Assembly (NCBI RefSeq): GCF_902833145.1
Contig: NZ_CADFEN010000004.1
Location: 248,001-312,000, forward strand
Direction: 5' to 3'
DNA length: 64,000 bases
Source: Burkholderia sp. BCC0506
GTDB lineage: Bacteria; Pseudomonadota; Gammaproteobacteria; Burkholderiales; Burkholderiaceae
Below the pieces are notes generated by a model that ran no database searches, was not told where the DNA came from, and saw only the letters and a program-made list of their open reading frames with translations. The translations under genes were made by a program, and so were the position numbers. Shown in pieces: positions 1 to 64,000 of the stretch. The stretch's first letter is position 1; each line of letters starts with the position of its first letter.

Positions 1-822
1 AGCCGCAGTCAATCCGCGATCAGCCACGCGCTGACGGAGCTGGAGGACATCACCCAGGTCAAACTGCTCTGGCGCGACCGGCAGCCGGTCGTCCTGACGG
101 CTGCCGGCGAACGTCTGTGGCCGTATGTCCAGAGCGTGGTACGGGAAGCACAGATGCTGCGCCAGCAGTTCAGCCTGTCGCGCGGCAAGCTCGAAGGGAA
201 GCTGGTGGTCGCGTCGCTGCCGAGCGTGTCGCTCGCGTTCGTCGTTCCCGCGCTCGAGGCGTTGAAGGAGATGCACCCGGGCGTGTCGGCGGTGCTGCTC
301 GAGGGCACGGACAGCGAAGTCGAAGGGTGGATCGACGACGGGACGGCCGACGTCGGCGTGGTGGCCGGTACGAAAACGTTCGCGCACAACCTGCCGCTGC
401 TCGACGAGGACTTCGTCGCCGTGGCGGCCGACGACATGTTCGCCGGCCGCAAGAGCATATCGGCCAGACAGTTGGCCGCGGCGCCGTTCATCTTCTCGAA
501 GGCGGGGTGCGGGCCGGTGATCGCGGATTACTTCGCGCGCGGCGGCGTACCGCTTCGGGCCGCATTCAACGTGGTCGAGATGCGCACGATCCTGTCGATG
601 GCGGAGGCCGGCATGGGCGTATCGATCGTGCCGCGCATCACGCTCACGTACACGCCGTTCGGCGGCCGCGTGCTGGCCTTGTCGCCGCGGCTGCATCGCT
701 CCGTGCGGCTGGCATGGAATACCGCCGGCAACGCGGTCACCGACGCGTTCGTGCGGCTCGTCGACGCGCAACGTCCGAAGGCGGAAAAGACGGCCCGGAT
801 GCGCGCGAAAAAGGGCAAGTAG
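1..822 (+). CDS. LysR-family transcriptional regulator (5' end missing)
   Basis: A LysR-type DNA-binding regulator that probably controls a nearby transport or metabolic gene. The reading frame is open from base 1, so the start codon lies before the window. The visible N-terminus (SQSAISHALTELE) is the recognition helix and turn of the winged helix-turn-helix, followed by LWRDRQPVVLTAAGE, the usual wing and linker. From about residue 55 on, the pattern fits the periplasmic-binding-protein-like effector domain. About 273 residues are visible of the usual 300. The LysE-type exporter gene follows on the same strand after 118 bp; LysR-exporter pairs are common but usually divergent, so a link is only possible. 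The effector cannot be told. Confidence 0.9.
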   Translation, partial: SRSQSAISHALTELEDITQVKLLWRDRQPVVLTAAGERLWPYVQSVVREAQMLRQQFSLSRGKLEGKLVVASLPSVSLAFVVPALEALKEMHPGVSAVLLEGTDSEVEGWIDDGTADVGVVAGTKTFAHNLPLLDEDFVAVAADDMFAGRKSISARQLAAAPFIFSKAGCGPVIADYFARGGVPLRAAFNVVEMRTILSMAEAGMGVSIVPRITLTYTPFGGRVLALSPRLHRSVRLAWNTAGNAVTDAFVRLVDAQRPKAEKTARMRAKKGK

Positions 823-940
823 CGACCGACGGGCACGATGAGCGGCGCTCATGATGGGCTTGCAGTTTATTCATGACGATGACGGCCGAGATGCAATACA
901 TTGTTCGGACCTCGTCGTCGTTTTACTGAAGGAGCGTGCC

Positions 941-1573
941 GTGCCGGCCTTGCCCACCTTGTTTGCGTTCGGACTCGTGTCGCTCGGCATGGTGCTGACG
1001 CCCGGCCCCAACATGATCTATCTGGTGTCGCGCTCGATCTGCCAGGGACGCCGTGCCGGGCTGGTGTCGCTCGCCGGTGTCGCGCTGGGCTTCGTGTTCT
1101 ACATGGTGTGCGCGGCAGCGGGCATCACCGCGCTGGTGATGACCGTGCCGTATGCATACGATGCGCTGCGCGTTGCCGGTGCGCTGTATCTGGCGTACCT
1201 GGCGTGGCAGGCGCTGAAGCCGGGCGGGCGCTCCGCGTTCCAGGTCCGGCAGTTGCCGCACGACAGCCGCGCCAGGCTGTTTACGATGGGCTTCGTCACG
1301 AATCTCGCGAACCCGAAGATCGCGGTGATGTATCTGTCGTTGCTGCCGCAGTTCATTGTCCCGGGGCACGGTAGCGTGCTCGCGCAATCGCTGGCGCTCG
1401 GCTGCGTGCAGATCGCGGTGAGCGTCAGCGTCAATGCGCTGATCGCGTGCGCGGCCGGTTCGATCGCGGGCTTCCTCGCGGGGCGGCCGCTGTGGGCGGC
1501 GGTTCAGCGCTGGCTGATGGGGACGGTGCTGGCCGGGTTGGCCGTGCGAATCGCACTGGAATCGCGAAGTTGA
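941..1573 (+). CDS. LysE/RhtB-family amino-acid exporter
   Basis: An inner-membrane exporter of the LysE/RhtB family (210 residues), expected to pump out amino acids such as homoserine or threonine. Typical marks are GMVLTPGPNMIYL near the N-terminus (the family's P-G-P-N element), about six hydrophobic segments, and FVTNLANPKIAVMY in the middle. The GTG at 941 is chosen because GAAGGAG lies at 928-934, a good ribosome-binding spacing; the frame is open further upstream but without a similar site. The gene is convergent with the YddG-like exporter gene, 18 bp away. The substrate is not visible from sequence. Confidence 0.88.
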   Translation: MPALPTLFAFGLVSLGMVLTPGPNMIYLVSRSICQGRRAGLVSLAGVALGFVFYMVCAAAGITALVMTVPYAYDALRVAGALYLAYLAWQALKPGGRSAFQVRQLPHDSRARLFTMGFVTNLANPKIAVMYLSLLPQFIVPGHGSVLAQSLALGCVQIAVSVSVNALIACAAGSIAGFLAGRPLWAAVQRWLMGTVLAGLAVRIALESRS

Positions 1574-1591
1574 CGACGGCACCGGGCATCG

Positions 1592-2533
1592 TCACCCGTG
1601 GCAACCACCCTCGGCCTCCTTGGCGATCCGCACGGGCTTGGCCTTGTCGCGGCGGCCGCGCGTCGCGAGCCAGCACAGGATCGAGCCGCCGCATACCATC
1701 GACGCGCCTTGCCAGAATTCGGCCGACAGCGGCGCATGCAGCAGCGTGGCGGCGAGGGCGGCGGCGAGCACCGGCGTGAAGTACGATGCGCCGACGATGA
1801 CCGTCACGTTGCCGTGCATGATGCCGGTGTTCCAGGCCGCATAGCCGAAGCCGAGCGCCGACGCCGCCAGCACGAGACACACGACCGCGTGAAAACTGAA
1901 CGTCATGCCGCCGCCGCCTTCGAGCGCGAACTTGATCCAGAGCACCGCGGCGACCAGCATGAAGAACGGCGTGACGCCGTTCTTGCCGTCGGCGATGCGC
2001 GCGGTCACCGTGCAATAGCCGGCCCAGATCAGCGCGCCGACGAATGCCAGCCCGTAACTCAGCGGATTGTCGGCGACGTTGCGCAGCATGCCGGCGGGAT
2101 CGAGCCCCTGGTCGCCGCCGAGCACCCGGCAGATCCCGAGCATCGACAACAGGACGCCGGGCACGACCAGCAGGTTCGCGCGCTGCTGGTTGAACACGAT
2201 GGCCGCGACCAGCGTCAGGCTCGGCCACAGATAGTTGACCATCGCGACTTCGATCGCTTGCCGACCGTTGGTCGCATAGCCGATCGACAACGACAGGCAC
2301 ACCTCGTACGACACGAACAGCAACCCGCCCCAGAACAGATAGTTCTTCGGGAATCGGCTCAGGTCGGGGAAGCCGATCGAGAACAGCAGAAGCACGGATG
2401 CCACCGTATAGATCATCGCCGCGCCGCCGGTCGCGCCGAGGCTTTCGCTGACCCCGCGAACGAGCGCGACCACCGAGGCCCATAACAACACCGCGCCGAG
2501 CCCGACGAGCGTTGCGTTGTTCTTGCGTTTCAT
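1592..2533 (-). CDS. DMT-superfamily exporter, YddG-like
   Basis: A ten-helix drug/metabolite transporter with two EamA halves (313 residues), closest in pattern to the aromatic-amino-acid exporter YddG. Visible marks are GLGAVLLWASVVALVRG at the start, the segment VAMVNYLWPSLTLV in the first half, and GYAAWNTGIMHGN with SYFTPVLAAALA in the second. It acts in the inner membrane. The start is taken at ATG 2533 (MKRKN), with a weak AGG about 10 bases before it; an in-frame ATG at 2554 is also possible. The substrate assignment rests on family resemblance only. The C-terminal tail is lysine- and arginine-rich, as expected for a cytoplasmic end. Confidence 0.85.
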   Translation of the reverse strand: MKRKNNATLVGLGAVLLWASVVALVRGVSESLGATGGAAMIYTVASVLLLFSIGFPDLSRFPKNYLFWGGLLFVSYEVCLSLSIGYATNGRQAIEVAMVNYLWPSLTLVAAIVFNQQRANLLVVPGVLLSMLGICRVLGGDQGLDPAGMLRNVADNPLSYGLAFVGALIWAGYCTVTARIADGKNGVTPFFMLVAAVLWIKFALEGGGGMTFSFHAVVCLVLAASALGFGYAAWNTGIMHGNVTVIVGASYFTPVLAAALAATLLHAPLSAEFWQGASMVCGGSILCWLATRGRRDKAKPVRIAKEAEGGCHG

Positions 2534-2666
2534 GCTTGCTGCCTGTTTCAACATGCCAATTCGATTTCGGACGATTCGGTCGGCTCGCGCGTGTTGTCAT
2601 TGCGAGCGGCGATCCAAAGAGAAAAGCGAAGATTTCGCCGGAGACGCGCATTTTACGAGGGCACAA

Positions 2667-2692
2667 CCGTTCCGGCGATGTAGCCGGAACGG
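2667..2692 (-). terminator. Perfect 10-bp hairpin, possible terminator
   Basis: Arms CCGTTCCGGC and GCCGGAACGG enclose a six-base loop. It lies just after the stop of the broken gene at 2724-3006 on the minus strand and before the yddG-like gene. No clear U-tract follows, so termination is likely weak or factor-assisted. Confidence 0.45.
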
Positions 2693-2723
2693 CGTGTACG
2701 ATCGATTCAGTCGCGCGAACCGA

Positions 2724-3006
2724 TCATGCGCCGTCGATGCGCGACGGTGCGCGGATTTCCGACAGCGCGTGTTCGATCGCGTCGAGCATCGCATTCCGCA
2801 TCGGACCGAGCGTCGTGACAAGGGGGAAACCGGGTGTCGTCGATCGACAGATCGATCAGCGGCCAGCCGCCGGCCGCGTCGCGAATCTCAAGCCGTCGTT
2901 CATGTGGATCGACGTCGATGTCGCCATGTGCTTGTCGCGGCGCATTGGCGATGGCATCGAATGCGTTGGCGGGAGGGAGCGTGTGAAGGCAGTCTTCGAA
3001 ACACAT
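2724..3006 (-). pseudogene. Small hypothetical gene split by a +1 frameshift
   Basis: On the minus strand an ATG at 3006 opens a protein-like frame (MCFEDCLHTLPPANAF, later GGWPLIDLSIDDTRF). Near 2827 the sequence TTTCCCCC is met, and from there the protein-like content continues in the next frame: PLVTTLGPMRNAMLDAIEHA, then SEIRAPSRIDGA and a TGA at 2724-2726. Removing one base in the T3C5 run joins the two parts into about 94 residues. Without the correction the first frame runs into low-complexity Arg/Asp sequence. Family and function are not recognised. No strong ribosome-binding site is seen before 3006. It could be a true pseudogene, a sequencing error in a homopolymer, or two unrelated short frames. 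Confidence 0.5.
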
Positions 3007-3112
3007 CTACGTGGACTGGGGTGCGAGGCGGGCAGTCCAACTCGCGCCGCGCCTCGTATCCGCCGACGGCAACGCATCAGGCGTCCGCCGCAGCGAGCGC
3101 CCGACGGGTCGA

Positions 3113-4798
3113 TCACCGCTCGCGCCGCTTCTTGCTCAGCTCGATCGTCTCGAACAGTTCGTACTGCGCGGTCGGATGCTGGTCGGCGCCCGGCGCATGG
3201 TAGTAGCGCATCGTGATCGTCGTGTGGCCGCCCGGCTTGCCCGGGTCGTGGTCGAACACCGCGATCCCGTAGCCGGTACCCGTATCGCGGCGCGCGGACC
3301 AGATCGCATCCTCGAGCGCATCGGCCGGCTGGCGCACGAACGTGTTCGGTGCGGTGCCCGGCACCGGCCGGTTCGGCTTCGTGAAGACCTTCGCCTGCGC
3401 AAAGCCGGTCGACGGGTTTTCGCCGTACACGTCGAGCGGCGCGCTGGTGCCGCCGCCGCCGAGGATCAGATGGATCGTGCCGTGGCTCGTGTCGAACGTC
3501 GTCCGATTCGGATCGTTCGATCCGACCGGACGCGGCTGCAGCGTCTCGACCACTTCGCCGGTCTTCGCATCGACGCCCGCGCGGTGATTGCAGCCGCGCA
3601 CCGGGTAGCTGCGCTCGTAGTCGTGATCGTGGCCGCACAGCACGAGATCGACGCCGTAACGGTCGAACAGCGGCAGCCATGCTTCGCGAATGCCCTTGTC
3701 GGAACCGTTGCCCGTCTTCGACGAACTGAGTGCATCCTGGTGCATCTGCACGACGATCCAGTCGATGTCGTCGTCATGCGCGGCATGACGCAGCGTGCGT
3801 TCGAGCCAGCGCGTCTGCTCGCCGTTGCTGTAGCCGCGCACGTAGAACGACGTGCCGGGCTCGATCGGCGACCGGCCGGTGCTCGCGGCCGGCACGAGCG
3901 GCGCGGGGCCGCCGACGAACGCGGCGGCATCCTGATAGACGACGTCGTCGGCGTCGAGCGACACGAACAGCACGGAGCTCACGCGGAAGCTGTACCAGCG
4001 GCCCGGGAAGTGCGTGCCGTTCTCCGGCAGCGTATAGCGCGCGAGGTACGAATCGAGCCCCTGCGGACCGTTGTTGAATTCGATCTCGTGATTGCCGGGG
4101 CACGGCATCCACGGGCGATTCGCGGCCGACGTCTGGTTGTTGTTGCCGAAATCGCGCCACACCTCGGGCTGGTGCGCGGGGTTCAGGTTCGCGTAGCAGA
4201 GGTCGCCGTTCAGCAGGTGGAACAGCGGCTGGAACTGTTCGACGGCCTGCACCGCGAAGCGGCTCTGAGGCGACGACAGTACCCACGCGCCGTTCGGCGT
4301 CGCGAGATCGCCGTAGCTCGTGAAACGGAACGGCGCGCGGCCGCGCGGCGCCGTCGAAAAGGATGCGGAGAACGGCTGCGCGGCATTGCTGTCGTTGTCG
4401 GCCGTGATCTCGTAGCGATAGCGCGTATCCGGCTTGAGCCCGTGCACGCGGGCGTGGTACGTGAATACGGTCTCGCCGTTCAGGCCGTCGGTGTACAGGC
4501 GCTGGACGCCGTGCACGGTGCGCGCCGGCTCGCCGTCGGCGACGATGCGCGCGCGCGGATTGACGGCCGGGGCGAGCGACGCCCACGAGATCGCCACTTC
4601 GGACGTCGGGTCGTTGCCCCACGTCAGGTGAACCTGTTCGGGTGTGCCGTCCGGGTTCGACGCGGCGGCGCGGGCGGCCGCGAGCCCGCCGGCGGCGGTG
4701 GCGAGGCCGGAGACGCCGGCGAGTTTCAGGAAGCCGCGACGCGACACGGAGGCGGCCGGCTCGTTCGGCTGGTCGGGGAGAGTGTCCTGGTTCGACAT
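3113..4798 (-). CDS. Tat-exported purple acid phosphatase-like metallophosphoesterase
   Basis: A secreted metallophosphoesterase of 561 residues, expected to release phosphate from phosphomonoesters in the periplasm. The N-terminus carries a twin-arginine signal (SRRGFLKLAGVSG), followed by an Fn3-like purple-acid-phosphatase N-terminal domain (HLTWGNDPTSEVAISW). The catalytic domain shows the metal-ligand blocks in order: SYGDLAT, LNGDLCYAN, MPCPGNHEIEF, VVQMHQDA and LCGHDHDYERSYP. The start ATG 4798 (MSNQDTL) is chosen because the signal peptide begins about 20 residues later; the frame is open further upstream only by G+C bias. It is transcribed away from the sigma-factor cluster. The natural substrate and any phosphate-starvation control are not visible. 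Confidence 0.9.
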   Translation of the reverse strand: MSNQDTLPDQPNEPAASVSRRGFLKLAGVSGLATAAGGLAAARAAASNPDGTPEQVHLTWGNDPTSEVAISWASLAPAVNPRARIVADGEPARTVHGVQRLYTDGLNGETVFTYHARVHGLKPDTRYRYEITADNDSNAAQPFSASFSTAPRGRAPFRFTSYGDLATPNGAWVLSSPQSRFAVQAVEQFQPLFHLLNGDLCYANLNPAHQPEVWRDFGNNNQTSAANRPWMPCPGNHEIEFNNGPQGLDSYLARYTLPENGTHFPGRWYSFRVSSVLFVSLDADDVVYQDAAAFVGGPAPLVPAASTGRSPIEPGTSFYVRGYSNGEQTRWLERTLRHAAHDDDIDWIVVQMHQDALSSSKTGNGSDKGIREAWLPLFDRYGVDLVLCGHDHDYERSYPVRGCNHRAGVDAKTGEVVETLQPRPVGSNDPNRTTFDTSHGTIHLILGGGGTSAPLDVYGENPSTGFAQAKVFTKPNRPVPGTAPNTFVRQPADALEDAIWSARRDTGTGYGIAVFDHDPGKPGGHTTITMRYYHAPGADQHPTAQYELFETIELSKKRRER

Positions 4799-5116
4799 GG
4801 TTCGGTGTTTTCGTTGATGGGGCGCGAGGGGAACCGCGCGGCCATGCGCGAGCACGGCCGGGGCATGGGCCGGAAACGAGCGGGATTCCGGTCGCCTGCA
4901 TTGTCGAAGGGCAGTTTTGCCGCGTTGTGACAGTTCCGCAACCCCGCGCTTGCGGCGGCCGATACGGACGATCGCGTCGCGCGCCACCGGTGCGCTCCGA
5001 CGCAGGGTCGGCCCACCGAAAAATTATTTGCCGATTCCGCGACGGATATGCCGTGCCGGCTCCGTTTAACGCATGAACGACCGCTTCCGGTCGATGCCGT
5101 TATTTCGGAGTCTTTC
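4799..5116. other. Intergenic region, divergent promoters
   Basis: A 318-bp gap between the divergent phosphatase and WxxGHW-repeat genes. It holds the putative ECF promoter at 5024-5072; no other gene was found. Confidence 0.6.
5024..5072 (+). promoter_or_regulatory. Putative ECF sigma-factor promoter, copy A
   Basis: An AT-rich TTATTT is followed by CCGCGACGGAT (5036-5046), a 15-base spacer and CGTTTAAC (5062-5069). The same arrangement recurs before the DUF1800 gene at 11678-11733 with CCGCGACGGAT, 14 bases and CGTTAAAC. The match suggests one sigma factor reads both, most simply the ECF factor encoded at 5866. The assignment of -35 and -10 is inferred; no transcription start is known. 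Confidence 0.45.
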
Positions 5117-5410
5117 ATGAAACTTTCTGTTCCATTGCGATGGGCCGCCGCATGCGTGGCCGCGCTCGCGACGTCCGCCGTATTCGCGCAGGCCGTCATC
5201 GTCGCGCCGTACGCGCCGCCGCCGCCGCGCGTCGAAGTGATGCCGGCACCCCGTGCGGGTTACGTATGGGATCAGGGGCACTGGCACCATGGCCGCTACG
5301 AGTGGATTCCGGGCCACTGGCAGGTCGTGCGCGTCGGTTACCACTGGGTGCCCGGACACTGGGATGCGCGCGGCCCGGCCTGGCGCTGGGTGCCGGGGCA
5401 CTGGGCCTGA
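5117..5410 (+). CDS. Exported WxxGHW (YXWQ-type) repeat protein
   Basis: A small secreted protein of 97 residues, function unknown. A cleavable signal peptide is visible (KLSVPLRWAAACVAALATS to FAQA). The mature part is proline-rich, then has repeats built on W-x-x-G-H-W: YVWDQGHWHHG, YEWIPGHWQV, YHWVPGHWDA and WRWVPGHWA. Such repeats occur in short envelope proteins of Burkholderia and relatives. The ATG at 5117 is used because it begins the signal peptide and follows a purine-rich CGGAG at 5106-5110. It is the first gene of the sigma-factor cluster, behind the putative ECF promoter, and resembles the lipoprotein at 14365. Confidence 0.82.
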   Translation: MKLSVPLRWAAACVAALATSAVFAQAVIVAPYAPPPPRVEVMPAPRAGYVWDQGHWHHGRYEWIPGHWQVVRVGYHWVPGHWDARGPAWRWVPGHWA

Positions 5411-5481
5411 ACATGCACGCCGACGCGCGGCACGCGATGCCGGCGCGGCGGATTGCTCACGCAACATCATGAGTCGAAGCG

Positions 5482-5595
5482 ATGCCTTTTCGAACCGTCG
5501 TGATACTGGCGGCTGCCGCGATCGTGCTGGCCGGCTGCGTCGTGGTGCCGGCCCGTCCGGTGTATTACCGGCCCGCGCCGGTCGTCGTATATTGA
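5482..5595 (+). CDS. 37-residue lipoprotein
   Basis: A very short open frame that reads as a lipoprotein: MPFRTVVILAAAAIVLAGCV gives a hydrophobic signal with the lipobox LAGC, and the mature part is only about 19 residues rich in Val, Pro and Tyr. It lies 71 bp after the WxxGHW protein and before the sigma-factor gene on the same strand, and is likely part of that transcript. GAAG lies a few bases before the ATG. Function unknown; small size lowers certainty, but the signal and lipobox are clean. Confidence 0.6.
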   Translation: MPFRTVVILAAAAIVLAGCVVVPARPVYYRPAPVVVY

Positions 5596-5676
5596 GCGCG
5601 CCGGCCGGCGGTCGCGCGGCCGGCCGACAGGATCGACATGCGGCGCGAACCGGATGCCGATGAAACCGACGCGGCC

Positions 5677-5712
5677 GACGCCGTGTGCGACGCCGTGTGC
5701 GACGCCGTGTGC
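5677..5712 (+). repeat. Three tandem 12-bp repeats
   Basis: The unit GACGCCGTGTGC occurs three times in direct succession upstream of the sigma-factor start. If translated in the sigma-factor frame the copies would encode Ala-Val-Cys-Asp repeats, but the favoured TTG start at 5866 puts them in the leader. Confidence 0.85.
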
Positions 5713-5788
5713 GATGCGCGCGGGGCCGACGTACCGTCGCCATGGCGCCGTCAGGCGATATCCCGACGCATGCAAGGAGAGCACGACG

Positions 5789-5869
5789 ATGAGCTTCAAC
5801 CGGGCGGCGGGTATACCTGTCGCGACAGGGCGGCGCCGGCGCGCCGCGCGACGGAGCAGGCGGCGTTGA
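5789..5869 (+). CDS. Putative leader peptide coupled to the sigma-factor gene
   Basis: A 26-residue frame (MSFNRAAGIPVATG followed by an arginine-rich tail) has a good ribosome-binding site (AAGGAGA at 5774-5780) and ends in TGA at 5867-5869, overlapping the TTG proposed as the sigma-factor start (TTGA). This arrangement would couple sigma-factor translation to translation of the short frame. It has no recognisable domain. It may instead be chance in a G+C-rich stretch. Confidence 0.35.
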   Translation: MSFNRAAGIPVATGRRRRAARRSRRR

Positions 5870-6435
5870 ACGATCGCGGCGACCGCGATCCGGACGCGGA
5901 ACTCGTCGCGCGCGTCGGCGCGCGCGATGCGTCGGCGGTGCGCGTGCTCGTCGCACGCAAGCTGCCGCGGCTGCTCGCATTGGCGACGCGCATGCTCGGC
6001 GACCGGAACGAAGCCGAGGACGTCGCGCAGGAGACGTTCTTGCGAATCTGGAACCACGCGCCGCGCTGGCGCGAAGGCGAAGCGCGCTTCGACACGTGGC
6101 TGCATCGCGTCGTGCTGAACCTGTGCTACGACCGCTTGCGGGGCCGGCGCGAAGAGCCCGTCGATACGCTGCCCGACGTGCCCGACACGCAGCCGGAGCC
6201 GGCCGCGCATGCGGAACTGCGTTCGCGCGACGCGCGCGTGCAGCAGGCGCTGGCCGCGTTGCCGCCGAGGCAGCGGGAAGCGCTGGTGCTCCAGTACTAT
6301 CAGGAAATGTCGAACGTGGAAGCGGCCAACCTGATGGGCATCACCGTCGATGCGCTGGAAAGCCTGCTCGCCCGTGCGCGGCGCAACCTGCGCGCGCAAC
6401 TGGCCGGCGACCCACCTAGCGAGGACAAGCGATGA
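5866..6435 (+). CDS. ECF-type RNA polymerase sigma factor
   Basis: An extracytoplasmic-function sigma factor of 189 residues. Region 2 is visible as LPRLLALATRMLGDRNEAED and FLRIWNHAPRWREG; region 4 as ALAALPPRQREALVLQYYQE with the helix-turn-helix NLMGITVDALESLLARARRN. TTG 5866 is preferred: GGAG lies 10 bases before it and it begins just ahead of the conserved part. An ATG at 5770 or further upstream in frame is possible but would add a tail without conserved sequence. The stop overlaps the next gene by four bases (ATGA), so the putative anti-sigma factor is co-translated. The probable targets are this cluster and the DUF1800 operon. Confidence 0.9.
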   Translation: MNDRGDRDPDAELVARVGARDASAVRVLVARKLPRLLALATRMLGDRNEAEDVAQETFLRIWNHAPRWREGEARFDTWLHRVVLNLCYDRLRGRREEPVDTLPDVPDTQPEPAAHAELRSRDARVQQALAALPPRQREALVLQYYQEMSNVEAANLMGITVDALESLLARARRNLRAQLAGDPPSEDKR

Positions 6436-6851
6436 CACCCGAACGATTCCGCACCATCGTCGCCGCGTACGGCTCGGACGCGCGGCGCTGGCCGCAAGCC
6501 GAACGCGCGGCGGCCGAAGCGTGGGCCCAAGCGCATCCGCGCGACGCGCTGGAAGCGCTCGACGCCGCCGCCGAGCTCGATGCGTGGCTGATGCAGGACA
6601 CGGTCGCGCCGCCCGCGCCGGCGCTGGTCGAGCGCATCGTCGCGACGGCGCCGGCGCCGCAACGCGCGCGACGCCGCGGCAGCGTGTGGTGGTCGGGCGC
6701 CGCGTTCGCGGGCGTCGGGCTGGCCGGCGCGCTCGCGGGCGCGGTGGCCGTGTCGATGCTGATGCTCGGTAGCGCACCGATCGCGCAACACGAACTGGGC
6801 TACCTGACGACGACGTTCGGTGGCCCGAGCATCGACGGAGCCGATGAATGA
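6432..6851 (+). CDS. Putative anti-sigma factor, single-pass membrane protein
   Basis: A 139-residue protein coupled to the sigma-factor gene through an ATGA overlap. The N-terminal half is cytoplasmic and helical (PERFRTIVAAYGSDARRWPQ, typical of short proteins next to ECF factors); one membrane segment follows (GAAFAGVGLAGALAGAVAVS), then a short periplasmic tail. Position and topology suggest it holds the sigma factor at the membrane. No zinc-binding HxxxCxxC motif is seen, so it is not a classical ZAS anti-sigma factor. The next gene overlaps it by four bases as well. Confidence 0.72.
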   Translation: MTPERFRTIVAAYGSDARRWPQAERAAAEAWAQAHPRDALEALDAAAELDAWLMQDTVAPPAPALVERIVATAPAPQRARRRGSVWWSGAAFAGVGLAGALAGAVAVSMLMLGSAPIAQHELGYLTTTFGGPSIDGADE

Positions 6852-7342
6852 GCGAACGCAGCTGGAAATTCATTCTCGTCGGCTCGGTCGTGCTGAACGT
6901 GTTCATGCTCGGCGCGATCGGCGGCGGCGCGTATCAGTGGTTCGCCACGCATCGCGACGAGCATGCGGCCGGCGGCTCCGCTCAGCGCACGGCCCTGCGT
7001 TTCGCCGCGGACGAATTACCCGATGCGCGTCAGCGGGCGTTCGTGGCGGCGCTGAAGGCGGCGCGCAAGGACGGCCGGGATTTCGCGCGGGAAGGGCGTG
7101 ACGGACGGATCACGGTGCTGGATCTGCTGGCCGCGCCGCAACTCGATCGTGCGGCGATCGACGCAGCGCTCGATCGTACGCGGGCCGCCGATAGCGCGTT
7201 GCGTGCGCAGGTCGAGCGCAGTGTCGTCGATTTCGCGGCGACGCTGACCGCGGACGAGCGCGCGAAGTTCGTCGACGGATTGCGGCGCAGCGGGAACTGG
7301 CGGTTACCGGCGAAGAAGCGGGGCGCACCGGAGAGCCCGTAA
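6848..7342 (+). CDS. Periplasmic heavy-metal-sensor-like protein (Spy/CpxP-like)
   Basis: A 164-residue membrane-anchored protein with one N-terminal segment (FILVGSVVLNVFMLGAIGGG) and a helical periplasmic domain: LPDARQRAFVAALKAARKDG, later LDRAAIDAALDRTRAADSAL and AATLTADERAKFVDGL. This matches the metal-resistance / LTXXQ-like fold of the periplasmic sensor family. It starts within the previous gene (ATGA), so sigma factor, anti-sigma factor and this protein form one translational unit. It may sense envelope or metal stress and act on the anti-sigma factor; this is inferred from context. No His or Met cluster for metal binding stands out. Confidence 0.75.
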   Translation: MSERSWKFILVGSVVLNVFMLGAIGGGAYQWFATHRDEHAAGGSAQRTALRFAADELPDARQRAFVAALKAARKDGRDFAREGRDGRITVLDLLAAPQLDRAAIDAALDRTRAADSALRAQVERSVVDFAATLTADERAKFVDGLRRSGNWRLPAKKRGAPESP

Positions 7343-7345
7343 TCG

Positions 7346-10300
7346 TCATCGCGAATCGGCGTTGCGACAGGCGTCGCCGCATGCGAGGCCTTCGTTGCCG
7401 ACGCTGTTGTCGACGCGACTCGCGGTTGCCGTCTTGCCGATTCCAGGCGCGGACGCGTCGGCCGGAAAATGCGCGCGTCGTGCTGCCAGCGCCCGATCGA
7501 AGCCGGGTGTCGTCCGGGCGAGATCCAGCCAGTTCCGCAGGTAGGGCGAGTCCGGCGGATCGTATCGCACGTGCGACAACACCATCGCCGCCGCTGCGTT
7601 GTCGCCGACCGCGCGCACCAGGGTCTCCGGTGCGACGACATGGGCTGCATCGAGCACGGTGCGCGTCGCGCCGCCGTCCTTCGTGCGAATGCTGGCCGGC
7701 GGGCGGGTAAAGACGTAGTCGGCCGAAGCCGGCTGCCATCGGAGCGGCGCGAGCCAGTGCGGCGGCGGCGCGGATGCGCTGCCGTAGGCGGCCGTCCAGA
7801 GACGCAGCGGCGCGGCGGCGGCGACGGTGTAGACGAACCGCGCATGCCGAAAACCGACTGGCGCATCGAACGATTCGATCGGCTCGCCATCGGCAGTCGT
7901 GCTGACGATACGGATATCGCGGCCGCCGTGAACGATCACATCGGCCGACGCACCCGGTTGCAGCTGGACGCGCCGTCCGTCGATCGTCGCGGACACGGGG
8001 CGCGCGAGACCGTTGTACACGGAAACGGTGACGCGGCCTTGCATCCAGCCGAACACGAGCACGGATCCCACGATTCCGAGCGCCACGGCCGCGCGCGCCA
8101 TCCCGGGAAGCACGCCGCTGGCCGTGCTGAAGCGCTCGCGGAAGGTCGGCTTGTCGACGTGCAGCACGCGCTCCGTGCCGACGACCAGCGTGTCGTACGC
8201 GGCCGGAACGGTTGGCGCCGGCGGCGCATCCGTCGCCGGTGCGCCGGAACTCGCATGGGCGGCGACGATCGCTTCCGCGCGCAGCAGTTCGTCGAGCGTC
8301 GCGCGGCGCAACGCGGAAAGGTGACCGGTCACATGCTGGACCCAACCGCCGACGGCACGCAGCCAGCCGTCTATGTTGTTTCGAACCGGCTCGGCGAGCG
8401 CGAACTGCGCCAGCGCGCCGGGCCAATTGTCGATGTCGAGCGCGGCCAGCACGGGCGCGCCAGGGCGCACGTCCTCCGCATGCTGGAAGACTTGTGCCAA
8501 TGCCCGCTGCAACTGCTCGGCCGCGCGGACGATATGGCCGATGCCGTGCTCGGTGATCGTCCCGCCTGCCGTGGCCCGCTGCCGCCACAGCGACAGATGC
8601 GCGTGAGCGTCGCGCACATTCGCTTCGGTGTGCTCCGCATAGTGAAGCAAGCGCAGCAAGCCTTCGAGATAGGCCCGCCATGCTGGCGACAGCGTGTCGG
8701 CGGCGGCCAGATGGGCGCTGCGTACCGCCTTCAGCACCGCCTGCAGGCGGCCGCGAGCGGCGGATCGCTCGGCATCGACGGCGTCGATCGCGCCGGGCAA
8801 CTCGGCGCGCCGGAGTATCCGGCCGCGGTGGCGGATGACCCCGTCGATCGCTTGATAGCGCCCGTCGCGCAGCGAGCACAGCAGCGCATGCTCGCGATCG
8901 AGCTTGCGCAGCCGCTCGAGATCGTGGCCGATGGCCGCCGGGTACAGCGTGTCGATATCGAGCGAACCGCCGTGCGCGACCGGCTCGGTCAACGACTGCG
9001 CGGACCGCGCGTGCCGGGTGGCCGGCAAACCCATGTAGATGCCGCGATATTGCGGCCCGAGATGTTCCTGCACGAAATGTTCGTCGAGTTGCCGCAGCGA
9101 AACGTCGGGGTCCACCGGCGTGTATCCGGTGTCGCCGATCAGCGTGGCCGTCAGGTGTTCGCGCAGGCTGGGCGCGTCGTCGAACAGCAGCCACGCGCTG
9201 CGCTCGTCGGCGGTCGCGGCGAGATACGTGCGCTTCGCGTTTTCCTCGCGTTCGTGATTTTGCGGATGCGTGGCCCACATGCGCGGCGGCTGCGCGATTT
9301 CCCGGTCGAACACGCGGAACGCGCCGGCTGCGTCCGCCGGCACCTGCGGGCGTTGGCCGTAGGCCGGATCGTTGTAGATGCGACCGAGGCGATCGGCAAA
9401 AGCCTGATGCACGACGAATGCATCGCGCGGCGGCCGGCCGTTGGCGACTTCGCTGCGCAGCAGGCCCAACGTGCGGTCCCATGCGTCGTCTGCAATCTGC
9501 AACCGGTGCAACGCATGCACGATGGCATCGCTGCCGGTCAGCGACACGGCGACCAAGTCGGCTTGCATTTCCATTTCGCGCGACAGCGCACGTTGTGCGA
9601 GGACGACGAGGCGGAATGCTATGTCGATGATCGATCGCAATGCCCAGACGGCGAGGCCGAGCAGCCAGCCGATCCACGAGATGCGCACGTCCAGGTTCGA
9701 CAGGCGGTGCAGAAGGCGGTCGAGCAGGTCGCGCTGCGCGACGATATGAACGGCGATCTGCTGCGCCGTGTAGACCCATCGGCCCAGCGCCATCGACCGC
9801 TGCGCGAAATGACCGAACTCATGCGCGCACACCGCCTTGAATTCGGTGAGGTTGAGCATGTTGACGAGCGCGAGCCCGATCTCCAGATGCTTGTGCGAGG
9901 GCCGAACCAGATTCAGCAGCGACAGGTCGTAGAAGACGGCCGCATTGACTCGCGCACTGACGAACACCTTGTTCGGGCGCGGCGCGCCGGCGTCGTCGGC
10001 GATACGTTCGAGGAACGCGAACAGTCGCGGCTGCTGCGCGCGCGTCAATTCAACGCGGTCCGCACGCTCGTCTTTCCGGACGAAGAAGAGCGCCTTGGCC
10101 AGGAATGCCGCCAGGAACAGGCTACCGCCGCACGCGAGCCATTCGGGCAACCCGGCCGACCCGCCATCCAGCGCGAGCCGCAATGCACCGGTGATTGCCG
10201 AGAACGCGAACCAGCCGGTCAGCGCGAGATACAGCAGGATGAACAGCACGAGGCCCGTAACCGCCAGCCACACGTTGCGGCGATACGCGCGGCTCGCGCG

Positions 10301-10351
10301 CGTGAGTCCGGCCGGCACGTCGCGCGGCCCGGCGGGGTAAATGGTGACCAT
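7346..10351 (-). CDS. Large membrane-bound M48-family metallopeptidase
   Basis: An integral-membrane zinc peptidase of 1001 residues, far longer than HtpX (about 290). After two N-terminal membrane segments (NVWLAVTGLVLFILLYLALT; LFLAAFLAKALFFVRKD) the M48 domain shows the zinc motif HEFGH at residues 177-181 (KAVCAHEFGHFAQRS) and the downstream glutamate region (REMEMQADLVAVSLTG). The middle is helical, with a repeated four-helix look and no known catalytic motif. A further membrane segment (MARAAVALGIVGSVLVFGWM) precedes a C-terminal periplasmic or cytoplasmic beta-rich part. ATG 10351 (MVTIYPAG) is preferred since upstream in-frame sequence is not protein-like. It is divergent from the zinc-ribbon gene. 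The substrate is unknown; envelope quality control is a reasonable guess. Confidence 0.83.
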   Translation of the reverse strand: MVTIYPAGPRDVPAGLTRASRAYRRNVWLAVTGLVLFILLYLALTGWFAFSAITGALRLALDGGSAGLPEWLACGGSLFLAAFLAKALFFVRKDERADRVELTRAQQPRLFAFLERIADDAGAPRPNKVFVSARVNAAVFYDLSLLNLVRPSHKHLEIGLALVNMLNLTEFKAVCAHEFGHFAQRSMALGRWVYTAQQIAVHIVAQRDLLDRLLHRLSNLDVRISWIGWLLGLAVWALRSIIDIAFRLVVLAQRALSREMEMQADLVAVSLTGSDAIVHALHRLQIADDAWDRTLGLLRSEVANGRPPRDAFVVHQAFADRLGRIYNDPAYGQRPQVPADAAGAFRVFDREIAQPPRMWATHPQNHEREENAKRTYLAATADERSAWLLFDDAPSLREHLTATLIGDTGYTPVDPDVSLRQLDEHFVQEHLGPQYRGIYMGLPATRHARSAQSLTEPVAHGGSLDIDTLYPAAIGHDLERLRKLDREHALLCSLRDGRYQAIDGVIRHRGRILRRAELPGAIDAVDAERSAARGRLQAVLKAVRSAHLAAADTLSPAWRAYLEGLLRLLHYAEHTEANVRDAHAHLSLWRQRATAGGTITEHGIGHIVRAAEQLQRALAQVFQHAEDVRPGAPVLAALDIDNWPGALAQFALAEPVRNNIDGWLRAVGGWVQHVTGHLSALRRATLDELLRAEAIVAAHASSGAPATDAPPAPTVPAAYDTLVVGTERVLHVDKPTFRERFSTASGVLPGMARAAVALGIVGSVLVFGWMQGRVTVSVYNGLARPVSATIDGRRVQLQPGASADVIVHGGRDIRIVSTTADGEPIESFDAPVGFRHARFVYTVAAAAPLRLWTAAYGSASAPPPHWLAPLRWQPASADYVFTRPPASIRTKDGGATRTVLDAAHVVAPETLVRAVGDNAAAAMVLSHVRYDPPDSPYLRNWLDLARTTPGFDRALAARRAHFPADASAPGIGKTATASRVDNSVGNEGLACGDACRNADSR

Positions 10352-10653
10352 CGTGTTATCGACCCATGAGCGTAAGCCGCGCGTCTGTCGCGCGATCAGG
10401 ACATCGGAATGTGACAGCCGATCGATCGTGCCGGCGTATCGCTTCCTGGAACCGCGTTGCCATCGAAGGCGGGATGAAAACCGGATGAAAGCATTCGCAT
10501 CGTGTTGCGTATTCGACATTCCCCGACCGACAAAATCGCCACCCATCGGAAAAAAGATCAGGCAGAATAAGCCGCCGTGTCGTTTCGGACTGGCAAACAA
10601 ATATCAATGAAACGTGCATGCCGGGGCGTATCCCCGGAATCCGGGGGAATACC
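10352..10653. other. Intergenic region between divergent genes
   Basis: About 300 bp between the M48 peptidase gene and the zinc-ribbon gene. It must hold both promoters. Locally AT-richer stretches occur at 10550-10612. No gene was recognised. Confidence 0.5.
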
Positions 10654-11448
10654 ATGTTCGTCTTCTGGGGGCGGAAGTTAGTCTATCGCAAGCAGGGCTA
10701 CGTAGCGGACTTCTGTCCGATCTGCCGAACGCCGCGTACGTTCGAATTGCAGCGGGTCGGTTCCGCCGGCCATGTCTACAACATCTCGGTCGGGGAAGGG
10801 CGGCTGGTCGGATATCAGCGAACTTGCCAGACTTGCCGAACGCCGGTCAAGAGCGAGCTGTCCACCTATGCGAGCGTGTCGCCGAAGCCCGCGCCGCTGC
10901 CGGAACTGACCGCGCAGACCTTTCCCAATCTGGAATCGGCATGGCGAGACCGGCTCGTGCTCGAGGAGCGGGTTCGCACCGCGCTCCCGTCGCTGCAGCC
11001 CGACGAGCGACAGGCGCTGATTCGCGATCCGTTCGTGGTGCTGTCGACGAAGGTCGAGCGTTATTTCGCGTCGAGCCGCATCAACTGGCGGGACATACTC
11101 GCGATCTTCGTCGCCTTCGCCGTCGCGATCATCGGGTCGGTGACGGTGGGCATGATCGCACCGGGCGCGACGACCTACGGCATCTATTTCTTCATCGCGC
11201 TCGGCGTGTTGATCGTCGTCAGGCAAATCAAGGCGACGGGGCGTCGCTACATGGTCAAGCAGATTGTCCCGCCCCTCGCGTCCGCGCTTGCGCCATTGCA
11301 GCCGACCCGGGAGGAAATCGATTCCGCGTTTCGCGAACTGCGTCTTTCGCAGCCGCGGATAGCCGGCAAGCTGCCGATGGAAGCGTTGCTGTCGAAGCTG
11401 TCCGGCAAGGATGTTGCGGGCCTTGGCGATGCGGGTGCCGCACGCTGA
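10654..11448 (+). CDS. Zinc-ribbon membrane protein, unknown function
   Basis: A 264-residue protein with two CxxC pairs at its start (DFCPICRTPRTF and RTCQTCRTPVK), which would form a zinc ribbon, then a soluble helical stretch (PNLESAWRDRLVLEERVRTA) and two membrane segments (ILAIFVAFAVAIIGSVTVGM; YGIYFFIALGVLIVVRQ). A charged C-terminal tail follows. ATG 10654 (MFVFWGRK) comes after a run of G bases that serves as ribosome-binding site. It is transcribed divergently from the M48 peptidase, so the two may share control. No named family was recognised. Confidence 0.72.
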   Translation: MFVFWGRKLVYRKQGYVADFCPICRTPRTFELQRVGSAGHVYNISVGEGRLVGYQRTCQTCRTPVKSELSTYASVSPKPAPLPELTAQTFPNLESAWRDRLVLEERVRTALPSLQPDERQALIRDPFVVLSTKVERYFASSRINWRDILAIFVAFAVAIIGSVTVGMIAPGATTYGIYFFIALGVLIVVRQIKATGRRYMVKQIVPPLASALAPLQPTREEIDSAFRELRLSQPRIAGKLPMEALLSKLSGKDVAGLGDAGAAR

Positions 11449-11750
11449 GGTAACCGTACGCGCCGGACGGCGGCCCGGCCGATCAGCCGTGCAACGGTGG
11501 GCGTGATGGACGTCGAACCTGAAACGGCAGACGGAACGACATCGGCATCGCGACGGAGGATCGCGACATCGTGCTTCGCGATCGTCGGGAACAGGCGCGC
11601 TGCGTCGTCGGGCGAATGGCCGCGAGCGATTGAAAGCAAAAAGCAAGCGATGCGGTTCCCCGGCCGAGAAACATAAATATTTCGCAGTCCCGCGACGGAT
11701 TTTCCGGCGCCGCTCGTTAAACACGGGTACGCACCGCGAGAACTCTCGTC
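11449..11750. other. Intergenic region before the DUF1800 operon
   Basis: About 300 bp. The last 75 bases hold the putative ECF promoter; the rest shows no gene that can be supported. Confidence 0.5.
11678..11733 (+). promoter_or_regulatory. Putative ECF sigma-factor promoter, copy B
   Basis: AAATATTTCGC is followed by CCGCGACGGAT (11690-11700), a 14-base spacer and CGTTAAAC (11715-11722), about 30 bases before the DUF1800 start. The arrangement matches the element before the WxxGHW gene at 5117. In a window of this base composition an identical 11-base block at the same distance from an AT-rich upstream stretch and a CGTTnAAC box is unlikely by chance. The polymerase form is inferred. Confidence 0.45.
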
Positions 11751-13145
11751 ATGGACCACCCGAACGACATCTCACCGGCCGCGATCGCGCTGAACCGCTT
11801 CGGTCTCGGTGCGCGCGCCGACGAAGCCCCGCCCGCCGATCCGAAGGCCGCGTTGCTCGCGCAGTTCGACCGCTACGACGCACGGCCTGCCGCATGGGCC
11901 GGCGAGCCGGACGCGGTCACGCTCGCCACGCGCTTCGCGAATACCCGCAACGCGATGACGAGCGACGACGCGGCCGCGAAGCGCGCGACCGGGCAATCGA
12001 TCCGGCGCGACGGCTACGACGCGTATCGCAGCGCCGTCACCGCGCGCATGAACAGCGCGCTGACGACGCCCGCGCCGTTCATCGAGCGTCTCGTGCATTT
12101 CTGGGCGAATCATTTCGCGGTATCGGTCGACAAGGGCCAGGTGGCCGCGTACGCGGGCGCATTCGAACGCGACGCGATCCGCCCGCACGTGCTCGGCCGG
12201 TTCGAGGACATGCTCGTCGCCGTCGAGCAGCATCCCGCGATGCAGGTGTTCCTCGACCAGGCGCGCTCGGTTGGCCCCGACAGCCCGGCCGCGCTGCGTG
12301 CGCAGGCACGCAATCCGTCGGCGAAGCGCGGGCTCAACGAGAACCTCGCTCGCGAGATCATGGAACTGCATACGCTCGGCGTGCGCACCGGTTACACGCA
12401 AGCCGACGTGACGGAATTCGCGCGCGCGCTGACCGGCTGGAGCATCGCCGGCGGGCGCGGCCCGCAGCCGGGCGATGCGGCGCCCGGCGCCTTCGTGTTT
12501 CGGCCGAATCTGCACGAGCCGGGCACGCGCACGGTGATGGGGCGCACCTACGATCAGCCGGGCGAAGTGCAGGCGCGCGCGATTTTGCACGACCTCGCGC
12601 GATCGGAGGCGACGGGCCGGCACATCGCGTTCCAGCTCGCCCGCCATTTCGTTGCCGACAACCCGCCGCCCGCGCTGACCGACCGGCTCGCGCGCGCCTT
12701 CGATGCGAGCGGCGGCGACCTGCCGACCGTCTATCGCGCGCTCGTCGATGCGCCGGAAGCATGGTCCGCCGTCAACCGCAAGTTCAAGACGCCGTGGGAG
12801 TGGGCCGTATCGTCGCTGCGCGGGCTCGGCTGGCGCGACACCGGCGATCTCAAGGCCGCGCCGCTGCTCGCGCAGCTCGGCCAGCCGGTGTGGCGGCCGG
12901 GCTCGCCGGCCGGCTACGACGACGTCGCCGCGAGCTGGGCCGCGCCCGACGCGCTCGTGCGCCGCGTCGAGATTGCGCAGCGTCTGGCCGCGCGCACCGG
13001 CGACCGGCTCGATCCGCGCACGCTCGGCGACACGCTGCTCGCCGGTTCGATGAGCGTGCCGACCGCGCTCGCGCTCGCGCGCGCCGAAAGCGCGACGACG
13101 TCGCTCGCGCTGCTGCTCGTATCGCCCGATTTCCAACGGAGATGA
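11751..13145 (+). CDS. DUF1800 family protein
   Basis: A 464-residue protein of the DUF1800 family, of unknown biochemical role; family members are nearly always encoded beside a DUF1501 protein, as here. Visible marks are AAIALNRFGLGARADE at the start, FIERLVHFWANHFAVS, and the block LNENLAREIMELHTLGVRTG with YTQADVTEFARALTGW, which is highly conserved. No signal peptide is evident. ATG 11751 is the first in frame after the putative ECF promoter. The stop overlaps the next gene's start region (ATGA), so the two are translated together. Confidence 0.88.
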   Translation: MDHPNDISPAAIALNRFGLGARADEAPPADPKAALLAQFDRYDARPAAWAGEPDAVTLATRFANTRNAMTSDDAAAKRATGQSIRRDGYDAYRSAVTARMNSALTTPAPFIERLVHFWANHFAVSVDKGQVAAYAGAFERDAIRPHVLGRFEDMLVAVEQHPAMQVFLDQARSVGPDSPAALRAQARNPSAKRGLNENLAREIMELHTLGVRTGYTQADVTEFARALTGWSIAGGRGPQPGDAAPGAFVFRPNLHEPGTRTVMGRTYDQPGEVQARAILHDLARSEATGRHIAFQLARHFVADNPPPALTDRLARAFDASGGDLPTVYRALVDAPEAWSAVNRKFKTPWEWAVSSLRGLGWRDTGDLKAAPLLAQLGQPVWRPGSPAGYDDVAASWAAPDALVRRVEIAQRLAARTGDRLDPRTLGDTLLAGSMSVPTALALARAESATTSLALLLVSPDFQRR

Positions 13146-13147
13146 CC

Positions 13148-14305
13148 ATGGCACTGTCCCGTCGACAATTCCTCAGCGTTGCCGCCGCCGGCGCGGGCGC
13201 GATCCTCGTCGCCCCGCGTATCGCGTTCGCGAATGTCGAGACCGACCGGCGCTTCGTGTTCGTGATCCAGCGCGGCGCGGCCGACGGCCTGAACATCGTC
13301 GTCCCGTATGCGGAGCCCGCGTACGCGTCGCTGCGCGGGCCGCTCGCGATCGACGCGGCGGCCGCGACGCGCCTCGACGGCACGTTCGCGCTGCATCCGT
13401 CGCTCGCGCAAACCGCGCAGATGTACCGCGACGGTCAGGCGCTGTTCGTCCATGCGATCGCGTCGCCGTATCGCGACCGCTCGCATTTCGACGGCCAGAA
13501 CGTGCTCGAAACGGGCGGTCGTGCGCCGTACCAGGTCAAGGACGGCTGGCTGAACCGGCTCGCCGCGCTGCTGCCGGCGACGCGCGACAGCGCAATCGCG
13601 TTCGCGCCGACCGTGCCGCTCGCGCTGCGCGGCACCGTGCAGGCCGCGTCGTATGCGCCGTCCGGTTTGCCGGCCGCGCCGGACGATCTGCTCACCCGCG
13701 TGTCGGCGCTCTACGAAGCCGACGCGCAGCTCGGCCCGCTGTGGCAATCCGCGATGGAAGCACGCGGTCTCGCCGGCGATGCGCACGCGCGGCAGGATCC
13801 GGCCGGCGTCGGCAAGCTCGCCGCGACGTTTCTCGCGCGCGACGACGGCCCACGGATCGCGATGATCGAGACGGGCGGCTGGGATACCCACAGTGCGCAG
13901 AACGCGCGGCTCGCGAATCAGCTGAAGGCGCTCGACACGATGCTCGCCGCGCTGCGCGACGGTCTCGGGCCCGCATGGCAGCAGACCACGGTGCTGGTCG
14001 CGACCGAGTTTGGCCGTACGGCCGCGGTGAACGGCACCGGCGGCACCGATCACGGGCAGGCGTCGGTCGCGATGCTCGCGGGCGGCGCGGTTGCAGGCGG
14101 GCGCGTGATTGCCGATTGGCCGGGGCTGCGGCCCGGCGACCTGTATGAAGGGCGCGACCTGAAGCCGACCGCGTCGCTCGACGCGCTGATCGCGGGCGCG
14201 GCCGCCGACAGCCTGCGGCTCGATCCGCGCCGCACCGCGTCCGTGTTGTTCGCGGAAAGCGGGCCGACGCAGCCGATGAGCGGCCTGATTCACGGGGTCG
14301 CGTGA
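13148..14305 (+). CDS. DUF1501 family Tat-exported protein
   Basis: A 385-residue exported protein of the DUF1501 family, related in fold to sulfatases and alkaline phosphatases. It begins with a twin-arginine signal (LSRRQFLSVAAAGAGAILVA, cut near AFA). Family blocks visible are RRFVFVIQRGAADGLNIVVP, PSLAQTAQMYRDGQALFVHA, IETGGWDTHSAQN and VATEFGRTAAVNGTGGTDHG. Two starts are possible: ATG 13142 overlapping the DUF1800 stop, and ATG 13148, which sits better behind GGAG and is used here. Substrate and partner are unknown; the DUF1800 partner is likely to act with it. Confidence 0.88.
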   Translation: MALSRRQFLSVAAAGAGAILVAPRIAFANVETDRRFVFVIQRGAADGLNIVVPYAEPAYASLRGPLAIDAAAATRLDGTFALHPSLAQTAQMYRDGQALFVHAIASPYRDRSHFDGQNVLETGGRAPYQVKDGWLNRLAALLPATRDSAIAFAPTVPLALRGTVQAASYAPSGLPAAPDDLLTRVSALYEADAQLGPLWQSAMEARGLAGDAHARQDPAGVGKLAATFLARDDGPRIAMIETGGWDTHSAQNARLANQLKALDTMLAALRDGLGPAWQQTTVLVATEFGRTAAVNGTGGTDHGQASVAMLAGGAVAGGRVIADWPGLRPGDLYEGRDLKPTASLDALIAGAAADSLRLDPRRTASVLFAESGPTQPMSGLIHGVA

Positions 14306-14364
14306 CGCGGTGCCAGAGCCGCGACGGGGGCCGTCAACCGATTACACGACAGGGAGAATCGACG

Positions 14365-14583
14365 ATGAAAATCCGGTCCGTTTCGCTCGCCGTACTGGTG
14401 AGCGCGAGTGCGGTGCTGATGTCCGCCTGCGTGGTCGAGCCCGTGCGGCCGCCGCAACCCGCGCCGGTCGTCGAGGTCGCGCCGCCACCGCCAGCTCCCG
14501 GCTATCGCTGGGCGAAGGGGCATTACCGGTGGGCCGGCAATCACTGGGCGTGGGTGCCGGGGCATTGGGTGGCGGTGTACTGA
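14365..14583 (+). CDS. Small lipoprotein with WxxGHW repeats
   Basis: A 72-residue lipoprotein: signal KIRSVSLAVLVSASAVLMSA followed by the lipobox cysteine (MSAC), a proline/valine-rich linker, then YRWAKGHYRWAG and HWAWVPGHWVAVY, the same repeat family as the protein at 5117. AGGGAGA at 14351-14357 gives a clear start at 14365. It follows the DUF1501 gene by 59 bp and is probably in the same transcript. It may bind envelope components; function is unknown. The shared repeat and the shared promoter-like element are what tie this operon to the sigma-factor cluster. Confidence 0.78.
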   Translation: MKIRSVSLAVLVSASAVLMSACVVEPVRPPQPAPVVEVAPPPPAPGYRWAKGHYRWAGNHWAWVPGHWVAVY

Positions 14584-14610
14584 CCGTGCACGATGCGCCG
14601 CGCGGCGCGC

Positions 14611-15804
14611 CTACCACCCGATCCGGTGTTTCTCCTCCGTCTCGCGATGCCGCCAGTCGTCGTCCGCATGAAGATACTGGCTCGTCGTCGTGAGCGATAC
14701 ATGGCCGAGGTTGTCGCGCACGAGCCGCAGGTCGACGCGGCCGTCGGCCATGTGCGAGCCCGCACTGTGGCGCAGCCAGTGCGCGGACGCCTGTTCGAGC
14801 ACGCGCGCCGCCTGCTCGCCGGCTTCGCCGTTCGCGCGCAGCCGGTCGGCCGCGTGCCGGAACACCTGCTTCACGATGCGGTGCAGCGCGGCGCGCGTGA
14901 GCGGCTTGCGCGTCTGGCCGACCGGCAGCACGAGCGGCGTCGGCTCGCCGTCGAACGGTAGCGCGGGCAGGCCGTGCGCGCGCCGGTAGCGCGACAGCTC
15001 GGCCATCATCTCGTCGGTGGCCGGCACGAGCCGCTGCCGGCCGCCTTTGCCCGTCACGTCGAGCCACCAGCGCTCGTGCCCGTTCGCATCGCGCCGGCAG
15101 AAGAATTGTCCCATCGTCGTATCGGCTGCTTCGGTGATGCGCAGCCCGCCGAGATACAGCAGCGTGAACAGCCAGCGCGCGCGATCCGCATGGAAGCACG
15201 CGCGGGCATCGTCGCGCGGCATCGCGGCGATTGCGTCCTTCACCGATTGCCACAGCGGCTGCCCGAGATGGCGCGTGACACGCGGCGCGGGCCGTCGCTG
15301 CCGCTGTCGCGACAGCGCGAGCGGGTTGCCGGCCAGATAGCCGGCCTGCACGAGCCACGAGAACATCACGTTCAGGATCACCAGCGCCTGCCGCTGGCTG
15401 GCTGCCGACAGCGGCCCGTAAAACGGCCGCCAGCGCGGATCGTCGCGCGGATGCTTGCGGCCGCCGTTCGCGCACCACAGCTCGGCCGGCGTCGGCGCGA
15501 GCAGGAATTGCCGGTACACGACGAGATCCTCGTGCGTGAGCGACGACAGCGGCTTGCCGCACGCGATCACGGCCCACAGCAGCAGGCGCTCGGCTTCCTT
15601 GCGGTAGTTCTGGAACGTGGTCGGCGTATCGACGAAGCGGGCGAGCCACGCGCGCACGGCGTCGAGGTCGTTGGTCGCGGCGATCTGCGGATGCGCGCTG
15701 CCCGAGCGGTTGGTGCCCGTGCGTCCATCGAGCGCGGCCGGCACGACGAGCGTATCGATCGGCAGCGGGCGCAGCGCGGTGTCGGACGAAGCGGATGAGG
15801 TCAT
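14611..15804 (-). CDS. Tyrosine site-specific recombinase (phage-integrase family)
   Basis: A 397-residue tyrosine recombinase. A SAM-like core-binding domain is visible at the start (VRAWLARFVDTPTTFQNYRK) and the catalytic domain after about residue 180, with the active-site arginine in LLYLGGLRITEA, the HxxR block in ASAHWLRHSAGSH, the second histidine in VRDNLGHVSLTTTSQYLH and its tyrosine. All expected catalytic residues are present. The start at ATG 15804 (MTSSASSD) is uncertain because no good ribosome-binding site is seen. No attachment-site repeat, cargo or other phage genes flank it, so it is likely a resident recombinase; many Burkholderia carry such a lone integrase of unknown target. 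It ends convergently with the small lipoprotein gene. Confidence 0.85.
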   Translation of the reverse strand: MTSSASSDTALRPLPIDTLVVPAALDGRTGTNRSGSAHPQIAATNDLDAVRAWLARFVDTPTTFQNYRKEAERLLLWAVIACGKPLSSLTHEDLVVYRQFLLAPTPAELWCANGGRKHPRDDPRWRPFYGPLSAASQRQALVILNVMFSWLVQAGYLAGNPLALSRQRQRRPAPRVTRHLGQPLWQSVKDAIAAMPRDDARACFHADRARWLFTLLYLGGLRITEAADTTMGQFFCRRDANGHERWWLDVTGKGGRQRLVPATDEMMAELSRYRRAHGLPALPFDGEPTPLVLPVGQTRKPLTRAALHRIVKQVFRHAADRLRANGEAGEQAARVLEQASAHWLRHSAGSHMADGRVDLRLVRDNLGHVSLTTTSQYLHADDDWRHRETEEKHRIGW

Positions 15805-15899
15805 GCGGAGGAAACGCGCCGCGTAGGCCGCACGGCGCGTGGCCGGGCGGATGAAGGCAGCGCGCCAAAGCGTATCGGGAAGCATCGATGGTACACGAT

Positions 15900-15978
15900 G
15901 ACCACACGGTGAAGCGGCCGTCGGCGGCGATAGCCTGTCCGCTGACGAAGCGCGCGGTGAAATCGGAGCACGCTAACG
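15900..15978 (-). pseudogene. Remnant of a short-chain dehydrogenase C-terminus
   Basis: On the minus strand this stretch encodes ACSDFTARFVSGQAIAADGR, then FTVW. This is the C-terminal signature of classical short-chain dehydrogenases (S-D-x-A-x-F-V-x-G-Q-x-I-x-x-D-G-G-F-T-x-W). No Rossmann N-terminus or catalytic Tyr-x-x-x-Lys is found upstream, and there is no stop where the family usually ends. It appears to be the surviving end of a deleted gene, next to the recombinase. Confidence 0.5.
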
Positions 15979-16041
15979 TAGCGGCTCGCGTGCGACATCC
16001 GATGAGTGAGCGTGGTCGATCGCGTTCTGTAAGGTATTCGT

Positions 16042-16069
16042 GAACTTTCTCGCGAGGCGGTTCGTCTAA
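16042..16069 (+). promoter_or_regulatory. Sigma-E-type promoter before the DUF4377 gene
   Basis: GAACTT (16042-16047), a 16-base spacer and GTCTAA (16064-16069) match the RpoE consensus GGAACTT-N15/16-GTCnAA closely; the base before GAACTT is T rather than G. It lies about 30 bases before the start of an envelope lipoprotein gene, the expected type of target. Confidence 0.6.
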
Positions 16070-16100
16070 TCGGCCCTCCAACGCCCTAGAGGAACATCGC

Positions 16101-16481
16101 ATGATTCGCACGTCCCGAACGCTGCTTGGCGTGGCCGTCATCGCCGGCAGCATGCTCGTCGCCGGATGCCAGACCGACACGGCGGCCACTGGGCCGCAGG
16201 CGGCCCGCCCGACCGACGGCAAGCCCGTGACCAAGACCGTCTACGTCGCGCCACAGTCCGCGCGCTGCACGGGTGTCGCGCCGATGGAGTGCCTGCAGGT
16301 GCGCAGCAGCCCGAGTGAGCCGTGGAGCCTGTGGTACGCGGGAATCGCGGGGTTCGCGTACCAGCCCGGCTACCTGTACACGCTCGAAGTCGACGAGTAT
16401 CGTGTCGCGCAGCCGCCGGCCGACGGTTCGTCGATCCGCTGGGTGCTCAAGCGCATCGTCGAACGCCGCCAGGTGAACTGA
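16101..16481 (+). CDS. DUF4377 lipoprotein
   Basis: A 126-residue lipoprotein: the signal TLLGVAVIAGSMLVAG ends in the lipobox cysteine (VAGC). The mature part has the DUF4377 pattern: CTGVAPMECLQVRSS, PWSLWYAGIAGFAYQPGY and YTLEVDEYRVAQPP, ending in WVLKRIVERR. Family members sit in the outer membrane or periplasm and are often attached to META/HslJ-like proteins; the role is unclear. A ribosome-binding site (AGAGGAA) precedes ATG 16101. Its promoter looks sigma-E-dependent, so it is likely part of the envelope-stress response. It ends 9 bp from the convergent MFS gene. Confidence 0.85.
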   Translation: MIRTSRTLLGVAVIAGSMLVAGCQTDTAATGPQAARPTDGKPVTKTVYVAPQSARCTGVAPMECLQVRSSPSEPWSLWYAGIAGFAYQPGYLYTLEVDEYRVAQPPADGSSIRWVLKRIVERRQVN

Positions 16482-16490
16482 CGCCCGCGA

Positions 16491-17879
16491 TCACGCGGAA
16501 GGACGTGCCGCCGCACCGGCCGGCGGCGCGGCCGTATCGATCCGCCGGAACACGACGGACGACAGCAGCGTCACCGCGCCCATGCACGCGAACGACAGCA
16601 TGAACCCGTGCGCCGTCGAGCCCAGGTACGCGGCGAACAGGTTGACGAGCCCGCCGCCGATCGACACGCCCAGCCCCATCGCGAGCATCTGCATCATCGT
16701 GAACAGGCTGTTGCCGCTGCCGGCGTCGGCATGCGACAGCCCCTTGAGCGTCACGCCGTTCATCGCGGCGAACTGCATCGAATTCGCCGCGCCGAACACG
16801 ATCAGCAGCACGCCTTCCAGCACCGGCGCGGGCCGCGCCGACACCAGCGCGAACCCCGCGATCGCGCAGCCGACGACACCCGTGTTCACGACCAGAAACG
16901 CCGCATAGCCGAAGCGCTTCACGAGCGGCGCGATCCAGCGTTTCGCGATGACGCCCGCGATCGCGGCCGGCAGCATCATCAACCCGGATTGCAGCGGCGT
17001 ATAGCCGAGCTGCACCTGCATCAGCAGCGGCAGCATGAACGGGACGGAGCTCGTGCCGATCCGGCACAGCAGGTTGCCGAGCAGCCCGGACCCGAAGTTC
17101 GGCTCGCGGAACAATCCGAGCCGGAACAGCGGCTGCGCACGTCGCCGCGCGTGCGGCAGGTACGCGAGCGCGCTCGCGAGGCCGAGCCCGGCGAGCGCGG
17201 CCGACCACGCGGCGCGGTGCGCGGACATCGGCGGGTCGATCGCGAGCGACAGCGCGATCATCGCGGCCGACAGCAGCGCGCAGCCGACGAAGTCGAACGG
17301 CGGCGGCTGCGTCGCCTGGTCGTGCGGCAGGTAGCGCTGCACCGCGATGAAGCCGATCACGCCGACCGGCACGTTGACGATGAACACCCAATGCCACGAA
17401 ATCGCCTGCGTGAGCCAGCCGCCGAGCGTCGGCCCGACGATCGGGCCGAGCTGGCCGGCGATCGACACGAACGCGATCGCCGCGACGTACTGTTCGCCCG
17501 GCACGCGGCGCAACACGGCGAGCCGCCCGATCGGCAGCAGCATCGAGCCGCCGATGCCCTGCACGGCGCGTGCGATGACGAGCTGGCCGAGCGTATGCGA
17601 CGCCGCGCAGCCGATCGACGCGAGCACGAACACGAGGATCGCGACCGAGAACACGCGACGTGTGCCGAACCGGTCGGCGAGCCAGCCGGAGGCTGGCGTG
17701 AGCATCGCCATCGTCAGCGTGTAGACGACCACGACGGGCTGCATCGCGAGCGGCGACGCATGCAGGCTTTGTGCGATGGAGGGCAGTGCGGTGTTGACGA
17801 TCGTCGTATCGAGCGACTGCATGAAGAACGCAGCGGCGACGATCCAGAGCAGCGCGGAATGAGCGGGTTCCCGGGACAT
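16491..17879 (-). CDS. mdtD: MFS multidrug exporter, MdtD-like (DHA2)
   Basis: A 14-helix major-facilitator drug/proton antiporter of the DHA2 type, 462 residues, inner membrane. Marks: FFMQSLDTTIVNTALPSIA in helix 1 (motif D1), GWLADRFGTRRVF (motif A), and GQLGPIVGPTLGGWLT (motif C of antiporters). The pattern is closest to MdtD, which in enteric bacteria is encoded with the MdtABC pump; no such neighbours are present here. ATG 17879 (MSREPAHS) is chosen at the start of conserved sequence. The substrate is not known. An 890-bp gap precedes it. Confidence 0.85.
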   Translation of the reverse strand: MSREPAHSALLWIVAAAFFMQSLDTTIVNTALPSIAQSLHASPLAMQPVVVVYTLTMAMLTPASGWLADRFGTRRVFSVAILVFVLASIGCAASHTLGQLVIARAVQGIGGSMLLPIGRLAVLRRVPGEQYVAAIAFVSIAGQLGPIVGPTLGGWLTQAISWHWVFIVNVPVGVIGFIAVQRYLPHDQATQPPPFDFVGCALLSAAMIALSLAIDPPMSAHRAAWSAALAGLGLASALAYLPHARRRAQPLFRLGLFREPNFGSGLLGNLLCRIGTSSVPFMLPLLMQVQLGYTPLQSGLMMLPAAIAGVIAKRWIAPLVKRFGYAAFLVVNTGVVGCAIAGFALVSARPAPVLEGVLLIVFGAANSMQFAAMNGVTLKGLSHADAGSGNSLFTMMQMLAMGLGVSIGGGLVNLFAAYLGSTAHGFMLSFACMGAVTLLSSVVFRRIDTAAPPAGAAARPSA

Positions 17880-18771
17880 GGCGAAATCGGTGGTGCGAGA
17901 AGTCCGGAGCGGGCGGCGCCGGTGTGCGATCGTGCGGCGTGTGCCGAACTTCGAGAGGTCGATGGTACCGATTCCGCTGCTCGACGGGAAGCCGCCTCGC
18001 CGACTGCATCGATGACATGGCGGCGGGCGCGGGCGTCGGGGCACGCGAATGATCGGCCTTGCCACTTCTGCCTGCGTTCGACGACGTTGCAAGACATGAG
18101 CCGATCGGCCCGCGGCATGTCGCGCATGGCCGTACAAGATGCATGCGCACGCATCGGCATTCACCCTGCCTCGCGACACGGAATTACGCGTCGGCGTCAC
18201 GTGCGATCGGTACGAGGTCGCACTTTTGCAACGCTTTTTCAACGTATTCCTCCGCACACGATCGATCGCGATGACGACCGCCATGCGCCGACGGCCGTCC
18301 AGCCTCGCTCCGCCGGCGTGTCGCGACCGGCGCGAGAGGCCGACTATCGCGTGTTTCGGCGTCGCCCGCCGAATACGGATACGTTCCTGAAACATTTCCC
18401 CTCGATTGCGGCTCGCGCGACGACCGGTCTCGGCCGACCGCGCTTTTTCCGCCTGGGTCGGCGCCGCATGGCATGCGCTTTGCGGTTCCCCCGATGCCGC
18501 TGGCGCAGACGCATTTCGCCAGAACGATCCGCGTATCGGCGGCATGTCACGACATCGAAACAAACGGGGAATCGGATCGGGTCGCGCGCGCCATGTGTCA
18601 CGGCGCATGCGCCGCGCATGTCGTATCGGTCATGCGCACGGCGCAACGCGTTCCCGATCCGTCGAACAGCAAGCGTGCTTGCAAGGTGTCGTGCCGGGGT
18701 TCGCATCGCGCATCGCGACGAAGGCCGCGTGTGCGCCGCGTCGCACCCGGCACATGTCGGGGGAGGCGCCC
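17880..18771. other. Long intergenic region without a supported gene
   Basis: About 890 bp between two divergent genes. It shows several open frames in all phases, none with protein-like content, a convincing start or a known motif. It presumably holds the promoters of the MFS gene and of the exported protein at 18772. Confidence 0.45.
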
Positions 18772-19431
18772 GTGAAAACGACGGTGAATCAATGGGCAGC
18801 GGTCGCGGTGATGTTCGTCGCGAGCGCGCACGCGCAGGAAATCTACCTGCAAGGCGGCACGCAGGGCATCGGCATCGGGGCGGCCGTGAGCTTCAACTCG
18901 ATGCTGGGCGCGCATGCGGATTTCAACGCGATCAATCTGACGCATGACTTCACGGTGGCCGGCAACCGCTATCAGGACGACCTGAAGCTGCGCCAGGGCG
19001 GCCTGTATGCCGACATCTTTCCGTGGCGAGGCAGCGGCTTTCGCGCGACGCTGGGATTGCGCTTCAACGACGACGAGCTTCGCGGCGTGTCGGTACCGAC
19101 CAACGGAACCTACGTATTCGGCGGCAAGCGCTATCCGGCGCTGCCGGGTATGTACGCGGTCGCGCAAGCGCGTTACCCGACCGTGATGCCGTATGCCGGA
19201 ATCGGCTACGGGCATCGGCCGGCGTCGAAAGGGCTCGGGTTCGTCGCCGATATCGGCGTCGCGTACGGGATACCGAAATGTTCGTACACGCTGTCGCCGG
19301 AGCTGGCCGCGGCGGCCGGGCCGGCGAAGAGCCAGGTGCTGGTCGCGAGCGGGCTCGACGCGTTGCGACAGCGGATGTCGCGCTATCGGTGGTATCCGGT
19401 CCTGCAGATCGGCATCTCGTACCGCTTCTGA
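18772..19431 (+). CDS. Exported protein, possible outer-membrane beta-barrel
   Basis: A 219-residue secreted protein. The signal peptide (TTVNQWAAVAVMFVASAHA) is clear, and the mature part has alternating hydrophobic segments that end in LQIGISYRF, a C-terminal aromatic residue typical of outer-membrane barrels. Further strands include LYADIFPWRGSGFRATLGLR and GLGFVADIGVAYGIP. GTG 18772 follows GGGGGAGG at 18758-18765. It is not recognised as a named family. It may be a small eight-stranded barrel. The next gene is convergent, 12 bp away. Confidence 0.65.
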   Translation: MKTTVNQWAAVAVMFVASAHAQEIYLQGGTQGIGIGAAVSFNSMLGAHADFNAINLTHDFTVAGNRYQDDLKLRQGGLYADIFPWRGSGFRATLGLRFNDDELRGVSVPTNGTYVFGGKRYPALPGMYAVAQARYPTVMPYAGIGYGHRPASKGLGFVADIGVAYGIPKCSYTLSPELAAAAGPAKSQVLVASGLDALRQRMSRYRWYPVLQIGISYRF

Positions 19432-19443
19432 ACCGCGGGCGGG

Positions 19444-20709
19444 TCACGGCGTGACCGTTTGACGCTCGGGAGCGCGCTCGGCCGCGCGGCGTGCCGGGCG
19501 TGCGTCGTTGCGCTTCGCGATGAACGGATGCTCGACGTAGCGGTAGGTCAGCAGCGCACACAAGACGGCCACCAGCGCGCAGGCCAGCGCGAGCGCCCAG
19601 ACGCCCGAGTCGCTGGTTGAATCGATCGGGACAACGAACTTGTCGAATGCGTGAATGATCATGTACACGATCACCATGTGGATCATGTAGATGCTGAAAC
19701 TGGCAGTGCCGAGCAGCGCGAGCGGCCGGGTCTTGAGCACGCCGTAGAACGTGTTGTCGCTTGCGATGCAGAGAAACACCGGAAGGAGCGGCAGCGCGCC
19801 TGCGATCGAATAGCGTTCGGCCGGGGACGGAGACAGCGCGAGGATCAGCAGCGCGATGGTCGCCGCCGGCTTCGTGGCGAGCCGCGCGCGGATCGCGGGG
19901 TGCCGCGACACCTCGTAGCCCACGGCGCCGAACGCGAACAGCAGCGCCATGCCGCCGGGCGGCCCGAACAGCGCGGCGCAGGCCGTGACGATCGCGAGCG
20001 CGAGCAGCTTGCGCCACGCACGCGTGGCGACGAACCATGCGAGAAACGGCACGGCGACGTAGAACCGCCATTCGTACGCGAGGGTCCACCAGACGCCGCT
20101 CAGGTAGGGCGTGCGCTCCGCTCCGTTGATCGGGAACGCGCCGAACCAGCCGAGCGAAACGGTCTTGAGCAGGTCCGCCAGCAACTGCGTCGGTGCGCCG
20201 ACGGCGTTGCCGGGAAACCAGTAAAGCGTGCACGCGACGATGACGGCCGCATAAAACAGATAGAGCGGCGCGAGGCGTCGCACGCGCCCGACGAAGAAGC
20301 TCCGCACGTCCAGGGTGCCTCTGCATGCGCGTTCCCAGAACAGCAGCCCGGTCACCATGAAGAACATCGCGACGGGGATCGTTCCGAGATTGCGCAGGAA
20401 ATCGGAGCCGGCACCCCAGGTGCCGGTCGACAGCAACGCCTGGTTGCACGCGAAGTGATGAAAGACGACGGACGTGGCCAGGATGCCGCGGAAGCCGTCG
20501 AGATTGCGGTAGCGCATCGACAGCGACTTGTCGACGGCCGACCGGTAGAACGGCACGTGTCGGGCGACGAGCCACGCGATGATCGCGACAGCCGCAACGC
20601 ATGCCGGGAAGTAGAGTTTGTCGGGTGTCGGGGAGAGCAGGGTTTCCAGAGAGGGCGTAACAAAGTCCACTGAAGAGCGTCTCGTGTCTTGGATCGGGAT
20701 TTCAGGCAC
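19444..20709 (-). CDS. Acyltransferase 3 family membrane protein (OafA/YrhL-like)
   Basis: A ten-helix acyltransferase-3 protein of about 421 residues, expected to transfer acetyl or other acyl groups to sugars of lipopolysaccharide, exopolysaccharide or a glycolipid. Marks: the N-terminal histidine in RYRNLDGFRGILATSVVFHH, the arginine block FFVGRVRRLAPLYLF, SGVWWTLAYEWRFYVAVPFL and the C-terminal YRYVEHPFIAKR. The start is uncertain: GTG 20709 (VPEIPIQ) has a weak CGGA before it; GTG 20670 is the alternative. No polysaccharide genes are near. The C-terminal SGNH hydrolase domain of OafA is absent. Confidence 0.82.
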   Translation of the reverse strand: MPEIPIQDTRRSSVDFVTPSLETLLSPTPDKLYFPACVAAVAIIAWLVARHVPFYRSAVDKSLSMRYRNLDGFRGILATSVVFHHFACNQALLSTGTWGAGSDFLRNLGTIPVAMFFMVTGLLFWERACRGTLDVRSFFVGRVRRLAPLYLFYAAVIVACTLYWFPGNAVGAPTQLLADLLKTVSLGWFGAFPINGAERTPYLSGVWWTLAYEWRFYVAVPFLAWFVATRAWRKLLALAIVTACAALFGPPGGMALLFAFGAVGYEVSRHPAIRARLATKPAATIALLILALSPSPAERYSIAGALPLLPVFLCIASDNTFYGVLKTRPLALLGTASFSIYMIHMVIVYMIIHAFDKFVVPIDSTSDSGVWALALACALVAVLCALLTYRYVEHPFIAKRNDARPARRAAERAPERQTVTP

Positions 20710-21163
20710 GGATGGTCCGCGTCGATGCAAGGTCTTCTGCGCGCTTCGCACGGCGTTCGATTCGCCGGTCTTGTGATCCGATGGTATCAAACGATGGCGC
20801 CCGCCGCGGCGCGTTGTGCAACACGATGTTTCAGCGCGAGTCGATACGGCGCGTGGATTCGTCATGCATGTCGCAAACGGTGCTCGCGCCGCAAATCCCG
20901 TTCCTCGCCGGCCCGACAGTCGGTGATCGATCGCACTTTGGCTGGCCATTCGGCCGAATTCCACACCGTCCCGCTCCCGGTTACCTTGAGCGATAGCAGT
21001 TCGATGCGTCGGGCCCGCGGCGGAACGTAGGCGGATTCATGCCGCCCGCTGCCGCGGGTTCACGCCGACACTCCAGCGTCCGTCCAGTCACGAAGGTGAT
21101 AGCAATGCTTGCAATTTACCCGCGCGGCGCTATCATTGATAGCAAATCTGGACGGAGGGACTC
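20710..21163. other. Intergenic region before fitAB
   Basis: About 450 bp; the last 70 bases hold the toxin-antitoxin promoter and operator motifs. The rest shows nothing that can be supported. Confidence 0.45.
21098..21146 (+). promoter_or_regulatory. fitAB promoter with TGATAGCAA operator repeats
   Basis: TTGCAA (21109-21114), 16 bases, then TATCAT (21131-21136) forms a sigma-70-type promoter. TGATAGCAA occurs at 21098 and 21137, and GCTATCA, its inverse, at 21129, so the promoter is flanked and overlapped by operator half-sites. This is the expected target of the ribbon-helix-helix antitoxin, giving autorepression. Confidence 0.6.
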
Positions 21164-21400
21164 ATGGCAAATCTTCTGGTGCGTAACGTGGATGACACTA
21201 TCGTTCAAAGTCTGCGCGAGCAGGCCGCGGCCAATGGCAGGAGCGCCGAGGCCGAACATCGAGCCATTCTGGCCGAAGCGCTCGGCCGGCCGAAGCGGCG
21301 GACATTCGCGCAAGTGCTGATGAGCATGCCGGAGGTCGGCGAGGACGCGGATTTCCAACGTGTTCAGGATTCAGGCGAGGTCAGGCGTGTTTTTGATTGA
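21164..21400 (+). CDS. fitA: FitA-like ribbon-helix-helix antitoxin
   Basis: A 78-residue DNA-binding antitoxin. The N-terminus MANLLVRNVDDTIVQSLREQ is the RHH strand and first helix; NGRSAEAEHRAILAEAL is the second helix; the tail (VGEDADFQRVQDSGEVRRVF) is the toxin-binding end, which normally enters the PIN active site through an arginine or basic residue. GGACGGAGGGA lies before ATG 21164. It overlaps the toxin gene by 14 bases. It should bind the repeats around 21098-21146 and repress the pair together with the toxin. Confidence 0.9.
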   Translation: MANLLVRNVDDTIVQSLREQAAANGRSAEAEHRAILAEALGRPKRRTFAQVLMSMPEVGEDADFQRVQDSGEVRRVFD

Positions 21401-21803
21401 TACGAACGTCATCAGCGAAATCAGGAAAGGCAAGCGAACCAACCGCGGCGTGCGCGCCTTCTTCAGGCAGGCCGAAGCCGATGCGAGTCCGCTTTACCTG
21501 TCCGTGGTGACGGTGGCCGAGCTGCGGCGCGGTGTCGACCTGATCCGTCATCGCGGCGATCTCAGCCAGGCGTCGGCGCTCGAGGCCTGGATGACGATGA
21601 TCCTGTCCGGCTATGCACAGAACATCCTGCCGGTCGATATCGAGACCAGCCAGATGTGGGGGCATTTGCGTGTGCCCGATCCGACGCACGAACTCGACAA
21701 GCTGATTGCGGCCACCGCGCTGATCAACGATCTCACGGTCGTGACGCGCAACGTCGGCGATTTCGCTCGCACCGGCGTCCGGTTGCTGAATCCGTTCGAC
21801 TAG
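21387..21803 (+). CDS. fitB: FitB/VapC-type PIN-domain toxin
   Basis: A 138-residue PIN-domain ribonuclease, toxin of the pair. Acidic metal-binding residues are present at the expected places: FLIDTNVISEIRKG (first Asp), SVVTVAELRRGVDL (Glu), DPTHELDKLIAATALIND (Asp) and VVTRNVGDFARTGV (last Asp). GTG 21387 is used since it gives the usual short N-terminus and follows GAGG at 21377-21380; it lies inside the end of the antitoxin gene, so synthesis of both is linked. The target is probably a tRNA or mRNA site, unknown. Role may be persistence or genome stabilisation. Confidence 0.9.
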   Translation: MFLIDTNVISEIRKGKRTNRGVRAFFRQAEADASPLYLSVVTVAELRRGVDLIRHRGDLSQASALEAWMTMILSGYAQNILPVDIETSQMWGHLRVPDPTHELDKLIAATALINDLTVVTRNVGDFARTGVRLLNPFD

Positions 21804-22251
21804 CATCGTGGCGGCGACCTATCGTCGCGCGAAGTCGAGACGGGGGCGATCGGCAGACAGGCGAGTGCCGACGTCGCCGGTTCCCGTGCCCGGCGTCGAC
21901 ACAATCGCAACATTTCCCGCCCGCTGCACAGAATCTCCCGTAGGCGCGCCTTCGCGCCGCAATCATCGTGTTTCACCGCTCGCGTCCTCTTGTCCCGACA
22001 TGCGACATGACGCCGCCCGGCGGCCGGTATCCTGCGCGGTGGCCGAGGGGCTGCGCTTGTGCGTCGCACCAAAAGAACTTGACGAAACGGACACTACCGC
22101 GTAGTGTCCGAGACCGAAGTCGTCAAGAAGTCCGATTGCTCATCATTGGCCGCACACCGTGCGGCAGTCGTTGGTCTCTCCCTCTTTGATTCTTTCTGTG
22201 CCCGTCGCGGGCGCATGTTCCTCATTTGTCATTTGTATTAAGGAAGTATTT
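21804..22251. other. Intergenic region before the cold-shock gene
   Basis: About 450 bp. It holds a promoter overlapped by a large palindrome (22079-22110) and about 140 bases of probable 5' untranslated leader, normal in length for cold-shock mRNAs. No gene is supported. Confidence 0.5.
22079..22110 (+). promoter_or_regulatory. Promoter overlapped by a TetR-like palindrome
   Basis: TTGACG (22079-22084), 17 bases, then TAGTGT (22102-22107) looks like a sigma-70 promoter. Over it lies an inverted repeat with 10-bp arms CGGACACTAC and GTAGTGTCCG around three bases (22088-22110). Such a site between the promoter boxes is typical of a TetR-family repressor. No TetR gene is in the neighbourhood. 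The next gene is csp at 22252. Confidence 0.5.
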
Positions 22252-22455
22252 GTGGATACCGGTACCGTCAAGTGGTTCAACGAAACCAAGGGCTTTGGTT
22301 TCATTTCCCCGGACAACGGCGGCGACGATCTGTTCGCCCATTTCTCGGAAATTCGCGGCACGGGCTTCAAGACCCTGGCCGAAGGCCAGAAGGTCAGCTT
22401 CGAAGTGAAGCGCGGCCCGAAGGGTCTGCAAGCGTCGAACATCACGCCGCAGTAA
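22252..22455 (+). CDS. Cold-shock protein, CspA family
   Basis: A 67-residue single-stranded nucleic-acid-binding protein acting as an RNA chaperone. Both RNA-binding motifs are present: [11 protein letters not shown] (RNP1) and DLFAHFSEI (RNP2), after [15 protein letters not shown] 22252 is chosen: AAGGAAG sits 6 bases before it and the protein then begins exactly where the family does. The long leader could act as a thermosensor as in cspA. The second phenylalanine-rich face is intact. An IF-1 paralogue follows 465 bp later on the same strand. Confidence 0.93.
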
Positions 22456-22920
22456 GCCGCATCGGCATCGGTCGCCGATCGGCGGCCGCTGCCGGATGGC
22501 GTACCGCGCGGGGCGCCGCTCGACGGCGGCCTGCGCGTTCCGATGCGCACGACCGATGCATCGCGACATTCACGATGCATCGGTCGTGACGCCTCCCTCA
22601 TCGCATGCGTGGACCGCATGCGACGCAACGCCCTCGCGAAGCGCGCACCGTTCGCGAGCGCATCACTGCTTCAACGCATCAACCCGAGCAGACCGCCGCC
22701 TTGCCGTAGCGGGCGCGGTCCCGACTTGCGCGGCGCTACAGGCGCCGCAGCCACCGACCGCCCGAACGTCGCCACGCGCCGGGCTCCGATCGCAAGACAG
22801 GCCCGAGGCCCGTCTGAACGAACCGATCCCGGCCGCATGCCGGCCGCCGTCCCGTTCGCGGGAGCCGGTGCCGGACAGTCGTCGCGGCCGCGGTCAATCA
22901 CCTTGTCTGGAGGAATTGGT
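22456..22920. other. Intergenic region between csp and infA
   Basis: 465 bp holding a long perfect hairpin (22549-22587) and then the leader of the IF-1 gene. No further gene is supported. Confidence 0.5.
22549..22587 (+). terminator. Perfect 15-bp hairpin downstream of csp
   Basis: Arms ACGACCGATGCATCG and CGATGCATCGGTCGT enclose a nine-base loop. It is the strongest stem in the area and lies 94 bases after the csp stop. No U-tract follows, so it may be a transcript-end stabiliser or a protein-binding palindrome rather than an intrinsic terminator. Confidence 0.5.
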
Positions 22921-23184
22921 TTGGCAAAAGAAGAACTGCTGGAACTGGACGGAATCGTCGACGAAGTGCTGCCGGACAGCAAATACCGTGTCACGCTGGA
23001 AAACGGCGTCGTGGTCGGCGCGTACGCGTCGGGCCGCATGCGCAAGAACCACATTCGCATTCTCGCGGGCGATCGCGTGACGCTCGAACTGTCGGTGTAC
23101 GACCTCACCAAGGGCCGCATCAACTTCCGGCACAAGGACGCGAATTCCCCGCGTCCGCCGCGAAGCGGGCAGCCGCGCCGCTAA
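22921..23184 (+). CDS. infA: Translation initiation factor IF-1 (paralogue)
   Basis: An S1/OB-fold initiation factor of 87 residues that binds the ribosomal A site and helps IF-2 and IF-3. The sequence [20 protein letters not shown], then [20 protein letters not shown] and [24 protein letters not shown] matches the family across its length. The start is TTG 22921, behind a strong GGAGG at 22910-22914. It is about 15 residues longer than standard IF-1, through a tail rich in Arg and Pro ([10 protein letters not shown]). It lies outside a ribosomal-protein operon, so it is likely a second copy, as Burkholderia usually have; its position after csp suggests use in cold or stress. Confidence 0.92.
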
Positions 23185-23623
23185 GCGGCCACGACCGGTG
23201 CGCGGCAGCGCGCGCCGATCGATACCTGTCCGGCCGTCTGGCCGGGCGAACCGGATGAACGGTGCACGGTGCGCCGTTGATCGGTAGCCGGCGACGACGT
23301 TGCGCCGCGCCGGCTTCTCTTGCTGCCAGCGACCGCCGTGCGTGTACAACGTCCAGGCGGTCGCGTTCCGCGTAAACTCCCCGTCACGAACCGCACGACC
23401 CGCACGAGCCGCAAGAGCCGGCGAAATGCATCGTCGTCCGTACCCGCCGACGACTGAATGCATGCACAGCGACGCGTCGGTCCGCGGCTTTACGCAGGAG
23501 CCGGCGCGGCCGTACACTCGTCGGCAATTCGCGGCCCGCGCGTGGTTTTCAATCCCTTCGGTGCTTTCAGCGGGCCAACGGCCGTGCCAGCCGGACATTC
23601 GTCGCGCGACGCCAGGAGGCGCC
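23185..23623. other. Intergenic region, no supported gene
   Basis: About 440 bp between infA and the phosphoesterase gene. No clear promoter, terminator or protein-like frame was identified. Confidence 0.4.
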
Positions 23624-24871
23624 ATGAGTGCAGACGCAGCCCCCGCATCTCCGCCGGTCCAGGATCGCATCCGGCACGTGTTCGTGCTGATGCTCGAGAA
23701 CCGCTCCTTCGATCACCTGTTCGCGCTGTCGGGTATCGCCGACATCGTTGCCGCGTCGCCGGGCAACAGCAATGCGTACAACGGTACGATCTATCCGTTC
23801 GGCGGCGGTGCGTCCGACCCGATGCCGACCGATCCGTGCCACGAATTCACCGACGTGCTCGAACAGCTCTGCGGTGCGGGCGTGCCGTTCGTGAAAGGGC
23901 AGCCGTATCCGCCCGTCAACAATGCGGGGTTCGTGTCGAACTACGCGACGTCGCATTCCGAAGGCATGCCGCCGCAGCTGGCCGACGCGGGCAAGATCAT
24001 GCAGGGCGTCGATGCCGCGACGCAGGCGCCGTCGCTGTATGCGCTCGCGAATGCGTTCGTGCTGTGCGACGCGTGGCATGCGTCGATGCCGGGGCCGACG
24101 TGGCCGAACCGGTTCTTCCTGCACGGTGCGTCGTCGGCCGGGCTCGATCATTCGCCGACCAAGGAAGAAATGGCCGGATGGGATACGCTCGACGGCTTCC
24201 ACTATCCGAAGGGCTCGATTTTCGCTGCGCTCGGCGACGACAACTGGCGCATCTACCAGGACCAGACGGGGGATCCGCTCGGCCATGTGCCGCAGGTTGC
24301 GTCGCTGAAGGGCATCAGCTTCTTCGATGTCGACGATCTCGCGCATTTCGAGACCGATCTCGCCGCCGGCTACACCGCGCGCTACACGTTCATCGAGCCG
24401 GGCTACGGCGACATCGTGCACGGCACCTACCGGAACGGCAGCTCGCAGCACCCGATGGACGGGCTGGCCGGCGGCGACCGGCTCGCCGCACGCGTGTACA
24501 ACGCGATCCGCAACTCGCCGGTGTGGAACAGCAGCCTGTTCGTGATCGTCTACGACGAGCACGGCGGCTTCTACGATTCGGTCAGGCCGGGTGCCGCGCC
24601 GCCGCCGAACGATGGTGCGCCCGCGACGCTGAACGCGAGCGGCTTCGGCTTCGACATCTACGGCGTGCGCGTGCGGGCGATCGTGATTTCGCCGTGGGTC
24701 GCGGCCGGGCACGTCGATCACACGCCGTACGACCACGCGTCGGTGGCCGCGACGCTCGAGCGGCTGTTCGGCCTCGCGCCGCTGACCGACCGCGATCGCC
24801 TCGCCAACGACCTGCTCGCGCTCGTCACGGCGACGTGCCGGACTGACTGTCCGCAAAGGATCGGAGCATGA
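23624..24871 (+). CDS. Phosphoesterase family protein (phospholipase C / acid phosphatase-like)
   Basis: A 415-residue enzyme of the phosphoesterase family that includes bacterial phospholipase C and AcpA. Active-site blocks are visible: IRHVFVLMLENRSFDHLFAL (the metal-binding Glu-Asn and a nucleophile region), DAWHASMPGPTWPNRFFLHG, VYDEHGGFYDSV and HVDHTPYDHASVAATLERLF. No signal peptide precedes the domain, unlike most exported members, so it may be cytoplasmic or use another route. ATG 23624 follows a full AGGAGG. The stop overlaps the next start (ATGA), so the small protein behind it is co-translated. Substrate unknown. Confidence 0.85.
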   Translation: MSADAAPASPPVQDRIRHVFVLMLENRSFDHLFALSGIADIVAASPGNSNAYNGTIYPFGGGASDPMPTDPCHEFTDVLEQLCGAGVPFVKGQPYPPVNNAGFVSNYATSHSEGMPPQLADAGKIMQGVDAATQAPSLYALANAFVLCDAWHASMPGPTWPNRFFLHGASSAGLDHSPTKEEMAGWDTLDGFHYPKGSIFAALGDDNWRIYQDQTGDPLGHVPQVASLKGISFFDVDDLAHFETDLAAGYTARYTFIEPGYGDIVHGTYRNGSSQHPMDGLAGGDRLAARVYNAIRNSPVWNSSLFVIVYDEHGGFYDSVRPGAAPPPNDGAPATLNASGFGFDIYGVRVRAIVISPWVAAGHVDHTPYDHASVAATLERLFGLAPLTDRDRLANDLLALVTATCRTDCPQRIGA

Positions 24872-25119
24872 ATGCCAGCGCTCCGACTCCGGACCCGCGC
24901 GATGCGCTGCCCGTGCGCGACGGCACGAGCCTGATCGCCTATCTGCACATCCTGAGGAAAGCGCATGCGGCGCTCGTCGGCCAGGACAAGGCCCACCAGC
25001 GCTTCAGCGAGATCGTCACGCGCGGGCAGGCGCGGCAGTACATCGAGGAGCTGATGCCGGTGCTGTTGCACAAGCGTGCCGAGCATCGGGCGCGCAAGCA
25101 TGGCGGGAAGCATCGTTGA
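24868..25119 (+). CDS. Small protein coupled to the phosphoesterase, unknown
   Basis: An 83-residue protein without signal or membrane segment: LPVRDGTSLIAYLHILRKAH and QARQYIEELMPVLLHKRAEH suggest two or three helices, with a basic tail (ARKHGGKHR). It starts at the ATGA overlap with the phosphoesterase gene, so the products are made in step and probably interact. AAGGATCGGAG serves as ribosome-binding site. No family was recognised. Confidence 0.7.
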   Translation: MNASAPTPDPRDALPVRDGTSLIAYLHILRKAHAALVGQDKAHQRFSEIVTRGQARQYIEELMPVLLHKRAEHRARKHGGKHR

Positions 25120-25159
25120 GTGAAAGGGCGCCGTGCTTGCCCGGCGCGCATGTCACGCG

Positions 25160-26530
25160 TCATGCCGCCCGCCGTACGCTGACAGCCGATACCACCGCGC
25201 CCGTCAGTTGAACCGCCGCGCCGGCGAACATCGCCACACGCAGGCCGGCCGCGCCGTCGTGCGCGGCGGCGAACGCCGTGCCGAGCACCGCGATCCCGAG
25301 CGTCGCGCCGGTCATCCGCGCGACGTTGACGAGCGCGCTCGCGGTGCCCGAGCGCGCCGCATCGACCGCGCCGACCGCGACGGTCATGAGCGGGCCCGTT
25401 GCGATCCCCATCCCGAGTCCCGTCAACGCCAGTCCGATTTCGGCGCCGAGCAGGCTCGACGAGCTGGCCGATGCGCCGATCGCCGCAAGCCCGCTCGCGA
25501 TCACCGCGACACCGCCGGCCGTCGTCGCGCGTGTGCCAATGCGCTCCGACAACGGTCCCGAGCACGGCGACACGGCGACGAACACGAGCGCCATCGGCAA
25601 CAGCGCGAGGCCCGCGCCGGTCGAATCGAGGCGGCCGATGCTTTGCCACGTCAGCGGCAGCAGGAACAGCACGCCGTACATCCCGAACGTCATGCCGGTG
25701 GTCGCGGCGATCGCGCCACGAAACGCACTGATCCGGAAAATGTCGAGCGGTACCAGCGCGGATTCGCCGTGGCGCCGCTCGATCGCCACGAACGCGACGA
25801 ATGACGCAACCGCGACGCAGCCGGCGATCGCACAGGCGACCGGAGCCTCGCGGAACACGATCGCCGCATACGCCATTGCGCCGAGCGCGAGCGCGCCCGT
25901 GACTTGCGCGGTGCCGTCGAAATGACGGCCGCGAGGATCGGACGACTCCGGCACGGCCGGAATCGCGAGCAGCATCGCGGCGACGCTCAGCGGCACGACG
26001 ACGAAAAAAATGCTGCGCCAGCCGAAGTGCCGGATCAGCACGCCGCCGAGCGTCGGGCCGACCGCCATCGCCACGCCGTTGCACGCAGCCCAGATACCGA
26101 GCGCGCGGCCGCGTTCGACCGGGTCGCGCCACACGACGCGCACGATCGCGAGCGACGCCGGCAACAGCAATGCCGCGCCGACGCCGGCCAGTGCGCGTGC
26201 GGCAATCAGCACCGACACCGACGGCGCGAGCGCGCACAGCAGCGACGCGATCGTGAAGACCGCCGTGCCGGCCATGAAGATGCGGCGGCGGCCGTACAGG
26301 TCGGCGAGCAGGCCGCCTGTCAGCAGCAGCACGGCGTACGTGAGGTTGTAGCTGTCGACGACCCATTGCAATGCGCCGACACCGGCATGGAAATAGGCGC
26401 CGATCGCGCGCGTCGCGAGATTGACGACGGCCGTGTCGACCTGGGCGACGAGTACGGCGATGCACAGCGCGAGCAGCGTCACGCCGCGACGTTTGAGGGC
26501 GTGCTCGGCAACTTCTCCGGTATGGACCAT
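25160..26530 (-). CDS. MFS drug exporter (DHA2 family)
   Basis: A 14-helix drug/proton antiporter of 456 residues. Marks: LVAQVDTAVVNLATRAIGAY in helix 1, GLLADLYGRRRIFMAG (motif A), and NGVAMAVGPTLGGVLIRHFG (motif C). Helices fill the rest up to VQLTGAVVSAVSVRRAA. ATG 26530 (MVHTGEVAEH) is used since GAGGAACG precedes it; an in-frame ATG 30 bases upstream lacks this. It is convergent with the small gene at 24868. No regulator adjoins it. The substrate is unknown. Confidence 0.85.
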   Translation of the reverse strand: MVHTGEVAEHALKRRGVTLLALCIAVLVAQVDTAVVNLATRAIGAYFHAGVGALQWVVDSYNLTYAVLLLTGGLLADLYGRRRIFMAGTAVFTIASLLCALAPSVSVLIAARALAGVGAALLLPASLAIVRVVWRDPVERGRALGIWAACNGVAMAVGPTLGGVLIRHFGWRSIFFVVVPLSVAAMLLAIPAVPESSDPRGRHFDGTAQVTGALALGAMAYAAIVFREAPVACAIAGCVAVASFVAFVAIERRHGESALVPLDIFRISAFRGAIAATTGMTFGMYGVLFLLPLTWQSIGRLDSTGAGLALLPMALVFVAVSPCSGPLSERIGTRATTAGGVAVIASGLAAIGASASSSSLLGAEIGLALTGLGMGIATGPLMTVAVGAVDAARSGTASALVNVARMTGATLGIAVLGTAFAAAHDGAAGLRVAMFAGAAVQLTGAVVSAVSVRRAA

Positions 26531-26853
26531 GGCGACGTTCCTCGACAGGCGATCGTGCAACCTTATGCGCCGCCTGCTGCCACCGTGATGTCAGCAGGCG
26601 AGGGCATCGGGCTACGCAAGCGTCATGCCCGCACGCGCGCATCCGCCCACGGCGTCGCCTCACGTGCCGGCATCGTTTTGAGCGACGTATCCGGGATCAT
26701 CTCTTTCGGGCCGGCAATGCGCCGCCGACGACCCGGTTCGCCGGGAACGTCGTGTGCCGGAATCACGTACTTCGGGGCGATGCCGGATCGATTGCGTCGC
26801 GCATGGCCATTGGCTTAAGATCGCCGGGAGATCATTCCACGCCTTCCGCGTCA
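26531..26853. other. Intergenic region with one weak small ORF
   Basis: About 320 bp between divergent genes. It should contain both promoters; the only protein-like frame is the small one described at 26623-26766. Confidence 0.4.
26623..26766 (-). CDS. Possible small protein, unknown
   Basis: Minus-strand GTG 26766 opens a 47-residue frame: VIPAHDVPGEPG, then IAGPKEMIPDTSLKTMPARE and ATPWADARVRA before the stop. The composition looks like real protein and a stop stands just upstream, but no good ribosome-binding site or homologue is recognised. An ATG in the same frame would give only 25 residues (MIPDTSLKTM). It may be the remnant of a longer gene. Confidence 0.25.
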   Translation of the reverse strand: MIPAHDVPGEPGRRRRIAGPKEMIPDTSLKTMPAREATPWADARVRA

Positions 26854-27102
26854 ATGAAAAAGAGCATGAGCCTGCGGGTCGCCGTCATCGCTTCGGCCGT
26901 TGCCGTGTACAGCGTCTACATGCACATCCAGCAATTGATCAGCGGCTGCATGTGGGTCAGGGGCCATCAGCGCTGCAGTTTCGAAAACAGTACGAATTTC
27001 GAGGGCTGGATGGATCTGGACCTGATGATCACCTGTTGCTGGGTCGCCGCGGCGGTGGTCGGGTGGATTTCCGTTGCGCAAGCCACGAAGAAGCCGGGTT
27101 AG
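26854..27102 (+). CDS. Small membrane protein, unknown
   Basis: An 82-residue protein with two membrane segments (SLRVAVIASAVAVYSVYMH; LMITCCWVAAAVVGWISVA) joined by a loop with two cysteines (GCMWVRGHQRCSFENSTNFE). The cysteines could form a disulfide outside the membrane. ATG 26854 (MKKSMSL) has no strong ribosome-binding site; the next in-frame ATG four codons later is possible. It lies alone on its strand. No family recognised. Confidence 0.55.
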   Translation: MKKSMSLRVAVIASAVAVYSVYMHIQQLISGCMWVRGHQRCSFENSTNFEGWMDLDLMITCCWVAAAVVGWISVAQATKKPG

Positions 27103-27322
27103 CGGCGTCATGCACGTGCTGCTCGATTAACCAGGCGCGAAATACCGCCCGAGCGGATCGAATCGGTCAATGCGTGACGACGCGCATTCGCCGATGGGCG
27201 GAGACGGCGCGCCCGATGTACTCGAGCCCGAAACGCATGCCCGATTCCGTGGCCCGCGAACGCGATCATGGCGATCTCGGGCGACAGGCGTTACATCGCG
27301 CACGGCGCGAGGGGAGGTTCCC

Positions 27323-27622
27323 GTGCAATTTCCGACAGGCTCGGTGGTCGCGCTCAGCTCGGCTGCGGCGACGATGTTCTCGATGGGCATGCTGTTTCTC
27401 GGCTACTGGGGATTGCACGAAGCGCTGCCCTGGCGCTTCGGCGACTACGTCGTGATCGTGCCGGCGCTGGCGGGTTTCGCGTGCCTCGCCAGCGTGCCGT
27501 TTCTCGCGACGTCGCCAATGAAAACGCCCGACGACGAGTCGCGCATGTTCGTCGCGCGACGCGTGTTTATGTGCGGTGCCGGCGCGGTGTGGTGTGCGAT
27601 CGTCGTGTCGCTGATCGTGTGA
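27323..27622 (+). CDS. Small membrane protein, unknown
   Basis: A 99-residue protein with three hydrophobic segments (SVVALSSAAATMFSMGMLFL; YVVIVPALAGFACLASVPFL; VFMCGAGAVWCAIVVSLIV). GTG 27323 (VQFPTGS) follows GGGGAGG at 27311-27317, which decides the start. It lies before the DUF1326 gene on the same strand with a 165-bp gap, so a shared transcript is possible but not shown. No family was recognised. Confidence 0.6.
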   Translation: MQFPTGSVVALSSAAATMFSMGMLFLGYWGLHEALPWRFGDYVVIVPALAGFACLASVPFLATSPMKTPDDESRMFVARRVFMCGAGAVWCAIVVSLIV

Positions 27623-27787
27623 AGACAGGACAACGGAACGGTTTCCGGAACACGCGCGCGAACGCATCCCGAAACGTCTTACGTGAGGCCGGAACCCACG
27701 GTTTTCACGCCGCCATTACCGCGTTGCTTTCCCTCATCGCGTGCACTAGATTCGAAGCGTTCGTCTGTTTCAGCGCGAGGTGGAGCC

Positions 27788-28432
27788 ATGACGCCGTGGG
27801 AGATTCAGGGCACCGAAATGATCAGTTGCAATTGCTCATACGGTTGCCCTTGCCAGTTCAATGCGCTGCCGACCAACGGCAACTGCGAAGCGATGGGGGC
27901 GATTTCGATCGACAGCGGCCACTACGGCGACGTGGTGCTCGACGGCGTCAGGATCGCGGTGGTGTTCCAGTGGCCGGGCGCCGTGCACGAAGGCCACGGC
28001 AAGTGCCAGCCGATCGTCGACGAGCGCGCCAGTCCGGCGCAGCGCGAGGCTGTACTGAAGATCATGACCGGTCAGGATACCGATCCATTCTCGACGATGT
28101 TTTCCGTATATGCGTCGACGCTCGAGCACGCGTTCGATCCGATCTTCACGAAGATCGATTTCGACGTCGATGTCGATGCGCGGCGCGGCCGGATTCATGT
28201 GGACGGCGTGTTCGACGCCGCGGGCGAACCCATCCGCAATCCGGTGACGGGTGACGAGCACCGCGTGCGGATCGACCTGCCGCACGGTTTCGAATACGAG
28301 CTGGCCGAGATCGGTTCGGGCACGGGGCGCTCGCAAGGCAACATCGCGCTGAATCTCGACGGAACCTATGCGCAATTCGCGCGGCTGCATCTGAACAATC
28401 ACGGGCTGATCCGGCATCGCGCTGCGGCATGA
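27788..28432 (+). CDS. DUF1326 family protein
   Basis: A 214-residue soluble protein of DUF1326. A cysteine cluster near the start (EMISCNCSYGCPCQFNALPT, Cys at residues 14, 16, 20 and 22) could bind a metal or cluster; later HFD- and D-rich segments include IFTKIDFDVDVDARRGRIHV. ATG 27788 follows GGTGGAG. The stop overlaps the DUF2182 start (ATGA), so the two are co-translated; this pair is found together in many proteobacteria. With the CusF-like gene behind, a role in metal (copper) handling is likely but inferred. Confidence 0.85.
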   Translation: MTPWEIQGTEMISCNCSYGCPCQFNALPTNGNCEAMGAISIDSGHYGDVVLDGVRIAVVFQWPGAVHEGHGKCQPIVDERASPAQREAVLKIMTGQDTDPFSTMFSVYASTLEHAFDPIFTKIDFDVDVDARRGRIHVDGVFDAAGEPIRNPVTGDEHRVRIDLPHGFEYELAEIGSGTGRSQGNIALNLDGTYAQFARLHLNNHGLIRHRAAA

Positions 28433-29220
28433 CGCCGTTCGACTCCTGGCTCGCCCGCGAGCGAGTCGTCACGCTGCTCGGCATGGCCGCGCTCGTCGGG
28501 CTGTGCTGGTTTTATCTGTGGACGGGCGCCGGAACCGGCATGTCGGCGCGCGAGATGACGACCGTCGCGCTGTTTCCGCATCGACTGGCGGACGGCATGG
28601 GCAGCATGGATCCGTCTCTGCCGACCGTGATCGCGATGTGGTGGGTGATGATGATCGCGATGATGACGCCCGGCGCGGCGCCGCTCGTGATGCTGTACCG
28701 GCGCGTGCTGCGGCAGCACGGCGACGGGGCGGCGGGGTCGGCGTTCACGTCGGTGGCGCTGCTGGCCGGCTATCTGACGACATGGCTCGTGTTCTCGATC
28801 GGCGCGGCGTTGCTTCAGGCGCTGCTGCAGCCGGCCGGGCTGATCTCCGCGATGATGCTGTGGTCGAAGAGCGCGCGCCTTTCCGCCGTCGTGCTGGCGT
28901 TGGCCGGCCTCTATCAGTTCTCGCCGCTGAAACGCGCGTGCCTGCGGCAATGCCGTGCGCCGGCAGCATTCCTCGTCGCGCACTGGCGCCCGGGCGCCGC
29001 CGGCAGTTTCCTGCTGGGCGCGCGGCACGGGATGGTTTGCGTGGGCTGCTGCTGGTTGCTGATGGCGCTCTTGTTCGTCGGCGGCGTGATGAACGTCGTA
29101 TGGATCGTCGCGCTGTCGCTGTTCGTGTTCGTGGAAAAGGTGCTGCCCGGTGGCGATCGTATCGGCCGTGTGCTCGGTGTCGTGCTGATCGCGTGGGCCG
29201 GTGTGACGTTGATCGTGTGA
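28429..29220 (+). CDS. DUF2182 family membrane protein
   Basis: A 263-residue protein with six or seven membrane helices. DUF2182 blocks are visible: the methionine-rich IAMWWVMMIAMMTPGAAPLV, YQFSPLKRACLRQCRAPAAF and GAARHG-like FLLGARHGMVCVGCCWLLM. The Met, Cys and His residues inside or next to helices resemble those of copper or heme-handling membrane proteins. It overlaps DUF1326 by four bases and precedes the CusF-like gene by 53 bp. It may move or insert a metal ion across the inner membrane; the exact role is not known. Confidence 0.85.
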   Translation: MTPFDSWLARERVVTLLGMAALVGLCWFYLWTGAGTGMSAREMTTVALFPHRLADGMGSMDPSLPTVIAMWWVMMIAMMTPGAAPLVMLYRRVLRQHGDGAAGSAFTSVALLAGYLTTWLVFSIGAALLQALLQPAGLISAMMLWSKSARLSAVVLALAGLYQFSPLKRACLRQCRAPAAFLVAHWRPGAAGSFLLGARHGMVCVGCCWLLMALLFVGGVMNVVWIVALSLFVFVEKVLPGGDRIGRVLGVVLIAWAGVTLIV

Positions 29221-29273
29221 TACGTGGCGCCGGCTGGCGGCAGTCACGCGCCGGGCCCGACGGGAGACGCTCG

Positions 29274-29621
29274 ATGACGACGTGTTTTGGCGCGGTAGCC
29301 ATATCGTGCGCGATGGCGATCGCCGCCATGCCGGCGCTCGCGGGCGGCGACATGTCGCACATGAGCGCCGGCGACACGACCCTGTCCGCGTCGAACGCGA
29401 AGCTGACCGATGCCGAAGTCAAGGCAATCGATGCGGGACGCAGGCTCGTGACGCTGAAGCACGGCGCACTCGACAACATCGGGATGCCGCCGATGACGAT
29501 GGCATTCAAGGCTGGCGACGCGGTGATGATCCCGTCACTGCACGTGGGTGACAAGGTCCGGGTTCGGGTGGAAAACGTCAACGGCACACTGACGATCGTG
29601 AAGCTGATGAAGCGGCCGTGA
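29274..29621 (+). CDS. CusF-like periplasmic copper-binding protein
   Basis: A 115-residue exported protein with a signal (CFGAVAISCAMAIAAMPALA) and a mature OB-fold like that of CusF: AIDAGRRLVTLKHGALDNIG, MPPMTMAFKAGDAVM and VGDKVRVRVENVNGTLTIVK. The M-P-P-M-T-M segment gives the methionine ligands; the usual copper-stacking tryptophan is not seen. A histidine/methionine string (GGDMSHMSAGD) follows the signal. CGGGAG precedes ATG 29274. It closes the DUF1326-DUF2182 operon and is the best hint that the operon concerns copper. Confidence 0.82.
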   Translation: MTTCFGAVAISCAMAIAAMPALAGGDMSHMSAGDTTLSASNAKLTDAEVKAIDAGRRLVTLKHGALDNIGMPPMTMAFKAGDAVMIPSLHVGDKVRVRVENVNGTLTIVKLMKRP

Positions 29622-29883
29622 CGACGAGTCGGCATGTACGCGGAGCCGCCGCCGGTTTTTCCCGGTTCGTGCTACGTAACGGAGAGCGGGTGTTACGTCA
29701 GTGTTATCGGAATGCCCGCACGCTTCGAGCCGCGACGCGTGATCCGCATCCGATGCGCCGTACCGCGCAGGGCGGCCTGGACGGCGATCGAAAGGTCATT
29801 GTGAAACTGTGAAGGAGACCGATGGAAATGGCACGGTAGATGCTTGCTGGAGTGATCGCGCTGAATAGCGAACGGGGGCTTCC

Positions 29884-31227
29884 ATGCACAATCACTTCAT
29901 CAAGGCGAACGTTGCGCTCGCCGCCATTGCCGCTGCGTGCGCGCTTGCGGCGTGCGGCGGCGGGGACGTTACGGCGCCGACGCAGGCAGGTAATACCATC
30001 GGGACGAGTACGAGCGGGACTAGTGGCACGAGCGGAACGAGCGGCACGAGCGGCACGAGCGGCACGAGCGGAACGAGCGGAACGAGCGGAACGAGCGGAA
30101 CGAGCGGAACGAGCGGAACCAGCGGAACCAGCGGAACCAGCGGCACGAGCGGAACCAGCGGCACGAGCGGAACCAGTGGCACAAGCGGAACCAGCGGCAC
30201 AAGCGGAACCAGCGGAACCAGCGGAACCAGCGGCACAAGCGGAACGAGCGGAACGAGCGGAACGAGCGGAACGAGCGGCACAAGCGGCACAAGCGGCACA
30301 AGCGGCACAAGCGGCACAAGCGGAACCAGCGGCATAGGCGGTACGAGCGGAACCAGCGGCACCCCCGGCACGAACGGCATCATCAGTTCCGTCGGCGCGG
30401 TCGTGCGGGCCGCGGGTTCGACGCTCGGCGACGTGACGCTGCCCGGCGTCGGCAAGGCCGTGACGACCGGGCCGGCCGACACGGTCACCGGCGTCGCCAC
30501 GATCATTCGCGATGCGACGAACGCCGTGAGCAACGGTGTCGGCCAGATCGGCTTCACGCCGAACCCGGTCGGCACGACGGTAAGGGGTCTCGGCACCCTG
30601 GTCGGCTCGACCAGCAACCCGGTCAACGGCCTCAGCGAAACGGTGAAGGCGCTCGGCTCCGGCCCGCTGTCGCCGCTCGCGCCGATCACGACACCCGTCG
30701 GCGGCCTGCTCGACACGGTGGCCGGCGGCCTGAAGTCGGGCGGCACCACGCTCAGTCTGGCGCTGTCGTCGAGTCAGGTCCAGCAGGCGACGCAGGCGAT
30801 CAGCACCGCGATCACGCCGCTCGTGACGACGACGGGCCAGCTCACGCAGCAGGTCGGCACCGCGACCGGCCTCGGGCAGCCGGTCGCGGGCCTGCTCGGC
30901 CAGGTCGGCGGAGCGATCACGTCGGCCGGATGGAAGGTGACGTCCACGTCGCCGCAGCCGGTCGTCGGCGCGCTCGGCGGCCTCGTTCGGGCAGTCGGCA
31001 ACACGGTGACCAACGCGGGCGGCCTCGTGAACCCGAGTGGTCCGAACGGCGCGGGGCCGGTCGCCGGTCTGGTGACGAGCGTGGTCGGCGGCATACCGGC
31101 GATCGTGCACTACGGCCCGGCCACCGGTACGACCGGCGGCGGCTCGCCGCTGGGCGGTCTTGGCAATCCGCTCGCGCCGGTGACGTCGCTGGTGGGTGGC
31201 CTGCTGGGCGGCGCGGTCGGCAAATAA
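29884..31227 (+). CDS. Collagen-like lipoprotein with Gly-Thr-Ser repeats
   Basis: A 447-residue exported protein. The signal VALAAIAAACALAACGG has a lipobox (LAAC). From 30016 to 30330 lie 35 unbroken Gly-Thr-Ser triplets, followed by degenerate ones (GIG, GTS, GTP, GTN). This Gly-X-Y pattern is collagen-like, as in the Burkholderia Bcl proteins, but without proline at X. The C-terminal half (about residues 175-447) is rich in Gly, Thr, Val and Leu with repeated VGGLLD- or LGGLV-like segments, a likely trimerising or surface domain. It may be an adhesin. ATG 29884 follows GGGGG with modest spacing. The repeat number is likely variable between strains. Confidence 0.85.
   Translation: MHNHFIKANVALAAIAAACALAACGGGDVTAPTQAGNTIGTSTSGTSGTSGTSGTSGTSGTSGTSGTSGTSGTSGTSGTSGTSGTSGTSGTSGTSGTSGTSGTSGTSGTSGTSGTSGTSGTSGTSGTSGTSGTSGTSGTSGTSGTSGTSGIGGTSGTSGTPGTNGIISSVGAVVRAAGSTLGDVTLPGVGKAVTTGPADTVTGVATIIRDATNAVSNGVGQIGFTPNPVGTTVRGLGTLVGSTSNPVNGLSETVKALGSGPLSPLAPITTPVGGLLDTVAGGLKSGGTTLSLALSSSQVQQATQAISTAITPLVTTTGQLTQQVGTATGLGQPVAGLLGQVGGAITSAGWKVTSTSPQPVVGALGGLVRAVGNTVTNAGGLVNPSGPNGAGPVAGLVTSVVGGIPAIVHYGPATGTTGGGSPLGGLGNPLAPVTSLVGGLLGGAVGK
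30016..30330 (+). repeat. 35 tandem 9-bp repeats coding Gly-Thr-Ser
   Basis: The units are GGN ACN AGC with silent differences (GGCACGAGC, GGAACGAGC, GGAACCAGC, GGCACAAGC). Identical variants occur in blocks (runs of GGAACGAGC, then GGAACCAGC, then GGCACAAGC), which points to expansion by unequal exchange or slippage. Changes in copy number keep the frame. Confidence 0.95.
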
Positions 31228-31236
31228 CGCTGCCTG

Positions 31237-31265
31237 ACCGGGGCGGCGGCCATCGTCGCCCCGGT
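31237..31265 (+). terminator. GC-rich hairpin between convergent genes
   Basis: Arms ACCGGGGCG and CGCCCCGGT enclose eleven bases, right after the collagen-like gene and before the end of the Lrp gene. No U-tract follows, but its place suggests a bidirectional transcript end. Confidence 0.5.
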
Positions 31266-31306
31266 GTCGGCCGCGACCGTCCGACGCCCCCTGAAACTGC
31301 GAGCCG

Positions 31307-31768
31307 CTACCTGCGCGTATCACCCGGCTTCGACGGCGGCCGCGCCATCCCGCGCGCCGGCAGCGGCGTCGACATCACGATCGACGTGCGCGTTTCGCCG
31401 TACAGGTTGATGCGTTCGATCAACTGTTCGAGATGGATCATGCTGACGGCGACGAACCGCATCACATACGAATCGGCGCCCGTCACGTGATGGCATTCGA
31501 CGACTTCGGGAATCGTCTCCAGCAGCTTGAGGAACTTCGCTTTCGCCGGTTGCGGCACCGTGATGCCGATCAGCGCGCTCACCGGGTAGCCGGCCGCGGA
31601 CGGATTGATCCGGGCGGTGTAGCCCTCGACGACCCCGGCTGCTTCGAGGCGCTTCACGCGCTCCGTCACCGCAGGCACCGACAGATGAACCTGGCGCGCG
31701 AGCTCCGTATAGCTGATGCGCCCGTTGTCCTGCAACAGCGCCAGTATCTTCCAGTCCAGATCGTCCAT
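31307..31768 (-). CDS. Lrp/AsnC-family transcriptional regulator
   Basis: A 153-residue regulator of the feast/famine family. The N-terminal helix-turn-helix is clear (MDDLDWKILALLQDNGRISY, RQVHLSVPAVTERVKRLEA), followed by the RAM effector domain (SALIGITVPQPAKAKFLKLL, VVECHHVTGADSYVMRFVAV). It is divergent from a LysE-type exporter gene, with an AT-rich palindrome between, so it likely senses an amino acid and drives export of it, as in other Lrp-LysE pairs. The gap is 116 bp. The amino acid is unknown. Confidence 0.9.
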   Translation of the reverse strand: MDDLDWKILALLQDNGRISYTELARQVHLSVPAVTERVKRLEAAGVVEGYTARINPSAAGYPVSALIGITVPQPAKAKFLKLLETIPEVVECHHVTGADSYVMRFVAVSMIHLEQLIERINLYGETRTSIVMSTPLPARGMARPPSKPGDTRR

Positions 31769-31779
31769 CGCGACGGGCG

Positions 31780-31813
31780 TTTTTAAGGTAGAGCCGTCAT
31801 TTTTCCTTAAAAA
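31780..31813. promoter_or_regulatory. Lrp operator-like AT-rich palindrome
   Basis: Arms TTTTTAAGG (31780-31788) and CCTTAAAAA (31805-31813) are a perfect inverted repeat separated by 16 bases, between the divergent lrp-like and lysE-like genes. AT-rich palindromes of this kind are typical Lrp/AsnC targets. It lies 12 bases before the lrp start, so it would also give autoregulation. Confidence 0.6.
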
Positions 31814-31884
31814 CCGTATTCAGCGGGGGCCGGACTTTCCCTACGATGCCTGTTCGATCCATCGGATGTTGCAAGGAGCAGGCG

Positions 31885-32517
31885 ATGCTGTTCATCCAAT
31901 CCGTCGCGATGGGGCTGTCGATCGCGGTGCCGGTCGGCCCGATCGGCATGTTGTGCATTCAGCGCAGCCTGAGCCGCGGCTTCCGCGCGGGATTCGCGAC
32001 GGGCATCGGTGCCGCGTGCGCCGATGCGATTTACGGCCTGCTCGGGGCGCTGGGCGTCGCAGGCATCGTCACCGCGTTCCCGATGCTGACCGTCGGCCTG
32101 AAAATCGGCGGCGGCGCGTTTCTCGTCTGGCTTGCATGGACCTTCGCGCGCCAGGCGCCGGCCGCACCGGCGGCACAGCGCGAGGTGCCGCGTACGACCA
32201 TCCTGCGCGATTTCCTGACGACGTTCGCCCTCACGCTGTCGAACCCGATGACGATCGTGTCGTTCGTCGGGATCTTCGCGGCGCTCGGCCCGCTGCCCGG
32301 TGCGCGGGAAGGCGCGATGCGGGTGACCGTCGCGTGGATGGTGGCCGGCGTGTTCATCGGCTCGGCCACGTGGTGGCTGTGCCTGAGCGGCGCGACCGCC
32401 GCACTGCGCACAAAGCTGTCGTTCGCGTTCATGCACGGGTTGTCGCGCGTGTCGGCGGCCGTCGTCGCGGTATTCGGCGCGAGCCAGTTGATCGCGGCCG
32501 TGCGCGGGCTGACCTAG
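31885..32517 (+). CDS. LysE-family amino-acid exporter
   Basis: A 210-residue inner-membrane exporter. Marks: SIAVPVGPIGMLCIQRSLSR (family element near the start), CADAIYGLLGALGVAGIVTA and FALTLSNPMTIVSFVGIFAA in the middle; six helices in all. ATG 31885 (MLFIQSV) has AAGGAG at 31873-31878. It is divergent from the Lrp-type gene and should be under its control. It differs from the exporter at 941 (V-P-V-G-P-I against L-T-P-G-P-N), so the two are not recent duplicates. Substrate unknown. Confidence 0.88.
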   Translation: MLFIQSVAMGLSIAVPVGPIGMLCIQRSLSRGFRAGFATGIGAACADAIYGLLGALGVAGIVTAFPMLTVGLKIGGGAFLVWLAWTFARQAPAAPAAQREVPRTTILRDFLTTFALTLSNPMTIVSFVGIFAALGPLPGAREGAMRVTVAWMVAGVFIGSATWWLCLSGATAALRTKLSFAFMHGLSRVSAAVVAVFGASQLIAAVRGLT

Positions 32518-32819
32518 GCGCGCGGCCGCACGGGTCGACCGGATCGCGTCGACCGCCGGCCCGGAGTTGCGCGAGCAGTTCGAGCATCACCGCTATTCGA
32601 AAGGACTGGCCGATTCGCATGCTGACGACGAGATCGGCCGGCAACGCTTCGATCGCATGCTGAACCGACGGCAGATCGTCGACGAGCCGTGCCGGTGCAT
32701 CGGCATCCCGCGCGTCGGGCCCAACGGCGCTTTCGTCCCGCCGGGGGCCGAAGCGTCGGCCTCCGGCGCAACGGTCAACGGCATGACGGCCGGGAGTGGC
32801 CGGCCGATGCGTCGCCCCG
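32518..32819. other. Intergenic region with a coding-like stretch
   Basis: About 300 bp between convergent genes. On the minus strand it encodes protein-like residues (VQHAIEALPADLVVSMRIGQ, then SFRIAVMLELLAQLRA), but without its own start or stop, running into the antisense of the LysE gene. It may be a worn gene end. Nothing else is supported. Confidence 0.35.
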
Positions 32820-34748
32820 TCAGAACGTATAGCTGACCTTGCCGAACGCGGTGCGCCCGAGCGTGTTGTAGCCGTACGCGGTCATGTACTGCCGGTCGAA
32901 CAGGTTCGACAGCGACGCCGACACCGTCAAATGCGAATTGACGCGGTACGACGCGCGCAGGCTCACCGTCAGGTACGACGCCAGATACTGCCGGTTGGCC
33001 GGATCGTCGAACGTCGAGCCGCCGTACAGCAGCGACGCGCCCGTGCTCAGCGCGTGCAGTTTCAGTTCGTCCCACGTGTGGTCGACGTTCAGGCTGACCG
33101 TCTGGCGCGGCCGGCGGCTGAGCCAGGTCTGGTTGGTCTCGTCCTGAGGATTCAGGATGCCGACCGCGACGCTCACCGGCGTCGAGCGGCCGATCGTGCC
33201 CTTGTACGACAGGTCGATGCCGCGAATATGCGAACGGCCGATGTTCATCGGCGAGAACGTCGCCGGGTTGTACGCGATCAGGTTGTTGACGCGCGTGTCG
33301 TAGATCGCCGCGGTGAACGTGCCGTACGCCGTGTTCGCGTCGAGCGCGGCCTCGACCGACGTGCTGCGTTCCGGGCTGAGGTTCGGATTGCCGTAGCCGG
33401 GGTAGTACAGGTCGTTGAACGTCGGCAGGCGGAACGCATTGCCGTACGACATGCGCGCGGTGTAGACCGGCGTGATCGCCCACGACAGCGCGGCATTGCC
33501 GGTATTCACCGCCTGCCCCGAGATGACCTCGTGACGGCCCGCGACGAACATCGTCACGCTGCCGAGCGTCGCCGACTGGTGCAGCGAGAACGCGGAATCG
33601 TTGCGCGTCGGTACGCCGCCGGGAATGTCGACCGGCAGGAACGCCTGTTCGCGCGTGAAGTCGTACGCAAGCTTCGATTCGCCCGACAGCGGCAGGCCGA
33701 ACAGGTAAAACCCGTGCGCCTGGTGGGTCAGCGACGTCGACGTGCTGATGCGCTGCGAATTGATCTGGTCGGTCGCGAGGGCCGGGTTATCGGCGTAGAT
33801 GAATTGGCGGTCGTTCGCGTAGCCAAACGACTGGTCGAACTGCGTGTCGGGCGTGATGTCGAGATGGAACGCGACGCCGGTCGTCAGTTGGTGATCGAGT
33901 TCGCGATTCGCGTAGCCGCTGTTGTCGAACGACAGATCGGAGCGGTGGTACAGCGCGAACGTCGAGATCGACCAGTTGTCGCGCGCATAGCCGAGCCGCG
34001 CGTCGAGATCCTGCGCGTGATACGGATTGCGGCCGTCTTCGTGGCCATAGAAGAACGGCCGCGTCGCATCGATGCCGGCCGTGTTGTAGTCGTGCAGCCC
34101 GAGCGAATAGGTGAGCCCGCCGAGCGCGGCCAGCGGCCCCGTCGACGGCACCGTGCCCGACGTGCGTAATTGCGTGTCGAACGTCTTGTTCGAGCCGCCG
34201 CCGAACGACACGGTGGTCCGGTTCGGCTGGCTGGCGGCGCGACGCGTGAAGAGCTGCACGACGCCGCCCATCGCGTTGTTGCCGAACGACGCGGCGGCCG
34301 GGCCGGAGATCACTTCGACACGCTCGAACGCTTCGGTCGGCAGGTCGGCCCACGGTGCGATGCCGGTGGTCGGCGAGCCGATCCGGATGCCGTCGATGAA
34401 CACGGCGACCTGGCTCGCCGACGAGCCGCGGATGCTGACCGACGCGGACGAGCCGGGCCCGCCGTTCTGCGACACGGTCACGCCCGGCAGCGTCGCGAGC
34501 GCCTGCGTGATGCTCGGGTCGGTCGGCGACAGCCGGTCGAGATCCTCGCGCGTGAGCACCTGCGTCGACGCATAGCGGCGGTCGAACGATTCGGGCAGGT
34601 GCCGCGTATCGGTCACGCTGATCGTCGGCAGGTCCGCGCTTGCCGCGGGCCCGGCGGGCTGCGCGGGCGTCGTGTCGCCGGCCGCATGGGCGAGCGGGGA
34701 AAGCAGCGCGGTGGCGGCGGACGTGGCAAGCAGGTGACGAATGTTCAT
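32820..34748 (-). CDS. btuB: TonB-dependent vitamin B12 receptor, BtuB-type
   Basis: A 642-residue outer-membrane receptor that takes up cobalamin using TonB energy. A signal peptide (RHLLATSAATALLSPLAHAA) is followed by a plug domain (LPTISVTDTRH, LATLPGVTVSQNGGPGSSAS, SIRGSSASQVAVFIDGIRIG, RVEVISGPAAASFGNNAMGG) and a 22-strand barrel ending in the terminal phenylalanine (GKVSYTF). The 'RGSSASQVAVFIDGIR' form and the length (E. coli BtuB about 600) fit BtuB. ATG 34748 begins the signal peptide. A cobalamin riboswitch lies about 230 bases before it on the same strand, the strongest proof of function. No other cobalamin genes are in the window. Confidence 0.92.
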   Translation of the reverse strand: MNIRHLLATSAATALLSPLAHAAGDTTPAQPAGPAASADLPTISVTDTRHLPESFDRRYASTQVLTREDLDRLSPTDPSITQALATLPGVTVSQNGGPGSSASVSIRGSSASQVAVFIDGIRIGSPTTGIAPWADLPTEAFERVEVISGPAAASFGNNAMGGVVQLFTRRAASQPNRTTVSFGGGSNKTFDTQLRTSGTVPSTGPLAALGGLTYSLGLHDYNTAGIDATRPFFYGHEDGRNPYHAQDLDARLGYARDNWSISTFALYHRSDLSFDNSGYANRELDHQLTTGVAFHLDITPDTQFDQSFGYANDRQFIYADNPALATDQINSQRISTSTSLTHQAHGFYLFGLPLSGESKLAYDFTREQAFLPVDIPGGVPTRNDSAFSLHQSATLGSVTMFVAGRHEVISGQAVNTGNAALSWAITPVYTARMSYGNAFRLPTFNDLYYPGYGNPNLSPERSTSVEAALDANTAYGTFTAAIYDTRVNNLIAYNPATFSPMNIGRSHIRGIDLSYKGTIGRSTPVSVAVGILNPQDETNQTWLSRRPRQTVSLNVDHTWDELKLHALSTGASLLYGGSTFDDPANRQYLASYLTVSLRASYRVNSHLTVSASLSNLFDRQYMTAYGYNTLGRTAFGKVSYTF

Positions 34749-35355
34749 GAGGCAGCGGGACAAAACGGGTGGCGCGTACGACGAGCGTGAGCGGAGGGCG
34801 GACAAATGGCGCATGCCGACGGCGTGTCGGTGCGGCGCTTCCGGCCGGGAAGCGGATTCGGGAACGATGGACATCTGACGGATCCTGAGGTCGGGTCGTC
34901 CATGCAACGGGCGGCCGCCAACGGCGGCGCTTGCACATCGGGACACCCCGCCCGGTGCGGCTGCTGGACCTCGGGTCGATGGCAGGTCTCCTGGCTCGCG
35001 GGTCGTCGTCCGTGCGGGCCTTCCCGGTTTCCCAGTGGCATGCGGTGGCACGGATTCGCCGCTCACAGTTGCGGGGGCAGCCGCAGATTCGAGGCGTGGC
35101 CTCTGCTGCGTTCCCTTTTGATCCCATCCCTGGGAACCATCAGCGCGCAAGGGTAAGGGCGTGCGCTCGGGCGCGTCAATCGTCCGGCGCGCGCGGATGC
35201 GAAAAAACGTCACTGCGCGGCGCCAGCTTTCCGGAGCCTTTCGTACGTCAGGGCCGGGACGTGTTTCAGGTCTGAAGAAACGGCCGCGTTCGAACGCATG
35301 CCGTCGCGCCGGAATCGGCTGCCGTCGTTCCGACTGCAGCCGGCCGGCGGTGTCG
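34749..35355. other. btuB leader region
   Basis: About 600 bp. 34972-35152 is the riboswitch; 34749-34970 is the leader between it and btuB; the rest is upstream of the transcript and has no supported gene. Confidence 0.6.
34972..35152 (-). ncRNA. Cobalamin riboswitch (minus strand)
   Basis: Read on the minus strand the conserved elements appear in order: GGTTCCC near the start with GGGATCAAAAGGGAA, the block GGCTGCCCCCGCAACTGT, the GCCACTGGG element, GGGAAGGC and the 3' B12-box-like GCGAGCCAGGAGACCTGCC. This is the adenosylcobalamin aptamer. It controls the btuB gene behind it, most likely at translation, since no U-tract terminator is seen after it. Confidence 0.9.
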
Positions 35356-35604
35356 TTACATATGCGTGCCGGCGTGCGAGCGGCCGCTCGGGTCGCCGCC
35401 GCGGTCGGGCGGCGTATTGTTCTGATCGATCTTCGCGAGCACGAAGCCGGCGGACGGCAACGCGCCGGGCGCACGGTGCATCGCTTGCGCGACGGCGGGG
35501 CGAGTCGAGGCGGCGGGAAAGGCGGTCGGCGTCACGCCCGGTTGAGCGAACGCCGACAGGGAAACGGCCGTCAGGGCGGCGGCGACGATCGCGTGCGTAT
35601 TCAT
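35356..35604 (-). CDS. Small secreted protein, unknown
   Basis: An 82-residue protein with a clear signal (THAIVAAALTAVSLSAFA, cut after AQ) and a low-complexity mature part with Pro, Ala and Thr, then ALPSAGFVLAKIDQNNTPPD. AAGGAG sits 6 bases before ATG 35604. It is isolated, between the btuB leader and the lyase gene, on the same strand as both. No family recognised. Confidence 0.6.
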   Translation of the reverse strand: MNTHAIVAAALTAVSLSAFAQPGVTPTAFPAASTRPAVAQAMHRAPGALPSAGFVLAKIDQNNTPPDRGGDPSGRSHAGTHM

Positions 35605-35714
35605 GGCAGCTCCTTCACGACTGAATGCGGGACGACGTAATCAGTCTAGGGCGCGAAACTTAACGCGACGTGAAGGGTGGGCGGCGCGCAGGGGCTTCGT
35701 GCGCGCCGCGATGA

Positions 35715-36689
35715 TCAGACCGGTGCCGACACCAGCGAGCAGAAGTTCTCGAGATCGACGTTGCCGCCGCTGATCACCACGCCGACGCGCTTGCCCTGCA
35801 GCGCATCCTTCATCCGCCGCACGGCGGCGAACGACAGGCAGCCGGTCGGCTCGACGACGATCTTCATCCGCGTGGCGAAGAAACGCATGCAGTCGACGAG
35901 TTCCGCATCCGTCGCGGTCAGGATGTCGTCGACGTCGCGGCGCAGGATCGGGAACGTGAGGTTGCCGAGGTGCTGCGTCTGCGCGCCGTCGGCGATCGTG
36001 CGCGGCGTGTCGATGTGCACGATCGTGCCGGAGCGGAACGATTGCTGCGCGTCGTTGCCGGCCTCGGGCTCGACGCCGTACAGCTTCGCATGCGGCGACA
36101 GCGCGCGCGTGGCAAGCGCGGTGCCCGACAGCAGCCCGCCGCCGCCGAGCGGCGTGAACACCGCGTCGAGCGGGCCGACTTCGTCGAACAGTTCCTTGGC
36201 CGCCGTGCCCTGGCCGGCGATCACGTCCGGGTGATCGTACGGCGGCACCAGCGTGAGCCCGTGCTTCTCCGCGAGCGCGCGCCCGATCTGCTCGCGATCC
36301 TCGGTGTAGCGGTCGTAGGTCACGACGTTGCCGCCGTAGCCGCGCGTCGCGGCCATCTTCGCGGCCGGCGCGTCCTGCGGCATCACGATCGTCGCGGGAA
36401 TGCCGAGGATGCGCGCCGACAGCGCGATCGCCTGCGCATGGTTGCCCGACGAGAACGCGACGACGCCGTGGCGGCGCTGTTCCGCGTCGAAGCGCGACAG
36501 CGCGTTGAATGCGCCGCGGAACTTGAAGGCGCCCATGCGCTGCAGGTTCTCGCACTTGAAGAACACCTGCGCGCCGAGCGCGTCGTCGACCGTTCGCGAC
36601 GTCAGCACCGGCGTGCGGTGCGCATGGCCTTCGAGCCGGGCCGCGGCCGCGGCGACGTCGTCGTACGTGGGGAGAGTCGGAGAGTTCAT
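35715..36689 (-). CDS. PLP-dependent threo-3-hydroxyaspartate ammonia-lyase / serine-threonine dehydratase
   Basis: A 324-residue fold-type II PLP enzyme. The lysine that binds PLP is in MGAFKFRGAFNAL; the phosphate-binding glycine loop is PLGGGGLLSGTALA; FSSGNHAQAIALSARILGIP is the substrate loop. The single-domain length and the overall pattern fit threo-3-hydroxy-L-aspartate ammonia-lyases and serine racemase-like enzymes, not the biosynthetic threonine deaminase with its ACT domains. It would turn hydroxyaspartate (or serine/threonine) into the 2-oxo acid and ammonia. It is the last gene of a three-gene operon with a YheO/DauR-type regulator (66 bp upstream) and a YbaK-like protein. Substrate choice is inferred. 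Confidence 0.83.
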   Translation of the reverse strand: MNSPTLPTYDDVAAAAARLEGHAHRTPVLTSRTVDDALGAQVFFKCENLQRMGAFKFRGAFNALSRFDAEQRRHGVVAFSSGNHAQAIALSARILGIPATIVMPQDAPAAKMAATRGYGGNVVTYDRYTEDREQIGRALAEKHGLTLVPPYDHPDVIAGQGTAAKELFDEVGPLDAVFTPLGGGGLLSGTALATRALSPHAKLYGVEPEAGNDAQQSFRSGTIVHIDTPRTIADGAQTQHLGNLTFPILRRDVDDILTATDAELVDCMRFFATRMKIVVEPTGCLSFAAVRRMKDALQGKRVGVVISGGNVDLENFCSLVSAPV

Positions 36690-36755
36690 GGTGGCTCGAG
36701 GGTCGAAATGATCAGTCAACGGGAAACTCGCAACGGGAAAGCGGCGCGCGCGGCG

Positions 36756-37394
36756 TCACTTCGCATCGTTGTAGACGGTGGCGCGCGACACGCCGAGATG
36801 CTGCGCCACGATCTCCATCGCGCGGCGCACCTCGAGGAAGCCGTCGGCCTTCAACGTCTGCATCAGCTCGCGGCGCTGGTCCGTTTTCAGCTCGCGCGGC
36901 GTCGTCGCGAGGCGCGTCGCGAAAGCGTCGATGCGCTGCCGGATCGCGTCCGCGCCGGCCGGGTCGAGCGTTTCGACGACGGCCTCGCCGTCCGTGCGGC
37001 AGAACTGGTTCAGCATGCCCTGGAAGCCGCGGAACAGCGTGACGTCGGCATTCAGGCACAGCGCGGCCACGTAGCGCCCGGTCGAATCCTTGATGCCGAT
37101 CGACGTGCTTTTCGCGGTGCGGCCGTCGGCGAAGCGGTTCGGGTAGTTCGCGAGCACCTGCGGGAAATCGTCGTCGGCGATGCGGGCGAGGCCGAGTTCG
37201 GTCGCGGGATCGCCGACCGCGCGTCCGGACAGGTTGTTGTGGATGGCGAGGATCGCGTGCTCCGGCGTGCGCAGATCGTGTACGACGACCTCGGTGAACG
37301 GCGCGAACATCTCGCCGAGCCCTTCGGCGATGCGCCGCACCTGCTCGATCAGCGAGGCCTGCTCCGACAGCAGCGGTTTGCGGTTCGTGCTCAT
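36756..37394 (-). CDS. YheO/DauR-type PAS-HTH transcriptional regulator
   Basis: A 212-residue regulator with an N-terminal YheO-like PAS domain (GLGEMFAPFTEVVVHDLRTP, HAILAIHNNLSGRAVGDPAT, SIGIKDSTGRYVAALCLNAD) and a C-terminal helix-turn-helix (ALKADGF-like LMQTLKADGFLEVRRAMEIV, HLGVSRATVYNDAK). DauR of Pseudomonas, of this family, controls D-amino-acid use, and relatives sit beside hydroxyaspartate and serine/threonine dehydratases. ATG 37394 overlaps the end of the YbaK-like gene by four bases, so it is translationally coupled. It probably controls this operon. Confidence 0.85.
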   Translation of the reverse strand: MSTNRKPLLSEQASLIEQVRRIAEGLGEMFAPFTEVVVHDLRTPEHAILAIHNNLSGRAVGDPATELGLARIADDDFPQVLANYPNRFADGRTAKSTSIGIKDSTGRYVAALCLNADVTLFRGFQGMLNQFCRTDGEAVVETLDPAGADAIRQRIDAFATRLATTPRELKTDQRRELMQTLKADGFLEVRRAMEIVAQHLGVSRATVYNDAK

Positions 37395-37912
37395 GCGTTG
37401 TCCTGGAGGGCCGGGGCGTCCGTCGTTTCGGGCCGCGTGATGTCGGCCAGCAGCGGGCGGGCGATCCGGACGTAGTCGGCCGCGTCGAGCACGACCGAGC
37501 GGTCGAGGCGGCCCGCGTTGAATGCGATCTCGGCGTTGCGCTCGACCAGCGCGGGATCGACGACGAGCGTCACGTTCGCATCGAATACGAACGGCGGCAC
37601 GGCGCCCATCACGCAGCGCGTGACGGCAGCCGCGACCTCGGGCGATGCGAGCGTCGCCTTGCGCCGGCCGACTGCATCGGCGACCTTGCGGAAGTCGATC
37701 TTCAGGTGGCCGGGAATCACCGCGAGCGCGGCGGCATCGCCGCCGTCCCTGAACGTGCAGAGCATCGCCTTCGCGCCCTGTTCGGGGCGTGTGCCGCGCA
37801 ACGCGGCGATCGCGTCGGATTTGCCTTCCGCCGGATGCTCGAGCACGCGAAAACGCGCGCCGGACGTACTCAGCAGTTCGCAAAGCGTGTCGAAAACGGG
37901 AGAGTCGTTCAT
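37391..37912 (-). CDS. YbaK/EbsC (ProXp-type) aminoacyl-tRNA deacylase
   Basis: A 173-residue YbaK/EbsC-domain protein that removes wrongly attached amino acids from tRNA in trans. Conserved parts: FRVLEHPAEGKSDAIAALRG, AKAMLCTFRDGG, VIPGHLKIDFRKVADAVGRR and GAVPPFVFDANVTLVVDPAL (the last with the G-x-x-P loop of the family). It is the first gene of the operon with the regulator and the lyase. GGAGCGAC precedes ATG 37912. An editing enzyme beside an amino-acid lyase would fit clearing a toxic amino acid such as hydroxyaspartate from both the pool and tRNA; this is inferred. Confidence 0.88.
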   Translation of the reverse strand: MNDSPVFDTLCELLSTSGARFRVLEHPAEGKSDAIAALRGTRPEQGAKAMLCTFRDGGDAAALAVIPGHLKIDFRKVADAVGRRKATLASPEVAAAVTRCVMGAVPPFVFDANVTLVVDPALVERNAEIAFNAGRLDRSVVLDAADYVRIARPLLADITRPETTDAPALQDNA

Positions 37913-38313
37913 GTCGCTCCGGGCAATCGGGCCGACGCGTCGATGCGCGCGGATCAAAGAATTGTCCAAGTATAGACGTTTTGTCGTGATGGTGGCAAAG
38001 GCGCGGACGGCGTTGCGTCGCCTCGTCGAAGCGAGCCGATTCTTCAGCAGCCGAAAGGGCATTCCATATTGCGGGATGCGCGCAGGATTCCTGCCGCCGC
38101 GTTTTACCGCGGCTTGAAACCGTGTTTTGCATCGCAAAAACGCCGGCCTATCTCATTGAAAAATAAGAGAAATTTATATCTTATGTCTTATATAAGACTT
38201 GGCCGAAATTTCGTGAAGCGCGATTACTATTGAGTCCATGCAGTTCGCTTCGTCGCACGCGGCGGACACGCTGAACCCTTTACTCAAATGCGCTTCGTTC
38301 CCAGGAGATAGAC
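37913..38313. other. Intergenic region before aceA
   Basis: About 400 bp between divergent genes. It contains the AT-rich palindrome at 38185-38198 and the leader of aceA. No gene is supported. Confidence 0.55.
38185..38198. promoter_or_regulatory. Palindrome GTCTTATATAAGAC before aceA
   Basis: A perfect 14-bp inverted repeat within the only AT-rich stretch of the region (38155-38200), with the related ATCTTATG just upstream. It lies about 115 bases before the aceA start and is likely a binding site of a metabolic regulator, perhaps of the GntR type. Confidence 0.55.
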
Positions 38314-39900
38314 ATGTCCCAATATCAAGACGACATCAAGGCAGTGGCGGGTCTGAAGGAAAACCACGGCAGCGCGTGGAATGCCATCAACCCCGAATAT
38401 GCGGCGCGCATGCGTGCCCAGAACAAGTTCAAGACCGGCCTGGACATCGCGAAGTACACCGCGAAGATCATGCGCGCCGACATGGCCGCGTACGATGCCG
38501 ATCCGACCAAGTACACGCAGTCGCTGGGCTGCTGGCACGGCTTCATCGGCCAGCAGAAGATGATCTCCATCAAGAAGCACTTCAACAGCACCGAGCGCCG
38601 CTACCTGTACCTGTCGGGCTGGATGGTCGCCGCGCTGCGCTCGGAGTTCGGCCCGCTGCCGGACCAGTCGATGCACGAAAAGACCTCGGTCAGCGCGCTG
38701 ATCCGCGAGCTGTACACGTTCCTGCGCCAGGCCGACGCCCGTGAGCTCGGCGGCCTGTTCCGCGAGCTGGATGGCGCGAAGGACGCGGCTGCCAAGGCCG
38801 CGATCCAGGAAAAGATCGACAACCACGTCACGCACGTCGTGCCGATCATCGCCGACATCGACGCCGGCTTCGGCAACGCGGAAGCGACCTACCTGCTGGC
38901 CAAGCAGTTCATCGAAGCGGGCGCGTGCTGCATCCAGATCGAGAACCAGGTGTCGGACGAAAAGCAGTGCGGCCACCAGGACGGCAAGGTCACGGTGCCG
39001 CACGAGGACTTCCTCGCGAAGATCCGCGCGATCCGTTACGCGTTCCTGGAACTGGGCGTGGACGACGGCATCATCGTCGCGCGTACCGATTCGCTGGGCG
39101 CCGGCCTGACCAAGCAGATCGCCGTGACGAACCGGCCGGGCGACCTGGGCGATCAATACAACTCGTTCCTCGATTGCGAAGAACTGTCGGCCGACCAGCT
39201 GGGCAACGGCGACGTCGTCATCAAGCGCGACGGCAAGCTGCTGCGCCCGAAGCGCCTGCCGAGCAACCTGTTCCAGTTCCGCGCCGGCACGGGCGAAGCA
39301 CGTTGCGTGCTCGACTGCATCACGTCGCTGCAGAACGGCGCCGACCTGCTGTGGATCGAAACCGAAAAGCCGCACATCGCGCAGATCGGCGGCATGGTCA
39401 GCGAGATCCGCAAGGTGATCCCGAACGCGAAGCTGGTGTACAACAACAGCCCGTCGTTCAACTGGACGCTGAACTTCCGCCAGCAGGCCTACGACGCGAT
39501 GAAGGCCGAAGGCAAGGACGTGTCGGCTTACGACCGCGCCCAACTGATGAGCGTGGAGTACGACGACACCGAACTGGCGAAACTGGCCGACGAGAAGATC
39601 CGTACGTTCCAGGCCGATGCATCGCGTGAAGCAGGCATCTTCCATCACCTGATCACGCTGCCGACGTACCACACGGCCGCGCTGTCGACCGACAACCTGG
39701 CCAAGGAATACTTCGGCGAGCAGGGTATGCTGGGCTACGTGGCCGGCGTGCAGCGCAAGGAAATCCGTCAGGGCATCGCGTGCGTGAAGCACCAGAACAT
39801 GTCGGGTTCGGACATCGGCGACGACCACAAGGAATACTTCAGCGGTGAAGCGGCGCTGAAGGCAGCGGGCAAGGACAACACGATGAACCAGTTCTCGTAA
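38314..39900 (+). CDS. aceA: Isocitrate lyase
   Basis: Splits isocitrate into glyoxylate and succinate, first step of the glyoxylate shunt, needed for growth on acetate and fatty acids. 528 residues, the longer ICL class. The active-site segment is seen as SDEKQCGHQDGKVTVPHEDF (KKCGH-type, here KQCGH), with substrate loop VPIIADIDAGFGNAEATYLL and the C-terminal part with YVAGVQRKEIRQGIACVKHQ. AGGAGATAG precedes ATG 38314. A strong intrinsic terminator follows. pckG lies downstream, a sensible pair for gluconeogenesis from C2 units, though separated by a terminator and 630 bp. Confidence 0.97.
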   Translation: MSQYQDDIKAVAGLKENHGSAWNAINPEYAARMRAQNKFKTGLDIAKYTAKIMRADMAAYDADPTKYTQSLGCWHGFIGQQKMISIKKHFNSTERRYLYLSGWMVAALRSEFGPLPDQSMHEKTSVSALIRELYTFLRQADARELGGLFRELDGAKDAAAKAAIQEKIDNHVTHVVPIIADIDAGFGNAEATYLLAKQFIEAGACCIQIENQVSDEKQCGHQDGKVTVPHEDFLAKIRAIRYAFLELGVDDGIIVARTDSLGAGLTKQIAVTNRPGDLGDQYNSFLDCEELSADQLGNGDVVIKRDGKLLRPKRLPSNLFQFRAGTGEARCVLDCITSLQNGADLLWIETEKPHIAQIGGMVSEIRKVIPNAKLVYNNSPSFNWTLNFRQQAYDAMKAEGKDVSAYDRAQLMSVEYDDTELAKLADEKIRTFQADASREAGIFHHLITLPTYHTAALSTDNLAKEYFGEQGMLGYVAGVQRKEIRQGIACVKHQNMSGSDIGDDHKEYFSGEAALKAAGKDNTMNQFS

Positions 39901-40580
39901 TCGTCATATCCGCAGCGGAAAGCCAACCCGTCACGGGTTGGCTTTTTTATTCGACGCGCGCAGCGTGCCGCTCGCGCGGCGACGTTCCGCATGTCGGTCG
40001 TCGGCAGGATGGCCGCGGGCGCGTATTACTCCGGATTGCCGGATACCTCGTTTTGAGCGGGGGCGTGCATCGGGCAGTCGAACAGGATGTTTGTGTACGC
40101 AACCTAATTCAGGGTATGCCTGAGTAGCGAAAACGCGAATTCGCACGACGCGTGTTCGCATCGTCGGCACGCATGCGCGGCAGGTCGAAATTGCCGTTCG
40201 TGCGGAACCCTTGCGGGGCGGCGGTCACGGCCGTTTCGTCCCCAAAGCGCGCGCGAGCGCGCCGTAAAAAACACCTTGCTGCAACCCGCATGCCGGCGCG
40301 CCGTCACAATTGTTTCTTGTTGCAACGCAACGCCCGCCCGATAACGGCGATGGTATGCTGGCCGGCATGGAGTTGTACGGCAGGTTGCTTGCATGGCGAA
40401 ACGCGCGTTCGCACTTTCCAACGAGACTTCACCTTCTCTCGCACGCATCGCGGCTTCGACGCGCGCTCCGCTCGCGCCTCCCGTGCTGCGCGCTGCCGCT
40501 TCCTGCGCTCCGCACGCATTCCCCATCTCGCGGGCTCGCCCCGCATCCCCATTCCCGCCCAATAATCTGGAGACATCCCC
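39901..40580. other. Intergenic region between aceA and pckG
   Basis: 680 bp. It opens with the aceA terminator. The remaining 630 bp must contain the pckG promoter; no gene with protein-like content or a known motif was found in it. Confidence 0.5.
39918..39948 (+). terminator. Intrinsic terminator of aceA
   Basis: Arms AAGCCAACCCGT and ACGGGTTGGCTT close a one-base (C) loop in the simple view, and the 3' arm runs into a T-tract (TTTTTT). It lies 20 bases after the aceA stop. This is the clearest rho-independent terminator in the window. Confidence 0.92.
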
Positions 40581-42446
<1,866 letters not shown>

Positions 42447-42483
42447 CGGCAGGAATTTCTGTCATCACCGGAAAGCAGTACGA

Positions 42484-42518
42484 GAACGCCCCGCGCCAGC
42501 GATCGCATGGCCCGGGGC
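42484..42518 (+). terminator. Possible terminator after pckG
   Basis: ACGCCCCG and CGGGGCGT can pair around a loop of about 18 bases, then GTCGTCGTTTC follows. It lies between pckG and the end of the convergent phosphatase gene and may serve both. The long loop and short T-run make it a modest candidate. Confidence 0.4.
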
Positions 42519-42546
42519 GTCGTCGTTTCAGGCGCTCGCGCGGTCG

Positions 42547-44211
42547 TCAGCCGAGCTCGAGCGCGTTCGTCAGGTCGCCGGGCGGCGTCTCACCGCGCGC
42601 GGCGAACGCGTTGTTGCGCAGGACGATGCCGTCGAGCGGCGCGAGCCCGTGCACGCGGCTGATGAAGCGCAGAATCGAGTTCGTGTCGTACAGCGTGTGA
42701 TCGACGAAGCCCTTTTTCGCGAACGGCGAGATCACGAGCGCCGGAATTCGCGAGCCGGGGCCCCAGCGATCGCCGACCGGCGGCGCGACGTGATCCCACC
42801 ATCCGCCGTTCTCGTCGTGCGTCATCACGATCACGGTGTTTTCCCATTGCGGCCCGCGCCGGATATGGTCGATCACGGTCGCGATGTGACGGTCGCCGGA
42901 TGCGATGTCCGCATAGCCCGCGTGCATGTTCAGGTTGCCCTGCGGCTTGTAGAACGTGACGGCCGGCAGGCGGCCCGCGTCGATGTCGGCGATGAAGCGG
43001 TTGGTCGACGGCTCGTCGCCGAGCCCCGCGTCGCGCAGGTGCTTGCGGCGCGCCTCGGTGCCCGGCGCGTAGTTCGCGAAGTAGTTGAACGGCTGGTGGT
43101 GGTACTGGAAGTCGGGCACGGTGCCCGTGTCGCGATGCTCGAGCGCGTACTGCCATGCGCCGCTGTACCACGCCCAGTCGATGTTCTTTTCCGACAGGCG
43201 GTCGCCGATCGTCGCGTAGCCCTGCGGCGGCATCACGCGATGGTCGGCCGGATCCGCATACGCGGCGTTGCCCGGATCGGGCGGCGGCACGTAGCTCGGC
43301 TGGTACGGCGGCGCCATCGTGTTCACGCCGTAGCCGTCCGGCGTCAGCGGGCCGTCGGCCGCGAATTTCGGCGGACCGTCGAGCGCGGACGCGGGCGAAT
43401 CGTCCGCGAGCTTCAGGCGCGTGCCGGCCGGATCGTCGCCTTCGACCTTCGACAGGAGCTTCGCCGCATGCGGATGCTTGTGCGCGTCCGGATACAGCGG
43501 CGGCTGCGCGGAGATCAGGAACATGTGGTTCATCCACGAACCGCCGAAGGCGGCCATGAAGAAGTTGTCGCACAGCGTGTATTGCCGGGCGAGATTCCAC
43601 AGTCGCAGCGTGTCGGCCGAATTGCGGTAATGGCCCATCACGAGGCCGCCCGAATCGGCCCACGCGGCGAACTGGTTGTTGCGGCCGCCCGCGATCTGCA
43701 TCTGGTTCTGGTAGAAGCGATGCCACAGGTCGCGCGTGATCACGCCGTTCGGCAGCGGCTGGCCCTGCGCGTCGGTGATCCGGAACGGTGCGTTCGGCAG
43801 CTTGTCGATGTCGCGCTCGGCGATCGCGTAGCGCTTGCCGTTCACTTCCTGCGCCTGCGGCACGAGCCCGCCCCAGATCTTCGGCAGCACCGGCAGCGGC
43901 GTCTTGCCGTCGCGATCGAGCTGCTGCGCATGTTCGGGCCGCACTTCGCTCAGCGGGTAACGCACGCCCGGGAAATCGCCGTACAGGTTCGCGAAGCTGC
44001 GGTTTTCCGCATAGATCACGACGATGTGGCGTACGCGCTGGCGCAACGCTTCGTCGATGCGCTGGTCGGCGGCCGAACGCGATGCGCTGCCCGCGGTGGT
44101 TTCGCAGCCGGCGAGCGCGACCCCGGCGCCGAGTGCGGCGAGGCCGCCGAGCACACGGCGGCGGTCGGGGTCGGCGGGAAGGTCGTCGGGGCGATCGGGG
44201 GTGTCGTTCAC
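42547..44211 (-). CDS. Acid phosphatase / phospholipase C-family phosphoesterase, lipoprotein
   Basis: A 554-residue exported phosphoesterase resembling Francisella AcpA and bacterial acid phosphatases. The N-terminus has DRRRVLGGLAALGAGVALAG with a twin-arginine-like signal and a lipobox cysteine (LAGC), so it is likely anchored at the envelope. Active-site blocks: HIVVIYAENRSFANLYGDFP, GSWMNHMFLISAQPP, IVMTHDENGGWWDHVAPPVG and LVISPFAKKGFVDHTLYDTN. GTG 44211 (VNDTPDRP) follows GAGGAG and starts before the signal. It is distinct from the shorter enzyme at 23624. Possible role in phosphate acquisition or host interaction; substrate unknown. Confidence 0.88.
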   Translation of the reverse strand: MNDTPDRPDDLPADPDRRRVLGGLAALGAGVALAGCETTAGSASRSAADQRIDEALRQRVRHIVVIYAENRSFANLYGDFPGVRYPLSEVRPEHAQQLDRDGKTPLPVLPKIWGGLVPQAQEVNGKRYAIAERDIDKLPNAPFRITDAQGQPLPNGVITRDLWHRFYQNQMQIAGGRNNQFAAWADSGGLVMGHYRNSADTLRLWNLARQYTLCDNFFMAAFGGSWMNHMFLISAQPPLYPDAHKHPHAAKLLSKVEGDDPAGTRLKLADDSPASALDGPPKFAADGPLTPDGYGVNTMAPPYQPSYVPPPDPGNAAYADPADHRVMPPQGYATIGDRLSEKNIDWAWYSGAWQYALEHRDTGTVPDFQYHHQPFNYFANYAPGTEARRKHLRDAGLGDEPSTNRFIADIDAGRLPAVTFYKPQGNLNMHAGYADIASGDRHIATVIDHIRRGPQWENTVIVMTHDENGGWWDHVAPPVGDRWGPGSRIPALVISPFAKKGFVDHTLYDTNSILRFISRVHGLAPLDGIVLRNNAFAARGETPPGDLTNALELG

Positions 44212-44482
44212 GTCGTGGGCTCCTCGGATGGGCGGGTGGGCGTCGTCGTTCGATGCGCGCCGGCGCCGCGCGGGCTGCCGCGACACAGGGCGGGATGCAA
44301 CGGCCGGCATCGTGCGCGGCGGCGCGATCCGACTGTCACAAAAATGTCATGAGCGCGACTATAACGCGGCAAGGGGGCGGATGAAAGCCGTTCGTCGGAC
44401 GATTCGACGCTCGCGCGGCGAGCGATGCGCGGCGCGCGTGCGCGAACTAGACTTGAATCAGGGATACGGCCGGCCCGATGCC

Positions 44483-46459
<1,977 letters not shown>

Positions 46460-46484
46460 AGCCGCCGCGCATATCGACGTCGAC

Positions 46485-46703
46485 ATGGTGCAAACCGAAG
46501 CGGGCAGGGTGCGCGTGGGCGAGATGGCCGTGCGCTTGTCGATCGGCCGGACGTGGGCCGACCTCGCGGCCGCGATCCGCGCGCTCGACGGGTTCGATGC
46601 GTATTGCGTGGTGAGCGAGAGCATGCGCGCGGGCATCCCGATTTCGGTCGACGTGTGCGATGCGAGCGGCGTCGCGCTCGAATGCACTGCGACGGGGGCG
46701 TGA
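46485..46703 (+). CDS. Small protein, unknown
   Basis: A 72-residue soluble protein: MVQTEAGRVRVGEMAVRLSI, then WADLAAAIRALDGFDAYCVV and ESMRAGIPISVDVCDASGVA. The last 50 residues look folded. It follows the ftsH-like gene by 25 bp, so it is probably in its transcript. No good ribosome-binding site is seen before ATG 46485, and upstream in-frame starts are possible. No family recognised. Confidence 0.5.
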   Translation: MVQTEAGRVRVGEMAVRLSIGRTWADLAAAIRALDGFDAYCVVSESMRAGIPISVDVCDASGVALECTATGA

Positions 46704-46718
46704 GCGCGGGCCGGCGCG

Positions 46719-48125
46719 TCAGGATTCGGTCGCGGCCGCGACTTCGGCCGCTTCGGTGAGCGCCTGGAGAAAGCGCGTGCGCCACCAGTGCACGTCGGTC
46801 TTGCGCAGGATCGCCATCAGCGCCGCGTGGCGCTGGCGGCGCTCTTCGAGCGGCATCGTGAGCGCGCGCTGGATCGCCTGCGCGGTGCCTTGCGTATCGT
46901 ACGGATTGACGAGCAGCGCCGACTTCAATTGCTCGGCCGCACCCGCGAAACGCGACAGCACGAGCACGCCCGGGTCGGCCGCGTCCTGCGCGGCGAGGAA
47001 CTCTTTCGCGACGAGATTCATCCCGTCGCGCAGCGGCGTGACGAGTGCGACCCGGCTTGCACGATAGAGGCCCGGCAGGCGCTTGCGCGCGACGGTGCGG
47101 TGAATGTAGCGCATCGGCATCCATTCGAGCTCGCCGTAGTCGCCGTTGATCGCGCCGCACAGGCTGTCCATCTCGCGCCGCAGGTCGTCGTACGCGCCGA
47201 GATCCTCGCGGCTCGGCGCGGCGATCTGGATCAGCGTCGCGCGGTCGCGGTTCTCCGGATACTGTTCGAGCAACTCGCGGAACGCATGCACGCGCTGCGG
47301 CAGCCCTTTCGTGTAATCGAGCCGGTCGACGCCGACCAGCAACTGGCGGCGCGAATATTCGTCGCGCATCCGCTCGAACATGTCGAGGCCATCGCGATCG
47401 CGCGCGAGCGATTCGAACTCGTCGACGTTGATGCCGATCGGAAACGCGCCGGCCGACAGCGTGCGCCCGAACGCGCGCAGCCGCCCGTCCGGCAGCCGCG
47501 CCGCGCCGGCCTCGGCCTCGACGTAATGCTCGAAGTGGAGCAGATCCGATTCCGTCTGGAAGCCGACGAGGTCGTACGCGAACAGCGAGCGCATCAGCCA
47601 TTCGTGCTCCGGGATCGCGGCCATGATCGGCGGCGGCGGCATCGGGATGTGCAGGAAGAAGCCGATCGGATTCGTGCAACCCATCGCGCGCAGCTCGGCG
47701 GCGAGCGGAATCAGCTGATAGTCGTGCACCCAGATGATGTCGTCGGGCCGCAGCAGCGTGCGCAGCTTGCGCGCGAACAACTGGTTCACGCGCCGGTAGC
47801 CGTCGGCGAAGCGCCGGTCGAACTGCGCGAGGTCGAGCCGGTAGTGAAACACCGGCCACAGCACGTTGTTCGAGTAGCCGAGGTAATAAGCGTCGTAATC
47901 CTGCGGATCGAGATCGATCGTCGCGAGCTGGATGCCGCCGACATTCTGGATCTGCACGTCGTCGCCATGCGCGGCTTGATCCTCGCCGCCGCGTAGCCGG
48001 CCGCTCCACCCGAACCAGACGCCGCCGGTTTCCTGCAGGCTGTCCTTCACGGCGACGGCGAGGCCGCCGGCCGCGGCTTTACGGGGATCTGCGATGCGAT
48101 TGGATACGACGACGAGTCGGCTCAC
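46719..48125 (-). CDS. otsA: Trehalose-6-phosphate synthase
   Basis: A 468-residue GT20 glycosyltransferase that joins UDP-glucose and glucose-6-phosphate to trehalose-6-phosphate, an osmo- and stress-protectant precursor. Conserved parts: SRLVVVSNRIADP at the N-terminus, GGLAVAVKDSL, WVHDYQLIPLAAELR, HIPMPPPPIMAAIP, VDRLDYTKGLPQRVHAFREL and VTPLRDGMNLVAKEFLA. GTG 48125 is taken since AGGAGA lies 6 bases before it and the family starts there. otsB is not in the window; the phosphatase may be elsewhere. It is convergent with the small protein gene. Confidence 0.95.
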   Translation of the reverse strand: MSRLVVVSNRIADPRKAAAGGLAVAVKDSLQETGGVWFGWSGRLRGGEDQAAHGDDVQIQNVGGIQLATIDLDPQDYDAYYLGYSNNVLWPVFHYRLDLAQFDRRFADGYRRVNQLFARKLRTLLRPDDIIWVHDYQLIPLAAELRAMGCTNPIGFFLHIPMPPPPIMAAIPEHEWLMRSLFAYDLVGFQTESDLLHFEHYVEAEAGAARLPDGRLRAFGRTLSAGAFPIGINVDEFESLARDRDGLDMFERMRDEYSRRQLLVGVDRLDYTKGLPQRVHAFRELLEQYPENRDRATLIQIAAPSREDLGAYDDLRREMDSLCGAINGDYGELEWMPMRYIHRTVARKRLPGLYRASRVALVTPLRDGMNLVAKEFLAAQDAADPGVLVLSRFAGAAEQLKSALLVNPYDTQGTAQAIQRALTMPLEERRQRHAALMAILRKTDVHWWRTRFLQALTEAAEVAAATES

Positions 48126-48544
48126 CAGCTCTCCTGACGATCGTTGGGGGAAGGTTCGTGCGGCCAAGGCGCGAGAGGCAGACGCCGCCATCGGCGCGCG
48201 ATGCGCGACGCTGGGGCCGCAGGGCGATCGGACGGGAGTCAGGGCAAGCGATTCGCCGTCCGGTCGAAAAGTGCTTTTTTAGGATACTCGTCATTCGCGG
48301 GTTTTAAAAGTCCGTGTCGATGGACGCGGCCGGCGAGCCTGTCGCGCGGTATCGATGGCGACGGTGCGGCAGCGTGCGCTGCCCGAGCGGGACCGAAATT
48401 TGCGCATCGCGGCGGATGCAATGCCCGCAAGGCCGTGCGGCGAGTGGGGCGGATGCCGCACATCGTGCGGCGCACGCGCGCGTGACGCAGGCCGATACGC
48501 GAAACGGTGTGCCTACCGCCGCCTTCTGCGCATCGGTCGTTACG
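48126..48544. other. Intergenic region between otsA and the chemoreceptor gene
   Basis: About 420 bp. An AT-richer part (48265-48312, with TTTTAAAA and TTTTTTAGG) is where the otsA promoter would be. No gene is supported. Confidence 0.45.
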
Positions 48545-50179
48545 TTACGCGCCAGCCGGTTGCCACTGACGCATATCGGCCTCCTGCGCATGCGTGCCCG
48601 ACGACGCCCGATGTGCGCCCGACGGCATCCGGAACGCGGCGACGGTATCGGACAGCTCGCGGCCCTGCGCTTCGAGCGACTTCGAGGCGGCTGCCGCCTG
48701 CTCGACGAGCGCCGCGTTCTGCTGCGTCGTCTCGTCCATCTGCGTGATCGTCAGGTTCACCTGGTCGATGCCGCGGCTTTGCTCGGCCGATGCGGCCGCG
48801 ATCTCGCCCATGATGTCCGTCACGCGGGCCACGGCCTGCGTGACGTCGGCCATCGTCTTGCCGGCTTCGCCCGCGAGCGCCGAGCCGTCGCGAATCGTCT
48901 GCACCGACGCGGAGATCAGCTCGTTGATTTCCTTGGCCGCCGTCGACGAGCGCTGCGCGAGATTGCGCACCTCGCTCGCGACGACCGCGAAGCCGCGTCC
49001 CTGTTCGCCCGCGCGGGCGGCCTCGACCGCCGCGTTGAGCGCGAGGATGTTGGTCTGGAACGCGATGCCTTCGATGATGCCCGTGATGTCGGCGATCTTC
49101 GACGAGCTGTGGCCGATTTCCGTCATCGTGTCGACCACGCGGCCGACCACCGCGCTGCCGCGCTGCGCGACGTCCGACGCGTTCGCGGCGAGCGTGCTCG
49201 CCTGTTGCGCGTTTTCCGCGTTCAGGCGCACCGTCGACGTGAATTGCTCCATCGTCGCCGCGGTTTCCTGCAGCGACGCGGCCTGTTCCTCGGTGCGCTG
49301 GCTCAGGTCGAGGTTGCCCGATGCGATTTCGCTCACCGCGTGCGCGATGCTGTTCGACGATTCGCGCACGCGCCCGACGATGCCGACCAGCCGTTCGTTC
49401 ATCGTGCGCAGCGCGTCGAGCAGGTCGCGCGTTTCGTCGTTGCCGCGCACCTCGATACGGCTGCCGAGATCGCCGTTGGCCACCGTGCGCGCGACTGCCA
49501 CGGCCGCGCCGATCGGCGCCGTGATCTTGCGCGTGAGCCACAGGCCGCCGCAGGCCGCGATCGCGACGGCGATCACGCAGATGCCGGCCAGCAGATTGCG
49601 CTCCACCGTATAGCGATCCGCGAATGCCTGCGCGATCTCGATTTCGCGTTCGTGCGTATAGGTCGCGTAGGCGTCGGTCGCACGCACCAGTTGCGCGAGC
49701 AACGGGCGGCAATTGTCCTCGATGTCGGCGATGGCGTCGTCCTTCCTGCCGGCCTGCGCGAGCCCGACGATGCGCAGCGCAACGGGCCCGTAGCGGGCCT
49801 CGATGCGCACGATGTCGGCCACCAGTTCGCGTGCGCGCCCGGAAGTGTCGTTCGCGTTCGCCATGAGCGCCTCGAGCTTCGCGAGATGGTCCTGCACGTC
49901 CTTGTGCGCGTGATTCACCTCGGCCAGCTCGGCCTCGACGTCGGACGGCCGGGTGACGAGCACGAGGTTGCGCGCGGCGATCGCGCGCCGGTCGACCGCG
50001 GTGCGGATTCGCGCGGACAGGTTCGCCCGCGCGTTGATGCCGTTCATGTAGCGCGAAAACTCGGCATTCGTATCGGACAGTGCCTTGAGGGCCATGCCCG
50101 ACACGATCACGGTGACTGCTGCGAGCAGGCCGAAGCCGCCAAGGAGTTTTGTCTTGATGCGCATTCTGGCGATTTTCAC
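48545..50179 (-). CDS. Methyl-accepting chemotaxis protein
   Basis: A chemoreceptor of 544 residues. An N-terminal membrane helix ([20 protein letters not shown]), a four-helix-bundle periplasmic domain, a second helix ([20 protein letters not shown]), a HAMP domain and the signalling domain. The hairpin tip is [20 protein letters not shown], then [20 protein letters not shown], the CheA/CheW contact region. The C-terminus (RQWQPAGA) has no CheR-tethering NWETF pentapeptide. GTG 50179 (MKIARM) is the given start; ATG 50164 is possible. A sigma-28-like promoter lies about 70 bases upstream. The ligand is unknown. Confidence 0.93.
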
Positions 50180-50248
50180 GTTGTGCCCCTGTGCGTGTGG
50201 TTGGCAAATGGAATTTATCGTTCGACCAGATACGGGCTCGTGCCAGCT

Positions 50249-50275
50249 TTAACGGGTATTCGGGATGATTCTTTA
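50249..50275 (-). promoter_or_regulatory. Sigma-28 (FliA)-like promoter of the chemoreceptor
   Basis: On the minus strand: TAAAGAAT, 11 bases, CCCGTTAA. The consensus is TAAAGTTT-N11-GCCGATAA; the -35 TAAAG and spacing match fully and the -10 at six of eight positions. It sits 70 bases before the MCP start, as expected for a late chemotaxis gene. Confidence 0.55.
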
Positions 50276-50596
50276 CCCTTCGAAACCCTGATATTCGCTA
50301 TTTTATTGATGGGAGCCTTGTCGCACGGGCGTTCTTGATCTCGATCAAAAAGCCGGAAGCGTCGCCGATTATTCGAGGCGTTATACGGAGAATTTGAAAC
50401 CGGTTTTATTGATGAAACAAAAATCGTCTTTTTAATTGTAATTGTCTGATGATTTCGTTCTGATTTTCCGGCGAATACCCGAATATCGTTTCGGAGGGAC
50501 CGGGGCGGGAGCCGATAGGCGTACCTGACGTGAACGACGCGAAGGATCGACTGGCGGACGGAAAAGAGACGGCTGCTCGTTTCGCGCGGGAGAAAG

Positions 50597-50618
50597 GCCC
50601 GCGGCGGGCGCCGCGAGC
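50597..50618 (-). terminator. Terminator of znuD
   Basis: On the minus strand GCTCGCGGC pairs with GCCGCGGGC (one G-U) around a four-base loop, followed by CTTTCT. It lies just after the receptor's stop. Confidence 0.55.
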
Positions 50619-50628
50619 CGTACGACGG

Positions 50629-52713
50629 TCAGAACGTGGTGCGCAGTCCGGCCATCACGCTGCGGCCGCCTTCCGGCGCGAAGCCGCGCACGACGGAAGT
50701 CGCGTAGCGAATCTCCTGGTTCGTCAGGTTGTCGCCGCGCAGGTAGGCGAGCCAGTGCGTCGGGCCGACGCGGAACTTGTAGGTCAGCATCACGCCGAGC
50801 GACGTGTAGCCGTCCGTCGAGAAGTCGTTGTCCGGCACGCGATGCTGCGACCACGCATGCGTGACCTGCGCACGCGCGCCGAACGGGCCGTAACCGTAGT
50901 CGGCCGCGAGCGTCGCGCGCAGCGGCGCGATGCGCGGCAGCGGCTGGCCCGTGTCGACATTGCGCGCATGCGTGTAGTCGGCCGTCAGTTCGAGATCGAC
51001 CGTGTGGCCGCGCCGCGAGAATGCCCGCCACTTGCCGTCCAGTTCGATGCCGTAGAACTCGGCGCGCACGCCGCGATAGATCGCCTCGTTGAGCGAGCCG
51101 TCGGTGCCGGGCGCGACCGGTTCGCCGTCGTCGTCCACGACGCGGCCCGTGTTGTACTCGGTCAGGTAGTTCGAGAAGCGGTTGTAGAACACGCCGACGC
51201 TGCCGCGGTTCGGCCCGCTCGCATAGCGCAGCGACAGGTCGGTCGACACGGCCTTTTCCTTCGACGCGTTCGGGTTGCCGATCAGGAACTGGCCGGTCGC
51301 GTCGTGCGGGCCGTTCGAATACAGCTCGTAGAAGGTCGGCGCGCGTTCGGTGTAGGCCACGTTCGCTGCGACCGACCATACCGGCGTCAGCGAGAACAGC
51401 GCGCCGGCCGACAGGCTGCCCGCGTTGAAGTCGCGCGGCTGCGCGCCCGCGAATTTCTCGACACCGGCCGGATCGGGATCGACCTTCACGTGCTCGAAGC
51501 GGCCGCCGAGGCTCAGCTTCAGCGCCGGGACGACCTGCCATTCCTCGAGGCCGAACAGCGCGACGCTGCTGGTGCGCGTGGACGGCACGAGCATTTCGTC
51601 GCCGAGCGCCGAGAATGTGTTCTGACCGAACTGCACGCCGATCGCGCCTTCGAACGGCCCGATCTTGCGATGACGCGCCTCGATGCGCGCCTCGTAGCCG
51701 CGATTGCGGAAGGTGGTCGCCGTCTCGCCGTTGTCGACTTCCTTGTGGCGGTAGTCGGTGTACGCGAAGTCGAATTTCAGCTGCGTGAACGGTCCGCTCA
51801 GGTTGCGTACCTCGGATGCGAGCGCGAGGCGTTCCTGTCGCATCCGCAGCCGCACGTCGCTTTCCGCGACGGAGCCATAGTTCGATTCGTAGCCGCTGTA
51901 CGACAGGCCCGCGAAACCGTCCGCCCACGTGTACGACGCGCCGACCGCACCGCCGTGCACGCGGCCGTCGCTGTTCGGTACGTTGCCTTCCGGCTGCGGC
52001 GTGTCGGGGCCGTCGATCGCGCGTTGCTGGCTGCTGCGTGCGTAGCCGGGAATCCGCAGCTTGCTCGTTTCGCGGTCGAACGCGTCGACGTGGAACGCGA
52101 AGCGGCCGTTGCCGCCTTCGACCTGCGCGGCGCCCGCGCGCACGGAATTCGCGCCGCCGTAGCGTGCGTCGAGCGCGCCGGTCACGCCCTCGATCGCTTC
52201 GCGCGGAATCCGGTTGTCGATCGTGTTGACCACGCCGCCTACCGCGTTGCCGCCGTACAGCAGCGCGGCCGGGCCGCGCACGATCTCGACGCGCTCGATC
52301 GACAGCGGATCCTGCGGCACCGCATGGTCGTACGACAGCGACGACGCGTCATAGGCCGCGACGCCGTTCTGCAGCAGCCGGATCCGGTCGCCGTCCATCC
52401 CGCGGATGATCGGGCGGCCGACCATCGGCCCGTAGGTGGTGGTCGACACGCCGGGCAGCCCGTTGAGCGTTTCGCCGAGCGAATCGGCCTGGCGGCGCGT
52501 CAGCGCATCGCCGGACAACTGGACGGTCGGTGCGATCAGTTCGGCGTCGCCGAGCGGGTTCGCGGTCACGAAGATCGGTGCGAGCGTCGCGGTTGCGGCG
52601 GCAGGCGTGCCGGACGCCGCAGGCGCATCGGTCTGCGCGTGGGCGACGGCGGCGAACAGCATCAGCGACAGGGACGAGAGCGGGCGAAGCGGTAAGCGAG
52701 GGAGGTCGCGCAT
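50629..52713 (-). CDS. znuD: ZnuD-type TonB-dependent zinc receptor
   Basis: A 694-residue outer-membrane receptor, expected to import zinc (or a zinc complex) in a TonB-dependent way. A signal peptide (LSSLSLMLFAAVAHAQ) is followed by a plug with GETLNGLPGVSTTTYGPMVG, PIIRGMDGDRIRLLQNGVAA, SLSYDHAVPQDPLSIERVEI and GPAALLYGGNAVGGVVNTID, the latter block being typical of ZnuD and its relatives. The barrel ends in a terminal phenylalanine (AGLRTTF). The His-rich loop of meningococcal ZnuD is not seen, so zinc selectivity is inferred mostly from the plug and the Zur-like palindrome upstream. ATG 52713 begins the signal. Confidence 0.83.
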   Translation of the reverse strand: MRDLPRLPLRPLSSLSLMLFAAVAHAQTDAPAASGTPAAATATLAPIFVTANPLGDAELIAPTVQLSGDALTRRQADSLGETLNGLPGVSTTTYGPMVGRPIIRGMDGDRIRLLQNGVAAYDASSLSYDHAVPQDPLSIERVEIVRGPAALLYGGNAVGGVVNTIDNRIPREAIEGVTGALDARYGGANSVRAGAAQVEGGNGRFAFHVDAFDRETSKLRIPGYARSSQQRAIDGPDTPQPEGNVPNSDGRVHGGAVGASYTWADGFAGLSYSGYESNYGSVAESDVRLRMRQERLALASEVRNLSGPFTQLKFDFAYTDYRHKEVDNGETATTFRNRGYEARIEARHRKIGPFEGAIGVQFGQNTFSALGDEMLVPSTRTSSVALFGLEEWQVVPALKLSLGGRFEHVKVDPDPAGVEKFAGAQPRDFNAGSLSAGALFSLTPVWSVAANVAYTERAPTFYELYSNGPHDATGQFLIGNPNASKEKAVSTDLSLRYASGPNRGSVGVFYNRFSNYLTEYNTGRVVDDDGEPVAPGTDGSLNEAIYRGVRAEFYGIELDGKWRAFSRRGHTVDLELTADYTHARNVDTGQPLPRIAPLRATLAADYGYGPFGARAQVTHAWSQHRVPDNDFSTDGYTSLGVMLTYKFRVGPTHWLAYLRGDNLTNQEIRYATSVVRGFAPEGGRSVMAGLRTTF

Positions 52714-53082
52714 GGTCGGTGAATCGGTTGGAATCGGATCGGGTAACGAGCGATGCGGGTCACCGCCGGATACGATATATTGTTGCGTCGATGACGCGCA
52801 ATGACCCGTTGGAACATGGCTCGGCGATGCGCGGCCACCTGGATCGAAACGGCGTCAGGCGGACGAGCACGCGACATGATATGTTATATCATGTCAATTT
52901 CCAAGCAGGATGACGGGATTCCGTCGGATCTCCGTCAGAGCGGCGAAAGCGGGGCGGGAGCGAGGCGGATGCCGAAAGGCGCGGGTCCCGGCGCGTCGGG
53001 CCAGCGAAGCGAGCAGGGAAGCCGGACATCCGAATGACGAGACTGTGATAGATTTCCGGCGCGGCCAACGTGCCGCGAACGT
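52714..53082. other. Intergenic region between znuD and ribH
   Basis: About 370 bp between divergent genes. It holds the Zur-like palindrome and the ribH promoter that must lie before the FMN riboswitch. No gene is supported. Confidence 0.5.
52873..52895. promoter_or_regulatory. Zur-like palindrome
   Basis: Perfect 10-bp arms GACATGATAT and ATATCATGTC around three bases, containing the TGTTATA core of zinc-uptake-regulator boxes. It lies 160 bases before the znuD-type start. A weaker related element (GATATATTG) occurs around 52773, nearer the gene. Confidence 0.6.
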
Positions 53083-53231
<149 letters not shown>

Positions 53232-53299
53232 GGTTCGTTGCGTACGCAAGGTACGCGGCTTGTCCCTGTGCGCCCATTCAACTCACACAGGACCCATCG

Positions 53300-53806
53300 A
53301 TGACTCAACTTGCATCCCCCTCCCAATCCGCCGCGCCGCGTATCGCCTTTGTCCAGTCGTGCTGGCACAAGGAGATCGTCGACCAATGCCGAAACGCGTT
53401 TGTCGACGGGCTCGTCAACGCGAACCTGAGCCAGGCGGATTGCGATTTCTTCGAAGTGGCAGGCGCTTTCGAGATTCCGCTGCATGCGAAACTGCTCGCG
53501 CAAACCGGTCGATACGCGGCGATCGCGTGCGCCGGCCTGGTCGTCGACGGCGGCATCTATCGCCATGACTTCGTCGCGCAGGCGGTGATTTCCGGTCTCA
53601 TGCAGGTGCAACTCGAAACCGGCGTGGTGGTGCTGTCGGCGGTGCTGACGCCGCATCATTTCCACGGGGCCGAGCACGTTGCCTTCTTCCACGAGCATTT
53701 CCTCGTGAAGGGCGCGGAGCTCGCGCATGCCTGTGTCGACACGATCGGCAAAGTGGCTGCGCTGAAGGCGGGATCCGCGGTGGCTCCGATACCGCAGGCT
53801 GCGTGA
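53300..53806 (+). CDS. ribH: 6,7-dimethyl-8-ribityllumazine synthase, RibH2-type
   Basis: Penultimate enzyme of riboflavin synthesis, joining 5-amino-6-ribitylaminouracil with dihydroxybutanone phosphate; 168 residues. Marks: RIAFVQSCWHKEIVDQC, FFEVAGAFEIPLHAKLLA, VVDGGIYRHDFVAQAVISGL and VLTPHHFHGAEHVAFFHEHF (the HH motif in the active site). The pattern is that of the second, stand-alone RibH (RibH2) known in Brucella and Mesorhizobium, rather than the ribBD-ribH operon copy. AGGA just before ATG 53300 lies in the hairpin controlled by the riboswitch. A strong hairpin follows the gene. Confidence 0.92.
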   Translation: MTQLASPSQSAAPRIAFVQSCWHKEIVDQCRNAFVDGLVNANLSQADCDFFEVAGAFEIPLHAKLLAQTGRYAAIACAGLVVDGGIYRHDFVAQAVISGLMQVQLETGVVVLSAVLTPHHFHGAEHVAFFHEHFLVKGAELAHACVDTIGKVAALKAGSAVAPIPQAA

Positions 53807-53820
53807 CGCCTTGACGTGTG

Positions 53821-53852
53821 CGTGCCGCGGCGTGGCGTCGCGCCGCGGCACG
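53821..53852 (+). terminator. Terminator of ribH
   Basis: Perfect 12-bp arms CGTGCCGCGGCG and CGCCGCGGCACG with an eight-base loop, 15 bases after the ribH stop. A short T-run (CTTTTCC) follows about ten bases later. Confidence 0.6.
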
Positions 53853-53936
53853 TACGTCGGCTTTTCCCGCGTGTCCGCGAACGCAGCCACGCCACGGCGT
53901 TGGCGTCGCGGCGGCGGCGAGGTGCTCAGGCTCGCG

Positions 53937-55382
53937 TCACGGCGCGAAGAACACGTCGGTGCGGTTCGTCAGGTTGCCCGCGTTGGTCTGGACGAAGAAC
54001 GGATGGAACGACGACGACGGCAGGACGTCGAGCCCCTGGTAGTCGCCGATGAAGAATCCTTCGGCGTTGGGCGCGAGCTTCATGTCGAACGGGCCGCCGA
54101 CGCGCCGCTCGTCGGCGAACGTGGCGCCGCCGTCGTGCGAGATCTTGCGCCAGAAGCCGGTCGGCAGCGTGGTCGTGTTGCCGGCCTGCAGATCGCGGAA
54201 GTCGTAGTGCGTGACCATCACCGCCCCCGTGTTGTCGACGCGCACCGACGGATTGAACGCGGGGCGCCCGGTCGGCGTGTTCACCTGTTGCGGCGTGCTC
54301 CACGTCGCGCCGCCATCCTTCGACGTCGATATCGCGATCTCGTCGTACGCGCCGCCGTTGAAGCGGCTGTCCTGCCACACGACGTAGAGCTGCCCGGATG
54401 CGGGATCGATCGCCGGTTCCGGAATGATGTCGCCGGTGCGCACGGGTTCGCCGGTGTTCGGATCCGTGACGCCGACCGTCTGCAGTCCCGCGATGATCTG
54501 CGGCTGGGTCCACGTCGCGCCGTCGTCGGTCGACTTGATGAACGCGACCTTGCCGGCCGCCTTGCTGAACGGCGGCTGGATCAGGTCGAAGAAATCGTAG
54601 AGCGTGCCGCTCTTCGGATCGACGACGATCTGGTTGCCGATCGTCTGCTGGCGCGACGGCACGTCGACGATGACCTTCGCGGCGCTCCACGTCTTGCCGC
54701 CGTCGGTCGTCTTCGAGAACAGCGTCGGCCCGCGGTACGCCATCGTGTGCAGGTTCGCGTACGGGTTGCCGTTCGGCAGCTCGAGGCGGTCCCATACCGC
54801 GTACGCGGTGCCGGCCTTCACCGGGTTGGCGGTCACCGATTCCTTGTCGTTGAAGAACTGCGTCGTCGGTTCGTCGTTCGCGATCAGCACGGCCGGGCTG
54901 CTCCACGTCTGTCCGCCGTCGGTCGAGACCGACGCGGCGACCGCGTTGCCGTTGTTCGACTGGTTGAACGAGATCGATACCGAGTACGCGGTGCCGTCCG
55001 GCCCGAACGATACCCACGGATCGGACGCGCGCTCGTATTTCAGCCCGCCGGGCGCGCATGCGCTGAACGGCTGCGGCGTGCGCGCCCAGGTCGCGCCGGC
55101 GTCGAACGTGTAGCCGGCGACGAGCCCGTGGGCGCCGCCGTTCGACCAGCGGTCCTGTTGCCACACGCCGATCATGTTGTTCGGGTTCGCCGGGTTGACC
55201 GCGAGCCACGGTTCGACTTCTGCATTCACGTAGTTGGTGCCCGGGCCGCCGATGGTGCACGCGGCGAACGGGCTCGGGCCCGACACGACGACGGGGTCGG
55301 CGTGCGCGGCGGCAGCGGCGGCCAGCGCCAGCGCGGCGGACAGGCGGGTGACAAGCGGATGGGACACGATCATGCGTCGCAT
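53937..55382 (-). CDS. Sialidase-like BNR/Asp-box repeat protein, exported
   Basis: A 481-residue secreted protein with a signal (RLSAALALAAAAAAHA). The mature part has many Asp-boxes (S/T-x-D-x-G-x-T-W): TFDAGATWARTP, STDGGQTWSS, TTDGGKTWSA, STDDGATWTQ, SKDGGATWST and SHDGGATFAD, forming a six-bladed propeller. True sialidases also carry an arginine triad and a FRIP motif; these are not clear here, so enzyme activity is uncertain. ATG 55382 follows GAGGAG. Members of this group are often annotated as exo-alpha-sialidase. It stands alone. Confidence 0.75.
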   Translation of the reverse strand: MRRMIVSHPLVTRLSAALALAAAAAAHADPVVVSGPSPFAACTIGGPGTNYVNAEVEPWLAVNPANPNNMIGVWQQDRWSNGGAHGLVAGYTFDAGATWARTPQPFSACAPGGLKYERASDPWVSFGPDGTAYSVSISFNQSNNGNAVAASVSTDGGQTWSSPAVLIANDEPTTQFFNDKESVTANPVKAGTAYAVWDRLELPNGNPYANLHTMAYRGPTLFSKTTDGGKTWSAAKVIVDVPSRQQTIGNQIVVDPKSGTLYDFFDLIQPPFSKAAGKVAFIKSTDDGATWTQPQIIAGLQTVGVTDPNTGEPVRTGDIIPEPAIDPASGQLYVVWQDSRFNGGAYDEIAISTSKDGGATWSTPQQVNTPTGRPAFNPSVRVDNTGAVMVTHYDFRDLQAGNTTTLPTGFWRKISHDGGATFADERRVGGPFDMKLAPNAEGFFIGDYQGLDVLPSSSFHPFFVQTNAGNLTNRTDVFFAP

Positions 55383-55836
55383 GGACGACTCCTCGGTGAC
55401 GTGCGGATGCGATGGCGGGGCACGGCGGGACGACGCGCGCGGGGCGCGACCGATCATGCCGCGCACGTCGTGACGTGCCGTTCAGCCTGCTGCTCGAGTC
55501 ATCGCCATCCGCGTGCGCTGGATGCCGCCAGCGCGTCGGTTAAGACTCCTCTTCGTTTTCATTGCTTGTCGGGTGTGTCTGCGACGTCGACCCGACGGGA
55601 AAGCCGGTCCGGTCATGCGACGAATGCGTCGAAGTGGATTGCAATGTAGGCGATCCGAATGCCGCGCGACAGGCAGTTTTTTGTAACAGAGCGTAGCCGG
55701 AAAGCGTTGCCGGAAGCCCGCGTCCGGCACGCAAGAATTGCCGTTGCACCGGCATGAAAATCGAATCGAAAACGCGAATCGCAATCGCTTGCGATTGCTG
55801 CCGGCGCGCGCCGCTCGCACCCGCGTGACGCGCTGC
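55383..55836. other. Intergenic region, no supported gene
   Basis: About 450 bp before the BNR gene and after the MarR gene. It is less GC-rich than its surroundings in 55540-55750. It should hold the BNR gene's promoter. No gene or clear motif was identified. Confidence 0.4.
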
Positions 55837-56268
55837 TCAGCGTTCCGCCGGAAACCGCTCCTGCAACGCGTGCAGCCAGCGCGCGACGACATCGAGTTCG
55901 TCGTCGGAAAACCCGTCGCACAGCTTGCCGTTGAGTTCGCGCAGCAGCACGCGCGCACGCTTGAGCGCCGCGCGGCCTGCGTCGGTCAGGTACAACCGCG
56001 TCGCGCGGCCGTCGTCCGAATCGGCATGACGCGTAATGAGGCCGGCTTTCGCCATCCGGTCGGCAAGCCCCGTCATCGCGGACGGCGCGAGCTGCAGCGC
56101 CGCGCCGACTTCGCCGATCAGCGCACCATCCTGCTTCGCGAGACAGAACAGCACGCCGGCTTGCGCGGCGCTCGCGCGCGTTTCGGTTTCCGCCTTGCGG
56201 TCGATCCAGCGCTGCACGCGCCGCTGGCCGATGTTCAACATGAAAAACAGTCGTCGGTCTTCGCTCAA
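55837..56268 (-). CDS. MarR-family transcriptional regulator
   Basis: A 143-residue winged-helix repressor: LSEDRRLFFMLNIGQRRVQR, then GEVGAALQLAPSAMTGLADR (recognition helix) and HADSDDGRATRLYLTDAGRA (wing). TTG 56268 is used: it overlaps the hydrolase stop as TTGA, is preceded by GGGAA, and starts the conserved sequence; an ATG further in would cut the first helix. It is co-translated with the alpha/beta hydrolase and should bind the two palindromes before that gene. Its ligand may be a substrate of the hydrolase. Confidence 0.88.
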   Translation of the reverse strand: MSEDRRLFFMLNIGQRRVQRWIDRKAETETRASAAQAGVLFCLAKQDGALIGEVGAALQLAPSAMTGLADRMAKAGLITRHADSDDGRATRLYLTDAGRAALKRARVLLRELNGKLCDGFSDDELDVVARWLHALQERFPAER

Positions 56269-57182
56269 GCTGGGTTCCCGGCTGCAATGGAAAGGGAGGG
56301 ACGGCCCGCGGGGCGGGGCGTGTCGAGCGCCTGCGCGAGCCAGTCGGCGACGTCGGGCCACAGCACGGCGCCGGGCCGGCTGCGAAAGAAGCCCATGTGC
56401 CCGACCGGGCCGGTGCCCGCCGCGCGCGGATCGATCTGGCGGCGTTCGACCTTCGCGCGGGTCAGATAGCTTACCAGCAGGTCGATCGCGGCCGGGTTCG
56501 CCCACGGATCGTCGTCGAAGCCGAGCGCGAGGATCGGCAACCGCTGCTTCGAGAAGCGCTCGGCCGCGCCGAGCGTCGGGTCGTCGAAGAAGTAGTGCGG
56601 CAGCGTCGTCCAGCGGCTCCATTCGCGGAACACGCCGGCCGGCAGATCCTCGCCGAGCCCGAGCCGCTTGCCGGGCACGTAGCCGAGCAGCGCGGACATC
56701 AGCGGGCCGAGCACGCGCAGGATCAGCCGCACCTTCAGGCGCTCGGCCGCCTGCGCGATCAACCGCGTGCTGCCCGCATGCGCGGCGACCAGCACGGCCG
56801 CGCGCAGATGCGTCGTCGCGCCGGACAGGCCGATCGCGTGTCCGCCGACGCTATGGCCGACCGCCAGCAACGGCAGCCCTTCATGGGTGTGGCGGGCCCA
56901 TGCCGTCGCGGCACCCACGTCGAGCTCCATCCAGTCGCGCATGCGGGCCTGCAGCGCTCCGAGACGCGCGGGCCGCGATGCGCCGATGCCGCGATAGTTG
57001 TAGGTCAGCGCCGCGAAACCGCGTTCGGTCAGGAAGCGCGCGAAGCCCGCATACAGCCGCTCGGGCACGGCCGTCGCCGGATGGAGCAGGACCAGCGCGC
57101 GCGGCGTCGCGTCCGGCGACCACAACGTGCCGTGCAGCACATAGCCGTCGGCGGCGGAAAACTCGATGGGTTGGGAGGTCAT
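56265..57182 (-). CDS. Alpha/beta hydrolase
   Basis: A 305-residue serine hydrolase. Nucleophile elbow GHSVGGHA (LLAVGHSVGGHAIGLSGA), oxyanion region LVLLHPATAVPERLYAGFAR, and late acid and histidine in LGFDDDPWANPAAI and GPVGHMGFFR. No signal peptide. ATG 57182 follows GAGGAC. The MarR gene begins at its stop (TTGA overlap), so the two form an operon, with a doubled operator 20-70 bases upstream of the start. The substrate is unknown; esters or peroxy compounds are possible. Confidence 0.85.
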   Translation of the reverse strand: MTSQPIEFSAADGYVLHGTLWSPDATPRALVLLHPATAVPERLYAGFARFLTERGFAALTYNYRGIGASRPARLGALQARMRDWMELDVGAATAWARHTHEGLPLLAVGHSVGGHAIGLSGATTHLRAAVLVAAHAGSTRLIAQAAERLKVRLILRVLGPLMSALLGYVPGKRLGLGEDLPAGVFREWSRWTTLPHYFFDDPTLGAAERFSKQRLPILALGFDDDPWANPAAIDLLVSYLTRAKVERRQIDPRAAGTGPVGHMGFFRSRPGAVLWPDVADWLAQALDTPRPAGRPSLSIAAGNPA

Positions 57183-57203
57183 GGTTGTCCTCGCTCGGGC
57201 AGT

Positions 57204-57251
57204 TATTTCGTATGCGAAATATAGTCGTGGATTTATTTCGTGCACGAAATA
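57204..57251 (-). promoter_or_regulatory. Doubled MarR operator
   Basis: Two palindromes of the form TATTTCG-N4-CGAAATA: centre TATG at 57211-57214 and TGCA at 57241-57244, 30 bases apart, i.e. three helical turns on one face. The second (ATTTCGTGCACGAAAT) is fully symmetric. They sit before the hydrolase-marR operon. Confidence 0.75.
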
Positions 57252-57480
57252 TATGTCGAGGAATCGTTCGAACTTCATGCGGGCAGGGGCCGGTGGCGAG
57301 CAACGGGCACGTGAACGTGTTTCATAAAACATTTGCATCTTTGCATAGAAGAATATTGCGTTTGTCTCATGAATTGGATCGACGTATCTTCATCGGTTCC
57401 ATCCGTTCCGCCGGCGGTTGCGCACGGCGGACAAAAGAGCGTCGCCGCCGCGCGGCCGCTCGCGAACCTTCCGGGAGATC

Positions 57481-58449
57481 ATGTTGTTGAGCCGAATCGT
57501 CACGGCGCTCTTGCTGGCGCTTGCCGCGCAGCCGGGCATTGCCAAGGACACCGTCACGCTGCGCGTCGGTGAACAGAATTACTTCAACATCCAGGCGTCG
57601 ATGGAAGCGTCCGGCGTGCTGAAGGACCTGCCTTACACGATCGAGTGGAAGCACTTCCAGGCCGCCGCGCCGGTGGCCGAAAGCCTGAACGGCAATGCGA
57701 TCGACGTCGGCTTCCTCGGCGATTCCGCGCTGCTCACGCTGGCCGCGCGCGGCGCGCCGGTCAAGGTCGTCGCGGTGTCGCGGCAGAGCCTCGACGGCGT
57801 CGCGATCCTCGTGCCGAAGAACTCGCCGGTGCGTACCGTGGCCGACCTGCAGGGCAAGACCATCGCGGTCTGGCGCGGCGCATGGAGCCAGCAGCTCGTG
57901 CTGCGCGCGCTCGAACATGCGGGCCTGCGCGCCGATTCGGTGAAGTACGCGTACCTGATGCCGATCGACGCGACCAACGCGCTCGCGAACGGCTCGGTCG
58001 ACGCCGTGTCGCTGTGGGAGCCGTTCGTCAGCACGCTGGCGTTGCGACAGGGCGCGCGGCCCGTGACGACCGCGCAGGGGCTGATGCCCGCACTGAGCTT
58101 CGTCGCCGCGAACGAGCAGGCCGCGTCGGGCAAGCGCGCGGAGATCACCGATTTCCTGCGGCGCGTGGTGGCCGCGCGCCAGTGGGTCGACAGTCATCCG
58201 CGCGAGTACGCGGACCTGTGGGCGAAACGCGCGAATCTCGAACCCGACGTCGCGTATCGCTGGCTGAACAACGCGAAGCAGCGCGTCGGCCCGGTCGACG
58301 AGACGGCCGCGAAGGATGCGCAGAACACGGCCGACTTCCTGCACAAGTCCGGCGTGATTCCGGCCGCATACGACACGTCGAAGCTGCTCGACCGCTCGTA
58401 TGCGGGCGCGTTCGCCGTGCCCGCGCAGAAGACGGCCGCCGCGCAGTGA
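57481..58449 (+). CDS. Sulfonate-type ABC transporter substrate-binding protein
   Basis: A 322-residue periplasmic binding protein of the SsuA/NrtA type. Signal LLSRIVTALLLALAAQPGIA; mature part with LRVGEQNYFNIQASMEASGV, NGNAIDVGFLGDSALLTLAA, KGKTIAVWRGAWSQQLVLRA-like sequence and NGSVDAVSLWEPFVSTLALR. Such proteins bind alkanesulfonates, taurine or nitrate; GDSALL fits the sulfonate group. ATG 57481 follows CGGGAG. A flavin monooxygenase gene follows by 62 bp, fitting sulfonate use. No matching permease or ATPase of the SsuBC type is beside it within the window. Confidence 0.87.
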   Translation: MLLSRIVTALLLALAAQPGIAKDTVTLRVGEQNYFNIQASMEASGVLKDLPYTIEWKHFQAAAPVAESLNGNAIDVGFLGDSALLTLAARGAPVKVVAVSRQSLDGVAILVPKNSPVRTVADLQGKTIAVWRGAWSQQLVLRALEHAGLRADSVKYAYLMPIDATNALANGSVDAVSLWEPFVSTLALRQGARPVTTAQGLMPALSFVAANEQAASGKRAEITDFLRRVVAARQWVDSHPREYADLWAKRANLEPDVAYRWLNNAKQRVGPVDETAAKDAQNTADFLHKSGVIPAAYDTSKLLDRSYAGAFAVPAQKTAAAQ

Positions 58450-58511
58450 CCGTGCAGCCTGCTGCACGATTTTCGCGTTTTCCCGATCGACACACCCGAG
58501 GACATCCCGAC

Positions 58512-59606
58512 ATGCCCGTCGACATCATCGGCATGATCACCGCGACGCCCGGCGCGGAGGTCGACGTACCGGGCGGCGCGGCCGTCCAGCCCGACTACGT
58601 TCGCCGCTTCGCGCAGGCGCACGAGGCGGCCGGCTTCGACCAGATCCTGATCGGCCATTTCAGCAATGCGGCGGACGGTTTCATCGTCGCGTCGTTCGCG
58701 GCCGCCGCGACCGGGCGCATTCGCCTGCTGCTCGCGCACCGGCCGGGCGTGATCGTGCCGTCGGCCGCCGCGCGGCAGATAGCGACGCTCGACGTGTTCA
58801 GCGGCGGAAGGCTCGCGCTGAACGTGGTGTCCGGCGGCGACGACGCGGATCTGCAGCGCGACGGCGATTTCGTGCCGCACGATGCCCGCTACCGCCGCAC
58901 CGGCGAATATCTCGACGTGCTGAAACGGATCTGGCTGGCCGACGCGCCGGTCGATCACGACGGCGCGTTCTACCGGCTGCGCGGCGCGTCGCCGGTCGTG
59001 AAGGGCGCGCAGCGGCCGCACGTGCCGATCTATTTCGGCGGTTCGTCGCCGGCCGCGCTCGCCGTGGCGGGCGAGCACGCGGATGTCTACATGACGTGGG
59101 GCGAGCCGCTCGACGCGGTGCGCGAGCAGATCGCGCGCGTGCGGGCCGCTGCCGCGCCGTTCGGGCGCGCGCCGCGCATCAGCGTGTCGTTCCGGCCGAT
59201 CGTCGCCGACACCGAGGCGGCCGCGTGGGAGAAGGCCGAGGCGATCCGCGCGCGCGTGCGTGCGGCGCGGCTCGCGAACGGCCAGCCGATCGCCGGCCAC
59301 GCGCCGCAGAATGCAGGCTCGCAGCGGCTGATGGCGGCTGCCGCGCAGGGCGACGTGCTCGACGAGCGGCTGTGGATGGGCGTCGCGAACCTGACCGGCG
59401 CGCGCTGGAATTCGACCGCGCTGGTCGGCACGCCCGAGCAGGTCGCGCGGGCGCTGGGCGCGTATTACCGGCTCGGCGTATCGACGTTCCTGATTCGCGG
59501 CTTCGATCCGCTCGACGATGCGCTGGCCTATGGGCGCGAGCTGATCCCAGCGATTCACGCGCACATTGCGGAACTCGATCGCTATCGTGCGGCGGTGCCG
59601 GCGTAG
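58512..59606 (+). CDS. LLM-class FMN-dependent monooxygenase, alkanesulfonate monooxygenase-like
   Basis: A 364-residue luciferase-like (beta/alpha)8 enzyme expected to cleave sulfonates using FMNH2 and oxygen, freeing sulfite. Marks: AHEAAGFDQILIGHFSNAAD, LLLAHRPGVIVPSAAARQIA, DVFSGGRLALNVVSGGDDAD (FMN site), HDARYRRTGEYLDVLKRIWL and PIYFGGSSPAALAVAGEHAD, as in SsuD and relatives. ATG 58512 (MPVDIIG) starts conserved sequence. It is encoded right behind a sulfonate-type binding protein. The flavin reductase (SsuE) is not in the window. Confidence 0.9.
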   Translation: MPVDIIGMITATPGAEVDVPGGAAVQPDYVRRFAQAHEAAGFDQILIGHFSNAADGFIVASFAAAATGRIRLLLAHRPGVIVPSAAARQIATLDVFSGGRLALNVVSGGDDADLQRDGDFVPHDARYRRTGEYLDVLKRIWLADAPVDHDGAFYRLRGASPVVKGAQRPHVPIYFGGSSPAALAVAGEHADVYMTWGEPLDAVREQIARVRAAAAPFGRAPRISVSFRPIVADTEAAAWEKAEAIRARVRAARLANGQPIAGHAPQNAGSQRLMAAAAQGDVLDERLWMGVANLTGARWNSTALVGTPEQVARALGAYYRLGVSTFLIRGFDPLDDALAYGRELIPAIHAHIAELDRYRAAVPA

Positions 59607-59628
59607 GCGAACGACCGATCGATCGAAT

Positions 59629-59662
59629 GGCGCCGGCCTGTCCGTCACGACATGCCGGCGCC
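59629..59662. terminator. GC-rich hairpin between convergent genes
   Basis: GGCGCCGGC and GCCGGCGCC pair around 16 bases, between the monooxygenase and the ABC binding-protein genes. No T-run follows on either strand, so it is only a possible bidirectional end. Confidence 0.35.
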
Positions 59663-59681
59663 CTGGTGTCGAACCAACCGC

Positions 59682-60614
59682 TCAGAACGACGGCAACCCC
59701 GGCGGGTTGGTTTCCGCCCGCGCGATCGCCTCGCTCTGCAAACCCCAGCGCGCGAGCGCCTGTCCGTAGCGGCCGTTGCCGATCAGCGTATTGGTCGCGA
59801 GCGTCAGCGCGGGCGCGAGCCCGCTGCCGCGACGCGTCGCGATCGCGACATCGGCATTCGCCGGCCAGCCGGCATTGACGACGCCGACGCGGCGGATCTT
59901 GCCGCTGTGCGCGGCCTCGTACGCGAGCGACGCGTTCGGGTTCAGCTCGGCATCGGCTCGGCCCGACAGCAGCGCGACGCGCGCCGTCGCATCGTCGTCG
60001 AAATAGAGCAGCTCGGCCGGCTTCAGCCCCTGCGCGACGTTGCGCTTGCTCCATTCGAGCAGGATGCGCTCCTGGCTCGTGCCGGCGCCGGTGATGATCC
60101 GCAGGCCCGCGATGTCCTTCGGCTCCGCGATCTTCGCAATCGGGCTGGCGGTGCGCACGTAGAAGCCGTGCAGTCCGAGCCGATAGGTCGTGAAATCGTA
60201 TTTCTCCTTGCGCTTCTCCGTCACACCGACGTTCGAGATCACCGCGTCGTACTTGCCGGAGGTCAGACCGAGCGGCCAGTCGGCCCATGCGATCGGCACG
60301 AGCACGAGCGTGCGGCCGAGCGCGTCGGCGACCAGTTGCGCATAGTCGGGATCGGCGCCGACCACGGTGCGTGCGTCGGTCGCATAGGTCGAGACGGGCG
60401 GCGCGTGCGGCGAAATCGCGACCGTGAACGCGCCGTCGCGTACCCAGCGGTAGCCGCTCGCCGCGCGGATGGCCGCGTCGTCGGGGCCGGCGCGCGGGCG
60501 GCCGGCCTGGCGCGGGTCGAGGTCGGCGGTGGCGGCCGCCGCGCGCGCCGCATGCCACCGCAGGCCCGATGCCGCGGCCAGCGCGGCCGTGATGAACTGG
60601 CGTCGATCGGTCAT
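59682..60614 (-). CDS. Polar amino-acid-type ABC transporter substrate-binding protein
   Basis: A 310-residue periplasmic binding protein with a twin-arginine-like N-terminus ([20 protein letters not shown]). The SBP-bac-3 fold shows [40 protein letters not shown], the hinge [20 protein letters not shown] and [20 protein letters not shown]. It is divergent from nothing near but leads the fused transporter gene on the same strand (34 bp downstream of that gene's stop), so both act as one uptake system, perhaps for cystine or another sulfur amino acid given the monooxygenases around it. Confidence 0.88.
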
Positions 60615-60648
60615 CGCGCGGCACCTCGCAGGTCGGAAGCGGCGCGCA

Positions 60649-62427
60649 TCACAGCACCCGCGACAGGAACGCGCGGGTGCGCGGATGCGACGGCGCGTCG
60701 AGCACGACGGCGGGCGGCCCGGCCTCGACGATGCGCCCGTGTTCCATGAACAGCACGTTGTCCGCCACTTCGCGCGCGAAACCGATCTCGTGCGTGACGA
60801 TCACGAGCGTCGTGCCCGAGCGCGCGAGTTCCTTGATCACGTCGAGCACTTCGTTGACGAGTTCGGGATCGAGCGCCGACGTCGGCTCGTCGAACAGCAG
60901 CACCTTCGGACGCAACGCGAGCGCCCGCGCGATCGCGACGCGTTGCTGCTGGCCGCCCGACAACTGGCGCGGATAGGCATCGGCCTTATCCGCGAGGCCG
61001 ACCCGCGCGAGCAGCGTGCGCGCGGCGTGCTCGGCCGCATCGCGCGTCACGCCGGCGACGGCGAGCGGCGCTTCGATCAGGTTCTCGAGCACCGTCAGAT
61101 GCGGGAACAGGTTGAAGTTCTGGAACACCATGCCGACGGCCGTGCGCCGCTTCAGCACGTCGCGCTCCTTCAGCTCGTACAGCACGTCGCCGTCGCGGCG
61201 ATAGCCGATCAGTTCGCCGTCGATGTCGATGAAGCCGTCGTCGACGCGTTCGAGATGGTTGATCGTGCGCAGCAGCGTCGACTTGCCGGAGCCGGACGGT
61301 CCGACGATCACGGTCACGCTGCCGCGCGGCGCGACGAACGACACATTGTCGAGCACGCGCTGCATGCCGAACTGCTTCGACACGCCATGCACGGCCACTT
61401 CGCCGCCGGTGCGCGACACGGCGGCCACGGTATCGGCGCGGGTGTCGCCCGCGGCCGCGCGGCGGGACGTGGCGTGCCGCCACAGCCTGCCGAGGCGCGC
61501 GAGCGCGAACGTGACCGCCGACGGCGGTGGACTGCGCAGCGCGCCGCGTGCATAGTGCCGCTCGACCTGCACCTGGATCGCGGACAGCACGGTCAGGATG
61601 ATCAGATACCAGACGGTCGCGACCATCAGCAGCGGGATCACTTCGAGGTTGCGGCGGTAGATCACCTGCACCGTGTAGAACAGCTCGGGCATCGCGAGCA
61701 CGTACACCATCGACGTGCCTTTCGCGAGCGTGATCAGGTCGTTGAACGCGGTCGGCAGGATCGCGCGCATCGCTTGCGGCAGCACGATCCGCGACGTCTG
61801 ACGGCCGCGCGGCAGCCCGAGCGCGGCGGCGGCTTCGAGCTGGCCCTGGTCGACCGCGAGGATGCCGCCGCGGATCACCTCCGCGGAAAACGCCGCGTGG
61901 TTCAGCGTGAGGCCGAGGACGGCCGCGAGGAACGGGCTGATGAGGTCGGTCGTCGGCGTGTCGAACCACACGATGTCGGTGAACGGCACGCCGAGCCGCA
62001 CATGCTCGTACAGGTAGCCCAGGTTGTTCAGGATCAGCAGCAGCACGATCAGCGGAATCGAGCGGAACAGCCACACGAACGTCCACGCGCTGGCGGACAG
62101 CAGGCGCGAACGCGACAGCCGGGCCAGCGCGACGAACGCGCCGAGCACGAAGCCGAACACCGCGCCGAGCAGCGTGAGCACCAGCGTGCGCGCGAGCCCC
62201 GACAGCACCGGCGGCGACAGGAACCATTCGGCGAACACCGGCCAGCCCCATTGCGGGTTGCCGAGGATCGAATGCAGCGCGATCGCGATCAGCGCGAGCG
62301 CGAGCACGGTGCCGGCCGTGCGCGACCGGTGGCGCGCGGGCACGATCCGGAAACGCGTGCCGGCGTCGCGTGCGCCGGGGGAAGAGAGCGGCGGCAGCGC
62401 GCCGCCGAGGTGGGTCGTGTCGCTCAT
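60649..62427 (-). CDS. Fused ABC permease and ATPase for amino acids
   Basis: A 592-residue fusion. The N-terminal half is a HisM/GlnP-type permease with its EAA loop ([40 protein letters not shown]) and about five helices; the C-terminal half is a GlnQ/HisP-type ATPase with Walker [11 protein letters not shown]-loop [20 protein letters not shown], signature [17 protein letters not shown] and Walker [14 protein letters not shown]. Such fusions are known but less common than separate subunits. With the binding protein behind, it is a complete importer. Start ATG 62427 (MSDTTHLG). Two such subunits would be needed, so it should work as a homodimer. Confidence 0.93.
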
Positions 62428-62487
62428 GTCGTGGGCATCCTCGAATCGGTCGATCGGCGGGTGCGCCGCGCGCGCGGCGCGGCGGCG

Positions 62488-63840
62488 TCAGGCGTGCGCT
62501 TCGGCCGCCGTCTCGTGGGCGGCGCCGGGCGTCGCGTAACGGCTCGCCTTGCGCGGCAGGCCGAGGTGGTCGCGCAGCGTGGCGCCGGGCAGGTCGCGGC
62601 TGTAGCGGCCGCGCGCCTCGAGCACCGGAATCACGAGTTCGACGAAATCGTCGACGCCCTGTGCCTGGACCGGAAAACCGAGGATGAAGCCGTCGCCGGC
62701 GCCGGCATCGTGCCAGCGGATCAGCTCGTCGGCGACGTGCTCGGCCGTGCCGATGAAGTTCGGGCGCGGCGTCGCGACCGCGAGCGCCGTCTCGCGCAGC
62801 GACAGGCCCTTGCGCTTCGCGTCGGCCTTGATGCGGTCGGTGGTCGAGCGGAAGCTGTTGCGGCCCAGCTCGCCGAGCTCCGGGAACGGCGCGTCGAGCG
62901 CGTACTGCGTGAAATCGTGGTGATCGAAATAGCGGCCGAGGTACGCGAGCGCCTCGTCGATCGTCAGCAGGTCGCGAATCGCCTGGTATTTGTCCTCCGC
63001 CTCGGCGGCCGTGCGGCCGACGATCGGCCCGACGCCGGGGAAGATCTTCACGTCATCGGCCCGCCGTCCGTGCTCGAGCGCGCTCTGTTTCACGCGCCGC
63101 GTGAACGCGGCCGTTTCCTCGATCGACGGCGAATGCGTGAACACGGCATCCGCGTATTTGCCCGCGAGGCCGATCCCGGTGTCGGACGAGCCGGCCTGGA
63201 AGATCACCGGCTGCCCCTGCGGCGAGCGCTGGATGTTCAGCGGGCCCGCGACCTGGAAGAAGCGGCCGTGGTGATCGAGCGTATGCAGCTTGTCGCGATC
63301 GAAGAAGCGGCCGGTCGCGCGGTCGCGCACGAATGCATCGTCGTCCCAGCTGTCCCACAGGCCCTGCACGACCTCGAGGTATTCGTCGGCGATCTCGTAG
63401 CGCAGTTCGTGATCCGGGTGCGCCTTGCCGAAATTCTTCGCGGTGCCTTCGAGCGGCGTCGTCACGACGTTCCAGCCCGCGCGCCCGCCGCTGATCGCGT
63501 CGAGCGACGCGAGCTGGCGCGCGACCGTGAACGGTTCGCTGTACGACGTCGAGATCGTGCCCGCGAGCCCGATCTTCTTCGTCGCGACCGCGAGCGCCGA
63601 CAGCACCGTCAGCGGCTCGAAGCGGTTCAGGAAGTGCGGGATCGACTTCTCGTTGATGTAGAGGCCGTCCGCGACGAATGCGAACGCGATGCCGGCGGCT
63701 TCCGCCTTGCGCGCGACGCCGATCGCGAAGTCGAGGTTGATGCTGGCATCCGGCGGGTTGCTCGGATGCCGCCATGCGTTCATGTGGCTGCCTGCGCCTT
63801 GCAGCATCAGGCCGAAGGGAATCGATCGTCGGGTCGTCAT
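62488..63840 (-). CDS. NtaA/SnaA/DszA-family FMN-dependent monooxygenase
   Basis: A 450-residue luciferase-like monooxygenase of the NtaA/SnaA/DszA group, which uses FMNH2 to break C-N or C-S bonds. Marks: [60 protein letters not shown] (family block), [20 protein letters not shown] and [23 protein letters not shown] 63840 is in place, at the start of the conserved block. It stands in front of the fused transporter and a further gene, all on one strand, and likely degrades what the importer brings in, e.g. an organosulfur compound. Confidence 0.92.
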
Positions 63841-63850
63841 GATGGGAGCG

Positions 63851-64000
63851 TCACGCGTTCTGGTCAGGGGAGAGGGAGCGGCCGGCCGCGAGGGCGGCCT
63901 GCAACGGCGTGGTCGACAGCGCGCCGCCGAGCCATTCGGCCGACGCGAGCCGCGCCGCGTAGTCGGACACCGGCGAATCGATCACGAACGCATCGACGTC
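63851..64000 (-). CDS. C-terminal end of a further gene, cut by the window
   Basis: Minus-strand frame, open from base 64000: [20 protein letters not shown], then [20 protein letters not shown] and a stop at 63851-63853. It ends 10 bp before the DszA-type gene's start on the same strand. The end of the protein could fit another flavin-dependent enzyme or an acyl-CoA dehydrogenase-like desulfurising oxidoreductase, but 49 residues are not enough to decide. Confidence 0.6.

Follow-up and report, generated by a model that had tools for sequence, protein, structure and literature searches.

The CnrYXH system of Cupriavidus metallidurans combines an ECF sigma factor, a small membrane anti-sigma factor and a periplasmic sensor of the Metal_resist family, CnrX, which has conserved His, Met and Cys metal ligands. 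The locus analysed here appears to encode the same three kinds of components in a different gene order, but its sensor is without conserved residues of the metal-ligand type. In gene content, and compared by description only, the sigma operon also resembles the tricistronic RpoE8 operon of Azospirillum brasilense, which encodes a sigma factor, a hypothetical protein and a "periplasmic heavy metal sensor" (PMC12826043). Such operons can be autoregulated, since RpoE8 activated the promoter of its own operon in a two-plasmid assay in E. coli; the operon is also driven by RpoE6, and the accessible part of that report mentions no WxxGHW or DUF1800/DUF1501 targets (PMC12826043).

Judged by gene length and species distribution, the sigma factor itself very probably corresponds to EcfH (BCAM1661), which Menard et al. 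named in B. cenocepacia strain J2315 in 2007 (PMC2194791). The ecfH coordinates in that survey span 786 nt, or 261 amino acids plus a stop codon, and the longest ATG-initiated sigma reading frame at the B. cenocepacia locus (L211) likewise encodes 261 amino acids. The distribution table of the survey, with ecfH present in ambifaria and xenovorans and absent from mallei, pseudomallei and thailandensis, fits the present sigma factor (for B. ambifaria, section 15 of its text says absent, an internal contradiction). Homologues are described there as mainly alphaproteobacterial, with one from Pseudomonas, and ecfH was lost with deletions of 9 and 12 kb, about the size of both operons here. The function is given as unknown, and in the accessible text neither a promoter nor targets nor an anti-sigma factor is described, nor any connection with DUF1800/DUF1501 (PMC2194791); a full-text search of open-licence papers returned BCAM1661 only in this survey.

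DUF1800 and DUF1501 are, by their Pfam names, families of unknown function. Full-text searches of open-licence papers turned up few on this subject; in the parts seen of the two that combine the DUF names with sigma-factor terms, the families are just annotation entries and no regulator is named (PMC6653060, PMC4982196). The WXXGXW family is merely listed among modelled repeat families in the part seen of another (PMC8078820). We read the present locus as an autoregulated ECF sigma regulon comprising the sigma operon and the DUF1800-DUF1501-WX2 operon, with a probability of just under nine in ten.

Genes of the two operons

Features are located in the window, that is, the whole 64,000-nt stretch of DNA that was analysed.

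Table 1. Positions of the putative promoters and of the genes behind them in the window.
Feature	Position	Strand	Remarks
Putative sigma-dependent promoter 1	5037..5070	+	pattern match; kept before sigma operon in 76/80 loci
Promoter 1, -35 block CGACGGAT	5040-5047	+	
Promoter 1, -10 block CGTTTAAC	5063-5070	+	spacer 15 nt
WX1, exported 97-aa protein, four WxxGHW-type repeats (PF12779)	5117..5410	+	first gene of sigma operon
37-aa putative lipoprotein	5482..5595	+	lipobox by eye
ECF sigma factor, NCBIfam PRK05602	5638..6435	+	conserved part from about 5866
139-aa protein, one TM segment (by eye), putative anti-sigma factor	6432..6851	+	directly after sigma gene
164-aa membrane-anchored Metal_resist (PF13801) protein, putative periplasmic sensor	6848..7342	+	Pfam
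Putative sigma-dependent promoter 2	11690..11722	+	pattern match; kept before DUF1800 in 67/67 loci
Promoter 2, -35 block CGACGGAT	11693-11700	+	
Promoter 2, -10 block CGTTAAAC	11715-11722	+	spacer 14 nt
DUF1800 protein (PF08811)	11751..13145	+	Pfam
DUF1501 protein (PF07394), twin-arginine-type N-terminus SRRQFLS	13148..14305	+	Pfam
WX2, 72-aa putative lipoprotein, WxxGHW repeats (PF12779)	14365..14583	+	last gene of DUF1800-DUF1501 operon

The sigma factor contains sigma-70 regions 2 and 4 (Pfam Sigma70_r2, 2.9e-20; Sigma70_r4_2, 1.8e-14), which places it among the ECF (group 4) sigma-70 factors, and it is a member of NCBIfam PRK05602 (NF004113; 336.9 bits against a curated cut-off of 208). 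The preliminary description had put an ECF sigma gene at 5866; the assignment to the ECF class stands, while TTG 5866 is only one among several codons at which translation could begin. The longest reading frame begins at ATG 5638 and encodes 265 amino acids, the true start codon being uncertain. A WX1-like reading frame lies upstream of the sigma gene in 68 of the 80 loci compared (see below). The 37-residue putative lipoprotein has no Pfam match.

Directly behind the sigma gene come the one-TM and Metal_resist genes, two genes absent from the preliminary description. Their position makes a sigma/anti-sigma/sensor operon likely. The 139-residue protein, with a conserved amino-terminus (MTPERF...YG...WP...ER), follows the sigma gene in other inspected loci too and would be the anti-sigma factor; a sequence search linked it to no solved anti-sigma factor. 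The 164-residue protein matches PF13801 with an E-value of 6.6e-30.

Both WX1 and WX2 match Pfam WXXGXW (PF12779) above cut-off (E 3.7e-12 and 1.1e-6), in agreement with the earlier observation that each transcription unit encodes a small envelope protein with WxxGHW repeats. The BcpO lipoprotein of CDI systems (NF037971) was considered and discarded, with scores of 26.5 and 31.9 bits against a cut-off of 80. No signal peptide was seen in the DUF1800 protein, and its model (pLDDT 73) has no PDB match at E <= 0.001, so no function is claimed for it. The DUF1501 model (pLDDT 62.9) has weak best PDB matches (E 1e-3, TM about 0.3); the 50 listed comprise sulfatases, EptC, YejM/PbgA, NPPs and similar proteins, a faint resemblance of the predicted fold to the alkaline-phosphatase superfamily.

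The shared motif and its conservation

The pattern CCGCGACGGAT-N14/15-CGTTNAAC has exactly two matches in the window, both on the plus strand and before the genes at 5117 and 11751, as had been described. It has none in 100 dinucleotide shuffles of the window and no others in the 7.29-Mb genome, where the reversed pattern has no match. From the first base of CGACGG to the ATG there are 77 nt at promoter 1 and 58 nt at promoter 2; an AT-rich tract lies directly 5' of promoter 1, and another upstream of promoter 2. A distance of 16-17 nt between CGACGG and CGTT is as expected for the -35 and -10 elements of ECF promoters. The looser pattern CGACGGR-N15/16-CGTTNAA is unspecific genome-wide (in 14 genomes it has 53 matches and the reversed control 21; in the source genome, 4 and 3), so single off-locus matches that are not conserved prove nothing. 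A match of the form CGACGGGCCGATGTCG...CGTTGAA, found in the source genome and three others, was dropped, being located inside an opposite-strand reading frame in the source genome. In the literature searched for the CGACGGAT string with "sigma factor", PMC11976125, as far as its text was accessible, carries it in primers; the consensus given for B. japonicum EcfF/EcfQ, GTAAC-N14-15-CG, is unlike the present motif (PMC3420878, seen in part).

The preliminary description held that a lack of motif enrichment before orthologous operons would speak against it. Among 80 loci around sigma orthologues (from Burkholderia, Paraburkholderia, Trinickia, a Pandoraea MAG, Pseudomonas and Phyllobacterium), CGACGGR-N15/16-CGTTNA is present before the sigma operon in 76 and before DUF1800 in all 67 that have it, with a single other match in 1,606,535 bases on both strands. 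These loci overlap in species with a set of 200 genomes of the family, and the two sets are not independent. In the family set, the strict motif occurs in 46 of 56 sigma-positive genomes (no match anywhere in the other 10) versus 4 of 144 sigma-negative ones, with 91 matches versus one for the reversed pattern; for the genus of the window the figures are 15/15 versus 1/8, the one being inside a CDS. A first pattern, CGACGGAT-N13-16-CGTT, was found before 37/56 sigma operons and 39/54 DUF1800 genes. Relaxed to CGACGGRN-N14/15-CGTTNA, only after variants had been seen, it is found before 50/56 and 50/54, leaving six sigma operons and four DUF1800 genes without a site. The site was also found at 6/6 loci examined in a genus outside the class of the window. 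Most of the more distant PRK05602 sigma factors examined (families f81, f92 and others) are without such a site, so recognition is not uniform within PRK05602. The shared promoter sequence is conserved even between distant bacteria and, in the small number of cases looked at, is absent where the sigma factor is absent.

Paralogous DUF1800-DUF1501 pairs from the same genera have the motif in none of 20 loci fetched from a longer list of low-identity matches (DUF1800 is upstream of DUF1501 in 16), and the idea that such pairs in general are targets was therefore rejected; one match in P. fungorum (L327), a CGACGGAA variant between the two genes, was treated as chance. The predicted control applies to the present orthologue group, not to such pairs generally.

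Probable targets beyond the two operons

In 11 Pseudomonas loci, DUF1800 and DUF1501 are found on neither strand. A site precedes WX1-sigma in all 11, a divergent site is present in 10, and in eight a site behind the sensor gene is directly followed by a WX2-like reading frame; at the one Pseudomonas locus examined closely (L276), the divergent gene behind a site encodes a small Cys-lipoprotein. The WxxGHW genes, which keep their sites in Pseudomonas in the absence of DUF1800/DUF1501, seem to be the core output, with DUF1800/DUF1501 as an added one.

The regulon probably exceeds its preliminary version by at least one more target in the source genome: an exported alpha/beta-hydrolase-like protein encoded on another contig is a likely third target, as judged from its upstream sequence. 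Sigma-positive genomes have 20 strict off-locus matches, and 17 of them lie upstream of members of four gene families. Between clades the hydrolases share only about 45-49% identity, yet each has a site 56-66 nt before the start; two second copies (42% identical) have no site. A response regulator gene has a site in four Paraburkholderia/Trinickia-type genomes. A hisC site (three Paraburkholderia-type genomes) and two PF00144 proteins are candidates only. Of the remaining matches, L337 and L341 have no clear downstream gene and L345 is CDS-internal.

Regulon model and alternatives

The same motif thus stands before the sigma operon and its predicted target operons and tracks the sigma gene. 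We infer that the PRK05602-type sigma factor recognises it, as CGACGGAT-N14/15-CGTTNAA. An envelope signal would act on the Metal_resist/CpxP-like periplasmic protein, upon which the one-TM anti-sigma protein would release the sigma factor. Once free, this would increase expression of the sigma operon itself and of a group of proteins that are exported or lipid-anchored: promoter 2 would drive DUF1800, DUF1501 and WX2, and a further promoter elsewhere in the genome the hydrolase-like protein. The output would remodel or protect the envelope.

The motif might instead be the operator of another regulator, such as a repressor or a response regulator, and the response regulator gene with its own site would suit this. 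Two non-palindromic blocks look more like -35 and -10 elements, especially as their spacer is 14 or 15 nt at all on-locus sites although 13-16 and 12-17 were permitted. For 36 of 39 DUF1800 matches the site also lies about 26-52 nt ahead of the point where the match begins, motif presence follows the sigma gene in the 200 genomes, and this gene is likewise carried by three Pseudomonas genomes in which the only three looser-pattern sites are all at the sigma locus; an operator is very unlikely. Sigma gene and targets are linked, so their co-occurrence is in part common descent, and the sites could have been kept simply as parts of a conserved block, the two operons being regulated independently; these are neighbours in nearly all loci (sensor stop to second site 7-85 nt in 40/47 loci numbered above L226). 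Against this, the blocks are near-invariant whereas spacer and flanks are 34-50% identical (block identity being partly by construction), DUF1800-DUF1501 orthologue loci from sigma-less genomes have no site (0/5), and unlinked hydrolase genes do have one. We consider mere descent highly improbable; the hydrolase and the sigma-less loci answer this objection only partly. Site conservation, co-occurrence with the sigma gene and the bare sigma-less loci support the autoregulated regulon that had been proposed.

As to the signal, the gene set of sigma, anti-sigma and sensor, with a Metal_resist/CnrX-family protein, would fit a CnrYXH-like system in which a transition metal is sensed and the regulon confers metal resistance, and among solved ECF factors the sigma factor matches CnrH (4cxf, E 1.9e-13). 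Several other ECF factors give stronger matches than CnrH. In 57 sensor sequences, 28 residues are conserved in at least 93%, and His, Cys and Met are absent from these; no metal transporter is seen among the predicted targets. A metal response is unlikely, and metal sensing was not accepted from the Pfam name alone. A broader reading of the envelope regulon, to which we give a fairly low probability, is that a conserved and hitherto undescribed sigma/anti-sigma/CpxP-like-sensor pathway builds an envelope-protection coat with WxxGHW proteins and small lipoproteins at its core; in Burkholderiaceae, DUF1501, DUF1800 and the hydrolase might modify or degrade an envelope polymer or lipid. DUF1501 would then be Tat-exported and alkaline-phosphatase-like, and the signal-less DUF1800 protein would be carried out as its partner. 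The pathway would be common to Burkholderiaceae, Pseudomonas and some Alphaproteobacteria.

One stress-type sigma factor thus very probably switches on both its own cluster and the neighbouring DUF1800/DUF1501 genes through a shared promoter. The orphan sigma factor EcfH would gain a promoter consensus and a regulon, and its most widely shared output would seem to be WxxGHW proteins. For the conserved DUF1800-DUF1501 pair, having a named sigma factor and a defined promoter would give a direct handle on its phenotype.

The two operons and their shared site

The analysis covered positions 1–18000 of the window, and its features are collected in the table. As described preliminarily, the same bipartite block, a CGACGG-type element followed by a CGTT-type element, precedes both the unit of the ECF sigma factor (PRK05602 type) and the DUF1800-DUF1501 unit. 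A search for the exact pattern gave two matches in the window, against none in 100 shuffles; these two are also the only ones in the genome, where the reversed pattern has none. We read the block as a putative sigma-dependent promoter. The window scan found no motif on the side of the divergent metallophosphatase gene, and the 276-residue open reading frame between the operons has no Pfam match.

Features of window positions 1–18000 (families of WX1, sigma factor, Metal_resist protein, DUF1800, DUF1501 and WX2 by profile search; WX1 and WX2, small exported or lipoprotein-type proteins with WxxGHW repeats, PF12779)
Feature	Position	Strand	Remarks
Purple-acid-phosphatase/metallophosphatase gene	3113–4798		PF16656, PF00149; divergent, upstream of sigma operon
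Bipartite block 1	5037–5070	+	upstream of WX1
WX1	5117–5410	+	first unit
Putative lipoprotein, 37 aa	5482–5595	+	first unit
ECF sigma factor ORF	5638–6435	+	first unit
One-TM protein, 139 aa	6432–6851	+	first unit; putative anti-sigma factor
Metal_resist-family protein (putative sensor)	6848–7342	+	first unit
M48 peptidase gene, up to 1084 aa, and 276-aa ORF	within 7346–11448	M48 on -	between the operons
Bipartite block 2	11690–11722	+	upstream of DUF1800
DUF1800	11751–13145	+	second unit
DUF1501	13148–14305	+	second unit
WX2	14365–14583	+	second unit
Tyrosine recombinase gene	14611–15885	-	PF00589, E 4.8e-17; ends 27 nt behind WX2
Small DUF4377 protein	16101–16481		PF14302, E 9.6e-28

The sensor stop codon and the second site are 4,350 nt apart in the window and 157–3495 nt in 20 Burkholderia loci. 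Of the 47 loci with numbers above L226, mainly from Paraburkholderia and Trinickia, 40 have a gap of just 7–85 nt at this place. In most other loci compared, the operons lie much nearer each other than across the 7346–11448 stretch. Judged from these sequences, the arrangement in the window is best described as the split version of a double operon that is otherwise compact; this would explain why the two clusters looked separate.

Conservation of the site and co-occurrence with the sigma factor

A sigma orthologue (about 60% identity or more) is present in 56 of the 200 family genomes searched; seven further genomes, with matches of 37–39% identity only, were counted as sigma-less. All of the 56 except G167 gave a match to the orthologous DUF1501, usually a few kb from the sigma gene. 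Of the 56 sigma-bearing pieces, 50 have CGACGGRN-N14/15-CGTTNA upstream of the sigma operon; the same pattern lies upstream of DUF1800 in 50 of the 54 pieces with that gene and at both places in 45, with a single match elsewhere in 587,042 bases, counting both strands. The initial, stricter pattern gave 37/56 and 39/54. In the best 80 of 179 loci from a separate sigma-sequence search, whose species overlap with the family set, the site precedes the sigma operon in 76/80 and DUF1800 in 67/67, with a single match elsewhere in 1,606,535 bases. The motif is thus enriched upstream of orthologous operons, as the single autoregulated regulon proposed in the preliminary description would have it. The spacer is 14 or 15 at every on-locus site, with 13–16 and 12–17 allowed in the search, and pairwise identity outside the blocks is 34–50%, the high identity within them being partly by construction.

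The strict motif, CGACGGATT-N13/14-CGTTNAA, has 91 matches in the 200 genomes (reversed pattern, 1). Sigma-positive genomes hold 87 of these, spread over 46 of 56 genomes (67 on-locus, 20 off-locus), and sigma-negative genomes four, in 4 of 144 (Fisher test, p about 1e-30, phylogeny ignored). Within the genus of the window, the motif occurs in 15/15 sigma-positive versus 1/8 sigma-negative genomes. Three of the four sigma-negative matches are inside coding sequences and the fourth is upstream of a WX2-like lipoprotein; this is the site of G185 (L382), in whose 3.5-Mb assembly no sigma orthologue was found, perhaps because the sequence is incomplete or because the sigma factor has been lost. 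No site was found upstream of the DUF1800-DUF1501 orthologues of five sigma-less genomes (G016, G160, G190, G015 and G068, the last with a partial DUF1501 match only). A looser pattern, CGACGGR-N15/16-CGTTNAA, gave 53 matches in 14 genomes versus 21 for its reversed control; off-locus matches were therefore counted only where conserved.

Further candidate targets and a proposed mechanism

The 20 off-locus strict matches in sigma-positive genomes comprise 12 hydrolases, two response regulators, two PF00144 proteins, one hisC and three that are unclear or CDS-internal. In the genome of the window, a third good site (contig 21, position 30078) lies 66 nt upstream of a gene for an exported protein that weakly resembles alpha/beta-hydrolases (Abhydrolase_6, E 1.2e-4, below the cut-off). 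Nine of the 23 genomes of the genus have this gene, each of them sigma-positive and each with the site; two second copies (42% identity) have none. Homologues of about 45–49% identity in four Paraburkholderia-type genomes carry the site 59–63 nt upstream of the start. Outside Burkholderia, candidate targets are PF00144 proteins (2), an OmpR-type response regulator in four genomes (P. fungorum, Trinickia terrae, G164 and G051; L320, L323, L334, L342), whose sites hint that the regulon has a two-component branch, and hisC, which would be unusual in a regulon of the envelope, with the site 115–121 nt upstream in three Paraburkholderia-type genomes (gene starts L321:3431, L322:3392, L340:3329).

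Gene order and protein families suggest that a putative anti-sigma factor in the membrane works with a partner in the periplasm; for the 139-residue protein, no Pfam family or solved relative was found. A metal signal for the sensor, a PF13801 member, is not favoured because its conserved residues include no His, Cys or Met; our guess is that it may detect envelope damage in a CpxP/Spy-like manner. By eye, DUF1501 has a twin-arginine-type start in 24/24 orthologues and DUF1800 no signal in 24/24. The predicted DUF1501 structure is poor (pLDDT 62.9), its best PDB matches being alkaline-phosphatase-superfamily enzymes, several of which work on envelope polymers or lipids. The DUF1800 model (pLDDT 73.0) is mostly helical and has no significant match in the PDB.

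Known systems, other lineages and the WxxGHW proteins

The sigma factor fits EcfH/BCAM1661, the physiological role of which is given as unknown by Menard et al. (2007; PMC2194791): its length, 261 aa, is that at the B. cenocepacia locus, and the species distribution table agrees with its own. The RpoE8 operon of A. brasilense has the same make-up as the sigma operon of the window and RpoE8 is reported to activate the operon's own promoter in E. coli (PMC12826043). The open-licence literature examined yielded no description of the promoter motif or of DUF1800/DUF1501 regulation.

Sites upstream of sigma and behind the sensor gene are present in both Phyllobacterium loci and in six loci of a same-phylum genus (L190–L194, L196), and all but one of these eight continue with DUF1800. 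Of 14 further PRK05602 loci, two (L187, L199) have a site upstream of sigma and 12 have none. All 11 Pseudomonas loci have the site upstream of WX1-sigma, ten have a divergent upstream site (preceding a Cys-lipoprotein of about 48 aa in L276), and in eight a site behind the sensor gene is followed by a WX2-like reading frame; no DUF1800/DUF1501 was found on either strand of the 15–20 kb searched. Three Pseudomonas genomes have exactly three looser-pattern sites each, all at the sigma locus. One Pseudomonas genome has a second site-bearing place (L325:2166), where a small Cys-lipoprotein rich in Tyr is encoded next to a divergent reading frame with a WX1-like start; this is perhaps a duplicated module.

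That both units encode a WxxGHW protein holds for the window (WX1 and WX2) and in part across loci: among the best 80 of 179, a WX1-like reading frame lies upstream of sigma in 68/80 and a WX2-like one within 0.9 kb behind DUF1501 in 38/67, so the link is frequent, not universal. In Burkholderiaceae, DUF1800-DUF1501 is placed between the putative second promoter and WX2. Since the Pseudomonas loci are without DUF1800/DUF1501, yet sites are kept by the WxxGHW/lipoprotein genes, it is the latter that, on sequence comparison, look like the widest-shared output of the regulon.
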